DNA of 64,000 nt from Bacillus sp. X1(2014) (GTDB taxonomy: Bacteria > Bacillota > Bacilli > Bacillales_B > DSM-18226). The stretch is taken from assembly GCF_007678255.1 (NCBI RefSeq), contig NZ_VEED01000005.1, positions 1 through 64,000 on the forward strand, given 5' to 3'. Positions 1 to 64,000 of the stretch are shown in pieces (position 1 is the first letter of the stretch; each line of letters begins with the position of its first letter). The notes beneath the pieces are model-generated. The model saw only the letters and a program-made list of their open reading frames with translations, was not told the DNA's origin and ran no database searches. The position numbers were made by a program, and so were the translations under genes.

Positions 1-72
1 GGTAGTTCAGTTGGTTAGAATGCCTGCCTGTCACGCAGGAGGTCGCGGGTTCGAGTCCCGTCCGGACCGCCA
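1..72 (+). tRNA. tRNA-Asp (GTC), 5' end cut by window edge
   Basis: The D arm, an anticodon loop reading GTC, the T arm with TTCGAGTCC, and the 3' acceptor strand ending in an encoded CCA at 70-72 are visible. The first few acceptor bases lie before base 1, so the gene is partial here. It is the first of eight closely packed tRNA genes that end at one terminator. Confidence 0.95.
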
Positions 73-117
73 TTTTTATCCCAGTAGGTAACCTACTGTT
101 TTTTATATATTTTTTTT

Positions 118-190
118 GGCTCAGTAGCTCAGTCGGTAGAGCAAAGGACTGAAAATCCTTGTGTCGGCGGTTCGATTCCGTCCTGAGCCA
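118..190 (+). tRNA. tRNA-Phe (GAA)
   Basis: The seven-base acceptor GGCTCAG pairs with CTGAGCC, the anticodon is GAA, and the T loop is TTCGATT. No CCA is encoded after the discriminator A, so the end must be added after transcription. Confidence 0.95.
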
Positions 191-204
191 CTTTTTATTT
201 ATAT

Positions 205-289
205 GGAGGGGTAGCGAAGTGGCTAAACGCGGCGGACTGTAAATCCGCTCCCTCAGGGTTCGGCGGTTCGAATCCGTCCCCCTCCACCA
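205..289 (+). tRNA. tRNA-Tyr (GTA)
   Basis: This 85-nt tRNA has a long variable arm (class II). Acceptor GGAGGGG pairs with CCCCTCC, the anticodon is GTA, and CCA is encoded. Confidence 0.95.
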
Positions 290-293
290 TTAT

Positions 294-370
294 GGCGGTT
301 GTGGCGAAGTGGTTAACGCATCGGATTGTGGTTCCGACATTCGTGGGTTCGATTCCCATCAGCCGCCCCA
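294..370 (+). tRNA. tRNA-His (GTG)
   Basis: Anticodon GTG. The extra G at position -1 (294) faces discriminator C (367), as is typical of histidine tRNA. CCA is encoded. Confidence 0.95.
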
Positions 371-386
371 TTAATTTTACTAGTTA

Positions 387-460
387 GGCAGCATAGCCAA
401 GTGGTAAGGCCGAGGTCTGCAAAACCTCTATCCCCGGTTCAAATCCGGGTGTTGCCTCCA
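387..460 (+). tRNA. tRNA-Cys (GCA)
   Basis: Acceptor GGCAGCA pairs with TGTTGCC, the anticodon is GCA, and CCA is encoded at 458-460. Confidence 0.95.
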
Positions 461-471
461 AATTTTAAAAT

Positions 472-545
472 GCGGGTGTAGTTTAGTGGTAAAACCTCAG
501 CCTTCCAAGCTGATGTTGTGAGTTCGATTCTCATCACCCGCTCCA
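472..545 (+). tRNA. tRNA-Gly (TCC)
   Basis: Acceptor GCGGGTG pairs with CACCCGC, the anticodon is TCC, and CCA is encoded at 543-545. Confidence 0.95.
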
Positions 546-549
546 AATT

Positions 550-623
<74 letters not shown>

Positions 624-637
624 CTATATTTGTTTAT

Positions 638-712
638 TCCGCAGTAGCTCAGTGGTAGAGCTATCGGCTGTTAACCGATCGGTCGTAGGTTCGAGTCCTA
701 CCTGCGGAGCCA
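638..712 (+). tRNA. tRNA-Asn (GTT)
   Basis: Acceptor TCCGCAG pairs with CTGCGGA, the anticodon is GTT, and CCA is encoded at 710-712. This is the last tRNA of the cluster. Confidence 0.95.
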
Positions 713-744
713 TTTTTTTAAACTAATCGATATTCATTTTATAA

Positions 745-789
745 CAACCACCTTTAAAAAAGTAACCATTTTTTGAAGGTGGTTTTTTT
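745..789 (+). terminator. Terminator of the tRNA cluster
   Basis: ACCACCTT and AAGGTGGT form a stem with an A/T-rich loop, followed by a run of seven T. It lies 33 bases after tRNA-Asn. Confidence 0.85.
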
Positions 790-1159
790 GTGTTTTGATC
801 TGTTATAACAGAATGTTGATTTCACTGTGTTTGAAAAAGAAACGGTAAAATTCCGTTTAAATTGGGAAATACCCATATTTCCTTTATAATAAAGGAAGTT
901 TTTCCGTTTATATCATCCAAATCTCTGGATTTCGTCTTATTTAGAGCAGTTAATCGGAATATCTCCGCTTATATCCGCTTCTTAAGCTTCCTCGATATAC
1001 ATTAGCCGGAAATTCTTCGTCTATGAGTTCTCAAACCTACACGAAAATCAACAATGAATAATAACAAGAGCCTTGTGTTTAAACGGGCTCTTGGTGACGG
1101 TTCGATTTGCACTAGGAACCATTAGATGGCATCAAAATAATAGATATTTAGGTTCATAT
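790..1159. other. Gene-free stretch with degenerate CGGA...TTCCG repeats
   Basis: No convincing gene. Between about 840 and 1030 a motif of the form CGGA-A/T-rich-TTCCG-(c/t)TTATTT recurs at about 843, 893, 955 and 1007 with many changes. The same motif recurs at 49710-49905. Confidence 0.5.
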
Positions 1160-1190
1160 AAAAAAAAGCCAGCATATAAGCTGACTTTTT
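1160..1190 (-). terminator. Terminator after the TauE/SafE gene
   Basis: Read on the minus strand, AGTCAGC and GCTGGCT form a 7-bp stem (one G-T pair) followed by eight T. It starts just past the stop codon at 1200. Confidence 0.75.
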
Positions 1191-1199
1191 CAAACAAAA

Positions 1200-1964
1200 T
1201 TAGATTAACTTCAGTCCACTTACAAAGATTAGTACAGCAACAACGGTCCGCAGCGGTCTCGTTGGAACCTTTGCAGAAATGCTGCTGCCAATCAATACTC
1301 CAGGAATGGAGCCCATAAGTAAATTTCCCACAAGCATATAGTTAACATTTCCATAACCGATATGAAGCATCCCTGCTACTGTAACCAAAAGAAACGCGTG
1401 AGTAATATCCGTACCGACCATCTCTGATGTCTTCATTCGATAAAGATAGATCATTGCCACAGCGAATAAAGAACCTGACCCTAAAGAAGTGAGTCCAACG
1501 ATAAATCCAAAAATGCACCCAATTAAAATAGTTAGCATCTTTTTTTCACTCAAAGGTTTTAATTGCCAACGATTTGGTCTTAATTTTTTCTCTACAAACG
1601 TTCTAATAATGATAGCTAGTGAAACAAAGATCAGGATATAACCGAGGGAATGCCTAATAATCTGTTCTTGATTGTGGTAATACGATTCAAAATAATGAAG
1701 GGAACCAATTGCAATGACTGCACTTGGGATACTTCCCATTGCTAAATATTTAACCATCTGAACATTAACTGTTTTTTGTCGCCAATGTTGTACAAGTCCG
1801 AACAGTTTCGTGATTGAATTATAAACAAGGTCTGTACCTACAGCAATTGAAGGATTAACCCCAATTAAAATTAATACCGGGGTTAAGAGTGCTGCTCCGC
1901 CGACTCCAGTCAGCCCTACCAAAAAACCTACAAGTAAACCCATCAATGTAATCCCTATACTCAT
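1200..1964 (-). CDS. TauE/SafE family permease
   Basis: This 254-residue protein is almost all hydrophobic, with about eight membrane segments in two halves. It carries the glycine-rich LTGVGGAALLTP-type motif near residue 18 and a matching LTSLGSGSLFAV motif in the second half. That internal repeat is characteristic of TauE/SafE (DUF81) transporters, which export small sulfur-containing or organic anions such as sulfite or sulfoacetate. The substrate cannot be read from the sequence. It starts at ATG 1964 after a weak AGGGCG site. It stands alone, with its own terminator, so there is no operon context to suggest a role. Confidence 0.85.
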   Translation of the reverse strand: MSIGITLMGLLVGFLVGLTGVGGAALLTPVLILIGVNPSIAVGTDLVYNSITKLFGLVQHWRQKTVNVQMVKYLAMGSIPSAVIAIGSLHYFESYYHNQEQIIRHSLGYILIFVSLAIIIRTFVEKKLRPNRWQLKPLSEKKMLTILIGCIFGFIVGLTSLGSGSLFAVAMIYLYRMKTSEMVGTDITHAFLLVTVAGMLHIGYGNVNYMLVGNLLMGSIPGVLIGSSISAKVPTRPLRTVVAVLIFVSGLKLI

Positions 1965-2104
1965 ATCGCACGCCCTAACAATTCCTAGTATTTATATAGG
2001 ATTATATACATTTATACGTATCTTGTAAATAACAAACTATTATTAGATTCAGATAATTCGAGGATTACTTTTTAGACCAATAACTAGGTGATTGAATACA
2101 AACA

Positions 2105-2136
2105 AAAAACCATGCTGTTGAATCAGCATAGTTTTA
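2105..2136 (-). terminator. Terminator after the small membrane protein gene
   Basis: On the minus strand CTATGCTG and CAGCATGG form a stem with a six-base loop, flanked by T-rich sequence. Confidence 0.7.
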
Positions 2137-2188
2137 ATAGTTTTGTATATTCCATGATAAATCCATGGGGGAGATTATTTAACACTTC

Positions 2189-2452
2189 TTATGAGAAGCC
2201 TCCGCCCATGATTAGAGCCACTCCTAATAAAATGACTAAGAGTAAGACAATATATCCGATGATACTAATAATCGTGATAATCCAACCGAGCACTTTTCGA
2301 TTTGTTTTAATTAAGTAAATCCCTAACGCAATCGCACCAAAAAAGAATCCGAGAATTCCCCAAAGGACGGGGCTTTTCCCATGCTTACGAGAATCAATAA
2401 TTAAATAAATGGTGATGACTATGTTTAAAAGCAATCCAAATGAACCTTCCAA
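2189..2452 (-). CDS. Small membrane protein of unknown function
   Basis: This 87-residue protein has three hydrophobic stretches (roughly 5-20, 28-48 and 55-80) and ends in a glycine-rich tail. The first two segments flank a basic SRKHGKS turn. The start is TTG at 2452, chosen because AAGGAG sits eight bases upstream. A terminator follows. The pattern resembles the short PLDc_N or DUF-type membrane proteins common in Bacillaceae, but I do not recognise the family. Function unknown. Confidence 0.65.
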   Translation of the reverse strand: MEGSFGLLLNIVITIYLIIDSRKHGKSPVLWGILGFFFGAIALGIYLIKTNRKVLGWIITIISIIGYIVLLLVILLGVALIMGGGFS

Positions 2453-2628
2453 AATACACGCTCCTTACTATGTTCAATATTTTACACTAAGAATAAATTA
2501 TAACAGAAAAATTTAACTAGATTGGATTTTTTTATAAATGGAATAAGCCCAAAAGGTGGGTGTTTGTGTTCGGGAAGAGGACCATAGAAGAGTTCTCAAA
2601 GGTTGCACAAGAGAACCCTCCCTGTGGC

Positions 2629-3633
2629 TTAACGCATCGATGCTAAGATTTCTTGCATTTTTTGTGTTACGAGTGGGTAAAAATTATTTTTGGCATCTGT
2701 GGTGGAATTGCCACCGAAGAATCCAGTACCTGGACAGGTTTTAACTGGATGTCCCTCACTGTGATCTAACACGCGTTCTCCGGAATTAATATCCCACCAA
2801 TGATGGTAGGTGATTGTGTCAACAGAAGGGGTTAATCCATATTTCAACATAAGTAGTGCCGCAACCGTAACAACTGTTTCTTGTTGTTCAGCTGTCATAT
2901 GTTCTGCATCAAAGTTTCCAACGTTTTCAATGGCGATCGCATCTGCTTCAATTGTGTGCATTGCTTCTTTATTTAGTAATCCAAAGGAACCTTCGGGCGC
3001 TTTGTTAAAAGATCTGCCTACTACCACAGTGCCATCCGGAAAGGTGGTTAATTGTTGACTGATCTCACTCCATTTCATCCCCGAAATATGATACTCCTCC
3101 ATCCCCTTCATCAATGCGAAATGGTTCGATCCATTGAATTGTTTGTAAGAGGGTTGATAGGTATGATGTTGCTGAATTTTGCCCACTTTTCTAGTGAATT
3201 TGTGGTTAAATATCCAATCTTTAAATTCCTCTCGGTTCATCCGAATGAACTTTCCATCCATGGTCAGTTGCTTAGGAGGAATTTTTAATTTTTGCCCGAC
3301 ATAAATCTGATCGGAGGAGAGTCCATTCGTAGTAGCTATCAAAGAAACGGATGAATTAAAGGCTTGTGAGAGTTTCCAAAGTGTATCGCCAGCAACTACT
3401 TCATACATAATCGGAACCCTTAGTTTTTGACCAACAAGGATTAAATCCGATTGTAAACCGTTGATTAGTTTTAGGTCTGAGGCAGTCGTCCCATAGGTTT
3501 TAGCAATTTTCCATAAATAATCGCCCGGCTTCACTTCATATAGATTTCGTGGATTATTAGCTGCAAGGGCCGAAGATAAATTAATTTGCAGAAGGAAGAA
3601 CAAACTAAAGAGAAGTACAGATAGTTTTTTCAT
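2629..3633 (-). CDS. Secreted LysM N-acetylmuramoyl-L-alanine amidase
   Basis: Predicted peptidoglycan hydrolase of 334 residues that cuts between muramic acid and the stem peptide outside the cell. A signal peptide covers residues 1-24. Two LysM cell-wall-binding repeats follow at about 32-74 and 77-119. A C-terminal amidase_2-type domain covers about 150-330. Likely zinc ligands and catalytic residues are His156/157, the acidic AIEN segment near 236, His277/278 and the KTCPG motif at 299-302. The start ATG is preceded by AAAGGA. No phage structural genes lie nearby, so it is more likely a cell-wall turnover or spore-related autolysin than an endolysin. Confidence 0.85.
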   Translation of the reverse strand: MKKLSVLLFSLFFLLQINLSSALAANNPRNLYEVKPGDYLWKIAKTYGTTASDLKLINGLQSDLILVGQKLRVPIMYEVVAGDTLWKLSQAFNSSVSLIATTNGLSSDQIYVGQKLKIPPKQLTMDGKFIRMNREEFKDWIFNHKFTRKVGKIQQHHTYQPSYKQFNGSNHFALMKGMEEYHISGMKWSEISQQLTTFPDGTVVVGRSFNKAPEGSFGLLNKEAMHTIEADAIAIENVGNFDAEHMTAEQQETVVTVAALLMLKYGLTPSVDTITYHHWWDINSGERVLDHSEGHPVKTCPGTGFFGGNSTTDAKNNFYPLVTQKMQEILASMR

Positions 3634-3727
3634 GGATGAATTCCTTTCATGATGTGGTCAAGAGTTACCTTAATAGTGTGTAAAACCCCAATTAATTTAT
3701 GCAATGTAAGAACTTACTGTATGTAAC

Positions 3728-3761
3728 AAAAAAACAGACCAGTTCAGTTCTGTCTGTTTTT
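3728..3761 (-). terminator. Terminator overlapping the end of the broken membrane gene
   Basis: AAAACAGAC and GTCTGTTTT form a 9-bp stem. On the minus strand it ends in a run of T and includes the stop codon at 3744. Confidence 0.75.
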
Positions 3762-4228
3762 AGTGGGTATGGGGGTTATCTGTAGATTGCGAGAAATAAA
3801 TTGCTGATAGATGTAGCTAACAAGTGCAAAAGAAGTGGAGATGAAAAAAATGTGTTTTGGCTTAAAATTTACTAATTTGTATATCTTTAATTTTTGAGCC
3901 AACCAAGTGAAAGGAAAGGATAGGAAGGAATCCATCACTACATTAACCAAAGCAAAGAGGCCAAATTTTCCGAATGTCTTACGAAAATCCAAATCGTTCC
4001 AACAAAGAATGGTCCTAATATAAAGCTAAGGTCATTGAATGCTTTAGTTTTGAGCCCGCCTTTTGTAGTCCACCATTTAAATGGGACCGATAAAATGGTT
4101 ACGATTAGTACTAAAAATGAAGCAAATGTTGCCACTGGCGTAAACTTTTTAAACTCATCTTTCGGTATAAAAGGAACGGTTAACCAGGGAATCAAGAAAA
4201 GCCCTAGTCTAAGAATCGTAGCCAACAT
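3744..4228 (-). pseudogene. Frameshifted integral membrane protein (CBO0543-like)
   Basis: Two overlapping minus-strand frames together make one membrane protein of about 160 residues. The first frame (start 4228) runs through four hydrophobic segments to GTIWIFV, then turns into a short tail ending at 3938. The second frame picks up at about 3985 as FRKTFGKFGLFALVNVV and continues through two more segments to 3744. Adding one T in the TTTT run near 3983 would restore a continuous reading frame. The joined protein looks like the small multi-pass family also seen at 63461-63937. It is either a recent pseudogene or a sequencing error in a homopolymer. Confidence 0.65.
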
Positions 4229-4564
4229 TTGTTATCACCCTACCTGTTTTTTTATATGTTGCTTATTAAAGGAAGTTGTATACACTTTTTCTTCATAAAA
4301 ATGGTTATTCATCTATGAAGGAATTTTGTAGAATAGTGGAATATTTCCTGCGAAATTTTCAAGCGAGGTTCGACACGCTTCATGCAAGTTTGGCTTAGGA
4401 AATTCATTTAATTCAAGACTTGTGCCTGTTTCAATCAAACGTTTGATGAGTATAGCATATTAGTTATTTAGTCGAATGAGTGTAAGTTTGGTGTAAGGAC
4501 AAACCCAAAAAGATTTGTCCTTAGTAAGACGACCGACACTAAGTAAAATTTCAAAGACAGGAAG
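4229..4564. other. Intergenic region with two inverted repeats
   Basis: No gene seen. It holds a perfect 14-bp palindrome ATCAAACGTTTGAT at 4434-4447, possibly an operator. It also holds a 10-bp-arm inverted repeat (TAAGGACAAA / TTTGTCCTTA) at 4494-4523, just beyond the end of the sigma-factor gene. The repeat lacks a T tract, so its role as a terminator is doubtful. Confidence 0.45.
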
Positions 4565-5062
4565 TTAATGACTGGTCTCGCTAATCCTAATTAACTTTTT
4601 CACTTTTTCCCGAGCCCCGCTGCGCCAACTTTTCACTGCTGATTGGGATACTTTTTCTAGTTCGGCGATTTCTTTGATCGATAGTTGATCACAGACGGTG
4701 TACAGGAGCCATTTCTTTTGGTTCGGTGTCAGCATTTCACAGTAGGATAGCAGGATTTCTTTCTGTAATGGATCATCAGAATAGGAATCTTCTACTAGCT
4801 CCCAGAATTGCTCATCTAGTTGCGCATTTCGTTCATGATCCTGGTGTGATTTTTTCAATTCCATGAGGAGGCAGCCTTTGATGTAGGTGTAGGCATAGTT
4901 GGTGAAGTTTCCTTTGTTAGGGTCGAAGCGTTGGCTTGCTTCCCAAAGGGCAATGAGACTGTGTTGATAGAATTCGTCATGGTTTTTGTAAAGGTGGAGC
5001 GAGTTCATGATTTTGTGGAGCATGGGTTCGTACTGGTCGACTAATTGTTCAAAGCTTTCCAA
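4565..5062 (-). CDS. Small sigma-70 family RNA polymerase sigma factor
   Basis: This 165-residue protein has a region 2-like segment at about residues 5-65, with the FTNYAYTYIKG core that would bind core polymerase and the -10 element. A region 4 helix-turn-helix at about 105-155 (SIKEIAELEKVSQSAVKSWRSGAREK) would bind the -35 element. It lacks regions 1 and 3, so it is an ECF-like or YvrI/phage-type small sigma factor. The start is TTG 5062, supported by AAAGGA seven bases upstream. No anti-sigma gene is adjacent. A perfect palindrome sits just upstream and may control it. The target regulon is unknown. Confidence 0.8.
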   Translation of the reverse strand: MESFEQLVDQYEPMLHKIMNSLHLYKNHDEFYQHSLIALWEASQRFDPNKGNFTNYAYTYIKGCLLMELKKSHQDHERNAQLDEQFWELVEDSYSDDPLQKEILLSYCEMLTPNQKKWLLYTVCDQLSIKEIAELEKVSQSAVKSWRSGAREKVKKLIRISETSH

Positions 5063-5078
5063 GGGAGAGTCCTTTCAG

Positions 5079-5090
5079 AAAGCGCGCTTT
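5079..5090. promoter_or_regulatory. Perfect 12-bp palindrome upstream of the sigma-factor gene
   Basis: AAAGCGCGCTTT lies directly upstream of the ribosome binding site of the gene starting at 5062. It could be an operator; no matching regulator is identified. Confidence 0.4.
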
Positions 5091-5313
5091 TCGTGTATTC
5101 CCGGGTATCTCTACCATAACGGGAAAGCTTGATTGTATCGAACGGAGGTTTTTCACATTTGGAGCGGTTTTTAGGCTAATAGAGGCTATTTTGGTTAGCA
5201 AATTTCATTTTTGGAGCCATTTTTTGTTGTTTCAGTGAGTTTTGGGGTGAATTGCAAAAAGATTAAAATTAGTAGTTTCGCCGAAGATTAGAGACAAAAT
5301 TCCTAGATAATTA

Positions 5314-5341
5314 TTGATGGTATTTTTAATTGGTATATAAT
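5314..5341 (+). promoter_or_regulatory. Sigma-A-type promoter for the lipoprotein gene
   Basis: TTGATG at 5314-5319 and TATAAT at 5336-5341 are separated by 16 bases. The start codon follows 52 bases later. Confidence 0.65.
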
Positions 5342-5393
5342 AGAAATGGTAAAAATTATTCATAAATAGTAAAAAAACGGGGGCAAAAATACT

Positions 5394-6224
5394 ATGAAAA
5401 AGGTACTAGCTGCATCGTTAGGGTTAATCTTTCTACTTGGAGGGTGCAGTTCGAAAACAGATGAAGTATATCAAAACTCGATACAAAACGGTCTAGATGC
5501 TATCGCAGAAGATAACTTTAATAAAGCTGAAGGTCTTTTCGAGGTAGCTTTAGATACGAAAAAGGATGATGTGAGGGCAAATGCATACGTTAACCAGGTA
5601 CAATTGATATTAAAGGCAGATGATTTAGCCAAACAAAATAAAATCGAGGCTGCTATTCAATCACTTGATCAATCAACTAAAGTTAAAGAAGGCTCAAAAG
5701 TAATCTCTTCTAAATCAAAAGACATTAAAGTAAAATTAACAACTTTACAAGAAAAGCAAAAGAATTATAATACCCGTTTATCTGATGCAAAAAAACTAAA
5801 TGAATCAGGGGACTACCAAAAATCGAATGAAAAACTAGATGCTTTGCTTAAAGAAGATTTGACTCAGTTTACAGCCCTTAAAGATGAAGCTGTAAGAATA
5901 AAAGATTCTAATGGTGAAGCAATTAAAAAGGCAGAGATAGCCCAAGCAAAAAAAGAGGCCGAAGCTAAAGCTGCGGCAGCTGAACCAGCCATTAATGGGA
6001 TTACAGCAAAAGAAGCTATTAAGCTGTCAAAAAGGTTACCAAGCTACTCTGATTTAGTCGCGAATGGTGATAGATTCGATGCACCAGAAATATACGACGG
6101 TGTTTGGGTGATAAATATAGGTAGACCGAACGGATTAGCGGAAGGTTCGATTATTGTAGATAAAGATAGAACTGTTTCATTCATGTATCCTAACGGTGAT
6201 GTGGATGAAGTGACACCCTATTAA
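5394..6224 (+). CDS. Secreted lipoprotein with TPR/coiled-coil region
   Basis: This 276-residue protein has an N-terminal lipoprotein signal with lipobox LLGGC (Cys18), so it should be anchored to the outer face of the membrane. Residues about 25-190 are helical and charged, with repeated alternation of A, L and K resembling tetratricopeptide or coiled-coil repeats. An Ala/Lys/Glu-rich hinge lies at 178-195. The C-terminal 70 residues form a separate small domain ending in a beta-rich YPNGDVDEVTPY-type tail. The start ATG follows a GGGG-containing site. It has its own promoter and terminator. No enzyme motif is seen and the role is unknown. Confidence 0.75.
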   Translation: MKKVLAASLGLIFLLGGCSSKTDEVYQNSIQNGLDAIAEDNFNKAEGLFEVALDTKKDDVRANAYVNQVQLILKADDLAKQNKIEAAIQSLDQSTKVKEGSKVISSKSKDIKVKLTTLQEKQKNYNTRLSDAKKLNESGDYQKSNEKLDALLKEDLTQFTALKDEAVRIKDSNGEAIKKAEIAQAKKEAEAKAAAAEPAINGITAKEAIKLSKRLPSYSDLVANGDRFDAPEIYDGVWVINIGRPNGLAEGSIIVDKDRTVSFMYPNGDVDEVTPY

Positions 6225-6240
6225 ATTCATAATTTAGGTT

Positions 6241-6281
6241 AAAAAAGGCGTTCCTACACTAATAGGAATCGCCTTTTTTTG
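6241..6281 (+). terminator. Terminator between convergent lipoprotein and hydrolase genes
   Basis: AAAAGGCGTTCCTA pairs imperfectly with TAGGAATCGCCTTTT and is followed by T residues. The matching A run on the left lets it work in both directions. Confidence 0.8.
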
Positions 6282-6291
6282 AAATGTTTTT

Positions 6292-7104
6292 TTAAAATAG
6301 GGCTTCGGTTAACCATTTGTGAAGTGTGAGTGCGATTTCGTTACGTTTATCGGTATAGTTATGGTCTGTTTCAAAAACTTCACATTGAAGATGTTTCGCG
6401 CCATCTTTTTCAAGGATATTCATGAGCGGGTCATGAAAATATGATTTTGGTAGTTCCTCATCAAAAACAGCCGCAGTTAAGAGAACCTTTCGATCCTTTA
6501 GTAGAGGGGAGAGTAAAAAGGTATTCCATTCATGTTGATGGAAACGGACCTCTTCCATAATCGATTCAACAGAACCACCATTTAGGAAAAAGATACCTTG
6601 CCGTAAAACTTCCGTTATTTGAGCCTCGAAGGAAGGGTCTTGCTCGAGCATTTGTACAAATAAACTAAAGTTGGCTCCTGAAAGGGAAGCAACAGCTTTA
6701 ATCGATGGCTCTAAAGAGGCTGCCTTTAGTGCTAAAAAGCCGCCGAAACTGTGTCCCACTAGCGCAATTCGCTCGACATCAATCCTATTTTCCTTGGCAA
6801 TTTCCTTTTGTTTGATATACTGAAGCGCTGCACGAACATCTTCTAACGAATGGGTAAAAGAAAAGCTGCCTTGACTTCCCCAGGCGCCGCGATAATTAAT
6901 AACCAAGACATTCCAGCCTTGCTGTTGAAGCTCGGAAGCCGTATCAAGATTCATCATAACCCCAGGAAAACCATGCAATAGTACGACTGTGGCATGCGGT
7001 CCTATCCCTTCCGCAATATACATTCGTCCAATGATAAGATCTTCTCCACTTGGAATTTTCAACAGATTTAGCATGCTTGGATTTTCTTTTCTTATCAATT
7101 CCAT
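6292..7104 (-). CDS. Alpha/beta hydrolase
   Basis: This 270-residue cytoplasmic protein has the alpha/beta-hydrolase fold. The oxyanion motif HGFPG lies at 44-48, the nucleophile elbow GHSFGG puts Ser at about 119, and the late ETDHNY segment (near 247) supplies the probable catalytic His. It likely hydrolyses an ester, amide or lipid-type substrate, but nothing in the sequence fixes which. The ATG at 7104 has GAGGG immediately before it, which is too close for a normal ribosome binding site. The Met at residue 11 is an alternative start. It converges with the lipoprotein gene across a shared terminator. Confidence 0.8.
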   Translation of the reverse strand: MELIRKENPSMLNLLKIPSGEDLIIGRMYIAEGIGPHATVVLLHGFPGVMMNLDTASELQQQGWNVLVINYRGAWGSQGSFSFTHSLEDVRAALQYIKQKEIAKENRIDVERIALVGHSFGGFLALKAASLEPSIKAVASLSGANFSLFVQMLEQDPSFEAQITEVLRQGIFFLNGGSVESIMEEVRFHQHEWNTFLLSPLLKDRKVLLTAAVFDEELPKSYFHDPLMNILEKDGAKHLQCEVFETDHNYTDKRNEIALTLHKWLTEALF

Positions 7105-7332
7105 CCCTCAGTCTATAGGAAATTTTAAAAACTATGTATATTCTAAACTATTATGAACAATATCGCGAACGAATCTGACAACATCCTGTTATTGGGGACC
7201 TCGCGCCGCTTTTCGAGAATTATCGGCCAGTTATAAAATATATCGGCCACTTTCACCAATTTATCCGCCGCTTGCCTTTCTCCCCATTTTAAGCCCATGG
7301 CCAAATTTTCCTCCTTTGTCAGTATCTATTGT
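7105..7332. repeat. Intergenic region with a degenerate 20-bp tandem repeat
   Basis: Four degenerate units of 20-21 bp run from about 7201 to 7283. Each begins with TATCGGCC-like sequence (TCGCGCCG, TATCGGCC, TATCGGCC, TATCCGCC), followed by an A/T-rich half. No gene is visible here. Confidence 0.55.
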
Positions 7333-7361
7333 TTGACGAATGTCTTATATTAATATATTAT
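7333..7361 (+). promoter_or_regulatory. Sigma-A promoter of azoR
   Basis: TTGACG at 7333-7338 and TATTAT at 7356-7361 are separated by exactly 17 bases. The azoR start codon lies 49 bases downstream. Confidence 0.75.
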
Positions 7362-7410
7362 GAGTTCGAGATAATAAAACTAAAGATATCGCAAAAGGAG
7401 ATTTTAATAG

Positions 7411-8043
7411 ATGAACATATTAGTAGTAAAAGCAAACAATCGTCCAGCCTCTGAAGCTGTTTCTAGTAAAATGTATGAAACTTTCATGGAGAACTTAGAA
7501 GGCGTAAATGTAACAACTTACGATGTATTTGCAGAGGATATGCCTTACTTTGGTCAAGATTTATTCAATGCGTTTGGTAAATTACAATCAGGCGAAGAGA
7601 TGACAGATGTTGAACAACGTATTTTAGCAGCTAAACAAAAAGCAATGGATGCTTTATCTGCTGCAGATGTAGTCGTATTTGCGTTCCCGCTTTGGAACTT
7701 AACCATCCCTGCTAAATTACAAACGTTTATCGATTATGTATACGCAGCTGGTTTCACATTCAAATATAGCGAAACTGGTCAATTAATCAGCTTAATGACA
7801 GACAAGAAAGCTGTTATCCTTAGTGCACGCGGCGGCATCTACTCTTCACCTGAAGCTGCACCTATGGAAATGGCTGCTACTTACATTAAAAATGTTGTTG
7901 GCGGCGTGTTCGGAATGCAAATCGTCGATGAAGTAATTATCGAAGGTCATAATGCTGCTCCAGACAAGGCAGAGACGATTATTGCCGAAGGTCTTGCAAA
8001 AGTTGCAGAGGTTGCAAAGAATTTTTCAGCAGTAAAAGCCTAA
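7411..8043 (+). CDS. azoR: FMN-dependent NADH-azoreductase
   Basis: This 210-residue flavodoxin-fold quinone/azo reductase would use NADH to reduce quinones and azo compounds in the cytoplasm. The N-terminal beta strand MNILVVKANNRP leads into the FMN phosphate loop. The FAFPLWNLTIPAKLQTFIDYV motif near residues 90-110 (written here as a family hallmark) is typical of AzoR, as is the SARGGIYS loop near 138-145. The length matches the family. AAAGGAG precedes the ATG. It is a single gene with its own promoter and terminator. Bacillus homologues are often induced by thiol or quinone stress; no operator could be assigned here. Confidence 0.9.
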   Translation: MNILVVKANNRPASEAVSSKMYETFMENLEGVNVTTYDVFAEDMPYFGQDLFNAFGKLQSGEEMTDVEQRILAAKQKAMDALSAADVVVFAFPLWNLTIPAKLQTFIDYVYAAGFTFKYSETGQLISLMTDKKAVILSARGGIYSSPEAAPMEMAATYIKNVVGGVFGMQIVDEVIIEGHNAAPDKAETIIAEGLAKVAEVAKNFSAVKA

Positions 8044-8068
8044 GTCGAAAAAATAGATTATAATTTTT

Positions 8069-8099
8069 GCTCTTTCCATTTTATCGGAAAGAGCTTTTT
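8069..8099 (+). terminator. azoR terminator
   Basis: GCTCTTTCC and GGAAAGAGC form a 9-bp stem followed by five T. Confidence 0.9.
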
Positions 8100-8389
8100 G
8101 CAGTTAAGGTGCAAAAAAATAAGGCTAGTGCCAAAAGATTTGGCATATTGTTTCCAAAAAAGGTTAGCAAAATAGCGTTTTTAATTTTGGTACAGAAATT
8201 GCAAGTTTATAAGTTGAAAATAGTGATAAGCAAATTCGTACATTTTTTAGGGGATGAAAGGAGTGAATGCGGAACAAGAAAAAATAACAGAGGAAGCAAC
8301 TTTTCTAGAAGGATTTTAACAAGTAAGAGAGAATAATCAATCTATTGTGTATAGGGCTAAAAAAATAGTCTAAAGCTCATTCTTAACGG
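8100..8389. other. Intergenic stretch with a possible decayed small reading frame
   Basis: From ATG 8254 one frame runs 39 sense codons to TAA 8371 but is broken by an in-frame TAA at 8317. Its start overlaps AGGGG and its codons look gene-like (rich in E, Q and K). It may be a decayed small gene or chance. Nothing else is recognised. Confidence 0.25.
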
Positions 8390-8403
8390 TGAAAGCGCTT
8401 TAA
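8390..8403. promoter_or_regulatory. cre-like CcpA site
   Basis: TGAAAGCGCTTTAA matches the catabolite-responsive element consensus TGAAANCGNTNNCA at all but one of the fixed positions. It lies 27 bp upstream of the -35 of the following promoter. Confidence 0.5.
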
Positions 8404-8430
8404 CATTTTCGAAAATTTAAAATATTCACA

Positions 8431-8459
8431 TTGACATTGTTTATTCTGACCCGTATACT
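8431..8459 (+). promoter_or_regulatory. Sigma-A promoter of the DUF3870 gene
   Basis: A perfect TTGACA (8431-8436) and TATACT (8454-8459) with 17-bp spacing. It may also serve the catabolic genes beyond the hairpin at 8885-8970. Confidence 0.85.
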
Positions 8460-8505
8460 CGTGTTAGAAACATGTTCAGTGGGTTTTTGAAAGGTGGATA
8501 AGGGC

Positions 8506-8835
8506 ATGCAAACACTGGAAACAGTGATTGTTACAGGTTATGCAAAAGCTCCACAGGGAACTTCCATGTATGAAATGTATAAGCATGCGGGAATTGTCCT
8601 TGAAGTAGATCTGAAAGATCATAAGATTATCGGAGCTGAATTCACATTCGTAACTGAACTAACAAAAAATTATTTTCAAAAACTGCTGATAGGCTACTGT
8701 CTAGAAGACGGTGTTGAGCAGTTGATTAAACGAATTCAAAGTTTTTATTTTGCTCCATCCCAGCAAGCGATCATTGTGGCTCTTCAAGCTGCAGTTCAAC
8801 GTTACTGGGATAATGTGAAGCAAATTAATACATAA
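8506..8835 (+). CDS. DUF3870 domain protein
   Basis: This 109-residue cytoplasmic protein matches the DUF3870 pattern: an early VTGYAK strand, a GIVLEVD strand, and a helical C-terminal half. The family has no established biochemical role and is often found beside CoA-transferase or amino-acid catabolic genes, as here. ATG 8506 was preferred over GTG 8494 because AAAGGTGG sits eight bases before it. It is transcribed from a strong sigma-A promoter with an upstream cre-like site. It is separated from the CoA-transferase genes by a long hairpin. Confidence 0.75.
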   Translation: MQTLETVIVTGYAKAPQGTSMYEMYKHAGIVLEVDLKDHKIIGAEFTFVTELTKNYFQKLLIGYCLEDGVEQLIKRIQSFYFAPSQQAIIVALQAAVQRYWDNVKQINT

Positions 8836-8884
8836 CGTTTGGTTATAATAAAGTGGGAGGATGACCTCTTCCCATGGTCTTATT

Positions 8885-8970
8885 AAAACCGGGCAAACAT
8901 GAACTCTTTGTAAGGAATGTTCTTTAGAACGACATTCTTTATAGAGATTTATGTTTTGCTCGGTTTTTTA
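8885..8970 (+). terminator. Long imperfect hairpin and T tract between DUF3870 and CoA-transferase genes
   Basis: AAAACCGGGCAAACAT (8885-8900) pairs with ATGTTTTGCTCGGTTTT (8951-8967). The inner parts CTCTTTGTAAGGAATGT and ACATTCTTTATAGAG also pair, giving a stem of over 30 bp with small bulges, then T residues. It can terminate or attenuate transcription from 8459 into the catabolic operon. Confidence 0.7.
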
Positions 8971-9025
8971 TTTTACCGAACTGTTAACATCCACAAAAGT
9001 CGATGGAGAGGCAGGGATTAAAAAC

Positions 9026-9688
9026 ATGAGCAAGCTGATTACATGCGAAGCAGCTGTAAAAATGGTTAAAAGCGGCTCACGAATTATGGTTGGTGGATTT
9101 GGACTTGTCGGAAGTCCGCTTAGTTTAATAGCCGCTTTGGCTCAGTCGGAATTGAAAGACTTAGAGATTATTAGTAATAACCTTGGTGAACCAGGTAGAG
9201 GTCTTGGAGTGTTAGTACGGCAAAAACAAGTAAAAAAAGCGATAGGATCTTATTTTACATCCAACCCGGAGGTGGTTAGATCCTATCAGGAAAAGGAAAT
9301 GGAAGTGGAGCTTCTCCCTCAAGGGACGATGTCTGAAGCTATTCGAGCGGGGGGCGCAGGACTAGGCGGGTTTTATACGCCGGTCAGCGTAGGAACAAAA
9401 ATCGCTGAAAACAAAGAGGAGCGTATCCTTAACGGTAAAAAATATGTGTTCCAAGAGCCTCTCAAAGCCCACTTTGCTTTCATTAAAGCGAAAAAAGCGG
9501 ATCAATTAGGAAATCTCATCTACAACAAATCAGCAAGGAACTTCAATCCGATGATGGCAACAGCTGCGGATGTGGTTATTGCAGAGGTGGATGAGATTGT
9601 GGAGGCAGGGCAAATTTCTCCTGAAGAAATTGTGACCCCTCATTTATACGTTGATTTTATCGTAGTGAAGGGCGGGGAACTAGCTTGA
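9026..9688 (+). CDS. 3-oxoacid CoA-transferase subunit A
   Basis: This 220-residue subunit A belongs to a type I CoA-transferase that moves CoA between short acyl or 3-oxoacyl groups. It carries the glycine-rich SGSRIMVGGFGLVGSP segment near residues 17-32 and the GRGLG and GGFYTP motifs typical of the alpha subunit (AtoD/ScoA/YodS). ATG 9026 was chosen because GGAGAGG/AGGG lies upstream and the protein then has the family length; an upstream extension lacks a good site. Its stop overlaps the start of subunit B. In the proposed lysine route it would activate the 3-oxo-6-aminohexanoate (or its acetyl form) as the CoA ester. Confidence 0.88.
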   Translation: MSKLITCEAAVKMVKSGSRIMVGGFGLVGSPLSLIAALAQSELKDLEIISNNLGEPGRGLGVLVRQKQVKKAIGSYFTSNPEVVRSYQEKEMEVELLPQGTMSEAIRAGGAGLGGFYTPVSVGTKIAENKEERILNGKKYVFQEPLKAHFAFIKAKKADQLGNLIYNKSARNFNPMMATAADVVIAEVDEIVEAGQISPEEIVTPHLYVDFIVVKGGELA

Positions 9689-10347
9689 ACGTGAAACAAT
9701 ACATTGCTGCAAGAGCGGCAAAGGAATTGAAGGATGGCGATATCGTCAATTTAGGCATAGGAATTCCAACGCTGGTGGCTGATTACATTCCATCAGATGT
9801 TCAAGTTTTTTTACACTCGGAAAACGGCATCCTTGGAGTAGGTCCTACCCCTGATCCAGAACATATTGACCAAAATCTTGTCAATGCGGGGAAACTGCCT
9901 GTCACAGTATTGGAAGGGTCATCCTTTTTTGACAGCGCTTCCTCTTTTGCGATGATTCGCGGTGGACATGTAAGTGTTTCAATACTTGGTGTGCTGCAAA
10001 TCGATGCAATTGGGCGGATCGCCAACTGGGCCGTGCCAGGAAAAAGTGTTCTTGGTGTAGGCGGGGCGATGGATTTATTGGAAGGCTCCAAAAAGGTAAT
10101 CGTAACAACGATGCATACATCTAACCAGGGAGAGTCAAAAATCGTCAAGGAATTAACCTATCCGATCACATCGGAACGAATAGTGGATTTAATTATTACC
10201 GATTTAGCGGTTTTCGCTGTAAAGGAAGATGGACTCCATCTTATTGAGCTGTCACCTGGAGTTTCTCTTGAGGAAGTTCAACAGAAAACGGACGCACCTT
10301 TTCAAATTGCTGAATCTTTCAATAAAGGCAAAGAGGTGACCGCATAG
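9685..10347 (+). CDS. 3-oxoacid CoA-transferase subunit B
   Basis: This 220-residue beta subunit has the catalytic glutamate in the SENGILG motif near residue 46, plus the LGIGIPT nucleotide-loop motif near 24-30 and an IRGGHVSVSILG strand. It forms the active enzyme with the product of the upstream gene. The TTG start overlaps the TGA stop of subunit A (TTGA), a clear coupling; GTG 9691 is a less likely alternative. The B. subtilis counterparts are YodR/YodS, which also sit beside kamA. The exact acyl substrate is inferred from context. Confidence 0.88.
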   Translation: MNVKQYIAARAAKELKDGDIVNLGIGIPTLVADYIPSDVQVFLHSENGILGVGPTPDPEHIDQNLVNAGKLPVTVLEGSSFFDSASSFAMIRGGHVSVSILGVLQIDAIGRIANWAVPGKSVLGVGGAMDLLEGSKKVIVTTMHTSNQGESKIVKELTYPITSERIVDLIITDLAVFAVKEDGLHLIELSPGVSLEEVQQKTDAPFQIAESFNKGKEVTA

Positions 10348-11537
10348 TGGTTGTAATCGTAAATGCATTTCGGACTGCTATCGGAAGCTTCGGCGGATCA
10401 TTGGCAGATACGCTTCCAGAGGAGCTTGTCTCTCTCATCATGAAAAATAATCTTTCTGCTTCCGGTTATGGCGCCAATATTGTCGATGAGGTCATTGTCG
10501 GCCAAACAAAGCAGAGTGCGCATGCACCGAATATTGCAAGAGTCTCAGCATTACAGGCCCATTTTCCAGAATCGATTCCTGCTTATACCGTTCATCGTCA
10601 ATGCGGTTCAGGTATGCAGGCAGTCATTAACGGGGCGATGTCGATTATGACAGGTCAGGCGGACGTCGTTTTAGCAGGAGGTGTCGAAAGCATGTCACAA
10701 GCTCCTCATTATATGATCGGTACTCGATTCGGCCAGAAGATGGGAGATATAACGCTGTATGATTCAAATACGGAGAGTCAGCCAAAATCGCAGCCGGAGG
10801 AGATATATGGACGTTTCACGATGGGGCAAACAGCTGAGTGGCTGGCTGAAAAATATAAGATTAGCCGCCGTGAACAAGATGAATTTGCCTTCATGAGTCA
10901 GCAGAAAACGAAACGTGCAATTGAAATGGGCCATTTTGAAGAAGAAATCATTCCTGTTCCTGTAAAGGAAGGAAAAAAGGGAATCAGACATTTTGCAGTC
11001 GATGAGTACCCAAGATTGACGGACATTGAAAAGTTAGGAACACTGCGTCCTGTGTTTCAAAAGGATGGTACGGTAACAGCCGGAAACTCCTCCGGCAGAA
11101 ATGATGGGGCCTCGATGCTGCTGTTGATGTCAGAAGAAAAAGCCAAACAACTTGGAGTGGTCCCATTGGCAAGGATTCGTTCCTTTGCTGCAGCGGGTGT
11201 ATCACCAAAAGAAATGGGAATCGGTCCGGTTCCAGCATCCCAAATTGCGTTGAAAAAAGCAGGTCTTCGTTTGGAAGATATCGATTTAATTGAATTAAAT
11301 GAAGCATTCGCTGCTCAAAGTCTTGCTTGTTTAAAAGAATGGGGCATAAAAGGAGACAACGTAAATGTCAACGGAGGGGCGATTGCCTTAGGCCATCCAC
11401 TTGGGTCCTCCGGTGCAAGAATCGTTACTACATTATGTCATGAGCTTGAAAAACAAAAACGGCAATATGGCCTTGCGACAATTTGTGTGGCGGGGGGATT
11501 AGGATTGGCAATGGTGGTGGAAAGATGGATGGAATAA
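10347..11537 (+). CDS. Thiolase (acetyl-CoA C-acyltransferase)
   Basis: This 396-residue thiolase II-family enzyme cleaves a 3-oxoacyl-CoA with CoA to give acetyl-CoA and a shortened acyl-CoA, or runs in reverse. The nucleophile Cys86 lies in HRQCGSG, the second active-site set is [11 protein letters not shown] (His about 351), and the acid/base Cys380 is in ICVAGGLG. The start is GTG 10347, overlapping the TAG stop of CoA-transferase B by one base. Thiolase is not part of the B. subtilis yod group, so its presence completes a cleavage step here: 3-oxo-6-(acet)amidohexanoyl-CoA would give acetyl-CoA and a 4-(acet)amidobutyryl-CoA. Confidence 0.92.
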
Positions 11538-12910
11538 AAAATGACTACGTGTTTCATCGGGATTTAAAAAAGGAGTATCCGATTATTACCCACGGTGAAG
11601 GTGTCTATCTCATCGATGAGAACGGAAAAAAATATTTGGATGCTTGCTCTGGTGCGGTTGCAGCTAACTTAGGCCATGGGATTACTTCTATAGGGGAGGC
11701 CATGGCAGAACAAGCAAAAAAAGCAGCTTTCGTCCATACCATGCGCTTCGAGACGAAGGCATTGCATGAACTGGCCGAAACCATCGGAAAAATGGCCCCA
11801 GATTATTTAAATAAAGTGTATTTTACAACCGGAGGCTCAGAAGCAAATGAAAGTGCTTTGAAGCTGGCGCGGCAATATCATCGTGATGCCGGCAGAACCC
11901 AAAAACATATGGTAATTGGGCGATGGCAATCGTATCACGGTAACACCATTGGCTCTTTATCAGCCGGAGGAGACGTTAAAAGAAGACATGCATACACTCC
12001 TAATCTTTTAAACTATGCCCATGTCTATTCTCCGTACTGCCACCGATGTCCATACGATCGTCAAAAAGAGGATTGTCTCTCCAAACAAAACTGGACATGT
12101 GTGACGGATATTGAAAGAACCATTTTAGAGCTTGGTCCTGAGAACGTGTCGGCATTTATCGCCGAACCGATTGTTGGAAGCCAGCAAGGTGCTGTTCCAC
12201 CGCCGCCGGGGTATTTTGAGAAAGTTCGAGAGCTGTGTGATCGTTACGAAATCATCTTAATCATCGATGAAGTGATGACTGGATTCGGCCGTACGGGTAC
12301 CAACTTCGCGACAGAACAGATTGGAATCATGCCTGATATCATCACATTCGGAAAAGGGGTATCAGCGGGATATGCTCCGCTTGCTGGAATGATTGTTCAT
12401 GATCGGTTAATTGATGGGCTCATACAAAACAGCGACGGGAAATTCATTCATGGTTACACATATAGCGGGCATCCTGTGGCTGTTGCTGCCGGTCTTGCTG
12501 CATTAGACGTATATGAGCGAGATATGGTGCTGGAAAACGTCAAAGAACAAAGTTACTACCTAGTCAAACGTCTTTTGGAAATGAAGCAAAAACATGCTTA
12601 TATATCTGATGTTCGTGGAAGAGGGCTTTTAATCGGTATGGAGCTTGTGAAGGATTGTAGGCAGGATCTACTGTTCGATCCATCTGAAAAAGCTGCTGAA
12701 AGATTGAATGGAATTGCGATGGAACTCGGTGCGGTTTTTTATCCCGGTTCCGGTTCAATTGACGGCACAAAGGGGGAGCACCTCATCATCAGCCCTCCTT
12801 TAAATGTTACGAGAACAGAAATTGAAGAGATTGTAAGAATTTTAGATGAATCATTCACGATATTCACAGCTCAATTAAGAAAGGATGAGATGTATGAAAT
12901 TACAAAATAA
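11525..12910 (+). CDS. Class III PLP aminotransferase, YodT-like
   Basis: This 461-residue omega-aminotransferase binds pyridoxal phosphate through Lys277 (FGKGVSAG), with the cofactor Asp in IIDEVMTGFGRTG near 248. A four-cysteine stretch (172, 175, 184, 192) follows a YSPYC segment; I do not know whether it binds metal. It resembles B. subtilis YodT, the aminotransferase beside kamA. ATG 11525, inside the end of the thiolase gene, fits GGTGG upstream and the family length. In this cluster its best job is removing the 3-amino group of beta-lysine or N6-acetyl-beta-lysine to give the 3-oxo acid. Confidence 0.85.
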   Translation: MDGIKNDYVFHRDLKKEYPIITHGEGVYLIDENGKKYLDACSGAVAANLGHGITSIGEAMAEQAKKAAFVHTMRFETKALHELAETIGKMAPDYLNKVYFTTGGSEANESALKLARQYHRDAGRTQKHMVIGRWQSYHGNTIGSLSAGGDVKRRHAYTPNLLNYAHVYSPYCHRCPYDRQKEDCLSKQNWTCVTDIERTILELGPENVSAFIAEPIVGSQQGAVPPPPGYFEKVRELCDRYEIILIIDEVMTGFGRTGTNFATEQIGIMPDIITFGKGVSAGYAPLAGMIVHDRLIDGLIQNSDGKFIHGYTYSGHPVAVAAGLAALDVYERDMVLENVKEQSYYLVKRLLEMKQKHAYISDVRGRGLLIGMELVKDCRQDLLFDPSEKAAERLNGIAMELGAVFYPGSGSIDGTKGEHLIISPPLNVTRTEIEEIVRILDESFTIFTAQLRKDEMYEITK

Positions 12911-14189
12911 AACAGAAGAAATTCAAATAAAAGCACAAAAACATTTATCACCGGTTATGACCAGGGTAACGGAGCTTGTCATTGAAAAAGCACATGGCGC
13001 CAAATTTTGGACGACTGACGGAAAGGAATATATCGATTTCGTTTCAGGAGTAGCTGTCAACGCAGTCGGGCATACGAACGGAAAAATGGTGGAAGCCATT
13101 AAAAAGCAAGCTGAAGCCTTGATTCATCTAGGTTTGAACTATGGTTATTATGAAACGGCAGCGAATTTGGCGGAAAAGCTTGCTCATATCACACCAGGAA
13201 ACCTAGACACGGTCTTTTTCTCCAATTCGGGAGCTGAGGCCATTGACGGTGCTCTTAAACTAGCAAAGGCGGCCACAGGCAGACCCGCCATCATTGCTTT
13301 TGAAGGATCGTTTCATGGCCGTACATTAGGAGCAACTGCTATTACGGCATCAAGCTCTAAATACCGCCGTTATTATGAACCGATTTTAGGCGAGGTGTAC
13401 CACGTTCCCTATCCGTATCCCAGCCAGCTGAAAAACATTAGAGAAGAAGAAGCGGAAGAGTACTGCTTGAATCAGCTTCAAAAATTGTTCGATTTACGCG
13501 TGGATCCTTCACGTGTAGCGGCTATCATCATTGAACCGGTAATGGGTGAAGGCGGCTATTATCCAGCACCGCCAAGCTTTTTGAGGGAGTTAAGAAAGAT
13601 TACAGAGGAACACGGAATTTTGCTTATCTTTGACGAAGTACAAACAGGATTTGGCCGCACAGGTAAAATGTTCGCGGCAGAGCATGCGAATGTGACGCCT
13701 GATATTTTAGTACTGGCAAAAGCCCTTTCCGGCGGTATGCCTCTTGGTGCCATTGTAGCAAGTCGTGAGCTTCATGAAAAATGGCCGACGGCCGGTCATG
13801 GTTCGACATTTGGAGGAAATCCAATTTCTTGTGCTGCGGCATTGGCAAACATTGAGGTTATTGAAGAAGAGAAGTTGGTAGAACGCAGTGCAAAACTTGG
13901 TGCCGAGATTGTCGGCCGACTTCATAACTCGGTCGGACATTTACCAGGCATAGTTGAAGTCCGAGGAGTCGGCATGATGATCGGTATTGAATTCGATTCG
14001 CAGTCTGCTGCAATATTTGTACCGAAAATCAAATCAAAAGCACTGGAAAATGGCTTGCTCATTATGAACTGCGGTGTAAGCGGACAAACCATCCGATTGA
14101 TGCTGCCTCTTAATATTCAAGAAGATGTGCTTGATATAGGATTATCGATTTTAGAAGATGTGATAACCGAAACCATTTCAGGAAATTAA
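12894..14189 (+). CDS. Class III aminotransferase, 4-aminobutyrate type
   Basis: This 431-residue PLP aminotransferase has Lys276 in LAKALSGG, the GSFHGRT loop near 141-147 and the FDEVQTGFGRTG motif near 246-257. These are typical of 4-aminobutyrate (GABA) and related omega-amino-acid aminotransferases (GabT). ATG 12894 is preferred over ATG 12885 because AAAGG abuts 12885; the gene overlaps its upstream neighbour. The next gene is an aldehyde dehydrogenase, the usual partner that oxidises succinate semialdehyde. Together they would drain GABA into the TCA cycle. Another omega-amine substrate, such as 5-aminovalerate, remains possible. Confidence 0.85.
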   Translation: MKLQNKTEEIQIKAQKHLSPVMTRVTELVIEKAHGAKFWTTDGKEYIDFVSGVAVNAVGHTNGKMVEAIKKQAEALIHLGLNYGYYETAANLAEKLAHITPGNLDTVFFSNSGAEAIDGALKLAKAATGRPAIIAFEGSFHGRTLGATAITASSSKYRRYYEPILGEVYHVPYPYPSQLKNIREEEAEEYCLNQLQKLFDLRVDPSRVAAIIIEPVMGEGGYYPAPPSFLRELRKITEEHGILLIFDEVQTGFGRTGKMFAAEHANVTPDILVLAKALSGGMPLGAIVASRELHEKWPTAGHGSTFGGNPISCAAALANIEVIEEEKLVERSAKLGAEIVGRLHNSVGHLPGIVEVRGVGMMIGIEFDSQSAAIFVPKIKSKALENGLLIMNCGVSGQTIRLMLPLNIQEDVLDIGLSILEDVITETISGN

Positions 14190-14231
14190 TTTTCGTTTCC
14201 TCGAAATACCACCAAAAAGGAGGTCAAGTTT

Positions 14232-15692
14232 ATGTCTAGTCAAATCAAAACAGAGATTCTTCAAGGAGATCTTTATATAAATGGAAAATGGGTTAGTGCC
14301 CCCGATCAGTCCTACTTTGAAAGCATAAATCCGGCAACGGGGGAACTAGTCGGGATATGTGCGGCCGCCACAACAGAGCAAGTGGATGAGGCTGTCACAA
14401 AAGCGAATGAAGCGTATTTAAAATGGAAGAACACCCCTATTCCAGAACGAGCGGCTTATTTAACAAAAGCAGCCCATTTGTTTGAAATACGTAAACAGGA
14501 ACTTGCTAGAGTGATGACCATGGAGATGGGCAAAGTATTCCCTGAGTCTTTGGGCGAAGTTGGAGTGGTCATCGCGACTGCTCAATATATGGCAGGCGAA
14601 GGACGACGCCTTTTTGGAGAAACGGTCCCTGCGGGCTTCCCGGACCGGAATGTAAGAATGGTTCGTGAACCTCTTGGAGTCGCGGCGTGCATTACCCCCT
14701 GGAACTTCCCAGTTGCACTTGCTTCCTACAAAATCTTTTCAGCTCTGATTGCTGGTAATACCGTTGTATGGAAGCCAGCTTCAGAGGTTGCCCTATCGGC
14801 AAAGATTTTTGTGGAAGTGTTAGATGAAGCAGGATTGCCAGCAGGGGTAGTGAACTTAATTACCGGTTCAGGAAGAACAGTCGGTCAAACACTCGCAGAG
14901 CATTCGGATGTTAAAATCATTTCGTTTACGGGCTCAACAGAAGTCGGACAAAAGCTGGCTGAAATGAGCAGTAAAACGTTAAAACGTATTTCATTGGAAT
15001 TGGGCGGGAAAAATGCCGTGATCGTCTTGAAGGATGCGGACTTGGACAAGGCGGCAGACGGAATCGTAAAGTCAGCGTTTACAACAACTGGTCAACGCTG
15101 TACAGCGGCAAGTCGAGTAATCGTCGAGCATCCAGTAAAGGAACTGCTCGTACAAAAAGTAGTAGATTTAACAAAGTCTATGAAAATAGGAAATGGACTT
15201 GAAGAAGGGAAACAAGTGGGCCCTCTCGTAAATGAAGACCAACTTCATACAGTCGAAAAATATGTAAAAACAGCGATTGAAGAAGGTGGGAAAATTGTGT
15301 CGGGTGGTCAGCGTGTCAAAGAATTGGGCGGCTATTATTATGAACCGACCATCATCGAGAAGGTAAAACCAAATGATACCATTGCACAGGAAGAAATATT
15401 TGGTCCGGTTCTTGCCATCATTGAAGTAGATTCATATGAAGAAGCCATGGAGGTAAATAACGGGACGATTTATGGGCTGTCGACTTCCATTTATACAGAG
15501 AGCCTTCATTATGCGAACCGTGCTGCAAAGGAAGCAGTAAGCGGACTTGTCTACATTAATAATGGAACGTCTAATGCCGAGATGGGAGTGGCGTTTGGGG
15601 GGATGAAGATGTCCGGAAACGGTCACCGTGAAGTTTCCCATCATGCATTTGATGTCATGACTGAATGGAAGTCCATTTATACGAACTATTAA
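14232..15692 (+). CDS. NAD(P)-dependent aldehyde dehydrogenase, succinate-semialdehyde type
   Basis: This 486-residue enzyme of the aldehyde dehydrogenase superfamily has Asn158 (TPWNFP), general base Glu256 (LELGGKN) and nucleophile Cys290 (GQRCTAASR), and the usual GFTGST-like FTGSTEVG cofactor loop. Coming after a GABA-type aminotransferase, it most likely oxidises succinate semialdehyde to succinate. Similarity to the 2,5-dioxovalerate dehydrogenase branch leaves some doubt over substrate. A strong AAAAAGGAGG lies before the ATG. It is part of the run of co-directional genes ending with yokU. Confidence 0.88.
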   Translation: MSSQIKTEILQGDLYINGKWVSAPDQSYFESINPATGELVGICAAATTEQVDEAVTKANEAYLKWKNTPIPERAAYLTKAAHLFEIRKQELARVMTMEMGKVFPESLGEVGVVIATAQYMAGEGRRLFGETVPAGFPDRNVRMVREPLGVAACITPWNFPVALASYKIFSALIAGNTVVWKPASEVALSAKIFVEVLDEAGLPAGVVNLITGSGRTVGQTLAEHSDVKIISFTGSTEVGQKLAEMSSKTLKRISLELGGKNAVIVLKDADLDKAADGIVKSAFTTTGQRCTAASRVIVEHPVKELLVQKVVDLTKSMKIGNGLEEGKQVGPLVNEDQLHTVEKYVKTAIEEGGKIVSGGQRVKELGGYYYEPTIIEKVKPNDTIAQEEIFGPVLAIIEVDSYEEAMEVNNGTIYGLSTSIYTESLHYANRAAKEAVSGLVYINNGTSNAEMGVAFGGMKMSGNGHREVSHHAFDVMTEWKSIYTNY

Positions 15693-15726
15693 TGAACAGA
15701 CCATTTCTTTTATAAGGTGGGGAAAT

Positions 15727-17247
15727 ATGAGAAAACATCGTATTGGTATTGCATTCTTTTACCATGAATCCCACAGTTTCAGCCCGATGAAAACTGAAAT
15801 CGAACAGTTTCGAAATGAAGGTTACTTTATCGGCGATGAAATTTATGATGCCTATACAGGAACGAAAACAGAAGTGGGTGGGTTTCTGGATGTCTTGAAA
15901 CAGGACGAGGATGTAGAAATCGTACCGCTGCTTTGTGCAGCAGCGGTCCCATCCGGCGTAGTATCAACAGAAGCGTACTCCATCATTGAAAAACAAATGC
16001 TGGAGTCCATCCAGCAGGCGGGAAGGCTGGACGGATTATTGCTTGCCCTCCATGGAGCGATGGTCGTCGAGCACCTCCATGATCCGGAAGAGCATTTACT
16101 GGGGAAAATTCGTGGGCTTATCGGTTCGAATGTTCCGATCGCAACGACCCTGGACATGCACGCCAATTTAAGTGAAAAAATGATTGATTATACACCACTT
16201 CATTTTGGATTTAAAACATATCCGCATATTGATATGTACGAACAAGGTGTTCATGCGGCAATCGCTTTGTTAAATCAATTAAAGGAAGGTGTGACTTACT
16301 ACGCTTCTTTTGAAAAGTTGCCGATGATGCCTCCCTCTATCAATATGAGAACGGCAGAAGGGCCGATGCACAAAATGATAGAGTGGGCGAAACAAGCCGA
16401 AGAGGAAGCAGGTATTTATCATGTGTCCGTATTTGGTGGCTTTCCTTACTCGGATATTCCCATGGTCGGTGCAAGTGTACTTGTTGTTTCGCTCGATCCG
16501 CAAAAAGGAAAAGAGACTGCCCAAAAGATAGCTTCATTGTTCTGGAGCGTAAGAGAAGAATTTATCATGGATTTGCCCGGTGTAAAAGAAGGGCTCGCTT
16601 TGGCCATGTCGATTGAAGACGACAAACCGGTCGTGCTGGCGGACATCTCGGATAATCCTCTAAGCTGCGGAAGCGGGGATACAACAGAGCTGCTTCGGGA
16701 GATGGTGAAGATGAACATTCCCGACACGCTGTTTGGAGGACTTTACGATCCAGAATCTATTGAGGCTTGCCGCAAGAAGGGAGCCGGAAATAAGGTAATG
16801 CTGTCCCTTGGAGGGAAAGTATCGCCTGAATTTGGGGAGTCCGTACAGGTCGAAGCAACGGTAGTGGCTTTATCAGACGGTGTATTTCACAATTCTGGAC
16901 CGTTCAACCAGCATTTAAGAGTCGATTTAAAGGGGGCGGCACACATTCGCGTTGGCAAGATGGATATCCTCCTCATAGGAAGACCGATGTCAGCGAATGA
17001 TCCGGAAATGTTTCGTCATATTGGTCTTGAGCCGCAGGCAAAAAGAATTCTTGGGCTAAAGGCTAAAAATCATTTCCGGGCAGCGTTTGAGCCGATTGTT
17101 GGCCGTATCATTTATGTGGATGCACCGGGTGTTGCATCCAACCGTTTAACAACTTTTACGTATCGTTATATTCCTAAGCCAATTTGGCCGCTCGATGATA
17201 TCCAATATGAGGGAGAACGGAGGGGGACAGAAAAATGGACACATTAA
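15727..17247 (+). CDS. M81 family metallohydrolase (MlrC-like)
   Basis: This 506-residue protein matches the MlrC/M81 family, metal-dependent hydrolases known from microcystin breakdown and from gene clusters handling amides and peptides. Candidate metal ligands are the early YHESHSF group (His13, Glu14, His16), the LALHGAM histidine, the TTLDMHANL Asp/His pair and the YPHIDMYE histidine. The second domain contains a CGSGDTTELL motif. It occupies the place where B. subtilis has the deacetylase yodQ, between the aminotransferase/CoA-transferase genes and the acetyltransferase. I infer that it may remove the acetyl group late in the route. RBS AAGGTGGGG precedes the ATG. Confidence 0.82.
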   Translation: MRKHRIGIAFFYHESHSFSPMKTEIEQFRNEGYFIGDEIYDAYTGTKTEVGGFLDVLKQDEDVEIVPLLCAAAVPSGVVSTEAYSIIEKQMLESIQQAGRLDGLLLALHGAMVVEHLHDPEEHLLGKIRGLIGSNVPIATTLDMHANLSEKMIDYTPLHFGFKTYPHIDMYEQGVHAAIALLNQLKEGVTYYASFEKLPMMPPSINMRTAEGPMHKMIEWAKQAEEEAGIYHVSVFGGFPYSDIPMVGASVLVVSLDPQKGKETAQKIASLFWSVREEFIMDLPGVKEGLALAMSIEDDKPVVLADISDNPLSCGSGDTTELLREMVKMNIPDTLFGGLYDPESIEACRKKGAGNKVMLSLGGKVSPEFGESVQVEATVVALSDGVFHNSGPFNQHLRVDLKGAAHIRVGKMDILLIGRPMSANDPEMFRHIGLEPQAKRILGLKAKNHFRAAFEPIVGRIIYVDAPGVASNRLTTFTYRYIPKPIWPLDDIQYEGERRGTEKWTH

Positions 17248-17714
17248 ACAAAACCTATTATGTCGAAGTACCAGTTTCATTGAATCCAGAACAGCTAAAT
17301 ATGATGATGGAGCTTGAGCGAGATGCGTTTCCAGGATTAGGAGCAGTAGATGAACAAGCCCTTGTCCCGCTGACACGCTACGGGAAACTCATTCAATACC
17401 GGCAGCAAAACGATCCCAGGCCGATTGCGATTTGCGAAGTGATGAGAGCTTACAATGATATTCATAAAGCCTACATTTTTGGATTTTATGTCCGCTCTGA
17501 CCAGCAGGGGAAAGGAATCGGAAAATTATTCTTGCAGGATATTTATCCGATTTTAAAACAAGATGGATTTCATAAGGTTTGCTTAACGGTCAACACTCAA
17601 AACAAGGCAGCCGTCAAGTTATATGAAAAATTAGGGTTTGTCATTAAAGAGACGAGATTCGATGAATTTGGTGAAGGGGAAAATCGTTATTATATGGAAT
17701 ACGCCATTTCTTAA
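17235..17714 (+). CDS. GNAT N-acetyltransferase
   Basis: This 159-residue protein has the GNAT acetyl-CoA-binding motif A SDQQGKGIGKLF near residues 87-98, and the family's late VNTQNKAAVKLYEKLGF segment. It overlaps the M81 gene by 13 bases with GGAGGGGGA upstream, so the two are coupled. In B. subtilis the kamA neighbour yodP is an acetyltransferase thought to act on beta-lysine (AblB activity), but that protein is much longer than this single-domain enzyme. Position suggests N6-acetylation of beta-lysine or an intermediate. Self-protection or another amine substrate is not excluded. Confidence 0.75.
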   Translation: MDTLNKTYYVEVPVSLNPEQLNMMMELERDAFPGLGAVDEQALVPLTRYGKLIQYRQQNDPRPIAICEVMRAYNDIHKAYIFGFYVRSDQQGKGIGKLFLQDIYPILKQDGFHKVCLTVNTQNKAAVKLYEKLGFVIKETRFDEFGEGENRYYMEYAIS

Positions 17715-17774
17715 TAAACAGAGTATTCATTCAAGGGGTCATAAAAAATCAACCAATTTAGGGGGAGTTTAATC

Positions 17775-19184
17775 ATGAGAAACACTTTATTCAAACCGAA
17801 AAGACATTGGAAAGAAATCGAGCTTTGGAAGGATGTAACGGATGAGCAATGGAACGATTGGGTTTGGCAGCTGACGAATACGATCAAAAATTTAGAAGAC
17901 TTAAAGAAAGTAGTTAACTTAACACCAGAAGAAGAGGAAGGGGTTTTAATCTCAACAAAAACAATCCCATTAAACATCACGCCATATTATGCATCGCTAA
18001 TGGATCCTGATGATTCAAGATGTCCGGTTCGAATGCAGTCTGTTCCGATTTCTGCGGAATTGCATAAAACAAGATATGACTTAGAAGATCCCCTTCACGA
18101 AGATGAAGATTCACCAGTACCTGGGTTAACCCATCGTTATCCGGATCGCGTGTTGTTCTTAGTAACGAACCAGTGCTCCATGTACTGCCGTTACTGTACA
18201 AGAAGACGCTTCTCCGGACAAATCGGAATGGGCGTACCAAAGAAACAGTTAGACACAGCCATTAATTATATCGCATCGAACCCACAGATCCGAGATGTGT
18301 TAATTTCCGGAGGAGACGGGCTCCTTATTAATGACAATATTTTAGAATATATTTTAAAGAATTTACGTGAGATTCCGCATGTAGAAATTATTCGTATCGG
18401 TACAAGAGCACCTGTCGTGTTCCCGCAGCGTATTACTGAAAATCTTTGTAATATCTTGAAAAAGTATCATCCAGTTTGGTTGAATACACATTTCAATACA
18501 TCTATTGAAATTACGGAAGAATCGAAGCGTGCATGTGAAATGCTTGCAAATGTTGGTGTACCTGTTGGTAACCAGGCGGTTATTTTAGCAGGCATTAACG
18601 ACAGTGTACCGATCATGAAACAGCTTATGCATGACCTTGTTAAAATTCGCGTTCGTCCATATTATATTTACCAATGCGATTTATCAGAAGGAATCGGCCA
18701 TTTCCGTGCACCAATCAGCAAAGGATTGGAAATTATGGAAGGACTTCGCGGCCATACATCGGGTTATGCTGTTCCGACATTTATTGTTGATGCCCCGGGT
18801 GGAGGAGGCAAAATTCCATTGCAGCCGAACTATATCATTTCTCAAAGTGCTAATAAAGTCGTATTACGAAACTTTGAAGGTGTCATTACATCTTATCCAG
18901 AACCAACAAATTATCAGTCAGGCAGTGCAGAGGATTACTACAAAAAGGTATATCCTGAAGTGTTCGAAAAGTTTGAAAGTAATGGCGTCCTATCGATTAT
19001 TGATGATACGAAGTTTAATCTTACACCTGAAGGGTTAAAACGGTTAGATCGCCGCAAGACGTATAACGAAAGCACTGAGCATAGTTCATTAAAAGATAAA
19101 CGTGAAAAACGTGATGAGTTAAAAGAGAAAAAATTCCAATCACAAATGAAGAAATATGAAACAGTGGGAGCAAAGGAGGAATAA
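17775..19184 (+). CDS. kamA: L-lysine 2,3-aminomutase
   Basis: This 469-residue radical SAM and PLP enzyme moves the 2-amino group of L-lysine to position 3, giving L-beta-lysine. The 4Fe-4S cluster ligands are Cys134, Cys138 and Cys141 in the CSMYCRYCTRRR motif. The SGGDGLL segment near 178 fits the SAM site, and PLP would bind the lysine of GGGGKIPL (about 346). The C-terminal tail is long and charged. ATG follows AGGGGGAG. The gene is followed at once by yokU, as in B. subtilis, where the group is expressed during sporulation. It is the entry enzyme for the pathway proposed for this cluster. Confidence 0.95.
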   Translation: MRNTLFKPKRHWKEIELWKDVTDEQWNDWVWQLTNTIKNLEDLKKVVNLTPEEEEGVLISTKTIPLNITPYYASLMDPDDSRCPVRMQSVPISAELHKTRYDLEDPLHEDEDSPVPGLTHRYPDRVLFLVTNQCSMYCRYCTRRRFSGQIGMGVPKKQLDTAINYIASNPQIRDVLISGGDGLLINDNILEYILKNLREIPHVEIIRIGTRAPVVFPQRITENLCNILKKYHPVWLNTHFNTSIEITEESKRACEMLANVGVPVGNQAVILAGINDSVPIMKQLMHDLVKIRVRPYYIYQCDLSEGIGHFRAPISKGLEIMEGLRGHTSGYAVPTFIVDAPGGGGKIPLQPNYIISQSANKVVLRNFEGVITSYPEPTNYQSGSAEDYYKKVYPEVFEKFESNGVLSIIDDTKFNLTPEGLKRLDRRKTYNESTEHSSLKDKREKRDELKEKKFQSQMKKYETVGAKEE

Positions 19185-19186
19185 TT

Positions 19187-19465
19187 TTGATTTGTCAATG
19201 GTGCGAATCTGACACAGCACGTGAATCGAGCAACAAAGTGTATTGGGAACTTCCAGATGGAACAAATGCGATTGAAATTCAGGACACACCAGCCATTCAT
19301 TGCTTGGATTGCGGTATGACCTATCAAACCGATCAAACGGTGAAAGAAATTGAGGATCATCTATTTTTAATTGATTGCTCAAAGCTTGAAAAAAGTATGA
19401 CGTATGAAACACTTATGACCGCTCCACGCTTATTGAAGCGAAACTACTTTGATTTTTCGAAATAA
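19187..19465 (+). CDS. yokU: YokU family zinc-finger-like protein
   Basis: This 92-residue protein carries two CxxC pairs (Cys3/Cys6 and Cys39/Cys42) that probably hold one zinc ion, in a layout shared with small MqsA/YgiT-type N-terminal domains. It begins at TTG 19187, two bases after the kamA stop, with AAAGGAGG upstream. YokU is found linked to kamA across Bacillus but has no established function. It might regulate or assist KamA. A hairpin follows its stop. Confidence 0.88.
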   Translation: MICQWCESDTARESSNKVYWELPDGTNAIEIQDTPAIHCLDCGMTYQTDQTVKEIEDHLFLIDCSKLEKSMTYETLMTAPRLLKRNYFDFSK

Positions 19466-19475
19466 TTGGCAAAGC

Positions 19476-19513
19476 CATCTCCCGTTTTTCAATCGTAAAC
19501 GGGAGATGAATTT
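19476..19513 (+). terminator. Terminator after kamA-yokU
   Basis: CATCTCCCGTTT and AAACGGGAGATG make a 12-bp stem, followed by an A/T-rich tail with a short T run (ATTTTAT). It divides the catabolic run from the ABC transporter genes. Confidence 0.65.
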
Positions 19514-19621
19514 TATCTTAAGGACAAGTGATTACAAGATGAAATTCGAAGGGAAAATGAAATAGTTTTGTAGTTTTAGAATTAGAATTACTATTCCGTT
19601 ATAACTTTAGGAGGGGCTAAT

Positions 19622-20434
19622 GTGAAGAACCCTATTTTACTCGTAATGGCCTTATGTTTAATTTTTATGCTTGCTGCATGTGGAAGTAGTGAGAAAAGCA
19701 CGAGTAATGGAGGAAAGGATGCGAACGAAGATTCAGGCAGCCTGGCGGCTATTAAGAAAAATGGCGTGATTGAAATTGGAATCGAGGGTGCGTATCCTCC
19801 ATTTAACTATTTTGATAAGAGTAATAAGTTAATAGGATTTGATGTCGATATTGCGAATGAAATTACAAAAAGAATGGGAGTGAAGCCGAATTATGTAGCG
19901 ACTCCTTGGGACACGATTATCGGGGGATTACAATCAAAAAAATATGACATTATTATTTCGAGTATGGCGATCACGGAAGAACGGAAACAAAAAGTAGACT
20001 TCACGGATCCCTACTATCATACCGGTGCCCAACTATTTGTAAATGAGGATTATTCAGAAATTAAAGATCCCAAAAAAGATATTAACGGTAAAAAAATCGG
20101 TGTAGCCATTGGTACGACATTTGAAAAGAAAGCCACTGAGCTTGGGGCCACGATTGTGAATTATAAAAGCGATCTTTTAACCTTCCAAGACTTGGCGAAT
20201 AAACGTGTGGTAGGGGTCATTACAGATAAAGCAGTTGGTTCTAGAATGATAAAAGAAAAAGGATTTAAGGTTAAAGCTGTTGGAGACATGCTGTACAGGG
20301 ATGCAGCTGGAATCACATTAAACAAGCATGAAGAAGCATTAAAAGCTGAAATCAATAAACATCTTAAGGATATGATGGAAGATGGAACATACGAAGAAAT
20401 TAGTAAGAAATGGTTCGGTGAAGATATTCGCTAA
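19622..20434 (+). CDS. Polar amino-acid ABC transporter, substrate-binding lipoprotein
   Basis: This 270-residue extracellular binding protein is anchored by lipobox Cys20 (LAAC). It has the family-3 solute-binding signature GFDVDIANEI near residue 80, an EGAYPPFNYF ligand motif and a C-terminal hinge ending in WFGEDIR. It would present an amino acid to the permease encoded next. The start is GTG 19622 with AGGAGGGG upstream. The ligand is not fixed by sequence; the adjacent lysine pathway and permease make a basic amino acid or its derivative plausible. Confidence 0.9.
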   Translation: MKNPILLVMALCLIFMLAACGSSEKSTSNGGKDANEDSGSLAAIKKNGVIEIGIEGAYPPFNYFDKSNKLIGFDVDIANEITKRMGVKPNYVATPWDTIIGGLQSKKYDIIISSMAITEERKQKVDFTDPYYHTGAQLFVNEDYSEIKDPKKDINGKKIGVAIGTTFEKKATELGATIVNYKSDLLTFQDLANKRVVGVITDKAVGSRMIKEKGFKVKAVGDMLYRDAAGITLNKHEEALKAEINKHLKDMMEDGTYEEISKKWFGEDIR

Positions 20435-20445
20435 GGAGAGATAGG

Positions 20446-21102
20446 ATGCTTAATTTTAGTTTAGTTGGCGAGTTTATCCCGTTCTTGGTAAAGGCGGCAG
20501 TTGTAACGATTCAACTGTCGTTAGTATCCATAATCATAGGCATGGTTTTTGGTCTTCTCATTGCATTAATGAGGATTTCTAAAATAAAAATCTTGTCCTA
20601 TGTTGCTCAATTTTATATTTGGATCATTCGTGGGACGCCCATGCTAGTTCAATTGTTTCTTGTTTATTTCGGATTACCGCAAATAGGAATTGAGCTAACC
20701 CCATTTATTTCTTCTGTCATTGCATTAGGGTTGAATGCGGCTGCCTACATTGCTGAAATATACCGTGGCGGCATTATGTCCGTTCCAATTGGACAAATGG
20801 AGGCTGCAGAATCATTAGGGATGAGATACCCTGCCATTATGAAAAAAATTATCCTGCCACAGGCTCTTCGAGTCAGTGTACCTTCCCTTGGAAACCAAGC
20901 TGTCATGATGCTGAAGGATTCATCGTTGGCTTCACTTGTAACAGTATCCGAATTAATGATGGTGTCGCAGCGATTTGCGGCTACGAATTATGCGTTTATT
21001 GAATTTTATATTGTCGCGGCTGGTTTCTATCTAGTAATGACAACCATTTTTACGTTTATTTTGAACAAGATTGAACAACGAATGTCCATAAGTGAACGCT
21101 AG
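20446..21102 (+). CDS. Amino-acid ABC transporter permease
   Basis: This 218-residue inner-membrane protein has about five membrane segments and the His/Glu/Gln/Pro-type EAA loop ([11 protein letters not shown], near residues 124-134) that contacts the ATPase. The [13 protein letters not shown] segment near 62-74 is a hallmark of HisMQ/GlnP-type permeases for polar amino acids. It starts 11 bases after the binding-protein stop with GGAGAG upstream and clearly belongs to the same transcript. Confidence 0.92.
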
Positions 21103-21113
21103 GAGGAAATGAA

Positions 21114-21878
21114 GTGGAAGCTAGGAACATAGAAATGGCGAGCCCATTATCTCCCATTATTCATATTGAAAATCTCCATAAGAGCTTTGATCAATTAGAG
21201 GTATTAAAAGGGATTGACCTTCAAATCTATAAAGGGGAGGTCGTTGCATTAATTGGTGCAAGCGGTTCTGGGAAAAGCACCTTACTCCGCTGTATCAATC
21301 GACTCGAAACGGTAACTAGCGGAAATGTCATCGTCGACAATATCAAATTGGACAACTCTATAAAAAACATTAGTAAAGTTCGTCAGGAAGTGGGGATGGT
21401 GTTTCAGCAATTTAATTTATTTCCACATATGACCGTATTAGAAAACGTAACGGTTAGTCCCATTCAAGTATTGAATAAGGGTAAAGCTGAGGCAGAGATG
21501 GAAGCGATCAAGCTTTTGGAAAAAGTGGGCTTGAAGGATAAAAAGGATGTATATCCAAAAAAGTTATCAGGAGGGCAGCAGCAACGTGTCGCCATTGCAA
21601 GAGCACTAGCGATGAATCCGAAGATTATGCTTTTTGATGAGCCTACATCCGCATTAGACCCGGAATTGGTTGGGGAAGTCTTGCAAGTAATGAAGCAATT
21701 AGCTTTTGAAGGCATGACCATGGTCGTCGTCACTCATGAAATGGGCTTTGCAAAAGAGGTGGCTGACAGGGTCATCTTTATGGCCGACGGAGTTATCGAG
21801 GAACAAGGTGATCCCAAGGAAGTCTTAATCCAACCGAAGAGTGAGAGACTCATTTCATTTTTACGATTAGTCAGGTAA
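21114..21878 (+). CDS. Amino-acid ABC transporter ATP-binding protein
   Basis: This 254-residue cytoplasmic ATPase has Walker [10 protein letters not shown] near 54-62, Q-loop QQFNLFPHM, signature LSGGQQQR, Walker [13 protein letters not shown] and the H-loop VVVTHEM. It drives import with the preceding two proteins. The start is GTG 21114, seven bases after AGGAGG. The first 17 residues extend beyond the usual GlnQ start, which may be real or may point to a later start. Confidence 0.92.
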
Positions 21879-21921
21879 AAATTGAGGTCTCCAAAAAATA
21901 TCTCAAAGGAAGTAAACCAAT

Positions 21922-23193
21922 ATGAAGGAAGAAATGGATCGTCTTAGTTTATTAAATCTTCACATAGACAATGAGACTAGTAAATTAGCTATTCAAGCTA
22001 AGGACACATATGATCAATTAAAAGAATTTCTTTCTGAACATCCCCATTTAAAACAGAAAAATAGGCATATCACCATTATTGGTGGTGGAATTGTTGGTCT
22101 AATGTCCGCCTTTTTTTTGCAAAAAAGTGGATTTACGATCACTATTTTAGAAAAAAAGTCATTTGGTGCAGCAGCTTCTGGAAGGAATGGAGGCGGAGTG
22201 CTGTCTTTAGGCAGAGAGTTATCCGAAATACCTTTCGCCAGATTGGCCACTGAGATTTGGAACTCGCTTCAACAAAAAAAGATTGACACGAAATATGTTT
22301 CATCTGGTCATGTAATGGTCGCGAGAAATGGAGTAGAACAAGAAAAACTCCTTGCGGCACATGAAATATACACTACAGCGGGGTTAAAAGTTAAGGTTCT
22401 TTCTCCAGATGAGCTGAAATGCATGGTTCCGGATCTAACATCCGAAACAAAGATGGGTTTATTTAGCAAATCTGATGGGCAAAGCTATCCTTTTACAACG
22501 ATGACTAGTTTACTAAAGTATCTAAAAGAACATGGAGCTACTGTAATCAATCATTGTGAGGTCCTTGACTTTCAGACTAGTAATCGAACCATAGAGTATG
22601 CCATTACGGAAAAAGGAAAGTTTCAAGCGGATGCCTTTCTGCTTTGTTGTGGGCCTTGGACAACGGAAGTATGTAAAAAGTTAAACGAACAAGTCGTCGT
22701 CATTCCAAGACGTTCTCAAATTCTTGTCTCCGAGATTGTTAATAAAAGGAGGATTCACCCATTTGTTACAGGGAATTCTTTATATTTACGGCAAACTCAC
22801 GCTGGCAATATTTTATTTGGCGGGGGAGGCTCTTGGGAAACGAATGGGTTCGATGTTTCGAATACGAACTATGCATTGGAGTTCCTTTCAAGTAGATTAC
22901 TAGAACTTTTCCCTGCCTACAGTCATAAACAATTGATTCGGGCGTTTGCTGGGACAGTCGAACTGACAGAAGATCATCTTCCGTATTTTGGGAAATTAGA
23001 TACATTCGACAATGCCTTTATCTCTGGAGGTTATAACGGTCATGGATATGGTATGTCTGCCGTCATGGGCAACCTCATGGCAAATAGCTTAACGTATCAA
23101 CTTAATGGAAGAGTAAACCCAATTCACGACCCTATTCTTTCTCGTTTTTCAGTGGACCGGTCGAAAAAGAAGGCAGGGAAACTTAATGTGTAA
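21922..23193 (+). CDS. FAD-dependent D-amino-acid/opine dehydrogenase subunit (DAO fold)
   Basis: This 423-residue flavoprotein has an FAD dinucleotide-binding motif IIGGGIVGLMSA at about 52-63, unusually preceded by some 45 residues. The rest follows the DAO/glycine oxidase fold, ending in GGYNGHGYGMSAVMG. With the three genes after it, it forms the set known from hydrogen cyanide synthase HcnABC, opine oxidase and D-hydroxyproline dehydrogenase (LhpBEF-type). In those enzymes this beta subunit dehydrogenates the amino compound to an imine. There is no signal peptide. The true substrate is open; a D-amino acid or secondary amine fits. Confidence 0.8.
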   Translation: MKEEMDRLSLLNLHIDNETSKLAIQAKDTYDQLKEFLSEHPHLKQKNRHITIIGGGIVGLMSAFFLQKSGFTITILEKKSFGAAASGRNGGGVLSLGRELSEIPFARLATEIWNSLQQKKIDTKYVSSGHVMVARNGVEQEKLLAAHEIYTTAGLKVKVLSPDELKCMVPDLTSETKMGLFSKSDGQSYPFTTMTSLLKYLKEHGATVINHCEVLDFQTSNRTIEYAITEKGKFQADAFLLCCGPWTTEVCKKLNEQVVVIPRRSQILVSEIVNKRRIHPFVTGNSLYLRQTHAGNILFGGGGSWETNGFDVSNTNYALEFLSSRLLELFPAYSHKQLIRAFAGTVELTEDHLPYFGKLDTFDNAFISGGYNGHGYGMSAVMGNLMANSLTYQLNGRVNPIHDPILSRFSVDRSKKKAGKLNV

Positions 23194-23464
23194 CCATTCT
23201 TTCATCATCTGTCGTTGTGAAGAAGTTTCAATAGAAGATATTCAAGATGCCATCGCTGCCGGAGCCTCAAATAGTCAGGAAATGAAAATGTCCACCCGTG
23301 CGGGGATGGGAATGTGCCAGGGGAGGTTATGCAGACCATTGTTGAAGGCATTGCTTCCAGACAATCATAAGGAAAGTGTTCATAGCCCAAGTCAACTAAC
23401 CTTTCATCAGCCAGTACGTCCTGTTTCCTTAGCCAAAATAGTGCAAAAGGAGAATTCGATATGA
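23186..23464 (+). CDS. BFD-like [2Fe-2S] protein
   Basis: This 92-residue protein has the four-cysteine pattern of bacterioferritin-associated-ferredoxin domains: Cys-x-Cys in ICRCEEV and Cys-x4-Cys in MCQGRLCRP. In most HcnB/SoxA-type subunits this domain is fused to the C terminus of the NAD/FAD protein. Here it is a free-standing gene, placed upstream. It overlaps the previous gene by eight bases and the next by four (ATGA), so translation is coupled. It probably carries electrons between the two flavoproteins. Confidence 0.8.
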   Translation: MCNHSFIICRCEEVSIEDIQDAIAAGASNSQEMKMSTRAGMGMCQGRLCRPLLKALLPDNHKESVHSPSQLTFHQPVRPVSLAKIVQKENSI

Positions 23465-23763
23465 GAATTCAGCATCCTATCCTTCCCTCACGCTCGACAA
23501 AAACCATCTCGTTTACTTTTAATCATAAAATGTTTCAAGCAAGAGAGGGAGATACAATAGCTATTGCTCTATGGGCCAATGGAGTTAAGACGTTAAGAAA
23601 TAGTGAAAAGAATCATGAACCAAGAGGCATGTATTGTGGAATCGGCCAGTGTTATGAATGTAGAATCTATCATCCGAAAATAGGGTTACTCAAAGCCTGT
23701 ACCACGCGCGTTCAAGAAGGGGCTCACTATTTTTCTAAAGAACCGTTTAATGAAATGGACTAA
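23461..23763 (+). CDS. [2Fe-2S] ferredoxin-like subunit (HcnA type)
   Basis: This 100-residue protein has the plant-ferredoxin-like ligand set: Cys in GMYCGIGQCYEC and a later Cys in LKACTTRV, with the AREGDTIAIALWANG helix used by HcnA/SoxA N-terminal domains. It would act as the small gamma subunit passing electrons from the flavins. It starts with an ATGA overlap on the previous gene and is followed after 18 bases by the large NAD(P)/FAD subunit. Confidence 0.85.
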   Translation: MRIQHPILPSRSTKTISFTFNHKMFQAREGDTIAIALWANGVKTLRNSEKNHEPRGMYCGIGQCYECRIYHPKIGLLKACTTRVQEGAHYFSKEPFNEMD

Positions 23764-23781
23764 GGAAGGAAGGGGGGAGAA

Positions 23782-25044
23782 ATGAAAGTAGATGTGGTAG
23801 TTGTAGGTGGAGGTCCTGCTGGTTTATCTGCAGCCATTGAAATTGGAACAAGAGGCGGTAAGGTCGTGGTTCTCGATGATCATCCAACACCAGGAGGAAA
23901 ATTACTAGGACAGCTGCATCAAGAAGGGAATCATTCTAAATGGTGGAAAGGATTTGAATTGGCGCAAGAGTTAAAACAAAAGGCCCTAGCTGCCAACGTT
24001 CAAATTCTATCCGAGAGACAGGTTTGGGGATTGGAACCAGGATGGAAGGTGCACATTTCTGATCTGGTTCAGAATGAATCAGGAATGGAAATTCAAGCAG
24101 ATTGTGTATTACTAGCTACGGGTGCTGTTGAAAAGCCAATACCTATCCCTGGTTGGACATTGCCAGGTGTGCTATCCATTGGTGCAGCCCAAGTTATGAC
24201 AAATGTATATCAGGTATTGCCTGGAAAAAAAGTAATCGTTGTGGGAATTGATATTTTGTCACTATCGATTGCACGTTCTATGAAGCTAGCAGGCGCGGAT
24301 GTAGAAGGAATTTACATGCTTCCACAAAGCCCATTCTCCAATTTTGCTTCTCCGCTTTTACATCTAGAAACTTTAAACGAGATGACCGATTTTGCTCCTT
24401 CTAAAATGATTAGACTTACAGGCAAGTTATTAAAATCTAAAACAGGGCGAAAGCTTGCTGCCCAATTTTATCCGCCTATGGGAATAAAGATGTGGGGGAT
24501 TCCGATTCACTTAAGACACACAATTCTTTCGATTAATGGGAACCATGAGGTCGATAGTGCAACCATTACTAAGGTTGACGTTAATGGTAACCCAATTGGA
24601 CAACAAAAGGATATCCAAGCAGATACAATCTGTATTTCTGGAGGACTTAGCCCTTTATATGAGCTGGCTGCTACGGCAGGGTGTAAGTTTGTTACTTTGG
24701 AAGGATTATCAGGTACGGTGCCATTACATAATAAAGAGCTCGAAACAACCGTTCCTAATCTCTTCGTTGCTGGCAATATTACTGGAATAGAAGGGGCAAA
24801 AGTAGCCATGGCACAGGGAACGTTAGCAGGTAAATCTATTTGTAATAAATTGAGGATTGGCAATCTTAAAATGGCTGATATGGAAGAAGCGCTTTCTTTT
24901 GTGGAACGTAGTAGAAAATTATCAGATATTCAGTTCCATCCCAAAGTTTCAGAAGCAAGAGAGCACCTGAATGATCTATGGAAAACATTAATTAAAGACG
25001 TGAGTCGGGAGGACAAGAATGGGAGCAATCAAAAGCTATACTAA
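23782..25044 (+). CDS. NAD(P)/FAD-dependent oxidoreductase subunit (HcnB/SoxA type)
   Basis: This 420-residue flavoprotein has an N-terminal VVVGGGPAGLSAA FAD loop (residues 6-18) and an LLATGAVEKPIPIPGW motif near 110 typical of HcnB, SoxA and opine-oxidase alpha subunits. A second dinucleotide-type segment (KVIVVGIDILSLSIA) follows near 150, and an LFVAGNITGIEGA C-terminal FAD motif. It lacks the usual C-terminal four-cysteine domain, which is supplied by the gene at 23186. GGAGGGGG lies before the ATG. It would complete a heterotetrameric dehydrogenase with the preceding three products. Confidence 0.85.
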   Translation: MKVDVVVVGGGPAGLSAAIEIGTRGGKVVVLDDHPTPGGKLLGQLHQEGNHSKWWKGFELAQELKQKALAANVQILSERQVWGLEPGWKVHISDLVQNESGMEIQADCVLLATGAVEKPIPIPGWTLPGVLSIGAAQVMTNVYQVLPGKKVIVVGIDILSLSIARSMKLAGADVEGIYMLPQSPFSNFASPLLHLETLNEMTDFAPSKMIRLTGKLLKSKTGRKLAAQFYPPMGIKMWGIPIHLRHTILSINGNHEVDSATITKVDVNGNPIGQQKDIQADTICISGGLSPLYELAATAGCKFVTLEGLSGTVPLHNKELETTVPNLFVAGNITGIEGAKVAMAQGTLAGKSICNKLRIGNLKMADMEEALSFVERSRKLSDIQFHPKVSEAREHLNDLWKTLIKDVSREDKNGSNQKLY

Positions 25045-26542
25045 TGACCAAAATAATCAGAAATATCAGAATAACGAAGAAAGTAAAGGGCATATTCAAC
25101 GCAAACTAAAGGCACGCCACATGACGATGATTGCTATTGGCGGGTCAATCGGGACAGGGTTATTTTTAGCGACAGGGGCGTCCATTCAAACAGCTGGACC
25201 AGGTGGAGCGCTAATCGCTTATGGAGCTATCGGCATCATGGTCTACTTTTTAATGACAAGTCTCGGAGAAATGGCTACCTTAATGCCGATTTCGGGATCG
25301 TTTTCAACTTATGGCAGCCGGTTTGTCGATCCGGCCTTTGGTTTTGCACTTGGTTGGAATTATTGGTTCAACTGGGCGGTTACATTAGCCGTTGAAATCG
25401 CTGCATCAGCTATTATTATGAAGTTCTGGTTGCCGGATGTACCGAGCATCGTGTGGAGTGCACTGTTTTTAGGACTGATCTTTTTATTGAATGCATTGTC
25501 TGTTAAAAGTTACGGAGAATCCGAGTATTGGTTCTCCTTAATAAAAGTAGTGACCGTCATTGTTTTCATTGGAGTCGGTTTGCTCACCATTTTCGGTATT
25601 CTGGGTGGACAGTTTATTGGCTTTAAAAACTTTACTTTAGGAGATGCTCCGGTTCATGGCGGCCTTATGTCCATTTTAAGTATTTTTTTCATTGCAGGTT
25701 TTTCCTTTCAAGGAACGGAACTCGTGGGGATCGCTGCAGGAGAAAGTGAAGAGCCGGAGAAAAACGTACCAAAGGCGATTCGACAAGTATTTTGGCGGAT
25801 TCTTCTATTCTATATCGTTGCCATTGCTGTCATTGGCCTTATCATTCCTTATACAAGTCCAAACCTGTTAGGCAGGGATGTCGACAGCATCGCTGTCAGC
25901 CCTTTTACCCTTGTATTTAATAAAGTGGGCATTGCATTTGCGGCATCTGTGATGAATGCAGTTATTTTGACATCGGTCTTATCGGCAGGGAGTTCCGGTT
26001 TATATGCATCGACACGCATGCTTTGGTCCATGGCAAAGGATGGTCAGGCACCTAAGTTTTTACAAAATATAAATGATCGCGGGATTCCGATGAATGCCCT
26101 AGTCATGACGACGATTATCGGAGGTTTGGCCTTTTTAACGTCCATATTTGGAGATCAAGTGTATACATGGTTATTAAATGCGTCAGGCTTAACTGGATTT
26201 ATAGCATGGGTTGGAATTGCAGTCAGCCACTACCGTTTTAGAAAAGCATATATGGCCCAGGGCAGGGACTTGAACGATTTGAAATTTAAAGCGAAATGGT
26301 TCCCATTCGGTCCAATTCTCGCTTTTGCAATGTGTGTCTTTGTGATTTTTGGCCAAAATTATCAAGCTTTTATAACTAGTGAGATTGATTGGTATGGAGT
26401 AGCCGTGTCTTATATTGGTTTACCGATCTTTTTGGCGTTATGGCTCGGGTATAAACTCGTTCATAAAACGAAGGTTGTTCCACTAAAGGAATGTTCTTTT
26501 GAAGAGATGCTAATATCTAATTTCGATCAAAAAATTGATTAA
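25019..26542 (+). CDS. Amino-acid permease, LysP-like
   Basis: This 507-residue transporter of the amino acid/polyamine/organocation superfamily has about twelve membrane segments. The KARHMTMIAIGGSIGTGLF start of the first segment, the MTSLGEMATLMPISGSF stretch and the FALGWNYWFNWAV motif are very like the lysine permease LysP. The first 30 residues are a polar, Gln/Asn-rich tail. It overlaps the upstream gene by 26 bases with GGGAGG before the ATG, so it is translationally coupled. Lysine import would fit the neighbouring KamA pathway, but transport of other amino acids is possible. Confidence 0.85.
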   Translation: MGAIKSYTNDQNNQKYQNNEESKGHIQRKLKARHMTMIAIGGSIGTGLFLATGASIQTAGPGGALIAYGAIGIMVYFLMTSLGEMATLMPISGSFSTYGSRFVDPAFGFALGWNYWFNWAVTLAVEIAASAIIMKFWLPDVPSIVWSALFLGLIFLLNALSVKSYGESEYWFSLIKVVTVIVFIGVGLLTIFGILGGQFIGFKNFTLGDAPVHGGLMSILSIFFIAGFSFQGTELVGIAAGESEEPEKNVPKAIRQVFWRILLFYIVAIAVIGLIIPYTSPNLLGRDVDSIAVSPFTLVFNKVGIAFAASVMNAVILTSVLSAGSSGLYASTRMLWSMAKDGQAPKFLQNINDRGIPMNALVMTTIIGGLAFLTSIFGDQVYTWLLNASGLTGFIAWVGIAVSHYRFRKAYMAQGRDLNDLKFKAKWFPFGPILAFAMCVFVIFGQNYQAFITSEIDWYGVAVSYIGLPIFLALWLGYKLVHKTKVVPLKECSFEEMLISNFDQKID

Positions 26543-26558
26543 CTTTAACTCTGCTAAC

Positions 26559-26589
26559 AAAAAGGCTTCGCACTTAGTGAAGCCTTTTT
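26559..26589 (+). terminator. Terminator after the LysP-like gene
   Basis: AAAAAGGCTTC and GAAGCCTTTTT make an 11-bp stem ending in T residues. Confidence 0.9.
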
Positions 26590-26885
26590 GTCATGCTTAA
26601 GGTTCTTTTAATGATTACTTAAGATTAATAACGGAATTCAGTTTAACTTGAATTAGGACTTTTGAGGTTCACTGTAAAGGTTTGTAACATTTTTATCTAT
26701 CGTGTAAGAATCTTAATATAATTAGCAAAAATGTTACCCATTCTTTAAATGTAATCCCAACCCTCTATGTTAAGATAATGCAAAGTCAATTTTTACGGGA
26801 AGTATTTTTTTTGATATTACATATAAGTGGAAAAACATTACCTATTCTTATATGAATAGTTGAATGTAAAAAAGGAGGTCTTTTT
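26590..26885. other. Upstream region of the DUF1002 gene with repeated sites
   Basis: GTAACATTTTT (26684-26694) is inverted as AAAAATGTTAC (26727-26737). A related direct copy AAAAACATTACCTATTCTTA lies near 26832. These may be regulatory sites; no protein is assigned. No gene is seen. Confidence 0.35.
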
Positions 26886-27755
26886 TTGAAACGAAAATTT
26901 CAGGCATTGTTTCTTGCCATTACGATGCTTTTCACTGTTCCTTCTGTCAGCTTTGCGGACGTAGCAGAAGGAGATGTCATTGTTACATTAGGGGAAGACC
27001 TAACCGAACAGCAAAAAAGTGAAATGGTAGCAGAGTTAGCGGCACCGGAAAACGCACAAATTATTACCGTATCCAATAAAGAAGAGCATGATTATTTAGG
27101 GGAGTCCATACCTAAGGCACAAATTGGTTCCATTGCTATTTCATCAGCAAGCATCACAACCGGTCCCAAAGATTCCGGGGTAGAGGTTCAAACGAGCAAT
27201 ATTACATGGGTTACAGATGAAATGTATACAAATGCCCTGACTACTGCGGGTGTAAAGGATGCAACGATTAAGATTGCCGCTCCGTTTTCTGTTACAGGTA
27301 CAGCAGCTTTGACAGGAATTATGAAAGCTTATGAAACGAAAACTAATGAAGAAATTCCTGAAGAAATCAAAAAAGTGGCGAACGAAGAAATGGTGAAAAC
27401 TGCACAGTTAGGTGATTCCATTGGAGCAGACAATGCTGCTGCTCTTATGGGAAAAGTTAAGGATGAAATCGCCAAGAATGAACCGAAAACAGAAGCTGAC
27501 TTGCGTACATTAATTGAACAAGTTGCCACGGAGCAGGGGATTACTTTAACAGATGCAGAGTTAGATATGTTAGTAGACTTCTTCAACAAACTGAAGGCTA
27601 TGGATATTGACTGGAACCAAGTAAAAGAACAATTAATGGTTACGACAGAAAAAGTCTCGACATTTTTGGAATCTGAAGAAGGGCAGTCATTTTTACAAAA
27701 GTTGCAAGATTTCTTAAATCACTTACTTGATCAGATTGACGTCCTCTTTGCTTAA
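26886..27755 (+). CDS. ypuA: DUF1002 secreted protein, YpuA-like
   Basis: This 289-residue protein has a signal peptide at about 1-24 (basic KRK then a hydrophobic core). It matches the DUF1002 family: VIVTLGEDLTEQQK near 32-45, NKEEHDYLGE near 60, QIGSIAISSASIT near 75 and the VTGTAALTGIMKAYE motif near 137. B. subtilis YpuA is the closest relative I know; its function is unknown, though it is linked to cell-envelope stress. Start TTG 26886 is fixed by a strong AAGGAGG six bases upstream. It is transcribed alone and ends before a terminator. Confidence 0.88.
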   Translation: MKRKFQALFLAITMLFTVPSVSFADVAEGDVIVTLGEDLTEQQKSEMVAELAAPENAQIITVSNKEEHDYLGESIPKAQIGSIAISSASITTGPKDSGVEVQTSNITWVTDEMYTNALTTAGVKDATIKIAAPFSVTGTAALTGIMKAYETKTNEEIPEEIKKVANEEMVKTAQLGDSIGADNAAALMGKVKDEIAKNEPKTEADLRTLIEQVATEQGITLTDAELDMLVDFFNKLKAMDIDWNQVKEQLMVTTEKVSTFLESEEGQSFLQKLQDFLNHLLDQIDVLFA

Positions 27756-27837
27756 TGTGTACAGCGGCTTCTTTATTTGCAACGTTCAATCGGAATTTAT
27801 TTGTGAAATCGAACGAGAATAAATATATATTTATAGC

Positions 27838-27877
27838 AAAAAACGACTCTCTATTTTATCTTTGAGAGTCGTTTTTT
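27838..27877 (+). terminator. Terminator after the DUF1002 gene
   Basis: AAAAAACGACTCTC and GAGAGTCGTTTTTT form a 14-bp stem ending in T residues. The A run on the left makes it able to work both ways. Confidence 0.88.
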
Positions 27878-28049
27878 AATAACTCACCATATATTCCATT
27901 ACAGTTAACTGTGCTGTAGGAGAATATAAATAGGAACATTAGTTCGTAAAAATGCAACTAAAGTAACTGTTTTAATAGATTCCGAATTGTTAAACTATTG
28001 GTAACTCCCAAGAATATACAGAAAACTAATTCTGTCAGGAGGGATACAA

Positions 28050-29012
28050 ATGGAGCGAAAAGTACATTTAATTCCGTACCAAGTGAATGAAGAGGTTGAA
28101 GTGGTGTCTGAGGTGCCAAAAGGGATTGAGCTGATTGCGGCTCCAAAAATCTGGGAGAAATCGAAAGGTAAGGGGATCACGGTTGCAATCCTGGACACAG
28201 GCTGCGATGTCACCCATCCTGATCTGAGTGAGCGGATTATCGGCGGGAGGAATTTCACTGATGATGATAATGGAAATCCTGATGTATACACTGACTATAA
28301 TGGCCATGGAACCCATGTAGCTGGCACAATCGCTGCCGTCCATAACGGTACAGGAGTCATTGGTGTTGCCCCTGAAGCAAGTTTATTGATTTTAAAAGTG
28401 CTTAATAAAAATGGATCAGGGCAATACGACTGGATCATAAAAGGAATTAACTATGCCGTTGAACAAAAGGCGGATATCATCTCGATGAGCCTCGGCGGTT
28501 CTGAGGATGTACCTGAGTTGCATCAAGCGATTCAAAACGCAATCGCTAAGCAAATCCTAGTCGTTTGTGCTGCTGGTAATGAGGGAGATGGACAGGAATC
28601 TTCCGATGAATTCGCCTATCCTGGCAGCTACAATGAAGTCATCAGCGTCGGAGCCATTAATCTGCAACGCCGTTCTTCTCAATTTTCAAATTCGAATAAT
28701 GAAGTCGACTTAGTAGGTCCTGGTGAAGAAATCCTATCCACGTATTTAAACGGAAGTTATGCAATCTTGAGCGGAACTTCGATGGCCACACCGCATATAT
28801 CCGGTGCACTTGCCCTAATAAAAGATATGGTCAACAAAAAATTTGAGCGAAATCTAACCGAGTTTGAGCTGTATGCCCAATTAATCAAGAGAACGGTTCC
28901 TCTAGGAAACTCACCAAAACTCGAAGGTAACGGTTTGCTGTACTTAATAGCAGAGGACTACTTATCGGATGTGTTCAGCCAAAAATTATCTGCTCAAGCG
29001 TTGAAAATATAA
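28050..29012 (+). CDS. ispA: Intracellular subtilisin-type serine protease
   Basis: This 320-residue S8 peptidase has catalytic Asp49 (ILDTGCD), His86 (NGHGTHVAG) and Ser244 (SGTSMATPH), with the oxyanion Asn in AAGNEGD near 176. There is no signal peptide. Instead the N terminus has the short LIPYQV extension that in intracellular subtilisins (ISP) blocks the active site until it is cut. It would act in the cytoplasm, where Bacillus ISP degrades protein in late growth and sporulation. RBS AGGAGG precedes the ATG. Its stop overlaps the start of the endonuclease gene by one base. Confidence 0.92.
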   Translation: MERKVHLIPYQVNEEVEVVSEVPKGIELIAAPKIWEKSKGKGITVAILDTGCDVTHPDLSERIIGGRNFTDDDNGNPDVYTDYNGHGTHVAGTIAAVHNGTGVIGVAPEASLLILKVLNKNGSGQYDWIIKGINYAVEQKADIISMSLGGSEDVPELHQAIQNAIAKQILVVCAAGNEGDGQESSDEFAYPGSYNEVISVGAINLQRRSSQFSNSNNEVDLVGPGEEILSTYLNGSYAILSGTSMATPHISGALALIKDMVNKKFERNLTEFELYAQLIKRTVPLGNSPKLEGNGLLYLIAEDYLSDVFSQKLSAQALKI

Positions 29013-29821
29013 TGGAAAAGCTAGATTTGCTTTACAGTGAATGGGAAACAGCCAAGTCAGCCTTTTTAAATTTTAAAGAAAATCGACCTTATTATGATGA
29101 AGAGAAAGATAAGGAAGTTAGAAATCAATACTATCAGAGCATTTCATTCACGGATGCTAATCTGTCAGACAGCCTTCATATATTGCTTGAAAAAACACAT
29201 ACAGATCAGTTAAACTACAGGCCGCACCGCTATGTGTACCCTTGGGTTGATTTGCAGGAAAACGGTTCATTAAAAAGCCTTTATTCTGGAAAAGGGATGA
29301 ATCCACTTTCTGTTATAGAGGAAGACGTTCGACTCCATGAAATGCAAGCAAAAGGGTTAATTGGCAGCTTTTCTGAAGATCTATTAAACTGTGAACATGT
29401 AGTTCCTCAATCATGGTTCGATAAAAAAGAACCGATGAGAGGAGACTTGCACCATTTATTTGCCTGCGAACCCACCTGCAATAGCAGTCGCAGCAACCAT
29501 CCTTACTATGATTTCCACGATTATGTCCCTGAAGGATGGCTTCTAGGAATCAAAGATGGCTGCGGCAAGGCGGAAGAAAGTAAATTCGAACCAGAATACG
29601 GCAAAGGAATCGTTGCCAGAGCAACACTTTATTTCCTAATTCGCTATCCAAACACAATAAAAAAAGAACTAGAGAATGTCTCTTTATTGCTAAAATGGCA
29701 TCAAACCTTTCCGGTCTCCATCTATGAAAAGCATCGCAACCTAGCAATCCATGAACTTCAAGGCAATCGGAACCCATTTATTGATTTTCCAGAGATGGCA
29801 GAGAGTATTGTAACCATATAA
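29012..29821 (+). CDS. Endonuclease I family nuclease (no signal peptide)
   Basis: This 269-residue His-Me finger nuclease is of the endonuclease I family. The core is CEHVVPQSWF (His129 as general base) and RGDLHHLFACEPTCNSSRSN, with the late EKHRNLAIHELQGNRNPFID motif. These fit Bacillus nuclease Bsn/YurI and E. coli EndA, which cut DNA or RNA without sequence preference. Those relatives are secreted; this protein shows no signal peptide. It begins at the ATG overlapping the protease TAA (TAATG), so a protease and a nuclease are made together, apparently inside the cell. Confidence 0.88.
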   Translation: MEKLDLLYSEWETAKSAFLNFKENRPYYDEEKDKEVRNQYYQSISFTDANLSDSLHILLEKTHTDQLNYRPHRYVYPWVDLQENGSLKSLYSGKGMNPLSVIEEDVRLHEMQAKGLIGSFSEDLLNCEHVVPQSWFDKKEPMRGDLHHLFACEPTCNSSRSNHPYYDFHDYVPEGWLLGIKDGCGKAEESKFEPEYGKGIVARATLYFLIRYPNTIKKELENVSLLLKWHQTFPVSIYEKHRNLAIHELQGNRNPFIDFPEMAESIVTI

Positions 29822-29840
29822 AAAAGAAGTGATTGGTTGG

Positions 29841-29878
29841 AAACTCATTTGCAATATTGAATTGCAAATGAGTTTTTA
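29841..29878 (+). terminator. Terminator after protease-nuclease pair
   Basis: AAACTCATTTGCAAT and ATTGCAAATGAGTTT make a 15-bp stem, followed by T residues. Confidence 0.88.
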
Positions 29879-29982
29879 TTCTATTGTACTATTCTCTTCT
29901 TACTCTTTATATTTACTGAAACATCCGTGCGGGTTTCTTTAGCCAGAACAAACTATTTTTTCAATTTTTCAATCCAAGACGT

Positions 29983-31356
29983 TCAGTTATTCATTAAATC
30001 CTCGCAGTACTCCCGGATTAGTTTCGATGCTTTCGTCTGGCTTATATCAAGGTCTATTGCGACTTTCCTGGACGATTTGTGAGTTTGATAAGCTCGTCTG
30101 ATTAAAAATCGTTTTGTTTCGTCAATCGCTTTATCCAGTGAAGTGGGGAGGGCGAGCTGGGTGACTTGTTCAACGTTGTCGGTGATCATATCCGGCAAGT
30201 CGGCTACCTGGATGATTGAGTCGCTAATGACGACTAACCGTTCAATCAAGTTTTCGAGTTGGCGTACATTTCCTGGCCAAGAATAATGGATTAATAGATT
30301 CAGGCATTCTTCCGAGATGACTTTGTTGTCCTGGTATTTTTTATTGAATTGGTGTAAAAAGTTATACGTGAGCGGAATGATATCTTCTTTGCGCTCACGC
30401 AGTGGCGGCAGGTGGATGTCGATCACATTCAGCCGGTAGAATAAATCTTCCCGGAATCGTTTGTCATTGACCATTTCAATTAGGTCCCGGTTTGTTGCGG
30501 CGATGATACGGATATCGACTTTTTTCATTTCGCTGCTGCCGATGGGAATGAACTGTTTATCCTGGATGACTTGTAAAAGCTTTGCCTGTAGGGCGAGTGG
30601 CATTTCCCCAATTTCATCAAGAAAAACTGTACCGCCGTTAGCAGCTTCGATCAATCCCGGTTTTCCTGTTTTGTTTGCGCCAGTAAATGCCCCTTTTGAA
30701 TAGCCGAATAGTTCCGATTCGAGCAGCTCTTCCGGAATGGCCGCACAGTTAATTGTCAGGAACGCACCGCTTTTCCGCTTGCTGATCCGGTGGATGTACT
30801 GGGCTAGTACGCCTTTTCCTGTTCCTGATTCTCCCTGGATTAAAATCGTCGAATCAGTAGGCGCCACTTTTTCGCAGAAAGCTAGGATTCGGTTGATTTT
30901 GCTGCTATTCGTAATGAACTGGCCCGCTTTATCTTCCGTTTGAGTCGTTATTGACTCATCACTCATTCCACTTGCTTTTCCCATTTTATATGTCTGCAAT
31001 TCGGTCGATGTGATGACGACTAGTTCGATTTCACCCTCGTCATTTAAGATTGGAATCGCCGACGTCATCAGTTCAGCCCCGATATACGTCTGCTGCCTCA
31101 TGTAGCAAGGCTTTTTTCTTTTATACACTTCAGGCACAATGGAGGGTTTCCAGTAGCCTTTTTCAAATAATTCAACATTGTATTTGCCGATCACATCACT
31201 CGGCTTTAGCCCATAATGGCGCTCACAGACCTGGTTCACATATAGAATCCGCTTTTCGCCGTCTAGTACGAAAATTTCATCTTTGGAATGATCGAGAATT
31301 TTTAAAAGAGTTTGTAACGTCATCTCAATATTGCCTGTTGCATCAGGACTTTTCAT
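29983..31356 (-). CDS. Sigma-54-dependent activator with PAS domain
   Basis: This 457-residue enhancer-binding protein has three parts. An N-terminal PAS sensor lies at about 15-120. A AAA+ domain at about 145-380 has Walker A GESGTGKG (175-182), the sigma-54-contact loop GAFTGA (222-227) and the Walker B segment GGTVFLDEIG. A Fis-type helix-turn-helix lies at about 415-450. It should bind near 31410-31437 and open the sigma-54 promoter at 31493. It is divergent from the Rieske oxygenase operon, its likely target. The PAS ligand is unknown. RBS GAGAGGA precedes ATG 31356. Confidence 0.93.
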   Translation of the reverse strand: MKSPDATGNIEMTLQTLLKILDHSKDEIFVLDGEKRILYVNQVCERHYGLKPSDVIGKYNVELFEKGYWKPSIVPEVYKRKKPCYMRQQTYIGAELMTSAIPILNDEGEIELVVITSTELQTYKMGKASGMSDESITTQTEDKAGQFITNSSKINRILAFCEKVAPTDSTILIQGESGTGKGVLAQYIHRISKRKSGAFLTINCAAIPEELLESELFGYSKGAFTGANKTGKPGLIEAANGGTVFLDEIGEMPLALQAKLLQVIQDKQFIPIGSSEMKKVDIRIIAATNRDLIEMVNDKRFREDLFYRLNVIDIHLPPLRERKEDIIPLTYNFLHQFNKKYQDNKVISEECLNLLIHYSWPGNVRQLENLIERLVVISDSIIQVADLPDMITDNVEQVTQLALPTSLDKAIDETKRFLIRRAYQTHKSSRKVAIDLDISQTKASKLIREYCEDLMNN

Positions 31357-31409
31357 AGCATGATCCTCTCTTTTCTAAAGGTGTGAGTTAATTTTGACAA
31401 AAATGTGAC

Positions 31410-31437
31410 CATATTGAGTTAATTATAACTCAATATG
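31410..31437. promoter_or_regulatory. Inverted repeat, probable upstream activator site
   Basis: CATATTGAGTTA and TAACTCAATATG are perfect 12-bp arms around a 4-base spacer. The centre lies about 80 bp upstream of the -12 element, a usual distance for an enhancer of a sigma-54 activator. Confidence 0.75.
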
Positions 31438-31449
31438 AAAGCGTTTTTT
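31436..31449. promoter_or_regulatory. cre-like site overlapping the activator site
   Basis: TGAAAGCGTTTTTT matches the cre consensus except for its last two bases. It overlaps the right arm of the inverted repeat by two bases. Confidence 0.35.
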
Positions 31450-31492
31450 ATAAAAATCAAAATTTTTTGTGTGTTTGCACTGTTTTGAAAAG

Positions 31493-31510
31493 TTGGCACA
31501 ATAATTGCAT
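31493..31510 (+). promoter_or_regulatory. Sigma-54 promoter (-24/-12)
   Basis: TTGGCACAATAATTGCAT agrees with the consensus TTGGCAC-N5-TTGC, with GG and GC at the required spacing. It drives the Rieske oxygenase operon starting at 31641. Confidence 0.9.
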
Positions 31511-31640
31511 ATGTAAAATTGTCAGGAAGCAAGGTAAGCATGTTGTTAATGTTGTTAATTGTTGTACTATTTTTAATCTTGAATAAGAGTCTTTGCCAGC
31601 AAGTACTTAATAATCAATTATTTATGAAGGAGAATGAATT

Positions 31641-32723
31641 ATGGCTTATAACACAGTAGAAAATGCAACCAATCGGACATTTGAAAGAACATTGACTTAT
31701 GACAAATACACAGATCCGAAGGTACTTGAAAAAGAAATGGATCTTGTTTTCTCTAAATCTTGGCAGCTTGTGGGGCATGTCAGTCAGTTAGAAAAAGTAG
31801 GTGCCTTCTTTACCACTGAAGTAGCTAATGAACCAATTATCGTGACTCGTGGCCAGGATGAAGTCATCCGCGCTTTTTATAACGTCTGCCCGCACCGTGC
31901 AACAAAGCTTGAAAAAAGTGAATCAGGTAAGAAGAAAATTTTACAATGCGCCTACCATGGCTGGACATTTAAATTAGATGGGAAATTAAACAAAGCACCT
32001 AACTTTAAAGGTGAAGATGCGGCTTGTGTACAAGACGCTTGTCTACGCTCAGTCCGCATGGAAATCTTGGAATCATTAATCTTTGTAAACTTGGACGATA
32101 ACGCGAAGCCGCTTAGCGAATCTTACGGTGATTTCTTCGATCGCTTGAGTAAATATCCGTTTTTAAGTGAGTTAAAAAGAACAAACCAAACTTCACGGGT
32201 GATTAAAGCGAACTGGAAAGCGTTTATTGATAATTATTTAGAGTGTGACCACTGCCATGTTGCACATCCAAGCTTCGTTGCAGCGCTTGACATGGATGAT
32301 TATCAAATCATTACCTGTGAAAATTATTCACTACAAGGATCCATTGTTAAACCGGATAAAAATTATGGAACTGTCGATTTAAATCAGGCGGAAATGAAAG
32401 GCGGATCTTTCTTCTGGCTGTGGCCAAATCTAATGTTGACCATTTATCCGGGTCCAGGCAATATGGCGACGATTCAATTGGTTCCGATTGATCATGAAAC
32501 AACTTTGATTCTTTATACTTATTATTTCCGTGATGAGAATTTGACTCAAGAAGAAAAAGACTTAGTTGCTTTTGCTGAACAAGTTCGCCTGGAGGATGTT
32601 GAACTTGTCGAGTTAGAACAAATTGGTTTCCGCTCCCGTGCATTTAACAAAGGAAGATATTCGTCTTCAGAAAAAGCAATTGTTCAATTTCATGAAATGG
32701 TATTGGAGGCCCTCAATGAGTAA
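31641..32723 (+). CDS. Rieske non-haem iron oxygenase, quaternary-amine (CntA/GbcA) type
   Basis: This 360-residue oxygenase alpha subunit has a Rieske 2Fe-2S motif C83-P-H85 with C103-x2-H106 and exactly 17 residues between. The mononuclear iron site is Glu201-x2-His204-x4-His209 in NYLECDHCHVAHP, with a late Asp in LEDVELVE. The bridging residue is Glu where most Rieske oxygenases have Asp; Glu is known from carnitine monooxygenase CntA. That enzyme splits carnitine into trimethylamine and malic semialdehyde. No reductase subunit gene is nearby. AAGGAGA precedes the ATG. Glycine betaine or stachydrine demethylation are alternatives. Confidence 0.85.
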   Translation: MAYNTVENATNRTFERTLTYDKYTDPKVLEKEMDLVFSKSWQLVGHVSQLEKVGAFFTTEVANEPIIVTRGQDEVIRAFYNVCPHRATKLEKSESGKKKILQCAYHGWTFKLDGKLNKAPNFKGEDAACVQDACLRSVRMEILESLIFVNLDDNAKPLSESYGDFFDRLSKYPFLSELKRTNQTSRVIKANWKAFIDNYLECDHCHVAHPSFVAALDMDDYQIITCENYSLQGSIVKPDKNYGTVDLNQAEMKGGSFFWLWPNLMLTIYPGPGNMATIQLVPIDHETTLILYTYYFRDENLTQEEKDLVAFAEQVRLEDVELVELEQIGFRSRAFNKGRYSSSEKAIVQFHEMVLEALNE

Positions 32724-34167
32724 TTTAGCGAATGAAGTAAAAGCGACAAAGCAGTTTCTGATGATCAATGGAGAAAAAGTGGAGACAGCGAAATATGCTC
32801 CTTTATATTCACCGTATTCTGGAGAAGAAATCGCCCAAATCGCGATGGCGGATAAACATCTGACAGTACAGGCGATTGCGGCGGCCTACGAAACGCGAGG
32901 AGTAATGGCAAAAATGCCTGCGTATCAGCGGGCAGAGATTTTAGAAAATGTGGTGGCGCTGTTAAAAGAGAAAGCAGCAGAAGCGGCAGAAGTCATTTCC
33001 CGTGAATCAGCGAAACCAATCATGTTTGCGAAAGCGGAAGTGGCGAGAACGATTGAAACGTATAAGTTTGCAGCAGAAGAGGCAAAAAGAATTCACGGAG
33101 AAACGATTCCATTTGACGCAGCTGCTGGAGGTGTCGGCCGAATTGGTTACACGTTAAGAGAACCTATTGGGGTCATTGGGGCGATTACTCCATTCAACTT
33201 CCCGATGAACCTTGTTGCGCATAAAGTCGGACCTGCAATTGCAGCTGGTAATACGATTGTCTTGAAGCCAGCATCACAGACTCCTCTGTCTGCCCTCTTT
33301 ATTGCGGAAATTTTTGAGGAAGCCGGTCTTCCAGCAGGTGCTTTGAATGTAGTAACTGGTCCTGGCGGCACGGTTGGGGACGCGATTGTCGAAGATGACC
33401 GTGTAAGCATGGTTACATTCACAGGTAGTCCAAGCGTCGGCATCGGGATTCGGAACAAGGCCGGCTTGAAAAAGACTACGCTTGAACTGGGTTCAAACGC
33501 CGCCTTAATTATTGATAAGGATATTGACATCGATTCGATTATTGACCGCTGCATCATGGGCGCTTTCTCTAACCAAGGGCAAGTATGTATTTCCTTGCAG
33601 CGTGTGTATGCGCATGAAGAAGTATATGAAGAATTTGTTGCGAAGTTCACGGAAGCTGCAAAGAAGCTGAAAATCGGTGACCCGCTTGCTCCGGATACGT
33701 ATATTTCAGCTTTAATCTCTAAAGGGGAAGCAGAACGTGTACTGGGCTGGATCGAAGAATCGAAAGGCAGCAATGCAACGATAGCAGCGGGCGGCAAATT
33801 GCAGGATGGCGTTCTTGAGCCAACCATTATTACCGATGCGGACCATTCATTAAAAATTTCTTGTCAGGAAGCCTTTGCTCCAGTTGTCGTTGTTAACAAA
33901 GTGCGTTCAGTTGAAGAGGCGATTGAGCAAGTGAATGATTCTCGCTTCGGTTTACAGGCAGGAATCTATACAAACAATGTGAAAAATGCATTGTTCGCTT
34001 CACAGGAATTGCATGTGGGCGGCGTCATTATTAATGACGTGCCGACCTATCGTGTCGACCAAATGCCATACGGCGGTGTGAAGGAAAGTGGGACAGGCCG
34101 TGAAGGAATCAAATACGCTGTGGAAGAAATGACTGAACTGAAATTGGTCGTTTGGAACCAGGGCTAA
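32716..34167 (+). CDS. Aldehyde dehydrogenase, probable malic-semialdehyde type
   Basis: This 483-residue aldehyde dehydrogenase has TPFNFP (Asn near 161), general base Glu257 (LELGSNA) and nucleophile Cys291 (NQGQVCIS). Its sequence is close to the GapN/lactaldehyde dehydrogenase branch, whose substrates are small hydroxylated aldehydes. ATG 32716 overlaps the end of the oxygenase gene by eight bases, with GGAGG six bases upstream. In a carnitine pathway it would oxidise malic semialdehyde to malate, which the next gene product can use. Confidence 0.85.
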   Translation: MSNLANEVKATKQFLMINGEKVETAKYAPLYSPYSGEEIAQIAMADKHLTVQAIAAAYETRGVMAKMPAYQRAEILENVVALLKEKAAEAAEVISRESAKPIMFAKAEVARTIETYKFAAEEAKRIHGETIPFDAAAGGVGRIGYTLREPIGVIGAITPFNFPMNLVAHKVGPAIAAGNTIVLKPASQTPLSALFIAEIFEEAGLPAGALNVVTGPGGTVGDAIVEDDRVSMVTFTGSPSVGIGIRNKAGLKKTTLELGSNAALIIDKDIDIDSIIDRCIMGAFSNQGQVCISLQRVYAHEEVYEEFVAKFTEAAKKLKIGDPLAPDTYISALISKGEAERVLGWIEESKGSNATIAAGGKLQDGVLEPTIITDADHSLKISCQEAFAPVVVVNKVRSVEEAIEQVNDSRFGLQAGIYTNNVKNALFASQELHVGGVIINDVPTYRVDQMPYGGVKESGTGREGIKYAVEEMTELKLVVWNQG

Positions 34168-34185
34168 AAAACGAGGGAGATTATT

Positions 34186-35277
34186 GTGAAGCAATATAAA
34201 ATAGCAGTTATCGCCGGAGACGGCATTGGCCCTGAAGTCATTAGTGAAGGTGTCAAAGTATTAAACAAAGTGGCCGAACTTGATTCGGGTTTCCAATTTG
34301 ATTTCACTTACTTTCCATGGGGCTGCGAATTTTACGCAGAAAATGGAAAAATGATGGATGATGATGGTATCGAGCAGCTAAAAGAGTTTGATGCGATTTA
34401 TTTGGGAGCAGTCGGGTTTCCCGGCGTCCCAGACCATATTTCTCTGTGGGACTTATTGTTAAAAATCCGAAAAAGCTTCGATCAGTATGTGAACATTCGG
34501 CCTGTAACCCTGTTAAAAGGGGCGCACTTACCGCTTGTCGATGTGAAACGCGAGGACATCGATATGCTATTCATTCGTGAAAATAGTGAAGGTGAGTATT
34601 CAGGCGCAGGTGACTGGCTGTTTAAAGGGCAGGAACACGAAGTCGTTATGCAAAACGGTGTCTTTTCCCGTAAAGGCACGGAGAGAATCATTCGTTACGC
34701 GTTTGAAACGGCGAAAAAAGAAGGCAGGTCGTTGACGAGCATTTCTAAAGCAAACGCACTTAATTACTCGATGGTTTTTTGGGATCAGGTATTTGAAGAA
34801 GTGAGAGCAGATTATCCGGAGGTCAAAACGGCTTCTTATCTTGTCGACGCGGCGGCGATGCTTATGATTAAAGATCCAAAACGCTTTGAAGTCGTTGTGA
34901 CATCGAACTTGTTCGGCGATATTTTAACGGATTTGGGAGCTGCAATCGCAGGAGGGATCGGACTCGCTGCTGGAGCGAATATCAATCCGGAAAGGAACTT
35001 TCCTTCGATGTTTGAGCCGATTCACGGATCCGCTCCGGATATTGCTGGACAGCAGATTGCAAATCCACTTGCCTCCATTTGGTCCGCAAGCCAAATGCTC
35101 GACTTTTTCGGCTATGAAGCATACGGAAAACTCGTGTTGGATGCAATTGAACAACTTTTGGTAGAAAATGAGGTTATGACACCGGATATGAATGGCACTT
35201 CTTCTACATCTGATGTAGGAAACCGTGTCATAGACCTGATAAAATCTTTCGTTGATTCCCAAAAGGTGAAAAGTTGA
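34186..35277 (+). CDS. D-malate/tartrate dehydrogenase-type decarboxylating enzyme
   Basis: This 363-residue member of the isocitrate/isopropylmalate dehydrogenase superfamily has the GDGIGPEV start (residues 10-17), the arginines of LLLKIRKSFDQYVNIRPV near 90-107, the substrate/metal aspartates near FGDILTDLG and the NAD loop PIHGSAPDIAG. The spacing and QYVNIRPV motif suit the TtuC/DmlA (YeaU) group, which oxidises D-malate or tartrate and releases CO2. E. coli yeaU lies next to the carnitine oxygenase genes yeaW/yeaX. Start GTG 34186 has GAGGGAG upstream. Confidence 0.88.
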   Translation: MKQYKIAVIAGDGIGPEVISEGVKVLNKVAELDSGFQFDFTYFPWGCEFYAENGKMMDDDGIEQLKEFDAIYLGAVGFPGVPDHISLWDLLLKIRKSFDQYVNIRPVTLLKGAHLPLVDVKREDIDMLFIRENSEGEYSGAGDWLFKGQEHEVVMQNGVFSRKGTERIIRYAFETAKKEGRSLTSISKANALNYSMVFWDQVFEEVRADYPEVKTASYLVDAAAMLMIKDPKRFEVVVTSNLFGDILTDLGAAIAGGIGLAAGANINPERNFPSMFEPIHGSAPDIAGQQIANPLASIWSASQMLDFFGYEAYGKLVLDAIEQLLVENEVMTPDMNGTSSTSDVGNRVIDLIKSFVDSQKVKS

Positions 35278-35306
35278 TAGACTGATAGATTCATCTACGG
35301 TATTAT

Positions 35307-35346
35307 GTATTTCATAAAAGGCCTCACTTGGCCTTTTATGAAATAC
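35307..35346 (+). terminator. Long perfect hairpin ending the oxygenase operon
   Basis: GTATTTCATAAAAGGCC and GGCCTTTTATGAAATAC form a perfect 17-bp stem. The T run (ATTTTT) is 10 bases later, so it may act as a weak terminator or as a mRNA end stabiliser. Confidence 0.65.
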
Positions 35347-35370
35347 CCATTATATTTTTGCTTTTAAAAT

Positions 35371-35384
35371 GTAAAGCGTTTTCA
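35371..35384. promoter_or_regulatory. Possible cre site before the DUF3311 gene
   Basis: GTAAAGCGTTTTCA matches the cre consensus at 12 of 14 positions. Confidence 0.35.
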
Positions 35385-35505
35385 AATTTGATGCTAATAT
35401 CACTTGTTTTTTAATAGTCTATAATCTACTCTATTAGAATTCGGAATAAGCAATGAGTATAAAGTCTGAAAATTCATACTAATTTTTCGTGAGGGGGAAT
35501 TCTGA

Positions 35506-35694
35506 GTGAAAGTTTTAATTTGGATCCTTGCAATAATTCCTATCATTGGTGCGTTCACGGTCGTAAACCGGATCGAGCCTTATATATTTGGGTTACCCTT
35601 CATTGTTTTTTGGGCGACTGCCTGGCTCGTTTTAACTTCAGTATTTTTATTTATTACTAATATTTTATTAGATAGACAGGAGGAAACTAAATGA
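35506..35694 (+). CDS. DUF3311 small membrane protein
   Basis: This 62-residue protein has two membrane helices and the RIEP..FGLPFIVFW motif typical of DUF3311, the small partner encoded upstream of many sodium:solute symporters. It starts at GTG 35506 after GAGGGGG and overlaps the symporter gene by four bases (ATGA). Its role is probably as an accessory subunit, as with similar two-gene transporters. Confidence 0.85.
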   Translation: MKVLIWILAIIPIIGAFTVVNRIEPYIFGLPFIVFWATAWLVLTSVFLFITNILLDRQEETK

Positions 35695-37157
35695 TTAGCT
35701 CTATCATCATTCTCATAGGTACTTTTCTTCTGGCTTTCTATTTAGGGATTCGTGCCCGCAAAGGACAACAGCTCGAAGAATGGGCTGTAGGTGGCCGTAA
35801 TTTTGGTCCTATCGTCATGTTTGTGTTAATGGCCGGTGAAATTTTTACAACGTATGTATTTCTTGGAGGAACAGGCGGAACTTACCGAATGGGAGGCCCC
35901 ATCATCTATATCTTTAACGCCTTCTGTTATATTGTGCCGTTCTGGATTTTGCCTCCAATTTGGCGATATGCCAAAAAGCATCGAGTGATTACTCAATCAG
36001 ACTTTTTTGCAAAGAAGTATGACAGTAAACCACTTGGGTTATTAGTCGCCATCGTCGGGGTCGTTTCGATGATTCCTTATATCGTTTTACAGTTAAAAGG
36101 ACTTAAAATCATTGTGTCAGAGGCTTCCTATGGTGCGATTTCACCAAATTTAGCTGTGTGTATTGGGGTAGTTGCCGTCACGATCTTTGTGTCATTGTCC
36201 GGTATTCACGGTTCAGCCGCAACAGCCATTTTAAAAGATATTCTCCTTCTCTGTGTTATTCTATTTTTAGGTTTCTATCTGCCGTTTCATTATTATGGCG
36301 GAATTAAGCCGATGTTTGAGACATTGGATGCGGCAAAGCCGGAGTTCTTATTAATGCCTGACGAAGGCTACAGCATATCCTGGTATATTTCAACCTGTTT
36401 AACGATCGGATTAGGACAATATATGTGGCCTCAATGTTTCGGTGCCAGCTTATCATCGAAAAATGAAAGAACGTTGCGACAGAATGCAGCTATTTTGCCG
36501 CTTTACCAAATTATTTTGGTATTCATTTTATTCATTGGCTTCACGGCCCTTTTACAAATTCCAAATTTACAAGGTGCAGATACAGATTTATCTCTCTTTA
36601 AAATCGCTAAAGCAACATTCGACCCTTGGGTGGTCGGAGTCATAGGAGCCGCTGGTATCTTAACAGCTTTGGTCCCGTGTTCGATGTTATTACTAACGGC
36701 AGCGACGATTTTAACGAAAAATATTTATAAGTCGATTAAACCGAATACCACCGATGAGCAAATTGGACGCTACACGCGTATGTGTGTCCCTATCGTGGCT
36801 CTAATCGCCTTATTTTTCACTTTTTTCGGCGGAAACAGTATTATTGCATTGCTGATCATGGCTTACAGCTTTGTGCTGCAATTATTCCCACCACTGCTTT
36901 GCAGCTTATGGAGGAAAAACCCTGTTACTAAAACAGGCGCTGCTGCAGGGATTATATCCGGTGTCATCATGGTTGCTTATGTAACCCTAACCAGTTCGAC
37001 TATGGCGACATTCTTTCCGACAGCCCCATCGTTTATAAAAGATCTCGATGTCGGTATAGCGGCCCTTGTCATTAACATTGTTTTCATGTTCGCGGTCAGT
37101 GCTATTACTAGAACATCAGTAAAAGTAGAAAGAGAGATGGATACAAAAGCGGTATAA
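35691..37157 (+). CDS. Sodium:solute symporter family transporter
   Basis: This 488-residue transporter with about 13 membrane segments has the SSS-family motif EEWAVGGRNFG near residue 26 and a FCYIVPFWILPPIWRYAKKHRV stretch (residues about 80-101, listed by position only as a hallmark of this branch). The substrate is probably an organic acid or amine. Coming after the oxygenase-ALDH-malate dehydrogenase genes, it could import their substrate or a product such as a dicarboxylate. A related pair lies at 44779-46484. Confidence 0.88.
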   Translation: MISSIIILIGTFLLAFYLGIRARKGQQLEEWAVGGRNFGPIVMFVLMAGEIFTTYVFLGGTGGTYRMGGPIIYIFNAFCYIVPFWILPPIWRYAKKHRVITQSDFFAKKYDSKPLGLLVAIVGVVSMIPYIVLQLKGLKIIVSEASYGAISPNLAVCIGVVAVTIFVSLSGIHGSAATAILKDILLLCVILFLGFYLPFHYYGGIKPMFETLDAAKPEFLLMPDEGYSISWYISTCLTIGLGQYMWPQCFGASLSSKNERTLRQNAAILPLYQIILVFILFIGFTALLQIPNLQGADTDLSLFKIAKATFDPWVVGVIGAAGILTALVPCSMLLLTAATILTKNIYKSIKPNTTDEQIGRYTRMCVPIVALIALFFTFFGGNSIIALLIMAYSFVLQLFPPLLCSLWRKNPVTKTGAAAGIISGVIMVAYVTLTSSTMATFFPTAPSFIKDLDVGIAALVINIVFMFAVSAITRTSVKVEREMDTKAV

Positions 37158-37279
37158 TCGCACTCGATTAGCCGGTCTTTTTCCGGCGGGTTGATTTTAT
37201 AGTTGCAAACAAAATGTAAAAGGTTGAACAAGAAGTATTAAAAGTTTAGTTTTAAAAACCTAATCATTTATCCTCAACT

Positions 37280-37313
37280 AACCTACAAAGGATGTTTCTT
37301 TGTAGGTTTTTTC
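37280..37313 (+). terminator. Terminator after the symporter gene
   Basis: AACCTACAAAG and CTTTGTAGGTT make an 11-bp stem followed by T residues. It lies about 120 bases after the stop codon; nothing else is seen in the gap. Confidence 0.88.
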
Positions 37314-37416
37314 AATACCAAAGTAAAATCTATATTGATTATTATTGCTGAGAGGAAACGCAATTTTCCGTGTCTTTTTCTTTATAAATCGGTTGCTTGA
37401 GTTCGCCGTTGCGTAT

Positions 37417-37791
37417 TTATTTTAAAATTTCTTCATTATTATAGTTTTTTAAAGCCCATACAACATTATCGTTTGCATAGAGAATGACTTCATCTAAACC
37501 TACTTCTACAAAATCCCCGTTTACAAAAGCAGCCCAATGTATATTTTTCTTCGGAATGGAGTTAATACCGTTTATGGATATAATATCACCCTTAGATTCT
37601 TCTAAGTCAAATGTCCTTTTCGTCACTTCGTATAATGTTTCTCCTTCTTGAAATGAAACTTCTTTTGAAACAATAGTCTCTTTTTTGTCGTTCATAATTC
37701 TGAAAGTGCCCGTCGTTTCTATAGCAAGTGTTGGGGAATAGATAAAAAAGAGAAATAATGGTAAAAGTATCGCTATCCTTTTTATAAACAT
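37417..37791 (-). CDS. Secreted DUF4430-like protein
   Basis: This 124-residue protein has a signal peptide (about 1-23) followed by a small beta domain with GETLYEVTKRTFDLEES, GDIISINGI and an IHWAAFVNGDFVEVG stretch. This is the pattern of DUF4430/transcobalamin C-terminal-like domains found in secreted Bacillus proteins. The domain alone is present, so the protein is short. AAAGGAG precedes the ATG. No partner gene is adjacent, and the ligand is unknown. Confidence 0.7.
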   Translation of the reverse strand: MFIKRIAILLPLFLFFIYSPTLAIETTGTFRIMNDKKETIVSKEVSFQEGETLYEVTKRTFDLEESKGDIISINGINSIPKKNIHWAAFVNGDFVEVGLDEVILYANDNVVWALKNYNNEEILK

Positions 37792-38228
37792 TTTTTAATC
37801 TCCTTTAAGCATATTTTATTCGTATTGTTAGCAATTTGGCCGAAATTATTGATTTAAATTGTTAAATTTAAGGGGGCATTTTGAAAGCGCATATTTGCCA
37901 TAATTGTGGTTATTCCTTTTCATCCTTATATGGGTAAAATTAATTTGCCTGATGAGGCCCGAGTTTTATTTAAGCTGATAGATTTAAGAATTATCAGGTA
38001 GCTGAGAAGGTAATTAGGGTGGTTGGAGATTTTTCGGATTAATTGCGGTGGCCCTTACCATAAGTAAATGAGGTTTTTTAGGTAATTCTAATATGATGAT
38101 TAATTTTTGAATGATAAGCCATTTGTCTGAAAAACCTAAAATAAACATAAATAATGCAGTTTTATTTGTGTCTTAAAAAAGAAGATGCCCAAAGTAACTT
38201 TGGTTAAGTAAGTTAGACACTGTTTTTT
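37792..38228. other. Gene-free stretch
   Basis: I see no gene, promoter or repeat I can support here. Confidence 0.4.
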
Positions 38229-38275
38229 AAAGATATTTCTCTTATTTCTATTTCAATAGTAAGAGAAATATCTTT
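38229..38275 (-). terminator. Inverted repeat after the DeoR gene
   Basis: AAAGATATTTCTCTTA and TAAGAGAAATATCTTT are perfect 16-bp arms around a 15-base loop. It lies 32 bases beyond the regulator stop codon. There is no clear T tract, so termination is likely but not certain. Confidence 0.5.
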
Positions 38276-38306
38276 TGAAATTTCAAATCTAAGAATACAA
38301 TTCAAA

Positions 38307-39068
38307 CTATTTATTAACAATTTCAATGCCCTTTTTTAGGTACTTATTTAAAACGTCCTTTTCTAGTTTAGAGTCGGTTATAATTAAATTCACTTCATGA
38401 ATATCCGTAACTTTAATTAAGGAGATGTTATCTATTTTACTGCTATCTGCCAAGATAATACTTTCTTGGGAGATTTGCATTAACTTTTTCATAACCTCCA
38501 CTTCACCTAACACATAATCTGTAACCCCTCGAGTTAGGGATACCCCACTTACACTAATAAATGCTTTATCAACTATAAAATTAGAAAGTATACTTTCCGT
38601 AAACTCCCCATAAAATGCGTATTCCTTATTATCCAGAATTCCACCCGCTAAAATAACTGTATAACCTTCCATTCTTGCCAGCTCGTTGGCAATTATAAGG
38701 GAATTTGTTATAATAGTTAATTTAGTAAAGTTCTTTTTCAGTTCCTTTGCAATTTCAATATTTGTAGTACTGTTATTCAAGGCAATTGCTTGCTCTTCCT
38801 CTATATATCTCATAACAATAGAAGCAATTTCCCTCTTTTGTTCTATATATTCTTCTCCTCTTTTTAGGTAGCTTGATTGCTGGTTCTTTTTTTTCAATAC
38901 TGCCCCGCCATATACCCGTGTTAATGCACCCTCCTTTTCCAAGGTTTCAAGGTCTCTTCTAATAGTTTCAATGGATACATTAAATAGTTTGATTAGTTTA
39001 GAAACCTTAACACTACCATCTTCATTAATCATCTGCAAAATACTGTCTTTTCTATCTTCTGCTAACAC
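38307..39068 (-). CDS. DeoR/GlpR family transcriptional regulator
   Basis: This 253-residue repressor has an N-terminal DeoR helix-turn-helix (VSKLIKLFNVSIETIRRDL, about 19-37), followed by the ERxGALTRVYGGA linker and a sugar-phosphate sensor domain. Features such as LALNNSTTNIEIAKEL near 95 and an AGGILD loop near 140 mark it as a DeoR-type effector binder. It starts at GTG 39068 after AGGGGGG. It lies downstream of, and is co-directional with, the MFS gene, and would control it and the divergent catabolic genes in response to a phosphorylated sugar-like metabolite. Confidence 0.9.
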   Translation of the reverse strand: MLAEDRKDSILQMINEDGSVKVSKLIKLFNVSIETIRRDLETLEKEGALTRVYGGAVLKKKNQQSSYLKRGEEYIEQKREIASIVMRYIEEEQAIALNNSTTNIEIAKELKKNFTKLTIITNSLIIANELARMEGYTVILAGGILDNKEYAFYGEFTESILSNFIVDKAFISVSGVSLTRGVTDYVLGEVEVMKKLMQISQESIILADSSKIDNISLIKVTDIHEVNLIITDSKLEKDVLNKYLKKGIEIVNK

Positions 39069-39263
39069 AAATTTCCCCCCTAATTTGATTCAGTGTTATT
39101 AACTTTAGAAAAGGGTTATTAATTACAGCAAAATACCAAATGAAGTTGATCACTTAATTTTGGCTATGCCGCCTTGTCCCCTGGCGTGAGGGAAAGATTA
39201 AATCTATCTTCCCCTGTTAGCCATGCGGTGGAATTGAAATTCATTCCTATTGTGTCGGGTTAA

Positions 39264-40529
39264 TTAAGCATTTCCAAGTTCATTTACCTTTTTAATTCTT
39301 TTCACCAAAATCGAACTAACAAATACTCCAAGCAAACACAAGACAGCCATTGTTGTAAATACTAATTTATACCCTGTTAAGCCAGGATTCGAGTCTAAAA
39401 TCGATCCATATATAGTAGCCATAAAAGCACCAGGCAAATAACCAATAAAGGAACCCAAAGCCATTGCTGAACCTGTAATTTCACGAGGTACTTTTACTTC
39501 TTCCATAGAAGCAAAATAAACAGCTCTCATACAAAAAATACTAGAAGCAATGGATATGGAAATGACAAAGGCTATATACACACTTATTTTTCCATGCGGC
39601 AAAAGTATATTAATGGAAAGGAAAATAAATGTGATTATCAACATTATTCTGATAAACTTTGCAGCGGATTTAGTTACTTTATCCGATATATATCCTCCTA
39701 TTGGTCCACCTACCATTTTTAATACATAGCCGTTAATTATCCCATATGCAGAAGCAAGGGCTATTGGTATTGAATAAATATCCTCTAGAAAGGGAACAAA
39801 ATATCTAATTCCAATGTAAACAGTGTATACAGAGAATATATTAAAAGCAACTATCCATATACCGATGTTTTTAAACGCTTTCATCATACCCTCAAAGGCA
39901 ATTTTGTTTCTCTCGGAGCTCTTTGCGACTTTGCTAATTTCGTCATCTTCAATTGCAAAATAAGAGAATATTCCAAGAACAATAGCAAGTCCTGCGAAGA
40001 ATATAATAGCGCCTTTAAAACCTAATGCTCCGCTTCCTAACATTGTAAAAATCCCTAGCCCGGCAAATGCAATAATTGTATCTATTAATCCCCTGCCCGA
40101 TTCAAGAAACCCAAACATTCTTCCTTGATCCGTTTCAGATCCCATTAAACGAATTGTTTTTAACATTGTTGGCCAAAAAAGCATATCTGAGCATATCGCA
40201 AAGCAGCAATAAAGAATTAATAATGTTGGGAATGAGGGAAAAGTCGCCATACCTAAACCTGCTAAACCATTAACTATTAGTGCGAACGGTATCATTTTTT
40301 TCTTCGAGAATCTGTCGGTTATAAATATAGCCGTTAAAAAGCCTATAGTGGTTACTATACCTGCAATACTATATAACAATCCTATTTGGGTATGCGACAG
40401 ACCCATAAACTTTTGCATTTGAATATAAAAAACAGAATCAATAAAATACAGTTTATAAATAGCACCTCCACCAAGCATTAACGCAACAAATGACAGCTGC
40501 TTCTGATTTAAAAGCTTCTTTTTCTCCAT
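39264..40529 (-). CDS. MFS transporter (YihN-like)
   Basis: This 421-residue major facilitator has about twelve membrane segments, a TDRFSKKKMIP loop A motif between segments 2 and 3, and a central polar loop. It resembles the YihN/hexuronate-type branch, so a sugar or sugar acid is plausible. The start ATG 40529 was chosen because GGGAGG lies ahead of it; an upstream 16-codon extension lacks such a site. It is divergent from the TIM-barrel gene across a 315-base regulatory region. Confidence 0.85.
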   Translation of the reverse strand: MEKKKLLNQKQLSFVALMLGGGAIYKLYFIDSVFYIQMQKFMGLSHTQIGLLYSIAGIVTTIGFLTAIFITDRFSKKKMIPFALIVNGLAGLGMATFPSFPTLLILYCCFAICSDMLFWPTMLKTIRLMGSETDQGRMFGFLESGRGLIDTIIAFAGLGIFTMLGSGALGFKGAIIFFAGLAIVLGIFSYFAIEDDEISKVAKSSERNKIAFEGMMKAFKNIGIWIVAFNIFSVYTVYIGIRYFVPFLEDIYSIPIALASAYGIINGYVLKMVGGPIGGYISDKVTKSAAKFIRIMLIITFIFLSINILLPHGKISVYIAFVISISIASSIFCMRAVYFASMEEVKVPREITGSAMALGSFIGYLPGAFMATIYGSILDSNPGLTGYKLVFTTMAVLCLLGVFVSSILVKRIKKVNELGNA

Positions 40530-40761
40530 AATAATCCTCCCTTTTTCCAAATAAGTTTTATATTCTGATAATAGCACGACCTGTGTGCGATTGGAAGTAT
40601 TATTATGTATTTATGTGTATTTTAACCATTAATCCTTGTATTTAAGTTGTTGTAATTGATTATAATCTGCAAATATATTGTGATTTCTCGTCCTAATAGG
40701 GTTTAATACATAATTTTTTTACTCGAACTCAACATTAATACACAAAAATGCAATTAAATCA
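40530..40761. other. Divergent regulatory region for MFS and TIM-barrel genes
   Basis: AATACACA-type motifs appear on both strands (rc copy near 40606-40622 and forward copy near 40735-40746). They may be DeoR operators. No gene is seen. Confidence 0.35.
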
Positions 40762-40790
40762 TTGTAACTCCAATATAACTGGGATATAAT
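40762..40790 (+). promoter_or_regulatory. Sigma-A promoter of the TIM-barrel gene
   Basis: TTGTAA (40762-40767) and TATAAT (40785-40790) with 17-bp spacing. Confidence 0.75.
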
Positions 40791-40843
40791 TATGAAAACA
40801 TTACAAGCAAAATACTATAAATATTGAAAGGGTGAAGGGTTTT

Positions 40844-41794
40844 ATGAAAATAGGATTAGAAACAGAAAGCTATCACTTGTTATTTGTTACGGGAAGAATG
40901 GATGTATTTAGTTTTATTAAAAAAGCAGCTGACTTAGGTTTGGATGGCGTTATGCTAAATATTATTCCTTGGCCGGAACGTGAAGAAATATGTGTGTTGG
41001 AATCATTTGATCCCGAATACTTAGCTAGAGTTAAGAAAGAAATTGATAAATATAACTTATATGCAGAAATTGATACAAATGGAACAGATCCTGAACATCT
41101 AAGCAAGGTTATTGAAACAGCACATAGAATAGGTGCTGATGTAATTCGCACATATGTATGTATGGGTGAGTATGATGCACAATTGTTAAAAAAAGCACCT
41201 AGCGAAATTAAAAAAGTTGTGCCGCTACTAGAGAAATATCGGATAAAGTTGGCAGTAGAAAACCATGAGGAGGAGACCTCAAGTGAAGTAATAAACATTA
41301 TAAATCAGATAAATTCCCCATGGGTTGGAGCCCATTGTGATGTTGGAAATGGCATGATGGCCTGGGAAGATCCAGTTGAAGCAGTTAAAATGTTAGCACC
41401 CTATGCATATACAACCCATTTTAAGGATCATATCATTATAAAGGATGAGGACGAATATAAAGTATGCGGGGTGCCGATCGGGGAAGGAAATATTGACCTG
41501 GAGGAATGTTTTAAAATATTAATGAAGGGCTCAACTTTAACTAGAATAAATATTGAAATGTGCTTTCCGTATGCCGTTTCCTTTAAAAGGGCTGCAGGAA
41601 CTGGAGGCGTATATGAAGTTGGAGAAGGTGCATTTAAGGTTGATGAAGCACCATATGACCCAAATTTAATTAAACCGAAAGATTATTATTATCCTCCCGA
41701 TTCCCTCTTGGAAAAGATGATAGAAGACCAGAAACTTGGTGTTGAAAAAAGTGTAAAGTTTGTACTAAATTTAAGGGATAAGTATTGTAGATAG
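40844..41794 (+). CDS. Sugar phosphate isomerase/epimerase-like TIM barrel
   Basis: This 316-residue protein belongs to the xylose-isomerase-like TIM-barrel superfamily. Metal-binding positions are suggested by the glutamate in LAVENHEEET near 145, the His/Asp in VGAHCDVGNGM near 165-175, the HFKDH motif near 192 and the glutamate in RINIEMCFP near 235. Such enzymes isomerise, epimerise or cleave sugar acids and related polyols. ATG 40844 is preferred over GTG 40832 since GAAGGG lies just before it. It is followed by a broken short frame and RidA. Confidence 0.8.
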   Translation: MKIGLETESYHLLFVTGRMDVFSFIKKAADLGLDGVMLNIIPWPEREEICVLESFDPEYLARVKKEIDKYNLYAEIDTNGTDPEHLSKVIETAHRIGADVIRTYVCMGEYDAQLLKKAPSEIKKVVPLLEKYRIKLAVENHEEETSSEVINIINQINSPWVGAHCDVGNGMMAWEDPVEAVKMLAPYAYTTHFKDHIIIKDEDEYKVCGVPIGEGNIDLEECFKILMKGSTLTRINIEMCFPYAVSFKRAAGTGGVYEVGEGAFKVDEAPYDPNLIKPKDYYYPPDSLLEKMIEDQKLGVEKSVKFVLNLRDKYCR

Positions 41795-41813
41795 TAGGTG
41801 TGCTCTCAGATAA

Positions 41814-41981
41814 ATGGATATTCCACCAAAACTGCATCCAGTAAAAGTGGATATTCCCCCTTTGTATATGAACAGAATGATATTAAAGGAATTAAGAGAA
41901 TAGGAAAAAATAGTTTTAGAGGGTATGCATAAAGTAGATGAAATAATTGGAAAAGGCATCCAGGAAGCTAAAATCAACTAA
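41814..41981 (+). pseudogene. Short reading frame with one in-frame TAG
   Basis: From ATG 41814 one frame runs 55 codons to TAA 41979 with a single TAG at 41901. The two halves (MDIPPKLHPVKVDIPP... and ...EGMHKVDEIIGKGI...) both look gene-like, and the stretch lies between two co-directional catabolic genes. There is no ribosome binding site before the ATG. I do not recognise the product; it is probably a decayed small gene. Confidence 0.35.
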
Positions 41982-42003
41982 AAACTATGAAGGAGGATAA
42001 AAA

Positions 42004-42378
42004 ATGTTAAAAATAGTTAATACAGAAAACGCTCCAGCAGCAATCGGGCCATACTCTCAGGCAATCTTGTTTGATAATCTATTATTTACATCAGGCCAAA
42101 TTCCATTAGACCCTGAGACTGGAGAAATCGCGGGTGATACGATTGAAATGCAGGCTGAGCAAGTAATGAAAAATATTGCAGCAATTTTAGAAGACCAAGG
42201 CACACAGTTCACTAAAGTAATCAAAACAACATGCTTTTTGGCGGATATGAGTGACTTTAATAAATTTAATGAAGTGTATTCAAAATACTTTACAGGTAAT
42301 CCTGCCCGTTCTTGCGTTGCAGTTAAAACTTTACCAAGGAATGTACTATGCGAAGTTGAAGTTATTGCATGTAAATAG
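42004..42378 (+). CDS. ridA: RidA family enamine/imine deaminase
   Basis: This 124-residue protein of the RidA/YjgF family removes reactive enamine or imine intermediates released by PLP enzymes. The family residues are present: AIGPYSQ near 13-19, the catalytic Arg in GNPARSCVAV near 105 and Glu in CEVEVIA near 118. AAGGAGG precedes the ATG. It ends the TIM-barrel transcript and may be a specialised copy serving that pathway. Confidence 0.93.
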   Translation: MLKIVNTENAPAAIGPYSQAILFDNLLFTSGQIPLDPETGEIAGDTIEMQAEQVMKNIAAILEDQGTQFTKVIKTTCFLADMSDFNKFNEVYSKYFTGNPARSCVAVKTLPRNVLCEVEVIACK

Positions 42379-42530
42379 CATTGAGTACAGTATCTACGTG
42401 TCAATCTCGTAATGATTCAAACAGATAAACCTTGGGTAGTCAGTAGTCCTGTTCATTGATATTTACCCAGGAATACGATCGCCCAGTGATAAGTGCAGTA
42501 GAAAGAAATATTAACATAAAAATTTAAATA

Positions 42531-42569
42531 AAAAGAGGATGCCTGAAATTAAAGGGCATTCTCTTTTCA
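42531..42569 (+). terminator. Terminator after ridA
   Basis: AAAAGAGGATGCC and GGCATTCTCTTTT make a 13-bp stem with one G-T pair and a T-rich end. The rest of 42379-42936 shows no gene. Confidence 0.75.
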
Positions 42570-42936
42570 ATGTTTAAAAACCGCCGCTTAAATAGATGCG
42601 GTGAACCATATCATAAATAGGTAGGCAATCGAATAATTTAATAAAGTTAATTTACAAAAAAACTGCAACCCTCATTCAAAGCCAAAAGCCAGGTAGATCC
42701 CTATTATTTATATTTCTATAAATTACACGATTCTATCTCCTTCATTCCCTGGCGTTCTATTCCATAAAAACATTGTTTCAGGATTCATTAAAAAGCTGTA
42801 ATATACAAAGGTTTGAATCATATTTGTATGTTACAGCAAGTTTTTAACACTCCATTTAGGTATAATGGATAAACAAGCCATGGTGTAAGACTAGCAATAA
42901 ATAAATGGCAAGTTCGCCAAAGAAAGGTATCCTATT

Positions 42937-44682
42937 ATGTCAAAACGTAAAAAATCCATCTTGAAACCACTAATTTTGTCAATCCTCTCTTTCCTTATTG
43001 TTCTAGTTGTTGTTATTTATGTTTTTGATAAGGACAGGGACGGGAAACAGTCCACAACGGAGAACCCTCAACAATCCGTTGAACCTTCACCCAATACACC
43101 AGCAGAAATAGGTGAAAGCAAAAATCAGAAACTGCATGACTATATTAATGAACTTTTTTCCTTGGCAAAGGAAGGAAAAGTGGGCGGTATCCCTTTCGAT
43201 TCGGGTAAGGCTAAGAAGCAGGAAGTGCATAATAAATGGGGAGAACCGAACCAAACAACAGAAACTGCAAGTGGTAGATACGAAGAATATGAGAAACGAC
43301 ATGCCGTCATTGGATATCTGGGTGAAGTTGTCTCGGATATCAGATCATATGATCCTAAATTACAAAAAATCCGGCAAAATGACATCAAGAAGGCAGGCGG
43401 CGAACCTGACCAGATTCGCTACTATAAAGATGAAACACAAGACCAAATTATTCTTGTTTATCAGGTTAACCCTTTAACAGAGTTAAAGTGGATCTTACCA
43501 AAACCAACTGAGCAGGAGCCGAATCCAAAAGTGGATCATATTTCAGTCTATACACAACTAAAAAATCAAGCCGAGCAATCTACTCCACCTGACCAGCAAA
43601 AGACTATAGCTGACATGAGTTTAGATGAGAAAATTGGGCAAATGATCTTCGCAGGTATAACTGGCGCCACCATGGATACAAATACAAAAAGTTTAATAAC
43701 GAAATACAAGGTTGGCGGGATTATTTTTTACAAGGATAATTTAATAGACCCGACACAAGCCGTGCAGCTTTTGAATCAAATGAAGTCTGAAAATGACCAG
43801 AAGGTGCCGCTTCTATTAGGAGTGGATCAAGAAGGTGGGCGTGTTACCAGGCTCCCTGGTGGATTAATTAATTTTCCAACCAATAAAGAAATTGGGGCAA
43901 TTAATAATTCTCAGTTTTCCTATCAGGTGGGGACGATGTTAGGGAAGGAGTTAAAAGAATTTGGTTTCAATCTTGATTTTGCTCCTGTGCTGGACATCAA
44001 CAGCAATCCTAAAAACCCGGTTATTGGGGATCGATCATACGGGAATAATTCTGAAATTGTTAGTAAGCTTGGTATTCAAACCTTTAAAGGTATACAGTCG
44101 CAAAACATTATCCCAACCATTAAGCATTTTCCAGGTCATGGAGATACGTCTGTTGACTCCCATCTGGAGCTGCCAATTGTGAATAAAAGCCTTCAGCAAC
44201 TAAAAGAGCTCGAATTAATCCCGTTTGAGCAGGCAATCAATAGCGGTGCTGATGTAGTTATGGTTGCCCATATCTTACTGCCCAAACTGGATGCTGTTTT
44301 TCCATCTTCTATGTCCAAAAATATAATAACAGGGATCTTGAGGCAACAGTTGGACTATAGCGGTGTTGTCATAACGGATGACATGACAATGAAGGCGATT
44401 ATCGACCATTATACGATTGGCAGGGCTGCAGTTGAATCGGTCAAGGCTGGCAGCGATATTATTCTAGTTGGACATGGTTATAACGATATAGTGGAAGCCA
44501 TTTCTTCTTTAAAAATTGCTGTCCAAAAAGGGGAAATTACTGAACAAAGAATAAATGAAAGTGTAAGTAGAATTTTGAAGTTAAAAAAGAAATATGAAAT
44601 AAATAATACGAAAGTGAAAAATGTGAATATAGAGGAAGTAAACCAATCAATAAAAAAACTCCTGGATGAGTATTCAAGATAA
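42937..44682 (+). CDS. nagZ: DUF4309-GH3 beta-N-acetylhexosaminidase
   Basis: This 581-residue membrane-anchored protein has one N-terminal membrane helix (about 10-29). A DUF4309/YjgB-like domain follows at about 60-195 (KEGKVGGIPFDSGKAK, WGEP and GGEPDQIRYY motifs). A family 3 glycoside hydrolase domain covers about 220-560. In the GH3 part, GVDQEGGRVTR, the KHFPGHGDTSVDSH His/Asp pair (near 394-407) and the nucleophile in ITDDMTM (near 482-486) define a NagZ-type enzyme. It removes N-acetylglucosamine from peptidoglycan fragments outside the cell. The DUF4309 addition is unusual and may bind cell wall. RBS AAAGG precedes the ATG. Confidence 0.9.
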   Translation: MSKRKKSILKPLILSILSFLIVLVVVIYVFDKDRDGKQSTTENPQQSVEPSPNTPAEIGESKNQKLHDYINELFSLAKEGKVGGIPFDSGKAKKQEVHNKWGEPNQTTETASGRYEEYEKRHAVIGYLGEVVSDIRSYDPKLQKIRQNDIKKAGGEPDQIRYYKDETQDQIILVYQVNPLTELKWILPKPTEQEPNPKVDHISVYTQLKNQAEQSTPPDQQKTIADMSLDEKIGQMIFAGITGATMDTNTKSLITKYKVGGIIFYKDNLIDPTQAVQLLNQMKSENDQKVPLLLGVDQEGGRVTRLPGGLINFPTNKEIGAINNSQFSYQVGTMLGKELKEFGFNLDFAPVLDINSNPKNPVIGDRSYGNNSEIVSKLGIQTFKGIQSQNIIPTIKHFPGHGDTSVDSHLELPIVNKSLQQLKELELIPFEQAINSGADVVMVAHILLPKLDAVFPSSMSKNIITGILRQQLDYSGVVITDDMTMKAIIDHYTIGRAAVESVKAGSDIILVGHGYNDIVEAISSLKIAVQKGEITEQRINESVSRILKLKKKYEINNTKVKNVNIEEVNQSIKKLLDEYSR

Positions 44683-44703
44683 TTCTTAATATTTTTCAAC
44701 CAG

Positions 44704-44741
44704 GAAAAAAACACCGTTTGGACTATAGGTCCAAACGGTGT
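44704..44741 (-). terminator. Terminator of the second symporter gene
   Basis: ACACCGTTTGGAC and GTCCAAACGGTGT form a perfect 13-bp stem. The A run before it is a T run on the minus strand, so it serves the gene ending at 44779. It also borders the nagZ end. Confidence 0.88.
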
Positions 44742-44778
44742 AACTACATTAAAAGTGTTTAATTTAAGGAGCAATTAT

Positions 44779-46281
44779 TTATGCGCCTTTTTTTAGTTTT
44801 GAGTGTATAGATTTTGCCGGATTAAACAGATACTCTTTAATCGAATTGGTTTGATGCTTCGCTTTTGCCACAAAAAAAGGATTCAAAATAACAATCGTTA
44901 ATAAGTTTGCTGTTAATCCCCAAAATCCTTCGTAAATTCCATGTGCGCTGTTTGTTGCGTACACGGTAAAGGTTGTTGCCAATCCGACGAGCAATCCAAT
45001 CGTTGTAGCTTGTTTCGTTTGATTTTTCCAGAATAAACTAACAACAATGGCTGGGAAAATTTGAACCATACCTGACACACCTAAAAGCTGCAAGGATACG
45101 AGTGCGGTAGGGAATAGTAAGCCAAATAATAAGGCAAGACCAATGACAACGAAGACCATTGACCGTGTGATGAGTGTTAATTTGGCGCCTTTTACGTTCG
45201 GGTTGATTAAATCACGATAGATATTGTTGGCAAATAAGTTGGACGCACCGATGGCCATAATTGAGCATGGAATTAACGATGCTAAGGCAATCGTCGAATA
45301 AGCTAACCCTTGTCCGATACCACCGTATGAAACTTGAATCAGATTTAAAAAGGCAAACCGTGGATTGCTTCCTTCTGGTAACACATGGAAAGCGACGAAG
45401 CCAAGGAAAATAACTAGGATTAATACCACGTTATACAATGGCAGGAACATGGCATTTTTTCGAACCGCATCGGCACTTTTTGCTGTGAATACACCTGTTG
45501 CCCCGTGGGCCCACATAAATAATGCCAAGGCTGAAACAAGTGATGCGGTCATGAACCATGGAATGCCTTTCGGGCCGGATGTTGGAATCGTCAATAGTTG
45601 TGGTGATTCCTTGACGAAGGTATCAATCATCGGACTCCAGCCGCCAAAATGGATAATTGGCAGAGAAACGACCAGGAATAACATAATTGCCCAGACGAGA
45701 ACATCTTTAATTATAGCTGTATAGGTAGGGCCTTTAATTCCACTAAAGAACGTAAACAGAGCGACAAGCAGGAAGGACGTAATCACGACTACCTTGACAT
45801 TGATATAGCCTGTTCCAGCTACTTGAAGCGTATCTTGAATGCCAGCTAACTGCAAATCAATATATGGGATCAACATTAGTACACCGACAATAGCAATTAT
45901 TGAAGATAGAAGTTTACTGCCAAAACGTTCTCTCGCATAATCTGCTAGTGTGGTCAGCTTGAATTTATTCGCTACCTTCCATAGTTTAGGAAGATAAAAA
46001 TAGGAAACAAAATAAGCGATGATACAATAAGGAATTGCAAAGAAGGCAAGACTTCCACCTGCATAAGCTGTACTTGTTAGTCCTAAAAAGGTATAGGCCG
46101 TATATAAATCTGCTCCTACTAAAAACCAAACTAGCAGTCCCCCAAAGCGTCTGCCGCCAACCGACCATTCCTCTACTGAACTTCGCGACGATTTATTTCG
46201 TCCTGCTATAAATCCAATTAAAACAACGGTTAAGACAATGAATGCTGTGATTAACAAAGCTGTTAAATTTCCCTGTTGCAT
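44779..46281 (-). CDS. Sodium:solute symporter family transporter
   Basis: This 500-residue SSS-family transporter has about 13 membrane segments and the VEEWSVGGRRFG motif near residue 36, followed by GADLYTAYTFLG. It is closest to the monocarboxylate/acetate-permease-like branch and clearly related to the transporter at 35691-37157. Its ATG overlaps the end of a small DUF3311 gene, showing the same two-gene design. The substrate is not known. Confidence 0.88.
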   Translation of the reverse strand: MQQGNLTALLITAFIVLTVVLIGFIAGRNKSSRSSVEEWSVGGRRFGGLLVWFLVGADLYTAYTFLGLTSTAYAGGSLAFFAIPYCIIAYFVSYFYLPKLWKVANKFKLTTLADYARERFGSKLLSSIIAIVGVLMLIPYIDLQLAGIQDTLQVAGTGYINVKVVVITSFLLVALFTFFSGIKGPTYTAIIKDVLVWAIMLFLVVSLPIIHFGGWSPMIDTFVKESPQLLTIPTSGPKGIPWFMTASLVSALALFMWAHGATGVFTAKSADAVRKNAMFLPLYNVVLILVIFLGFVAFHVLPEGSNPRFAFLNLIQVSYGGIGQGLAYSTIALASLIPCSIMAIGASNLFANNIYRDLINPNVKGAKLTLITRSMVFVVIGLALLFGLLFPTALVSLQLLGVSGMVQIFPAIVVSLFWKNQTKQATTIGLLVGLATTFTVYATNSAHGIYEGFWGLTANLLTIVILNPFFVAKAKHQTNSIKEYLFNPAKSIHSKLKKGA

Positions 46282-46484
46282 TAGTCAAGACTCCCTTCCG
46301 ATTTATCTAGTTGATAAATCCCTAGTGTGCATAACGGTGTTAGGATGATCCATAAAAACAGCCAAAATTGAAGAAAAGGTAGTCCTAAAATAATAGGGTC
46401 GATTCGATTGACGAAAGGTAGTACCACTAATTGCGAAAGTAATGGGAGTATGATTAGTAATGATTTCATGAATTTTTTGCCCAT
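46281..46484 (-). CDS. DUF3311 small membrane protein
   Basis: This 67-residue protein has two membrane helices and the RIDPIILGLPFLQFW motif that defines DUF3311. ATG 46484 was chosen for its AGGAGG site; a longer start has none. Its last base overlaps the symporter start codon, so translation is coupled. Confidence 0.83.
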   Translation of the reverse strand: MGKKFMKSLLIILPLLSQLVVLPFVNRIDPIILGLPFLQFWLFLWIILTPLCTLGIYQLDKSEGSLD

Positions 46485-46688
46485 GTAAGAACCTCCTGTT
46501 TGATCATAATTGAGCAATATTAAAATAGTAATATTGTCATGCCGATAGTATTGTTGAATAATTTTTTATGTTCGTAATAGTAACAAATTTGGTAGGAGAT
46601 TACAAGGGAATTGTTTAATAATTTTTAAAATTCAAATTAACAAACTATTATCCTTCCTACTAGATTTTTTTGAAATAACCATTAAAAG

Positions 46689-46742
46689 AAAAGGCTTAAT
46701 GGAAATGTTGTCAGGTTAACGACATTTCCATTAAGCTTTTCC
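46689..46742 (-). terminator. Hairpin after the MFS gene
   Basis: AAAAGGCTTAATGGAAATGT pairs with ACATTTCCATTAAGCTTTT (one bulge). Both flanks are A/T-rich, so it could end the leftward gene at 46746 and protect the DUF3311 promoter. Confidence 0.75.
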
Positions 46743-46745
46743 GAT

Positions 46746-47942
46746 TTAGGTTTTTGTGCGATGAACGGCCCAGATGATTAGTGCGATGACAATCATTAAG
46801 CCCCCAGTTAAACAAACGCCTTGCCATTTCCACCAGCTCCATGCATAGCCGCTAAGGGTTGAACCAAGTGAACCGCCTAGAAAATAACTGACCATGTACA
46901 CGGTATTTAAACGACTCCGTGCCTCTGGGATTAAACTGTAGATTCTGGTTTGATTGGAGACTTGGGCACCCTGGACACCTAAATCTAACAGAACCACTCC
47001 GACAAATATTGCCCATAAGGAGGTTCCCAAAAAACCGAAGAATAGATAGGATAATAGGCTAATCCCAGTTAACAGGCCCACCATTGTTTTGGCATTGAAT
47101 CGGTCTGCCAAACGGCCGACGACGGGTGCACCTGCTACGCCGACGATTCCCACTAAGCCAAATAATCCGGCTACCTCACTTCCATAATGATAGGGTTCTC
47201 CTTCGAGAAAAAACGAGAGGGACGTCCAAAATACGCTAAAACTGCCGAACAGCATTGCACCGATTAATGAGGCTTCTCTTAAAATCGGCTGGTTCACAAT
47301 TAAATGCCCAATGGATTTATAAAGCCCGGGATAGGATAAACGTGATTCTGGATAGCTTTTTGGAAGAAATGTCCGCAATATGATTGCTAAAGCCAACATC
47401 ATTGCCGCAGCGATCCAGTACATGGTGCGCCAGCCAAGGCTTCCACCGATCAGTCCTGAGACGGTTCTCGCTAATAGAATCCCGATGAATAACCCACCCA
47501 TGATATTGCCTATCACTTTTCCTCTTTCCATGGGGGCGGCCAATTGTGCTGCGAGGGGAAGGATGATTTGTGGTGCTACCGTGGTCACTCCCACTGCCAA
47601 ACTCGCAAGGTTTATCCAGAGAAGATTTTGTGCAGTGGCAATCCCTATAAGGGAAATCGTTACGGCAATCAATAAACTGGCAATCAACTGCCGGCGTTCC
47701 TTCATATCTCCCATTGGGACAAATAAAAACATCCCGACAGCATAGCCAATTTGTGTAAACATGGCGATGTTTGAGACTTGGTGGGCAGTCGCATGAAAGG
47801 TTCGCCCCATATCGGCAAGGAGCGGTTGATTATAATAAAGATTTGCCACCGCCATCCCGCAGGCGAGCGACATTAATAAAATTAACTTTTTAGACATGGC
47901 GGCATGATCCGTCCTCGCGCTGTCATCAGTCGTTGTGATCAA
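46746..47942 (-). CDS. MFS transporter (efflux-type)
   Basis: This 398-residue major facilitator has twelve hydrophobic segments and the motif A loop PMGDMKERRQLI. It also has the LYYNQPLLADMGRTF segment typical of a group of DHA1-like transporters that includes YgaY/YfcJ relatives. It probably exports a drug or metabolite. The start is TTG 47942 after AAGGGGGAA. It is a single gene ending at the hairpin. No regulator gene is adjacent. Confidence 0.83.
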   Translation of the reverse strand: MITTTDDSARTDHAAMSKKLILLMSLACGMAVANLYYNQPLLADMGRTFHATAHQVSNIAMFTQIGYAVGMFLFVPMGDMKERRQLIASLLIAVTISLIGIATAQNLLWINLASLAVGVTTVAPQIILPLAAQLAAPMERGKVIGNIMGGLFIGILLARTVSGLIGGSLGWRTMYWIAAAMMLALAIILRTFLPKSYPESRLSYPGLYKSIGHLIVNQPILREASLIGAMLFGSFSVFWTSLSFFLEGEPYHYGSEVAGLFGLVGIVGVAGAPVVGRLADRFNAKTMVGLLTGISLLSYLFFGFLGTSLWAIFVGVVLLDLGVQGAQVSNQTRIYSLIPEARSRLNTVYMVSYFLGGSLGSTLSGYAWSWWKWQGVCLTGGLMIVIALIIWAVHRTKT

Positions 47943-48109
47943 TCTATAATTCCCCCTTTTAATAACACCCGGAGTTTAATTGATTCTACAAAAGGAAAGA
48001 AAAACCTTCCCAAATATAGGGATTGGTCCTTCAAAATATTTACTTTCAACCATTACCATACTACATTTAATTGCAAAACGAATTCTTCTTCATGACAGGA
48101 GTAGTAGAA

Positions 48110-48412
48110 ATGTTTATAGTTGATTTTATAGTTGATGTAATTGGTGATTTGATTGGCGGTCTAATAGAGGCACTAATCCCTACTCAAAAGTCAAAATTAG
48201 AAAAACATATCGATGAATTAAAGGAAGAAGAATGGTTTGCCGATTTGGATAAAGATGTTCGATATAATTACATCATTTGGCACAACAATAAAGTAAAACG
48301 TTTTTTGAAAAAGCCTGAAAATGTTAAGATTCTTAAAAGTAGTGAATGGGAGAGGGAAAAATTTATTGCGCTTGTTATTAAGGAGCATAAACGATTTGTG
48401 GGGATACGCTGA
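48110..48412 (+). CDS. Small protein of unknown function
   Basis: This 100-residue protein has a short hydrophobic start (residues 1-24, with an IVDFIVDVIGDLIGGLIEALIP repeat-like pattern given by its positions) and a charged, helical remainder ending in KEHKRFVGIR. ATG 48110 follows AGGAGTAG. I do not recognise the family. The amphipathic N terminus could associate with the membrane. Confidence 0.6.
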   Translation: MFIVDFIVDVIGDLIGGLIEALIPTQKSKLEKHIDELKEEEWFADLDKDVRYNYIIWHNNKVKRFLKKPENVKILKSSEWEREKFIALVIKEHKRFVGIR

Positions 48413-48568
48413 ATTTAATTCTAGGCTGTCATACTTAGCTGCTAGAGATAATTAAATATCATTGAATTAATAAATATGGTCGTCTTTATTGGTTACAATG
48501 CCAATAAGATATGAAGAACATAGGTATATTTGAGAAATTTAAATCTATGGGATAGGAAGGAGTACAGA

Positions 48569-49660
48569 ATGGAAGAAAAGAAAGTTACCTGGTTAGAGCT
48601 TTTTTATGATTTGTTATTTGTGGCTGCTGTTGCGGCTGCAACCCATGTTTTACTTCATGTTGAAGATGGATATATCCATACAGAGTTTTTATTTAAGTTT
48701 GTGTTAATTTTTATTCCTATCTGGTGGGCGTGGGTAGGGCAAACATTGTTTGTAAACCGGTTTGGACAAGATTTATTTCATCAGCGATTATTTTTGATCG
48801 TACAGATGTTCTTTGTCCTAATTATGACATCAAGCTTATCAGTCGATTTTGATCAATATTATCTTTCTTTTTTAATTGGATATATTGGCTTAAGAGCAGT
48901 GACAGCGACCCAATATCTTATTGTCGAGCGTATAGAAGAGGGATTCCGAAAAATAGCAGCCCGATATTTGGGAAGGTATTTTTGGATTGGAATCATTATA
49001 TCGCTTATTTCCCTCTTTTTTGATTCTTGGCTTCGTTATGCTGTGTTATATGCGGGTATCATTATCGATATTATGGTTCCAATATCTGGACGGAAGTATT
49101 TAGTAAAGGTACCCACAAATACGGCGCACTTATTAGAGCGATTTGGTCTTTTTACCATTATTCTCTTTGGTGAAGCACTTGTCAGCACCCTTGCGGTAAT
49201 TCAACCTAAACAAGGAAATTGGAATTCAATAGGCTTTTCGGCTATATCATTTTTCCTATTAATTGCGATGTGGTGGCAGTATTTCGATAATGTGGAGAAG
49301 AAAGTTGACAAATCGATACAAACGATCGGCCAAACCATTATTTACGGTCACCTGTTTATTTTAATGTCTTTGAGCATGATAGCAGCGTCGATCAGACTAT
49401 TGTTTTTACAAGAAGTCCATTATTCATTTATTCTGTATTTCGTTTTTTGCTCTGTTTTGCTCTATTTCTTGTCAACTACTTTTGTTTTCCACCAATATAG
49501 ACATAAACACCACAGATTGAAAATTTATCATTTAGGGTTATTTTTGGGGATTTTAGTAGTCTTTTTTATTATTAATTTAATAGTAGTAGTGCCGTATATT
49601 GTGGTAATAGGGGAATTAACCCTGTTCTTTATTATCTATGCCAAATTAACAACCACTTAA
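48569..49660 (+). CDS. Low-temperature-requirement A (LtrA) family membrane protein
   Basis: This 363-residue protein has about ten membrane segments and the LtrA starting motif WLELFYDLLFVAAVAA with an early WWAWVGQTLFVNRF stretch. It carries HLLERFGLFTIILFGEALV in the middle, the most conserved part of the family. LtrA was named from a Listeria mutant with poor cold growth; its biochemical role is not settled. ATG 48569 follows AAGGAG. It stands alone. Confidence 0.88.
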   Translation: MEEKKVTWLELFYDLLFVAAVAAATHVLLHVEDGYIHTEFLFKFVLIFIPIWWAWVGQTLFVNRFGQDLFHQRLFLIVQMFFVLIMTSSLSVDFDQYYLSFLIGYIGLRAVTATQYLIVERIEEGFRKIAARYLGRYFWIGIIISLISLFFDSWLRYAVLYAGIIIDIMVPISGRKYLVKVPTNTAHLLERFGLFTIILFGEALVSTLAVIQPKQGNWNSIGFSAISFFLLIAMWWQYFDNVEKKVDKSIQTIGQTIIYGHLFILMSLSMIAASIRLLFLQEVHYSFILYFVFCSVLLYFLSTTFVFHQYRHKHHRLKIYHLGLFLGILVVFFIINLIVVVPYIVVIGELTLFFIIYAKLTTT

Positions 49661-49909
49661 ATTAATTAATTCCATTGGTTGGGGAATTATGTTAAGCACC
49701 CGATCAGATAAATAAACGGAAAAATTCCGCTTAATTAGTAATTATGATTAAAAATAGCATAAAATAGACGGAGAAATTCCGTCTATTTACTCGAAAAACT
49801 TGAAAAAGGGGGATTTTGCACTGCATAGTCGGAAAAACTTCCCTTATTTACCCCGAAACGAGCTCCATTCTGCATTTAACCGGAAAATCTCCGCTTATGT
49901 TACTTACAC
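49661..49909. repeat. Intergenic region with about 52-bp-spaced CGGA...TTCC repeats
   Basis: CGGAAAAATTCCGCTTAATT-like units occur at 49717, 49769, 49830 and 49881, spaced 52, 61 and 51 bp. Each has an internal CGGA/TTCC(G) inverted half and a C/T-rich tail (CTTATTTAC). The same family is seen near 840-1030. No gene is supported here. Confidence 0.6.
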
Positions 49910-49950
49910 AAAAACCTCCCTGATCAATAACACAATTAGGAAGGTTTTTT
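49910..49950 (-). terminator. Terminator of the BCCT gene
   Basis: On the minus strand AACCTTCCT and AGGGAGGTT pair (one G-T), followed by T. The stem is flanked by A/T runs on both sides. Confidence 0.75.
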
Positions 49951-49958
49951 ACTATGGA

Positions 49959-51482
49959 TTAATAATGTTGCGTGTTTCGCTTATTGCCTCTTTGTAATTC
50001 AACTTCATTTTTTAAGCCTGTTAGCAATGAGTAGCACATCGCGAGCATGATAATGGCAAATGGGAGTGCGGCGGCGATGGAAGCGGTCTGCAATACCTCC
50101 AAACCACCGGCGATCAGCAAAACAGCCGATAAGGCAGATTGGATGACACCCCATGTCATTTTTATTTTGTTAGAAGGATTAAGCGTTCCTCCTTCACTAA
50201 GCATCCCCAATACAAAGGTCGCGGTATCGGCAACAGTAATATAATAAATAGCAATCACGGCAAAACCTAAAATGCTTAACAGGGTGCTTAATGGAAGGTG
50301 GTCGAAGAATATAAATATAGACAAGTTTATATTGTCGGCGATATGTTTTGCCAAATCGCGGTTTCCGGGATTTTGAACAAGGTCAAGTGCTGAACCCCCA
50401 AACACAGACATCCAAAGACAGGTTCCAAGTGTGGGAACAATCAATACACCAACCACAAACTCCTTAATTGTTCTCCCTCTTGAAACCCGGGCAATGAACA
50501 TGCCGACGAATGGCGCCCATGCAATCCACCAAGCCCAGTAAAACAAAGTCCAGGAAGCAATCCATTTCTCTCCCTTTCCAAAAGGGCTTATTCGTAAACT
50601 CATGTGTAAAAAGTCACTTAGATACAATCCTGTTGTATTGAAAAACACTTTAATAACGGTTAACGCCGGACCGACAATCATAATCAGTACAAGGATTGCC
50701 ACTGAAAAGATGATTGCTGCGTTGGATAAGTACTTTATTCCTCTTTCCAAGCCTGTATTAAGGGAAATAATAAAAAGGACTGTTGCGACCACAATGACAA
50801 TCAACTGGATAAATAACGTATTAGGAATGCCGAATATGTCATGCATACCTGCAGTAACCTGCATGGCCCCAAGCCCCAAAGAGGTGGCAATACCGAAGAC
50901 TGTTGCGAAAATGGACAGAATATCAATCGTTTTGCCAATCGGTCCGTAAATCCTGTCGCCCAAAATGGGATGGAACGCGGAACTGATCGCTGCAGGAAGC
51001 CGTTTGTTATATTGAAAAAAAGCAAGGGCTAACCCTATTACAGTGTAGATTGCCCATGGGTGCAGGCCCCAATGGAAAAATGTATATTTCATTGCGGTGT
51101 TAGCTGCATCAATGGTATAAGCTTTTCCGTACGGTGGGGCTGTATAATGGGTTACTGGTTCGGCGACGCTCCAATACACAATCCCAACACCCATACCTGC
51201 ACCAAACAGCATGGCCAGCCAAGAAGCAGTGGAGAAATCAGGTGTGTCAGTTTTCCTGCCGAGTCGGATATTTCCATATTTTGAGAACAATAAGTATATC
51301 GAAAAAAAGACGAAGAATAGAGTAGTACCGAGGTAAACCCAACCGAGATAATCAATGGAACCATTATAAACGGCATTGGTGACTTTGGTAAGATTCTCTG
51401 TAAAAAAAACACCCCAGACAATAAATATGAGGGTCAGTAATAGAGAGATAATGAATACACTATTTTCTTTAATTTTATCCAT
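49959..51482 (-). CDS. BCCT family betaine/carnitine/choline transporter
   Basis: This 507-residue BCCT transporter has twelve membrane segments. The family signatures are GMGVGIVYWSVAEPVTHY near 97 and the Trp-rich segment WTLFYWAWWIAWAPFVGMF near 312-330, followed by IARVSRGRTIKEF. BCCT carriers take up quaternary ammonium compounds such as glycine betaine, choline or carnitine, usually with sodium. There are no long charged tails, which osmosensing members often have. A carnitine importer would fit the oxygenase operon some 15 kb away. Confidence 0.93.
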   Translation of the reverse strand: MDKIKENSVFIISLLLTLIFIVWGVFFTENLTKVTNAVYNGSIDYLGWVYLGTTLFFVFFSIYLLFSKYGNIRLGRKTDTPDFSTASWLAMLFGAGMGVGIVYWSVAEPVTHYTAPPYGKAYTIDAANTAMKYTFFHWGLHPWAIYTVIGLALAFFQYNKRLPAAISSAFHPILGDRIYGPIGKTIDILSIFATVFGIATSLGLGAMQVTAGMHDIFGIPNTLFIQLIVIVVATVLFIISLNTGLERGIKYLSNAAIIFSVAILVLIMIVGPALTVIKVFFNTTGLYLSDFLHMSLRISPFGKGEKWIASWTLFYWAWWIAWAPFVGMFIARVSRGRTIKEFVVGVLIVPTLGTCLWMSVFGGSALDLVQNPGNRDLAKHIADNINLSIFIFFDHLPLSTLLSILGFAVIAIYYITVADTATFVLGMLSEGGTLNPSNKIKMTWGVIQSALSAVLLIAGGLEVLQTASIAAALPFAIIMLAMCYSLLTGLKNEVELQRGNKRNTQHY

Positions 51483-51515
51483 GGAAACCTCCTGGGTACT
51501 GGAAAAATACTAATG

Positions 51516-52178
51516 TTAGTTATTAAATGGATTGTATTGAAATTCCCACTTACTCGCATCCATCAACTCTTCATGCGGCACCTCTAGACCGCCTCCAAGA
51601 AAAATAGTTTGTCCTTTAATGGCAACCACCATAGCTTCGATTAACACATCACTATCCTTCTTTTTATAAATGTCTCCAAGCTGCGTAGATAACTCTCCGT
51701 ATGGATGGACAATTTGCCCAGCATCATCATCGTTTTCTTCAATATTTACCATGTCTTTATAATCGATAGGATGACTGTCAGGAGCACGGCCAGGTACCAT
51801 CAATAAATATTCGGTATGCTTGATACCATCTAAATCGCTTGTAATGACCCCTTTTTTATCAACTGTTTCAACCACTTCAATTTCATTTAAGGAATAGTGG
51901 TCCAGGGTATCGGGTGCCGGATTGTTAATGAAAATCAAATCTCCCGCTACTGGTTTTTGATTATTCCTAAGCGTATATACCTTATGATTATAAATAAAGC
52001 TGTCATTTTCCCTTGGAATGTATTTTTCCACACTCGCTGCATTGGTAATATTCTGTGTTGAATCCCTTAGCTTGATCAGATGAACGGAGAGTTTATACAT
52101 TGGTTTAACTCCATACACCTTGTGTAACTCATTGTTATAGTAAACAAATTGTCCTTTTCTGACTTGATACAGCTTCAT
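51516..52178 (-). CDS. Protein of unknown function (three beta-rich repeats)
   Basis: This 220-residue cytoplasmic protein has three similar beta-rich stretches beginning with KGQFVYYNNELHKVYGVKP, DSFIYNHKVYTLRNNQKP and KKGVITSDLDGIKHTEYLL, as though a small barrel unit were repeated. Asn/Asp and Pro are common. ATG 52178 has GGGAG upstream. I do not recognise the family. It is co-directional with the BCCT gene, 34 bases apart, so it could be in one transcript. Confidence 0.6.
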   Translation of the reverse strand: MKLYQVRKGQFVYYNNELHKVYGVKPMYKLSVHLIKLRDSTQNITNAASVEKYIPRENDSFIYNHKVYTLRNNQKPVAGDLIFINNPAPDTLDHYSLNEIEVVETVDKKGVITSDLDGIKHTEYLLMVPGRAPDSHPIDYKDMVNIEENDDDAGQIVHPYGELSTQLGDIYKKKDSDVLIEAMVVAIKGQTIFLGGGLEVPHEELMDASKWEFQYNPFNN

Positions 52179-52214
52179 TACTAATTCTCCCTTCAATCAT
52201 AGGTGGAGTAGTAT

Positions 52215-52556
52215 TCATATCAACTTGAAAATTGGATGCACCGCTGTCATCTTTAGGATGTCTTTTTTCTGGAAAAACATGAAGTTAAAGTTTTTAGTTA
52301 GATATAAATCACGATATGTCTCTTTAGGAGTGAACTCGCCAATGCCCTTTAATTCATAATCAAAAAATTTCAGAATTAATTTATTTTCAGTTTCAATAGC
52401 GTAATATGGATCAATGTCGGCTTTTCCGCCTTGGAGCATATTTGCAAGTATAGGAGAAAACAGCGGTAATTCGGTCAAGCTTAAATGTTTTGCCCCTTTG
52501 AAATGAGTAGTGAACCGACGTAAAATTTTTACATTTTTCCACACCGATTTTAACAA
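52215..52556 (-). CDS. Uncertain small protein
   Basis: This possible protein of 113 residues runs to a stop at 52215. The frame opens at TTG 52556 without a ribosome binding site. A second start candidate TTG near 52480 has AAAGGGG upstream and would give about 90 residues. The later part, with ADIDPYYAIETENKLILKFFDYELKG-like sequence (positions 46-71, by position only), looks gene-like. Not recognised; it may be a fragment. Confidence 0.4.
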   Translation of the reverse strand: MLKSVWKNVKILRRFTTHFKGAKHLSLTELPLFSPILANMLQGGKADIDPYYAIETENKLILKFFDYELKGIGEFTPKETYRDLYLTKNFNFMFFQKKDILKMTAVHPIFKLI

Positions 52557-52664
52557 AATTTCAATTTTTAAAAATAATTCTGCAAAAATAATATGAAATA
52601 TATATTATTGGGTTTTTTTTAGATATTTGGAAAATATTAAATTTAAATTTTGTTCAATTGTTAT

Positions 52665-52694
52665 TTAACATTTGTTCATGATATATGTTATATT
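52665..52694 (+). promoter_or_regulatory. Probable sigma-A promoter of amiS/ureI-CNT genes
   Basis: TTAACA (52665-52670) and TATATT (52689-52694) with 18-bp spacing. The start of transcription would be near 52702, about 14 bases before the cre site. Confidence 0.5.
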
Positions 52695-52715
52695 AGTAAA
52701 GTAATTTTAGGTTAG

Positions 52716-52729
52716 TGAAAGCGCTCACG
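52716..52729. promoter_or_regulatory. cre site for CcpA
   Basis: TGAAAGCGCTCACG matches the cre consensus TGAAANCGNTNNCA at all but the last base. It lies just downstream of the promoter, where CcpA would block transcription. Confidence 0.65.
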
Positions 52730-52793
52730 AAGAATTAGTCGTGTTAGAAACTAGAGAAGATAATGCCGTGAATAGGTTAAGGAGGGGAATGTT

Positions 52794-52820
52794 GTGAAAA
52801 ATACTTTTCACAGCAATTAA
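52794..52820 (+). CDS. Possible 8-codon leader peptide
   Basis: A strong GGAGGGG is followed six bases later by GTG, then AAA-AAT-ACT-TTT-CAC-AGC-AAT and TAA at 52818-52820, one base before the ATG at 52822. The main gene has no ribosome binding site of its own. The first 18 bases also form an inverted repeat GTGAAAA / TTTTCAC. The peptide, or just translation through it, may load ribosomes on the next gene. Confidence 0.5.
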   Translation: MKNTFHSN

Positions 52821-52821
52821 T

Positions 52822-53469
52822 ATGAGTAATGTTGGTTTATTTCTTTCAGGTGCGGTTTTATTTCTAAACAGTTTTATGCTATTAGGAAAAGCAGACGCCA
52901 AGAGTGTTGGTATCTTTAATATTTTCGTAGGAAGCCTTCAAATAATTATCCCATTTTATTTAATCATCGTTTCGGGCCAAGACCATTGGGAGCTTTATAA
53001 TTATGCATCTATTTTCTTATTTGGGTTAACTTATTTATATGTTGGATTCACCTCATGGAAGGGGCTTGAAGGAAGCGGACTTGGTTGGTTTAGTTTATGG
53101 GTTGCTATTATTGGGGTGGTATATACCTTAACATCGATTATTCACTTTCAAAATGTTGTCAATGCACTAACATGGGCCATGTGGGCATTCTTATGGTTCC
53201 TATTCTTTTTATCAAGTGCGCTTAATAAGAAAATTGACCATTATATTGGATTGGTTGCATTTGTTCAGTCATGGGTAACGCTGACCATACCGGCGCTCCT
53301 TTATTTTTTAGGAGTTTGGAATACACCAATTGTTGAACAAGTCTGGACCTATGTATTAATTCTAGCTATCGTCTATTTTATTATAAGTTTTTTCAGATTG
53401 AAGCTTTCCAATAAAAAAGAGAAAAACAGTCAAGCAATTCAAGTAATCAATGCTTTGGAGGTAAAATAA
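52822..53469 (+). CDS. AmiS/UreI family amide/urea transporter
   Basis: This 215-residue membrane protein has six to seven helices and the family's LFLSGAVLFLNSFMLLGK start, FGLTYLYVG and WAMWAFLWFLFFLSSAL motifs. AmiS/UreI proteins form channels for urea or short amides. It is followed at once by a nucleoside-type carrier. No urease or amidase gene is near. Its ATG directly follows a tiny leader frame and lacks its own ribosome site. The gene is probably repressed by CcpA through the cre site. Confidence 0.88.
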   Translation: MSNVGLFLSGAVLFLNSFMLLGKADAKSVGIFNIFVGSLQIIIPFYLIIVSGQDHWELYNYASIFLFGLTYLYVGFTSWKGLEGSGLGWFSLWVAIIGVVYTLTSIIHFQNVVNALTWAMWAFLWFLFFLSSALNKKIDHYIGLVAFVQSWVTLTIPALLYFLGVWNTPIVEQVWTYVLILAIVYFIISFFRLKLSNKKEKNSQAIQVINALEVK

Positions 53470-53470
53470 T

Positions 53471-54646
53471 ATGTCCATTATAATTGGAATTGTTGGAATC
53501 CTTGTCCTAATAGGTATTTCATGGTTAATGTCAAACGATAAGAAAAACGTCAACTATCGTGCCGTTGGTATTATGGCAGCCGTTCAGTTGTTAATAGCTT
53601 GGTTTATGCTCAATACTACAATCGGTCAGAAGGTTCTGCACAAGGTGGTAGATGGCTTTAACAAAGTTCTTTCTTTCGGGAATGACGGAATCTCATTCGT
53701 ATTCGGTGATCTTGCAGGAAAGAATTTATTCTTTGTCAATGTTCTAATGATGATTGTATTCGTAACCGCTTTACTAGGTATTTTAACTTATTCAAGAATA
53801 TTGCCATTGGCTATTAAATACATTGGTGGTGCAGTAAGTAAAATAACAGGTCTTCCAAAGGTTGAATCATTTGTTGCGGTAAATTCTATGGTATTTGGTG
53901 ATACGTCCGCAATCCTTTCTGTTAAGTCATTCATACCTAGTCTTTCTGGAAACCGCTTGTTTGTTGTTGTTACTTCTTCGCTTGTTGCGGTAAGTTGTTC
54001 AATCCTAGGTGCTTACATGCAAATGATTCCTGCAGAGTATGTATTGGTTGCGTTACCAATTAACGTATTCTCTGGACTTATCCTATCAACAATTGTCTGT
54101 CCTGTAAGGAAAGAGGAAGATGAAGAAATCGATATTAAGGGAATGATTCCTGAGAAATCTCTTTTTGAAGCAATCGGCAACTGGACATTGCTTGGCGGAA
54201 AGACCGCCTTAATCGTAGGCGCAATGCTGATTACTTATGTAGGATTGATCGCGGCTGTTAACTGGATTTTTACTTCAATCTTCGGTATCTCTTTCACTGG
54301 CGTACTTGGTTATGTATTCGCGCCAATCGCTTGGATTATGGGTATTCCTTCAAATGAGATTGTTAGAGCTGGCTCAGTCATGGGTACGAAGGTAGCGGCT
54401 AACGAGTTCGTCGCTATGTTAGACTTTATGAAAATGATCCCTAATATGTCTCATAAGACGGTAGGTATCGTATCAGCATTTTTGGTATCGTTTGCTAACT
54501 TCTCTTCAATTGGAATTATCTTAGGAACCGTACAGGCTATCAACAATGAAAAGGCAAGTGAGTTAGCTAAGGTTGGTTTAAAGGTTTTATTAGTAGCAAC
54601 AATGGGATCGGTCTTAACTGGAACTATTGTAGGATTGTTCTTATAA
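53471..54646 (+). CDS. Nucleoside transporter, CNT (NupC) family
   Basis: This 391-residue concentrative nucleoside transporter has the family's GNDGISFVFGDLAGKNLFFVNVL start of the core (about 71-93), the scaffold GLPKVESFVAVNSMVFGDTSAI (about 137-158) and a late motif with NEFVAM. It is coupled to the UreI gene (two bases apart, GGAGG upstream). Import of nucleosides with an amide/urea channel suggests salvage of purines or their ureide products. Confidence 0.9.
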   Translation: MSIIIGIVGILVLIGISWLMSNDKKNVNYRAVGIMAAVQLLIAWFMLNTTIGQKVLHKVVDGFNKVLSFGNDGISFVFGDLAGKNLFFVNVLMMIVFVTALLGILTYSRILPLAIKYIGGAVSKITGLPKVESFVAVNSMVFGDTSAILSVKSFIPSLSGNRLFVVVTSSLVAVSCSILGAYMQMIPAEYVLVALPINVFSGLILSTIVCPVRKEEDEEIDIKGMIPEKSLFEAIGNWTLLGGKTALIVGAMLITYVGLIAAVNWIFTSIFGISFTGVLGYVFAPIAWIMGIPSNEIVRAGSVMGTKVAANEFVAMLDFMKMIPNMSHKTVGIVSAFLVSFANFSSIGIILGTVQAINNEKASELAKVGLKVLLVATMGSVLTGTIVGLFL

Positions 54647-54662
54647 TCTAACGTATACTGTC

Positions 54663-54690
54663 AAACCCCGCATCATTTTGCGGGGTTTTT
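54663..54690 (+). terminator. Terminator of the UreI-CNT operon
   Basis: AACCCCGC and GCGGGGTT make a G+C-rich 8-bp stem followed by T residues. Confidence 0.92.
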
Positions 54691-54691
54691 G

Positions 54692-54898
54692 TCATTATGT
54701 GCATGTTGATGCCATTTCTTCTTCAATCTTGCTGGAGATTGGTCATCATTGGCTTGATGATGACTATATCTTCTACCATATTGCAGAGTTATGGTCATCA
54801 TGGGCTTGATGATGACTATATCTTCTACCATATTGCAGGGTTATGGTCATCATGGGCTGCATGATGACCATTTCTACTTCTATCTTCAGGAGTTTTGG
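54692..54898. repeat. 52-bp tandem repeat, four copies
   Basis: Four units begin TCATNAT at 54692, 54743, 54795 and 54847 (51, 52, 52 and 52 bp), and a fifth start is seen at 54899. Units 2 and 3 are nearly identical; 1 and 4 have diverged. Each contains TCATCATGGGCTTGATGATGA-like hairpin halves (6-bp arms TCATCA/TGATGA). There is no reading frame across it. Confidence 0.8.
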
Positions 54899-54913
54899 TC
54901 ATTATCAGGTAAC

Positions 54914-55172
54914 CTAAGCAGCCTTTGCCTTTAAAAGCTTTTGATTTTGTTTTTTCACTTCGGAAAAGTAGGATAAAACCAATACTAGAATGGTTACTCC
55001 TAATGTTATCAACAATTGAGAGATCATTTTCCCATGGAAAACACTATTGAAAAAAACTCCACCCAGGCAACCGCCCAAAAGCGGTCCTACTACTGGTATC
55101 CAGGCATATGTCCAGTTTGAGTCACCTTTCCCTGAGATAGGTAAGAGGAAATGCATGATTCTTGGTCCTACA
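54914..55172 (-). pseudogene. Remnant of a glpF-type aquaglyceroporin gene (C-terminal part)
   Basis: The frame matches the last third of glycerol facilitators. [11 protein letters not shown] (just before the ATG at 55156) corresponds to the conserved GPRIAHFLLPI after the second NPA motif, then [19 protein letters not shown] and a last membrane helix. Nothing of the first two thirds is found; the sequence upstream turns into the promoter of the next gene. This is a truncated pseudogene, not an 80-residue functional protein. Confidence 0.75.
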
Positions 55173-55194
55173 AAGGAGAATTTTTCAAAAAGTA

Positions 55195-55223
55195 TTGACA
55201 GTAAATTACATCCAAATTATTAT
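55195..55223 (+). promoter_or_regulatory. Sigma-A promoter of the YhfC-like gene
   Basis: TTGACA (55195-55200) and TATTAT (55218-55223) with exactly 17-bp spacing. Confidence 0.8.
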
Positions 55224-55246
55224 CATTATTAAGAATGATAATAATT
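55215..55246. promoter_or_regulatory. Fur-like inverted repeat over the -10 element
   Basis: AATTATTATCATT and AATGATAATAATT are perfect 13-bp arms around a 6-base spacer. The halves hold the TGATAAT/ATTATCA core of Fur boxes. It covers the -10 of the preceding promoter, so it would act as a repressor site. Confidence 0.5.
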
Positions 55247-55279
55247 AAGTTAACGGATATAAAAAAAGGGGAGATTTAA

Positions 55280-56059
55280 ATGGTAAGTACGGCAACGATT
55301 ATTTCGATGTTTGTCCCTATTGTGGTTTCAATTAGTTTATTTGTCGGATTAATGTTGGTTTATAGAAAGAAAACGGGGATTGCTGTAAAGCCGTTGATCA
55401 TTGGTGCTATTGGGTTTGTTGTCGTAACACAGATTTTAGAAAAAGTATTGCATGTAGTTGTCATCACAAACTTTCCAAATTATGCGGACCATCCATGGTT
55501 ATTTGGATTATACGGCGGCATGGCAGCAGGTTTATTTGAGGAGCTGGGACGGTTTCTATTATTTATTTGGCTCCTGAAAAAATTCCATGATTACAAAGGA
55601 GGAATCTCGTTTGGGATCGGCTGGGGCGGTACTGAAGCGGTATTGTTGGTGCTGTTGACGGTTGTGCAAAACATGATCTTCGCTTTTATGATTAATTCGG
55701 GAACATTTGAGTCATCCTTAGGGGGAAGTATTCCAGCTGATCAGTTGGCAGGGATGAAAGAAACGATAGTAAATCAAGGAGTTTCCTTTTATTTATTAGG
55801 CAGTTTGGAGCGATTTTTTGCTGTATTCCTGCAAATTGCTTTTAGTTTATTGGTATTAATAGCAGTCGTCAAAAAGAAATTTTCCTATGTGATCTATGCG
55901 ATTCTCATTCATGCAGCAATTGACTTCCCACTTGTATTCTTCCAAACAGGACATTTTAAAAACCTATGGGTCATTGAGTTATATTTGGCAATTATCGGGC
56001 TATTATCATTTATCTTTATTAAAAAAGCAAGGAATATACTGCCTAATACGACAAGATAG
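55280..56059 (+). CDS. YhfC family intramembrane glutamic protease
   Basis: This 259-residue membrane protein has eight hydrophobic segments. The probable active-site residues of the CPBP-like/YhfC group are the Glu pair and Arg in GLFEELGRFL (near residue 95), Glu in WGGTEAVLL (near 119) and His in HAAIDFP (near 213). It would cleave substrates in the membrane, but no target is known for YhfC in Bacillus. AAGGGGAG precedes the ATG. A Fur-like operator overlaps its promoter. Confidence 0.85.
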   Translation: MVSTATIISMFVPIVVSISLFVGLMLVYRKKTGIAVKPLIIGAIGFVVVTQILEKVLHVVVITNFPNYADHPWLFGLYGGMAAGLFEELGRFLLFIWLLKKFHDYKGGISFGIGWGGTEAVLLVLLTVVQNMIFAFMINSGTFESSLGGSIPADQLAGMKETIVNQGVSFYLLGSLERFFAVFLQIAFSLLVLIAVVKKKFSYVIYAILIHAAIDFPLVFFQTGHFKNLWVIELYLAIIGLLSFIFIKKARNILPNTTR

Positions 56060-56080
56060 TTTGATAGATTTTTCAAAAGG

Positions 56081-56110
56081 AAAGGGAATTGGACTCAGCC
56101 AATTCCCTTC
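56081..56110 (-). terminator. Terminator between YhfC and ahpF
   Basis: AAGGGAATTGG and CCAATTCCCTT make an 11-bp stem. It lies between two converging genes and is best oriented for ahpF. Confidence 0.8.
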
Positions 56111-56120
56111 GTTTAAAAAA

Positions 56121-57650
56121 TTAATTACGGATAAGGTAATCGAATGCACCTAAAGCTGCAGTAGCACCTGATCCCATCGAAATGATGATTTGTTTATAGG
56201 CACTATCCGTACAATCGCCGGCTGCAAACACACCGGGAATGGTGGTTGCTCCATGCTTATCAACGATGATCTCACCAAAGCGAGTCCGTTCAACGGTTTC
56301 GCCTAGCCAATCTGTATTCGGTACAAGACCAATCTGTACAAACACACCTTGCAGTTCAACATGATGCTCTTCTCCTGTTTCACGGTCAATATAAGAAATT
56401 CCGTTTACCTTGTCAGTACCGGTAATTTCTTTTGTTTGAGCATTCTTAATAACCGTTACATTAGGCAGGCTGTAAAGACGGTCTTGCAGGACAGAATCAG
56501 CTTTCAGCTCTGGCGCAAACTCAAGAACAGTTACATGATTGACAATGCCTGCGAGGTCAATGGCTGCTTCAATACCAGAATTGCCGCCGCCAATAACAGC
56601 GACGTCTTTTCCTGCAAACAATGGACCATCACAATGTGGACAGTAGGCGACACCTTTGTTCTTGAACTCGGTTTCACCAGGAACACCAATATTACGCCAG
56701 CGGGCACCGGTTGATAGAATGACTGTTTTACTCCTTAAAATAGCTCCGTTTTCGAGTTCGACAGCAATGAAATCCTTCTTCTCTAAACGCTTTGCACGCT
56801 GTAAATTCATCACATCAACATTGTACTCTTTGACATGTTCTTCAAGACTTGCTGCTAGTTTAGGACCTTCTGTATATTTCGTACCGATAAAGTTCTCAAT
56901 ACCCATGGTGTCCATAACCTGGCCGCCAAATCGTTCCGCCACAATACCTGTGCGGATGCCTTTACGTGCTGCATAAATGGCCGCACTGGCACCAGCAGGG
57001 CCGCCCCCGATCACAAGTACATCAAATGGTTCCTTATCAGAAAGCTCTGATGCATCTGTTCCGCTGCCCATCTTGGCAAGGATTTCTTCAAGTGTCATAC
57101 GGCCGCTGCCGAACGATTCCCCATTAAGGAAAACAGTTGGTACCGCCATGATGTTTTTGCTTTCCACTTCTTCTTTGTAGGCCGCGCCGTCAATCATGGA
57201 GTGAGAAATACCTGGATTTAAAATGCTCATAATGTTCAATGCTTGAACCACGTCAGGGCAATTGTGGCAAGTTAAACTGATATAAGATTCAAAGTGATAG
57301 TCACCTTTAATTGCTTGGATTTGATCAATGACTTTTTGATCAATCTTTGGAGCTCTACCGCTTACTTGCAATAGAGCCAACACTAACGAAGTAAATTCGT
57401 GTCCTAGAGGAATACCAGCAAAAGTTATGCCTGTATCTTCGCCGATACGATTTACACTAAAGCTAGGTGTTCTCTCTAGTTCTGTTTTTTCAACCTTAAT
57501 GTGAGAGGACATCGCAGCCAATTCTTCTACTAAAAGCAACATGTCCCGAGATACTTCATCGGATCCAGCGCTAACTTTAATGAGGATGTCACCCTCCATC
57601 ATATTAAGATATTGGGATAACTGTGCTTTAATATCTGCATCTAGTAACAT
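56121..57650 (-). CDS. ahpF: Alkyl hydroperoxide reductase subunit F
   Basis: This flavoprotein of 509 residues (511 from ATG 57656) uses NADH to reduce AhpC. It has two tandem thioredoxin-like folds with the redox pair CHNC (about 128-131). A thioredoxin-reductase part follows, with an FAD loop [12 protein letters not shown], active-site CPHC near 338 and an NADH loop [12 protein letters not shown]. Two starts are possible: ATG 57656 is close to AAGGAG, while ATG 57650 gives the usual MLLDADI beginning and is used here. It lies 15 bases after ahpC in the same direction. Confidence 0.97.
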
Positions 57651-57664
57651 GAACATCGTACTCC

Positions 57665-58228
57665 TTAAATTTTTCCTACAAGGTCAAGGCTTGGCTTCAG
57701 TGTTGCTGCACCTTCTTGCCATTTAGCCGGGCAAACTTCACCTGGATTGCTGCGAACATACTGTGCTGCCTTAATTTTATTAACAAGAGTGCTTGCATCA
57801 CGGCCGATTCCGTCTGCATTAATTTCAACAGCTTGTACTACACCTTCAGGATCGATGATGAAAGTACCGCGTTGTGCTAGACCTTCTTCTTCGTCTAGGA
57901 CATCAAAGTTGCGAGAAATCTTTTGTGATGGATCGCCAATCATAATATATTCGATTTTGCCAATCGTTTCTGAGTTATCGTGCCAAGCTTTATGTGTAAA
58001 ATGCGTATCTGTTGAAACGGAATATACTTCTACACCTAGATCTTTCAACGTTGCATATTCATTTTGTAAGTCTTCTAGTTCGGTAGGGCAGACGAATGTA
58101 AAATCTGCTGGGTAAAAGCAAACGACACTCCATTTACCTTTAAAGTTTTCTTCGCTTACAGTGATGAAATCTCCGTTGTGGTACGCTTTTGCTGTGAATG
58201 GTTTTACTTCTTTTCCTATTAATGACAT
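57665..58228 (-). CDS. ahpC: Alkyl hydroperoxide reductase subunit C (peroxiredoxin)
   Basis: This 187-residue typical two-Cys peroxiredoxin has the peroxidatic Cys47 in FTFVCPTEL and the resolving Cys in GEVCPAKW near 166, and ends in the LDLVGKI motif. It reduces hydrogen peroxide and organic peroxides using AhpF. ATG 58228 was chosen because AGGAGG lies eight bases ahead and it gives the standard length. A PerR-like box lies between its promoter and start codon. Confidence 0.97.
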
Positions 58229-58276
58229 AATCATTTCCTCCTAAGTATGGATATCTATTTTATATAATTTATTAAA

Positions 58277-58291
58277 TTAGATTAATTCTAA
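58277..58291. promoter_or_regulatory. PerR-like box for ahpCF
   Basis: TTAGATTAATTCTAA matches the PerR consensus TTATAATNATTATAA at 12 of 14 fixed positions. It lies just downstream of the ahpC promoter. Confidence 0.6.
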
Positions 58292-58302
58292 TTCAATAGC
58301 TA

Positions 58303-58331
58303 TTATTATATAAAACCTATTGTTTTGTCAA
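58303..58331 (-). promoter_or_regulatory. Sigma-A promoter of ahpCF
   Basis: On the minus strand TTGACA (58331-58326) is followed after 17 bases by TAATAA (58308-58303), with an overlapping TATAAT two bases nearer. Transcription should start near 58296. Confidence 0.7.
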
Positions 58332-58530
58332 TTGGAATGTTTCACTTTTTTTAGGTTGGTTATTTTTGAAGAATTTAACATTTTTAATACAATAATTGAT
58401 TAGTAGAGTTGTTAGTTAGTCAGGGAATGCGGAAAAAAAGAAGTTAAATTCTGGCTACCCCCATAAGACATTTGGGTTCGTTCGAATCATATTGATATGA
58501 ATTCACACAAAAGTACACGAGGGGAATAAC

Positions 58531-59235
58531 ATGAAAAAAATATCCAAGGGTGCCCTTGCCATGGTAATAGCAGGAGCTGTTACGTTTTCTGTTGCCAATG
58601 CTTTGTTGGCTGAGCAACCTCTTAAACGTTTGGCCAAGGAGATTGCTTTACCGATATCCGCTGACCGGGAAAAAGCGGATGTCATCAAACAAGCAGAAAA
58701 AAACATTCCGACACCAACAACGAATGTGAAAGACCATGATAATGCCGTTACCCAAGTATCTTTAAAAAATAGCAACCTGGCTGCAGCAGCCGTTCAATCA
58801 AATACGAAAAAACTAAGCTATAAAACTACAACCAGTGAGGCACCAGCACCAACACCTGTTGCAACAACTGTTCCTGAGAAAAGTGCGAAAGCACCGACAA
58901 CAACGACTACACCCACAAAGCCGAGAACAAATACAACAAGTACAAACAAAAAGCCTGGAACAACAACAAAACCAGTGACAAGTACAAGGCCTGCAACAAC
59001 AACAAAATCAGTAACAAGTACTAAGCCAGCTACAACAACGAAACCAGTGGTAAGCACAAAACCAACAACACCACCACCAACATCTGCGAATTCGAGTTCT
59101 AAGACAACAACTGGAACCACCAAAAAAACCACAGCCACAACAAAAACCAACCGTGGACAAGCAGTTTCTCAAGCCGCCAAAGAAAAGGCAGCGAGTCGTC
59201 AGGATAAAAAAGAAACCAAAGTAAACAATATGTAA
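58531..59235 (+). CDS. Secreted Thr/Pro/Lys-rich low-complexity protein
   Basis: This 234-residue protein has a signal peptide or membrane anchor at 1-28, followed by about 80 ordinary residues. A long Thr-rich tract (about 115-205) has repeats of the type TTTKPVTSTKPA, with four or more 12- to 13-residue units. It ends in a basic KKETKVNNM tail. No enzyme motif is seen. The composition suits a cell-wall-spanning or surface stalk. It begins at ATG after GAGGGGAA and has its own terminator. The role is unknown. Confidence 0.75.
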   Translation: MKKISKGALAMVIAGAVTFSVANALLAEQPLKRLAKEIALPISADREKADVIKQAEKNIPTPTTNVKDHDNAVTQVSLKNSNLAAAAVQSNTKKLSYKTTTSEAPAPTPVATTVPEKSAKAPTTTTTPTKPRTNTTSTNKKPGTTTKPVTSTRPATTTKSVTSTKPATTTKPVVSTKPTTPPPTSANSSSKTTTGTTKKTTATTKTNRGQAVSQAAKEKAASRQDKKETKVNNM

Positions 59236-59243
59236 TTCTTTCA

Positions 59244-59277
59244 AAAGGGGTCACCAAAAGCTGGTGATCCTTTTTTA
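59244..59277 (+). terminator. Terminator of the Thr-rich protein gene
   Basis: AAAGGGGTCACCA and TGGTGATCCTTTT form a 13-bp stem followed by T. Confidence 0.85.
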
Positions 59278-59280
59278 TAT

Positions 59281-59312
59281 AAAAAAAGGCCTTCCCCCAA
59301 ATGGGAAAGACC
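59281..59312 (-). terminator. Terminator of the GH18-deacetylase-GT2 gene
   Basis: On the minus strand GGTCTTTCCC and GGGGGAAGGCC pair with wobbles around an ATTT loop, then seven T. Confidence 0.7.
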
Positions 59313-59317
59313 GGTCT

Positions 59318-62300
59318 TTACATATTTTCCTTCACCTTCACAATAGAAGTGTCCTGCGTTACATTGCCTTTGCGCTTTAATTTCCCCCAGCCAACGGTTA
59401 CACCCTTGATGGCCGAGAAGATCGATTTTACCACCACATAGGTCATCAGCTGTTTGTACAAGATTCGTTGTAGGAACAATGAACCGAGCGGCTTTGGACT
59501 TTCTTTTTCCAATCGAAATGCATAGAGAGACGTACAGAAATCCAGCAAGTAAAATAGGATAAATCCAATCGCCGCCTTTTCAGGATGAGGGTTAAAAAGG
59601 GCGATAATGAACAAAAGATCTGCAATAGGCGAAATGGTTTGATAAATATATTGGAACAGCCACATGTTTGGAAGGGCGACAAAACCTAATGAGTTATGTT
59701 TTTTATTGAATAAAGCCCCGCGATGTTTCCATAAGCATTGTAAGGTTCCATACACCCAACGGTAACGCTGTTTTGCCAGACTTTTAAGATCTTCCGGGAC
59801 TTCTGTATAGGCATAGGCCTTTTCTTCGAATTCAATCGTTTTTCCCTGGCGTAACAGAGTAAGCGTGATATCCGTATCCTCTGCAAGGGTATCTTCTTGA
59901 AAGTATCCGGCTTCTTCTACCGCCGTCTTTCTCCAGGCCCCGATGGCACCAGGTACAACGGTAATGCAATTGAGTGCAGCGAAGGCTCTTCTCTCAAGGT
60001 TAAAGCCGGTCACATATTCGATATGCTGCCAGTTTGTCAGGAGGTTCCCCTTATTGCCGACTTTTACATTTCCTGAAACGGCTGCGACATTTTCATTTCT
60101 AAAATGGTTCACAAGCAATGAAATCGCATTTTCAGCGATGAGTGTATCCGCATCAAGTGCCACGACGATTTCCCCGTTCGCTTCTTTAAAGCCAAGATTC
60201 ACAGCAGAAGATTTTCCTCCATTGGTCTTTTTAATTAATCTGACGAGTGGATGGTCTGCATAAGTGTCTTCCACGACAACCGCTGTATCATCCTTTGATC
60301 CATCGTCGATTATCAGGATTTCAAACGCTGGATAATCACTTGCTAAAATCGAGTCGACAGTTTTGCATATGACTTTTTCCTCGTTATAGGCAGCAATCAC
60401 GACACTGACATAAGGGGTAAAGTTAGGGTCAATTTTGGTCTCTTTATAACTTTTTACCTGCTTTCTCGAAAGGAAAACAAAGACAACTAGTCGCAGGATT
60501 CCGATCACGATAGCAGAGTAGAAAAGTAAGCTTAATCCAAGGTGCCAGCCTTGGAGGACCTTGAAAACAGCCTTGTCATAGACTAAATAAGGGTTGTCCT
60601 GATTAGCTTCCGGCATAATTTGACTATCACTTTTTCCGATAAGATCTCCAACGGTGGTAAATGTGTAGCCGCGCTGTTTGAGCTCTTTAATTATCATCGG
60701 TAAGGCTTTTACCGTGTTAGAGCGGTCACCGCCGGCATCGTGCATCAAAATTACGTTACCTTCAGGCAGCTGATTCAATACCCGCTTGAGAATCTCATTG
60801 CTAGAAAGTCCTTGCCAATCATCCGAGTCAATCAATTCACCGACTGTCGTATAACCCATCTTCTGTGCTCGCCAAATCGGCTCCAGTTCACTCTTTGTGT
60901 TCGGTTCCCCATCAGCTGCATACGGCGGACGGAAGAGGGTCATTGAATGACCTGTAATTTCTTGATACAAACGCTGATTTGCATTGAGCTCCCTCTTGGT
61001 TTGATCTGGTGTGATCGATGCAATATTCGGATGGGTAAAGGTATGGTTGCCAATTTCATGGCCATCTTTAAACATCTTTTTCACCAGTTGTGGATGCTGC
61101 GTCGCGTTCTCACCGAGGATAAAAAAGGTTGCTTTTATATGGTTCTTTTTCAAGATGTCTAATATTTGTGGTGTATAAGTTGGATCCGGACCGTCATCAA
61201 AGGAAAGGACAATTTCCTTTGATGATGGTTTGCCATATCGCTCTACCACAATTGGTTTTGGCAATTTAACATACGTTTCATTTTGAATTATCCCTTGTCC
61301 ATCCAGGTGAATCGTTCTGTTCCCATTTTCTGATTGAGAAGCAATTTTTAGAATCTCGCCAGCACCTGTAAAGTGAACAGGCTTAGAGCTGACCAAGGTT
61401 TTAAGGGCATTGGACGGATCGTTTATTTCCTTTGGTTTATTCAGGTAATTCCAGATGGAAGGATCTTCAGAACCGAGGCGCCAAACCGCTATTCCTTTCG
61501 AACCGTGATCAATCGCTGTCTGCATTTGATTATAAAAGGTAGCACCATCTAAAAACCAAACGGTATGGTTTTTACCATTTAATTTGTATCGTAAATAAGG
61601 GTTTCCTGTTTGTTTATTCCAATGGATTTGGAGGTTGTTGCCTATTCCTAAATTCATGATATCGTCGAACGTCATTGTTTTGGCGGGCCGATTGGAGTTT
61701 TCTTCCCAGTCGTAGCCGAAGCTTCCTAAACTCACAATCAATTTTTCGGAAGGAATATTGAGCTGGTTTAAGTTCTCCTCAACCCAGTCAGTTGGTGCCA
61801 CAGGCCCAGGTTTACTCATGGCATGGTGTTGGTCATATATCATGACAATCATCCGATCCACATTTGTTGCTAGTGCAGCATAGTTAAAACTATTGTTGTT
61901 CGGCGGAACATCCAGTGTAACCATGAGACCATGTTGATGAAAGGCCTCATAAACTTTATCGATAAATCGTGTGAAATTCACTTTGTCATTTGGATTGATT
62001 TCCTCAAAGTCGATATTGATTCCGTCAAAGTCATTAGCTCTAACATAGTCCAACATCTTTTTTATAAAAAGATCTTCCGCACCGGGAGTGGTAAATAAGC
62101 GGTGAAGAACTTCGCTATCCCATTTATTATTATTAAAATTATTAACTAAAGGGAGAATCTTTATATTATGTGCTTTGGCCTGGTCAACAATCGACTTGTC
62201 CGTGTTGGTTTTAAGAGTAAGGCCATGTGTAAGCTGCATCCACCCCGGTACTAATGTAGTAATCGAATCGATATTCTTTTTAAAAGATGTGTGGCTGTTT

Positions 62301-63010
62301 TTGTCCCAATCGACGTAAAAACCATAAACTTCTTGTTTTTGGTGCAATTGCCCAATCTGTTTTTGATTAGCAAGGGAAGGTGTCGTTTTTTGAACCTGAG
62401 TGGCGAGCTGAGCCTCACTGAAACTTGTATTAATTGGCTCAATTCCGCTCTTTGCTGCGCTGTTATCCAGTTGCAGACCAGGAAATTCTGGGTTGGTATT
62501 CAGGCTTTCGATAAAAATCGTCGATACTAAAATAATTAAAACGGTAAAGCCTGCACCCATTCGTTTGATAATGGACCAGCGTCTTTTGGCGGGATCAAGG
62601 AAAACATGGTCTTGATTTCTCTCTCTCTTTTTCAACCCTAAATTGTAAAACCAATGGAAGAAAAAGTAGCAAACAAGACCAATCAATCCTCCTAGGACTG
62701 CAGGTGCAATGGATTGTGAAAGTTGTATTTTCGATTTTATGGTTGAAATTAACCAGGTATTTTCTAATCGACTTAAATCAAGGATGGGTAAATGATTCAT
62801 TTTCGGAATGAAAATAGGAATCAACGTTCCCAGGAATAAGGCGATGATATTTAGACGTAACAAAAGTGAGAGAACCACCAATAGTGGGATTCGTAAACTA
62901 TCTAAAGGTAAAAACCCTAAGAAAAAACCAAGTGTGCTTGCCACCGCTCCAGCATTTCCAGTGACAGGGGCAAATAAGGACCTAACAATCCACCTGAAAA
63001 TTCGATTCAC
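59318..63010 (-). CDS. Membrane GH18-polysaccharide deacetylase-GT2 fusion protein
   Basis: This 1230-residue protein carries three enzyme domains. The N-terminal 170 residues have about four membrane helices. A family 18 glycoside hydrolase-like domain (about 222-525) has the DGINIDFEE catalytic motif at 329-337. A NodB-type polysaccharide deacetylase (about 590-790) has SFDDG (Asp605/606), HTFTH (His656/660) and RPPY. After a membrane helix near 825-850, a GT2 glycosyltransferase (about 865-1110) has DDGSKDD, ALDADT, the AEDTD motif and QRYRW (1081-1085), followed by more membrane helices. Parts match PgaB (deacetylase/hydrolase) and PgaC (synthase) of poly-N-acetylglucosamine. Start GTG 63010 has AGGAGG. 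Confidence 0.93.
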   Translation of the reverse strand: MNRIFRWIVRSLFAPVTGNAGAVASTLGFFLGFLPLDSLRIPLLVVLSLLLRLNIIALFLGTLIPIFIPKMNHLPILDLSRLENTWLISTIKSKIQLSQSIAPAVLGGLIGLVCYFFFHWFYNLGLKKRERNQDHVFLDPAKRRWSIIKRMGAGFTVLIILVSTIFIESLNTNPEFPGLQLDNSAAKSGIEPINTSFSEAQLATQVQKTTPSLANQKQIGQLHQKQEVYGFYVDWDKNSHTSFKKNIDSITTLVPGWMQLTHGLTLKTNTDKSIVDQAKAHNIKILPLVNNFNNNKWDSEVLHRLFTTPGAEDLFIKKMLDYVRANDFDGINIDFEEINPNDKVNFTRFIDKVYEAFHQHGLMVTLDVPPNNNSFNYAALATNVDRMIVMIYDQHHAMSKPGPVAPTDWVEENLNQLNIPSEKLIVSLGSFGYDWEENSNRPAKTMTFDDIMNLGIGNNLQIHWNKQTGNPYLRYKLNGKNHTVWFLDGATFYNQMQTAIDHGSKGIAVWRLGSEDPSIWNYLNKPKEINDPSNALKTLVSSKPVHFTGAGEILKIASQSENGNRTIHLDGQGIIQNETYVKLPKPIVVERYGKPSSKEIVLSFDDGPDPTYTPQILDILKKNHIKATFFILGENATQHPQLVKKMFKDGHEIGNHTFTHPNIASITPDQTKRELNANQRLYQEITGHSMTLFRPPYAADGEPNTKSELEPIWRAQKMGYTTVGELIDSDDWQGLSSNEILKRVLNQLPEGNVILMHDAGGDRSNTVKALPMIIKELKQRGYTFTTVGDLIGKSDSQIMPEANQDNPYLVYDKAVFKVLQGWHLGLSLLFYSAIVIGILRLVVFVFLSRKQVKSYKETKIDPNFTPYVSVVIAAYNEEKVICKTVDSILASDYPAFEILIIDDGSKDDTAVVVEDTYADHPLVRLIKKTNGGKSSAVNLGFKEANGEIVVALDADTLIAENAISLLVNHFRNENVAAVSGNVKVGNKGNLLTNWQHIEYVTGFNLERRAFAALNCITVVPGAIGAWRKTAVEEAGYFQEDTLAEDTDITLTLLRQGKTIEFEEKAYAYTEVPEDLKSLAKQRYRWVYGTLQCLWKHRGALFNKKHNSLGFVALPNMWLFQYIYQTISPIADLLFIIALFNPHPEKAAIGFILFYLLDFCTSLYAFRLEKESPKPLGSLFLQRILYKQLMTYVVVKSIFSAIKGVTVGWGKLKRKGNVTQDTSIVKVKENM

Positions 63011-63460
63011 ATAGATTCCTCCTATAGGTGTAGTGTTGTTTTATTTTAATAGATTGATATTTTAGATAATGTCCGCAGCTAGCGGAAGGAATTTTCGACA
63101 AAAAATGACCATCTCCAAAAACTTAGGTCGTCATATAAAGATTTTGGGGGTAGGGGGAAAAGTTCTTTCAGTTTTTAATTGGTAATTGAGGGTATTTTTT
63201 TATATTCTAGGCCGTATGTATGAAGTGATGCTAAACGAAATGGACGGCTACTAATAACGTATCGTAAGGAACTTATTACATATTTTTGAAGAATTATGAC
63301 ATATTTTATGAACCTTATAACAAAATTCCGGGCACTTATGACAAGTTTTACGAAACTTACGACATTATTTGGAAAATAATTGGAAATTGAAGAGTGGGTA
63401 GGTATGTTTTTTACTAAAAATGGAAATTTTAAATGTATTCATACGTAAGGAGTCAACAAA
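63011..63460. repeat. Intergenic region with TTATGACA-type degenerate repeats
   Basis: Units of 19-22 bp of the form AACTTATGACATATTTTAGGA start near 63270, 63292, 63311, 63332 and 63354. The repeat is degenerate but periodic. No gene is seen in 63011-63460. Confidence 0.5.
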
Positions 63461-63937
63461 ATGGTCGGGATTATTATAGCAGTCATCCTCTTTAACCTCA
63501 TTGCATTAAAAGTAAAAAAAAGGTTAACCAGAAGTGAGATGCTGCAGATTTGGTTATTTACATCGTTATTCCAACTAGTGTTTGATTTATTTATCAGTTT
63601 GAAATATCACGGGTACTGGTACTTCAACAAAGGTATTGATTGGGGGTCTCTGCCTGTTTATTTATGTTTAGTCCCATCCGTTAATATTATTTTTATAAAT
63701 ATCTATCCTTTAAAAAGCACATTTTGGAAACAAATTTCATTCTTTTTAGCATGGAATGTTGGAATCGTTATCTATGAGATCATCACGTTATTACCAGAGC
63801 CTTGGGGATATTTCCATTACGGATGGTGGAAGTTATATCACTCGGCGATTATCAATCCCTTTCTCCTATTTACCTTATTGGGATTCTACAAATTGGTTCG
63901 TCGCTTAGAACATGAGGGTGTTGTTAAACAAATATAG
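63461..63937 (+). CDS. CBO0543-like multi-pass membrane protein
   Basis: This 158-residue protein has five or six membrane segments and the SLKYHGYWYFNKGIDW region near residue 47 (a hallmark of this small Bacillaceae/Clostridium family). The later WGYFHYGWWKLYHSAIINP segment near 111 is also conserved. Function is unknown. Start ATG 63461 follows AAGGAG. The broken gene at 3744-4228 appears to belong to the same kind of protein. Confidence 0.75.
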   Translation: MVGIIIAVILFNLIALKVKKRLTRSEMLQIWLFTSLFQLVFDLFISLKYHGYWYFNKGIDWGSLPVYLCLVPSVNIIFINIYPLKSTFWKQISFFLAWNVGIVIYEIITLLPEPWGYFHYGWWKLYHSAIINPFLLFTLLGFYKLVRRLEHEGVVKQI

Positions 63938-64000
63938 TGGGAAATTGGTGAGTTTCTCCATTTCCTATAGGACGTTTGGTTTATTTTTATCCTTAAGATA

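What the first reader, a model, noticed from the sequence alone, without database searches (positions are those of the whole stretch)
9026..19465. A near-complete beta-lysine route from lysine to succinate
Seen: CoA-transferase A/B, thiolase, YodT-like aminotransferase, GABA-type aminotransferase, semialdehyde dehydrogenase, M81 hydrolase, GNAT and KamA/YokU lie on one strand with short gaps or overlaps. Known: KamA makes beta-lysine; an acetyl-beta-lysine route to 4-acetamidobutyrate and acetyl-CoA has been described for some aerobic bacteria, and B. subtilis has a partial yod-kamA set. Inferred: KamA makes beta-lysine, GNAT protects N6, YodT gives the 3-oxo acid, CoA-transferase and thiolase give acetyl-CoA and 4-(acet)amidobutyryl-CoA, then GABA aminotransferase and the dehydrogenase give succinate. 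All steps are accounted for without a gap.
Basis: partly seen in the sequence, partly recalled or inferred. Interest (0 to 1): 0.75.

Follow-up and report, generated by a model that had tools for sequence, protein, structure and literature searches.

The report
Second, rewired beta-lysine degradation operon
A Bacillus relative carries a compact gene set that most likely breaks lysine down through beta-lysine to acetyl-CoA and succinate, with two enzymes unrelated to the usual ones proposed for the protecting and unprotecting steps.

Summary
In detail: a same-strand gene run at 9026-19465 (gaps -26 to +60 nt), headed by a DUF3870 gene at 8494. The order recurs in Neobacillus and relatives; M81 and GNAT are adjacent in 35 of 35 loci found with M81.

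The lysine-to-succinate reading is partly supported. This is not the canonical kam/yod operon: KamA is a true AblA, but the GNAT is not AblB, an M81 hydrolase stands where an M20 deacylase is usual, and aminotransferase and CoA-transferase are distant paralogues. Among 249 genomes of the order, 6 of 129 with KamA lack AblB; all six lack the M20 (YodQ) and have this GNAT and M81. The 4 other M81/GNAT genomes have AblB and two KamA copies.

Nothing is shown biochemically. GabT and dehydrogenase labels miss curated cut-offs; an unacetylated 3-oxoadipate route is not excluded; G025 has the cluster without true KamA, and G047 has M81 without the GNAT nearby. New variant of a known kind.

The parts
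8187..8203 (+). sigma-54-like -24/-12 site (1 mismatch), about 320 nt before DUF3870
   Evidence: 14 such matches in the window, 11.5 expected by chance; a like site upstream of DUF3870 in 6 of 34 relatives only, so weak
8390..8403 (+). catabolite-response-element-like palindrome (consensus recalled)
   Evidence: 1 mismatch; 4 matches in the window against 1.45 by chance, not significant alone; similar box at the same place in many relatives
8431..8459 (+). sigma-A promoter TTGACA-17-TATACT (11 of 12)
   Evidence: best promoter-like site of the region, though such sites overall are no more frequent than in shuffles (36 against 41.8); a sigma-A-type match upstream of DUF3870 in 26 of 34 relatives with DUF3870 (36 loci given; L026 had only 188 nt upstream). 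In L001 and L014 the first regex match lies elsewhere, but the alignment shows the same site; L027's match differs in sequence
8494..8835 (+). DUF3870 protein, first gene of the unit
   Evidence: PF12986; in 32 of 35 loci
9026..9688 (+). CoA-transferase subunit A
   Evidence: PF01144, TIGR02429
9685..10347 (+). CoA-transferase subunit B
   Evidence: PF01144, TIGR02428
10347..11537 (+). thiolase (3-oxoacyl-CoA cleavage inferred)
   Evidence: PF00108/PF02803, TIGR01930
11525..12910 (+). YodT-like class III aminotransferase (N6-acetyl-beta-lysine transaminase inferred)
   Evidence: in one clade with canonical YodT, 100/100 support
12885..14189 (+). GABA-type class III aminotransferase (below TIGR00700 cut-off)
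14232..15692 (+). aldehyde dehydrogenase (succinate semialdehyde inferred; below TIGR01780 cut-off)
15727..17247 (+). M81/MlrC-type zinc hydrolase, proposed deacetylase of 4-acetamidobutyrate(-CoA)
   Evidence: PF07364/PF07171; zinc-ligand equivalents E14, D143, H145, H167 invariant in 20 of 20 rows; model matches 3iuu and 7ylq
17235..17714 (+). GNAT acetyltransferase of its own family (not AblB), proposed beta-lysine N6-acetyltransferase
   Evidence: PF00583; no AblB model hit, no BLAST likeness to the AblB of L052; in exactly the same 10 of 249 genomes as M81
17775..19184 (+). KamA, lysine 2,3-aminomutase
   Evidence: TIGR03820 631.4 bits, cut-off 525.4; cluster-adjacent KamA proteins form their own clade
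19187..19465 (+). YokU zinc-finger protein
   Evidence: PF14122, TIGR03829
19622..21878 (+). polar amino acid ABC transporter (binding protein, permease, ATPase), accessory
   Evidence: in 4 of 35 loci
21922..25044 (+). FAD oxidoreductase set (DAO-type protein, second FAD protein, and small cysteine-rich ORFs between them judged iron-sulphur by eye), accessory
   Evidence: DAO and FAD2 each in 7 of 35 loci
25019..26542 (+). LysP-like amino acid permease
   Evidence: PRK10836 741.4 bits, cut-off 735 (the LysP name is recalled); detected in 26 of 35 loci, mostly right after YokU

Best explanation
A dedicated lysine catabolic operon of Neobacillus-type bacteria with a vegetative-type promoter, parallel to and able to stand in for the canonical kam/yod operon. 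Lysine enters by the LysP-like permease [inferred]; KamA makes beta-lysine [family assignment solid]; the GNAT acetylates N6 [inferred], which would keep the later 3-oxo-6-amino and 4-aminobutyryl-CoA intermediates from cyclising; the YodT-like enzyme gives 3-oxo-6-acetamidohexanoate [inferred]; CtfAB loads CoA, the thiolase releases acetyl-CoA and 4-acetamidobutyryl-CoA [inferred]; the M81 zinc hydrolase removes the acetyl group, from the acid or the CoA ester, giving GABA [inferred, the new element]; the GABA-type aminotransferase and the aldehyde dehydrogenase give succinate [inferred]. GNAT and M81 are a non-homologous replacement of the AblB/M20 (YodQ) pair.
For: Order scan, 249 genomes drawn evenly: KamA in 129, AblB in 133, YodQ in 126, M81 subfamily in 10, GNAT in the same 10. 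Of 129 KamA genomes 123 have AblB (121 of these also YodQ); the 6 without AblB all lack YodQ and all have M81 and GNAT; the other 4 M81/GNAT genomes have AblB and two KamA copies; M81 in 0 of 120 genomes without KamA (Fisher p 3.7e-8, not corrected for kinship). M81 and GNAT adjacent (-10 to +54 nt between alignment ends) in 35 of 35 loci. In L092 the set stands in one run with KamA-YokU in another order and without thiolase; in G243 and G281 it shrinks to YodT-GabT-ALDH-M81-GNAT with KamA 11-15 kb before YodT. Cluster-adjacent KamA forms its own clade, 96/97. Window YodT groups with canonical YodT (100/100) among 25 class III aminotransferases of two genomes. One of four canonical operons read (L052, Sporosarcina globispora) carries, right after its M20 gene, an aminotransferase that passes TIGR00700 GABA transaminase (599 of 507 bits), then an aldehyde dehydrogenase: this suggests, independently, that the acetylated route ends in GABA. 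M81 keeps all zinc ligands.
Against: No activity is known for these subfamilies. GabT, ALDH and YodT miss the curated cut-offs of the named functions; the ALDH beside the true GABA transaminase in L052 also misses SSADH (377 of 646), and three of the four canonical operons have no such pair. CtfAB is nearer to the genomes' other CoA-transferases (49%) than to the canonical pair (45-46%). G025 has the cluster but no true KamA and no AblB, and its cluster (L032) lacks GabT; 5 of 35 loci have no KamA nearby. G047 has the M81 (61%) with CtfAB, thiolase and YodT but no GNAT or close GabT in 19 kb, so M81 is not always tied to GNAT. Three AblB-less genomes (G011, G014, G022) keep a YodQ-like M20 (52-71%), so M81 need not be the only deacetylase. 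G243 and G281 clusters lack CtfAB and thiolase in the stretches seen (G281 has a weak 26-27% CoA-transferase-like ORF 4 kb off). B. thuringiensis HD73, which has a kam locus, did not use lysine as nitrogen source (PMC4428206). The 10 genomes are not independent samples.
Confidence: 0.5

Rival explanations
1. Unacetylated route: GABA-type aminotransferase and aldehyde dehydrogenase oxidise C6 of beta-lysine to 3-aminoadipate, the YodT-like enzyme gives 3-oxoadipate, and CtfAB plus thiolase give succinyl-CoA and acetyl-CoA as in aromatic degradation. GNAT and M81 do something else.
For: Uses KamA, both aminotransferases, ALDH, CtfAB and thiolase without any unproven activity class; CtfAB fits the PcaIJ/Sco subfamilies, and the ALDH scores highest with 2-oxoglutarate-semialdehyde and 2,5-dioxovalerate dehydrogenases (both below cut-off) rather than SSADH; AblB-less genomes would need no acetylation.
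Against: Leaves unexplained why GNAT and M81 are among the most constant genes (35 of 35 loci; identical 10 of 249 genomes); YodT groups with canonical YodT.
Confidence: 0.17
2. The core set serves a broader class of diamino acids or N-substituted amino acids, taken up by the ABC transporter and opened by the DAO/FAD complex; KamA/LysP is only one feeder acquired in Neobacillus-type operons.
For: L032 and L086 carry the core with ABC and DAO/FAD2 genes and no KamA in the stretch seen; G025 has no true KamA at all; the window carries both feeders.
Against: 10 of 10 M81/GNAT genomes in the order scan have KamA; of the genomes whose cluster has no KamA beside it, G020-G023, G036 and G047 have one elsewhere and only G025 has none.
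Confidence: 0.18
3. M81 is not the deacetylase: GNAT replaces AblB, but another hydrolase deacetylates and M81 opens a side product such as a lactam.
For: Three AblB-less genomes keep a YodQ-like M20; G047 has M81 in the cluster without GNAT; the described M81 activity is on peptides (PMC9982164).
Against: 7 of 10 AblB-less KamA genomes with the cluster have no YodQ: no match at E 1e-50 in six, 37% identity in G024; in the order scan M81 and GNAT share the same ten genomes.
Confidence: 0.12
4. KamA and GNAT make N6-acetyl-beta-lysine as a compatible solute rather than for catabolism.
For: Acetyl-beta-lysine is a compatible solute in methanogens (titles and abstract starts).
Against: Thiolase, CoA-transferase, two aminotransferases and a dehydrogenase in the same operon point to breakdown.
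Confidence: 0.03

Closest known systems
Canonical kam/yod operon (YodT, CoA-transferase A and B, M20, AblB, sigma-54 activator, KamA, YokU) as read in L052-L055; yod names recalled. The B. thuringiensis HD73 kam locus (kamA, six upstream genes, KamR activator) is known to me from passages of PMC4428206, which do not list the other genes
   Same: KamA, YokU, a CoA-transferase pair and a YodT-family aminotransferase, one direction
   Different: No AblB, no M20, no adjacent sigma-54 activator; GNAT and M81 instead; built-in thiolase, GABA-type aminotransferase, ALDH, LysP-like permease; sigma-A-type promoter; YodT 38-42% and CtfA/CtfB 41-53% identical to canonical
Beta-lysine utilisation in a Pseudomonas (Barker laboratory, 1970s-1981; recalled, no paper of it found)
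   Same: Proposed intermediates: N6-acetyl-beta-lysine, 3-oxo-6-acetamidohexanoate, 4-acetamidobutyryl-CoA, GABA
   Different: That was enzymology without genes as far as I recall; here candidate genes, in Bacillota, starting from lysine via KamA
M81 family: microcystinase MlrC (7ylq) and 3iuu
   Same: Fold (TM 0.83-0.88) and zinc ligands
   Different: 24-26% identity; MlrC's N41 substrate residue aligns with H16 here; small-molecule gene context
Clostridial lysine fermentation (definition recalled)
   Same: KamA as first step
   Different: No lysine 5,6-aminomutase or cleavage enzyme among the ten cluster proteins scanned

Membership tests
Canonical kam/yod beta-lysine operon | AblA-type KamA | tested here: met
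   TIGR03820 631.4 of 525.4 bits
Canonical kam/yod beta-lysine operon | AblB beta-lysine acetyltransferase | tested here: not met
   No TIGR03827 hit for the cluster GNAT; no BLAST likeness to L052 AblB
Canonical kam/yod beta-lysine operon | M20 deacylase YodQ in the operon | tested here: not met
   None among the 30 window proteins scanned with Pfam, which include the whole cluster; M81 instead
Canonical kam/yod beta-lysine operon | YodT-type aminotransferase | tested here: inconclusive
   PRK06917 459 bits under the 535 cut-off, but in one clade with canonical YodT
Canonical kam/yod beta-lysine operon | KamR-type sigma-54 activator beside KamA and -24/-12 promoter before it | tested here: not met
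   Nearest sigma-54 activator found is at 29983-31356, minus strand; KamA loci outside the cluster show the promoter in 7 of 8 examined, and the window has no such match near 17775
GABA transaminase / SSADH pair | passes TIGR00700 and TIGR01780 cut-offs | tested here: not met
   383 of 507 and 398 of 646 bits
M81 zinc hydrolase | domains and zinc ligands E, D, H, H | tested here: met
   PF07364, PF07171; invariant in 20 rows; ligands from PMC9982164 (passages)
Microcystinase MlrC | passes NF041767 | tested here: not met
   180.8 of 999 bits
Beta-lysine N6-acetyltransferase by function | acetylates beta-lysine at N6 | not testable with these tools
   needs enzyme assay
4-acetamidobutyrate(-CoA) deacetylase by function | releases acetate from 4-acetamidobutyrate or its CoA ester | not testable with these tools
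   needs enzyme assay

The most novel reading that the evidence does not exclude
The M81 family, known by function only from microcystin breakdown as far as I recall, contains a metabolic deacetylase of 4-acetamidobutyrate or 4-acetamidobutyryl-CoA that, with a GNAT of its own small family, replaced the AblB/M20 pair in at least two lineages of Bacillales-type bacteria; these would be genes for beta-lysine pathway enzymes known only biochemically (their 'orphan' status is recalled, not checked).
Probability: 0.38. Interest if true: 0.62.

Novelty: new variant of a known kind. Interest (0 to 1): 0.5.

Why it matters
It would give a nearly self-contained genetic basis for aerobic lysine breakdown through beta-lysine, assign a small-molecule role to an M81 'peptidase' subfamily, and show a paired, non-homologous swap of a protecting and a deprotecting enzyme. 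It makes the fate of beta-lysine in Bacillota, described as undetermined for B. subtilis KamA (PMC6522883, passages read), directly testable with a handful of purified enzymes.

Tried and rejected
Own-genome search: not held, so I cannot say whether the window's own genome also has the canonical operon. Rfam: eight tRNAs only. Structure of the GNAT (mean pLDDT 80.5) matches generic GNATs (RimI, SpeG, PaiA among them) and gives no substrate. Distant M81 proteins in the class scan: 16 of 200 genomes match at E 1e-60, of which 4 (G004, G020, G036, G047) are at 61% identity or more and the rest at 29-38%; none of the 16 distant loci (L067-L082) has the GNAT within about 1.5 kb. One on a Rhizobium plasmid lies beside agmatinase, an FAD oxidoreductase and a polar ABC transporter. 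The CoA-transferase tree favours neither route. Ten literature searches ran: I saw no description of an M81/GNAT/KamA operon in the listings, but the library holds only open-licence papers and listings were partial. Papers PMC6522883, PMC4428206, PMC9982164, PMC2821294 and PMC12628753 were seen as passages only; others as listings; Zhang 2014 (PMC4135644) is not held. The Barker-laboratory pathway, EC orphan status, the cyclisation argument, yod gene names, LysP name and the cre consensus are recalled. Unacetylated 3-oxoadipate route considered and ranked second.
Full report
WHAT IS THERE. The unit begins one gene earlier, with a DUF3870 gene at 8494 behind a near-consensus sigma-A promoter at 8431-8459. 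Of 36 related loci given, DUF3870 was found in 34 and a sigma-A-type match lies upstream in 26 of these; the alignment shows the same site in most Neobacillus-type loci and not in L093-L095 or the Peribacillus ones. A LysP-like permease follows; in the window an ABC transporter and a FAD oxidoreductase set stand between YokU and it, which most relatives lack (the transporter is in 4 of 35 loci).

CONSERVATION. A scan of genome contigs with the M81 protein gave 35 loci from Neobacillus, Robertmurraya, Priestia, Cytobacillus, Peribacillus and others (four of them, L023, L024, L030, L031, from one genome). M81, GNAT and ALDH are detected in 35 of 35, CtfB, thiolase, YodT-like and GabT-like in 34, CtfA in 33, DUF3870 in 32, KamA in 29. 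Of the six without KamA, L020 ends at a contig edge; L025-L028 and L032 lack it nearby.

NOT THE CANONICAL OPERON. Of 25 such genomes, 19 have two KamA matches over the cut-off and 17 have AblB over its cut-off, each within 2 kb of a KamA. In L052-L055 that KamA belongs to a canonical operon: YodT, CoA-transferase A and B, M20 deacylase, AblB, sigma-54 activator, KamA, YokU. Window YodT is 38-42% and the CoA-transferase subunits 41-53% identical to those. KamA proteins split into two clades, 33 and 19 rows of 52 (46 different), 96/97 support, midpoint-rooted. The first holds the cluster-adjacent copies, including L092 and L029, plus L038; the second holds canonical copies and the KamA of genomes where it stands apart from the cluster (G020-G023, G243, G281).

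THE SWAP. In 249 genomes drawn evenly from the order of G004: KamA 129, AblB 133, YodQ 126, M81 subfamily 10, GNAT 10, the same ten. KamA with AblB: 123, of which 121 with YodQ. KamA without AblB: 6 (G020, G021, G023, G243, G281, G311); all six lack YodQ and all six have M81 and GNAT. The other four M81/GNAT genomes have AblB and two KamA copies each. M81 is in 0 of 120 genomes without KamA. Fisher p is 3.7e-8, but the genomes are related; the six fall into at least two groups by gene context. Adding the genomes, 10 AblB-less KamA genomes carry the cluster; six have no YodQ match at E 1e-50, G024 has only 37%, and G011, G014 and G022 keep one at 52, 56 and 71%.

MECHANISM. The simplest reading is that GNAT and M81 stand in for AblB and M20: acetylate N6 of beta-lysine, deacetylate the four-carbon product. 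A hint from elsewhere that the acetylated route ends in GABA: one of the four canonical operons read (L052, S. globispora) has, right after M20, an aminotransferase that passes the GABA transaminase equivalog (599 of 507 bits), and an aldehyde dehydrogenase that does not pass SSADH (377 of 646). Window YodT and canonical YodT form one clade (100/100) among 25 class III aminotransferases of two genomes, and window GabT is apart from them. M81 keeps the zinc ligands named for MlrC (E39, D167, H169, H191 in PMC9982164; the same text once prints H196) as E14, D143, H145, H167, invariant in 20 aligned sequences; the model (mean pLDDT 89.2) fits 3iuu and 7ylq.

AGAINST. The GabT, SSADH and YodT labels miss their curated cut-offs. 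CtfAB does not group with the canonical pair. G025 has the cluster without true KamA or AblB, and its cluster lacks GabT. G047 has M81, CtfAB, thiolase and YodT but no GNAT or close GabT in 19 kb; GNAT elsewhere in that genome was not tested. Clusters in G243 and G281 lack CtfAB and thiolase in the stretches seen. B. thuringiensis HD73, with a kam locus, did not use lysine as nitrogen source (PMC4428206, passages). An unacetylated route through 3-aminoadipate and 3-oxoadipate is chemically possible and would use all genes but GNAT and M81. No biochemical result is available.

RANGE. The GNAT family looks compact: 84 protein clusters at E 1e-15 or better out of 117 candidates; those bearing a species name are Bacillus-like or Paenibacillus, including Priestia megaterium (70% identical), apart from one 97-residue fragment labelled E. 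coli.

VERDICT. Observation confirmed, interpretation partly supported, new variant of a known kind, with a specific and testable role for an M81 protein.

Noticed in passing
window 19622-25044: Polar amino acid ABC transporter plus a DAO/FAD oxidoreductase set inserted between YokU and the LysP-like permease; the same modules sit inside versions of the cluster without KamA beside them (L032, L086), and DAO/FAD2 lie upstream in L025, L027, L028. Possible second feeder for an N-substituted amino acid.
   Followed up: partly
L023, L024, L030, L031: Neobacillus pocheonensis shows four loci with this cluster in one assembly, some with missing or broken genes.
   Followed up: no
window 29983-37157: Divergent PrdR-like sigma-54 activator (below the PrdR cut-off) facing a perfect -24/-12 site (31493-31509) before a Rieske oxygenase, an aldehyde dehydrogenase, a tartrate-dehydrogenase-type gene (TIGR02089 over cut-off) and a sodium:solute symporter: perhaps a quaternary-amine or carnitine-type catabolic set.
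   Followed up: no
window 1-709: Run of eight tRNA genes at the start of the window.
   Followed up: no
window 8836-9025: 190 nt between DUF3870 and CtfA hold a hairpin at 8853-8875; role and conservation unknown.
   Followed up: no
10 of 249 genomes (G289, G300, G304, G328, G345, G355, G368, G379, G393, G405): AblB over its cut-off without a KamA match at E 1e-120; source of their beta-lysine, if any, unclear.
   Followed up: no
L087 (G047): M81 (61%) in a CtfAB-thiolase-YodT-ALDH cluster without the GNAT and without a close GabT.
   Followed up: partly
L143 (Rhizobium leguminosarum plasmid pRL11): A distant M81 (36%) stands with agmatinase, FAD oxidoreductase and a polar amino acid ABC transporter, hinting that M81 proteins act on small amides more widely.
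   Followed up: partly
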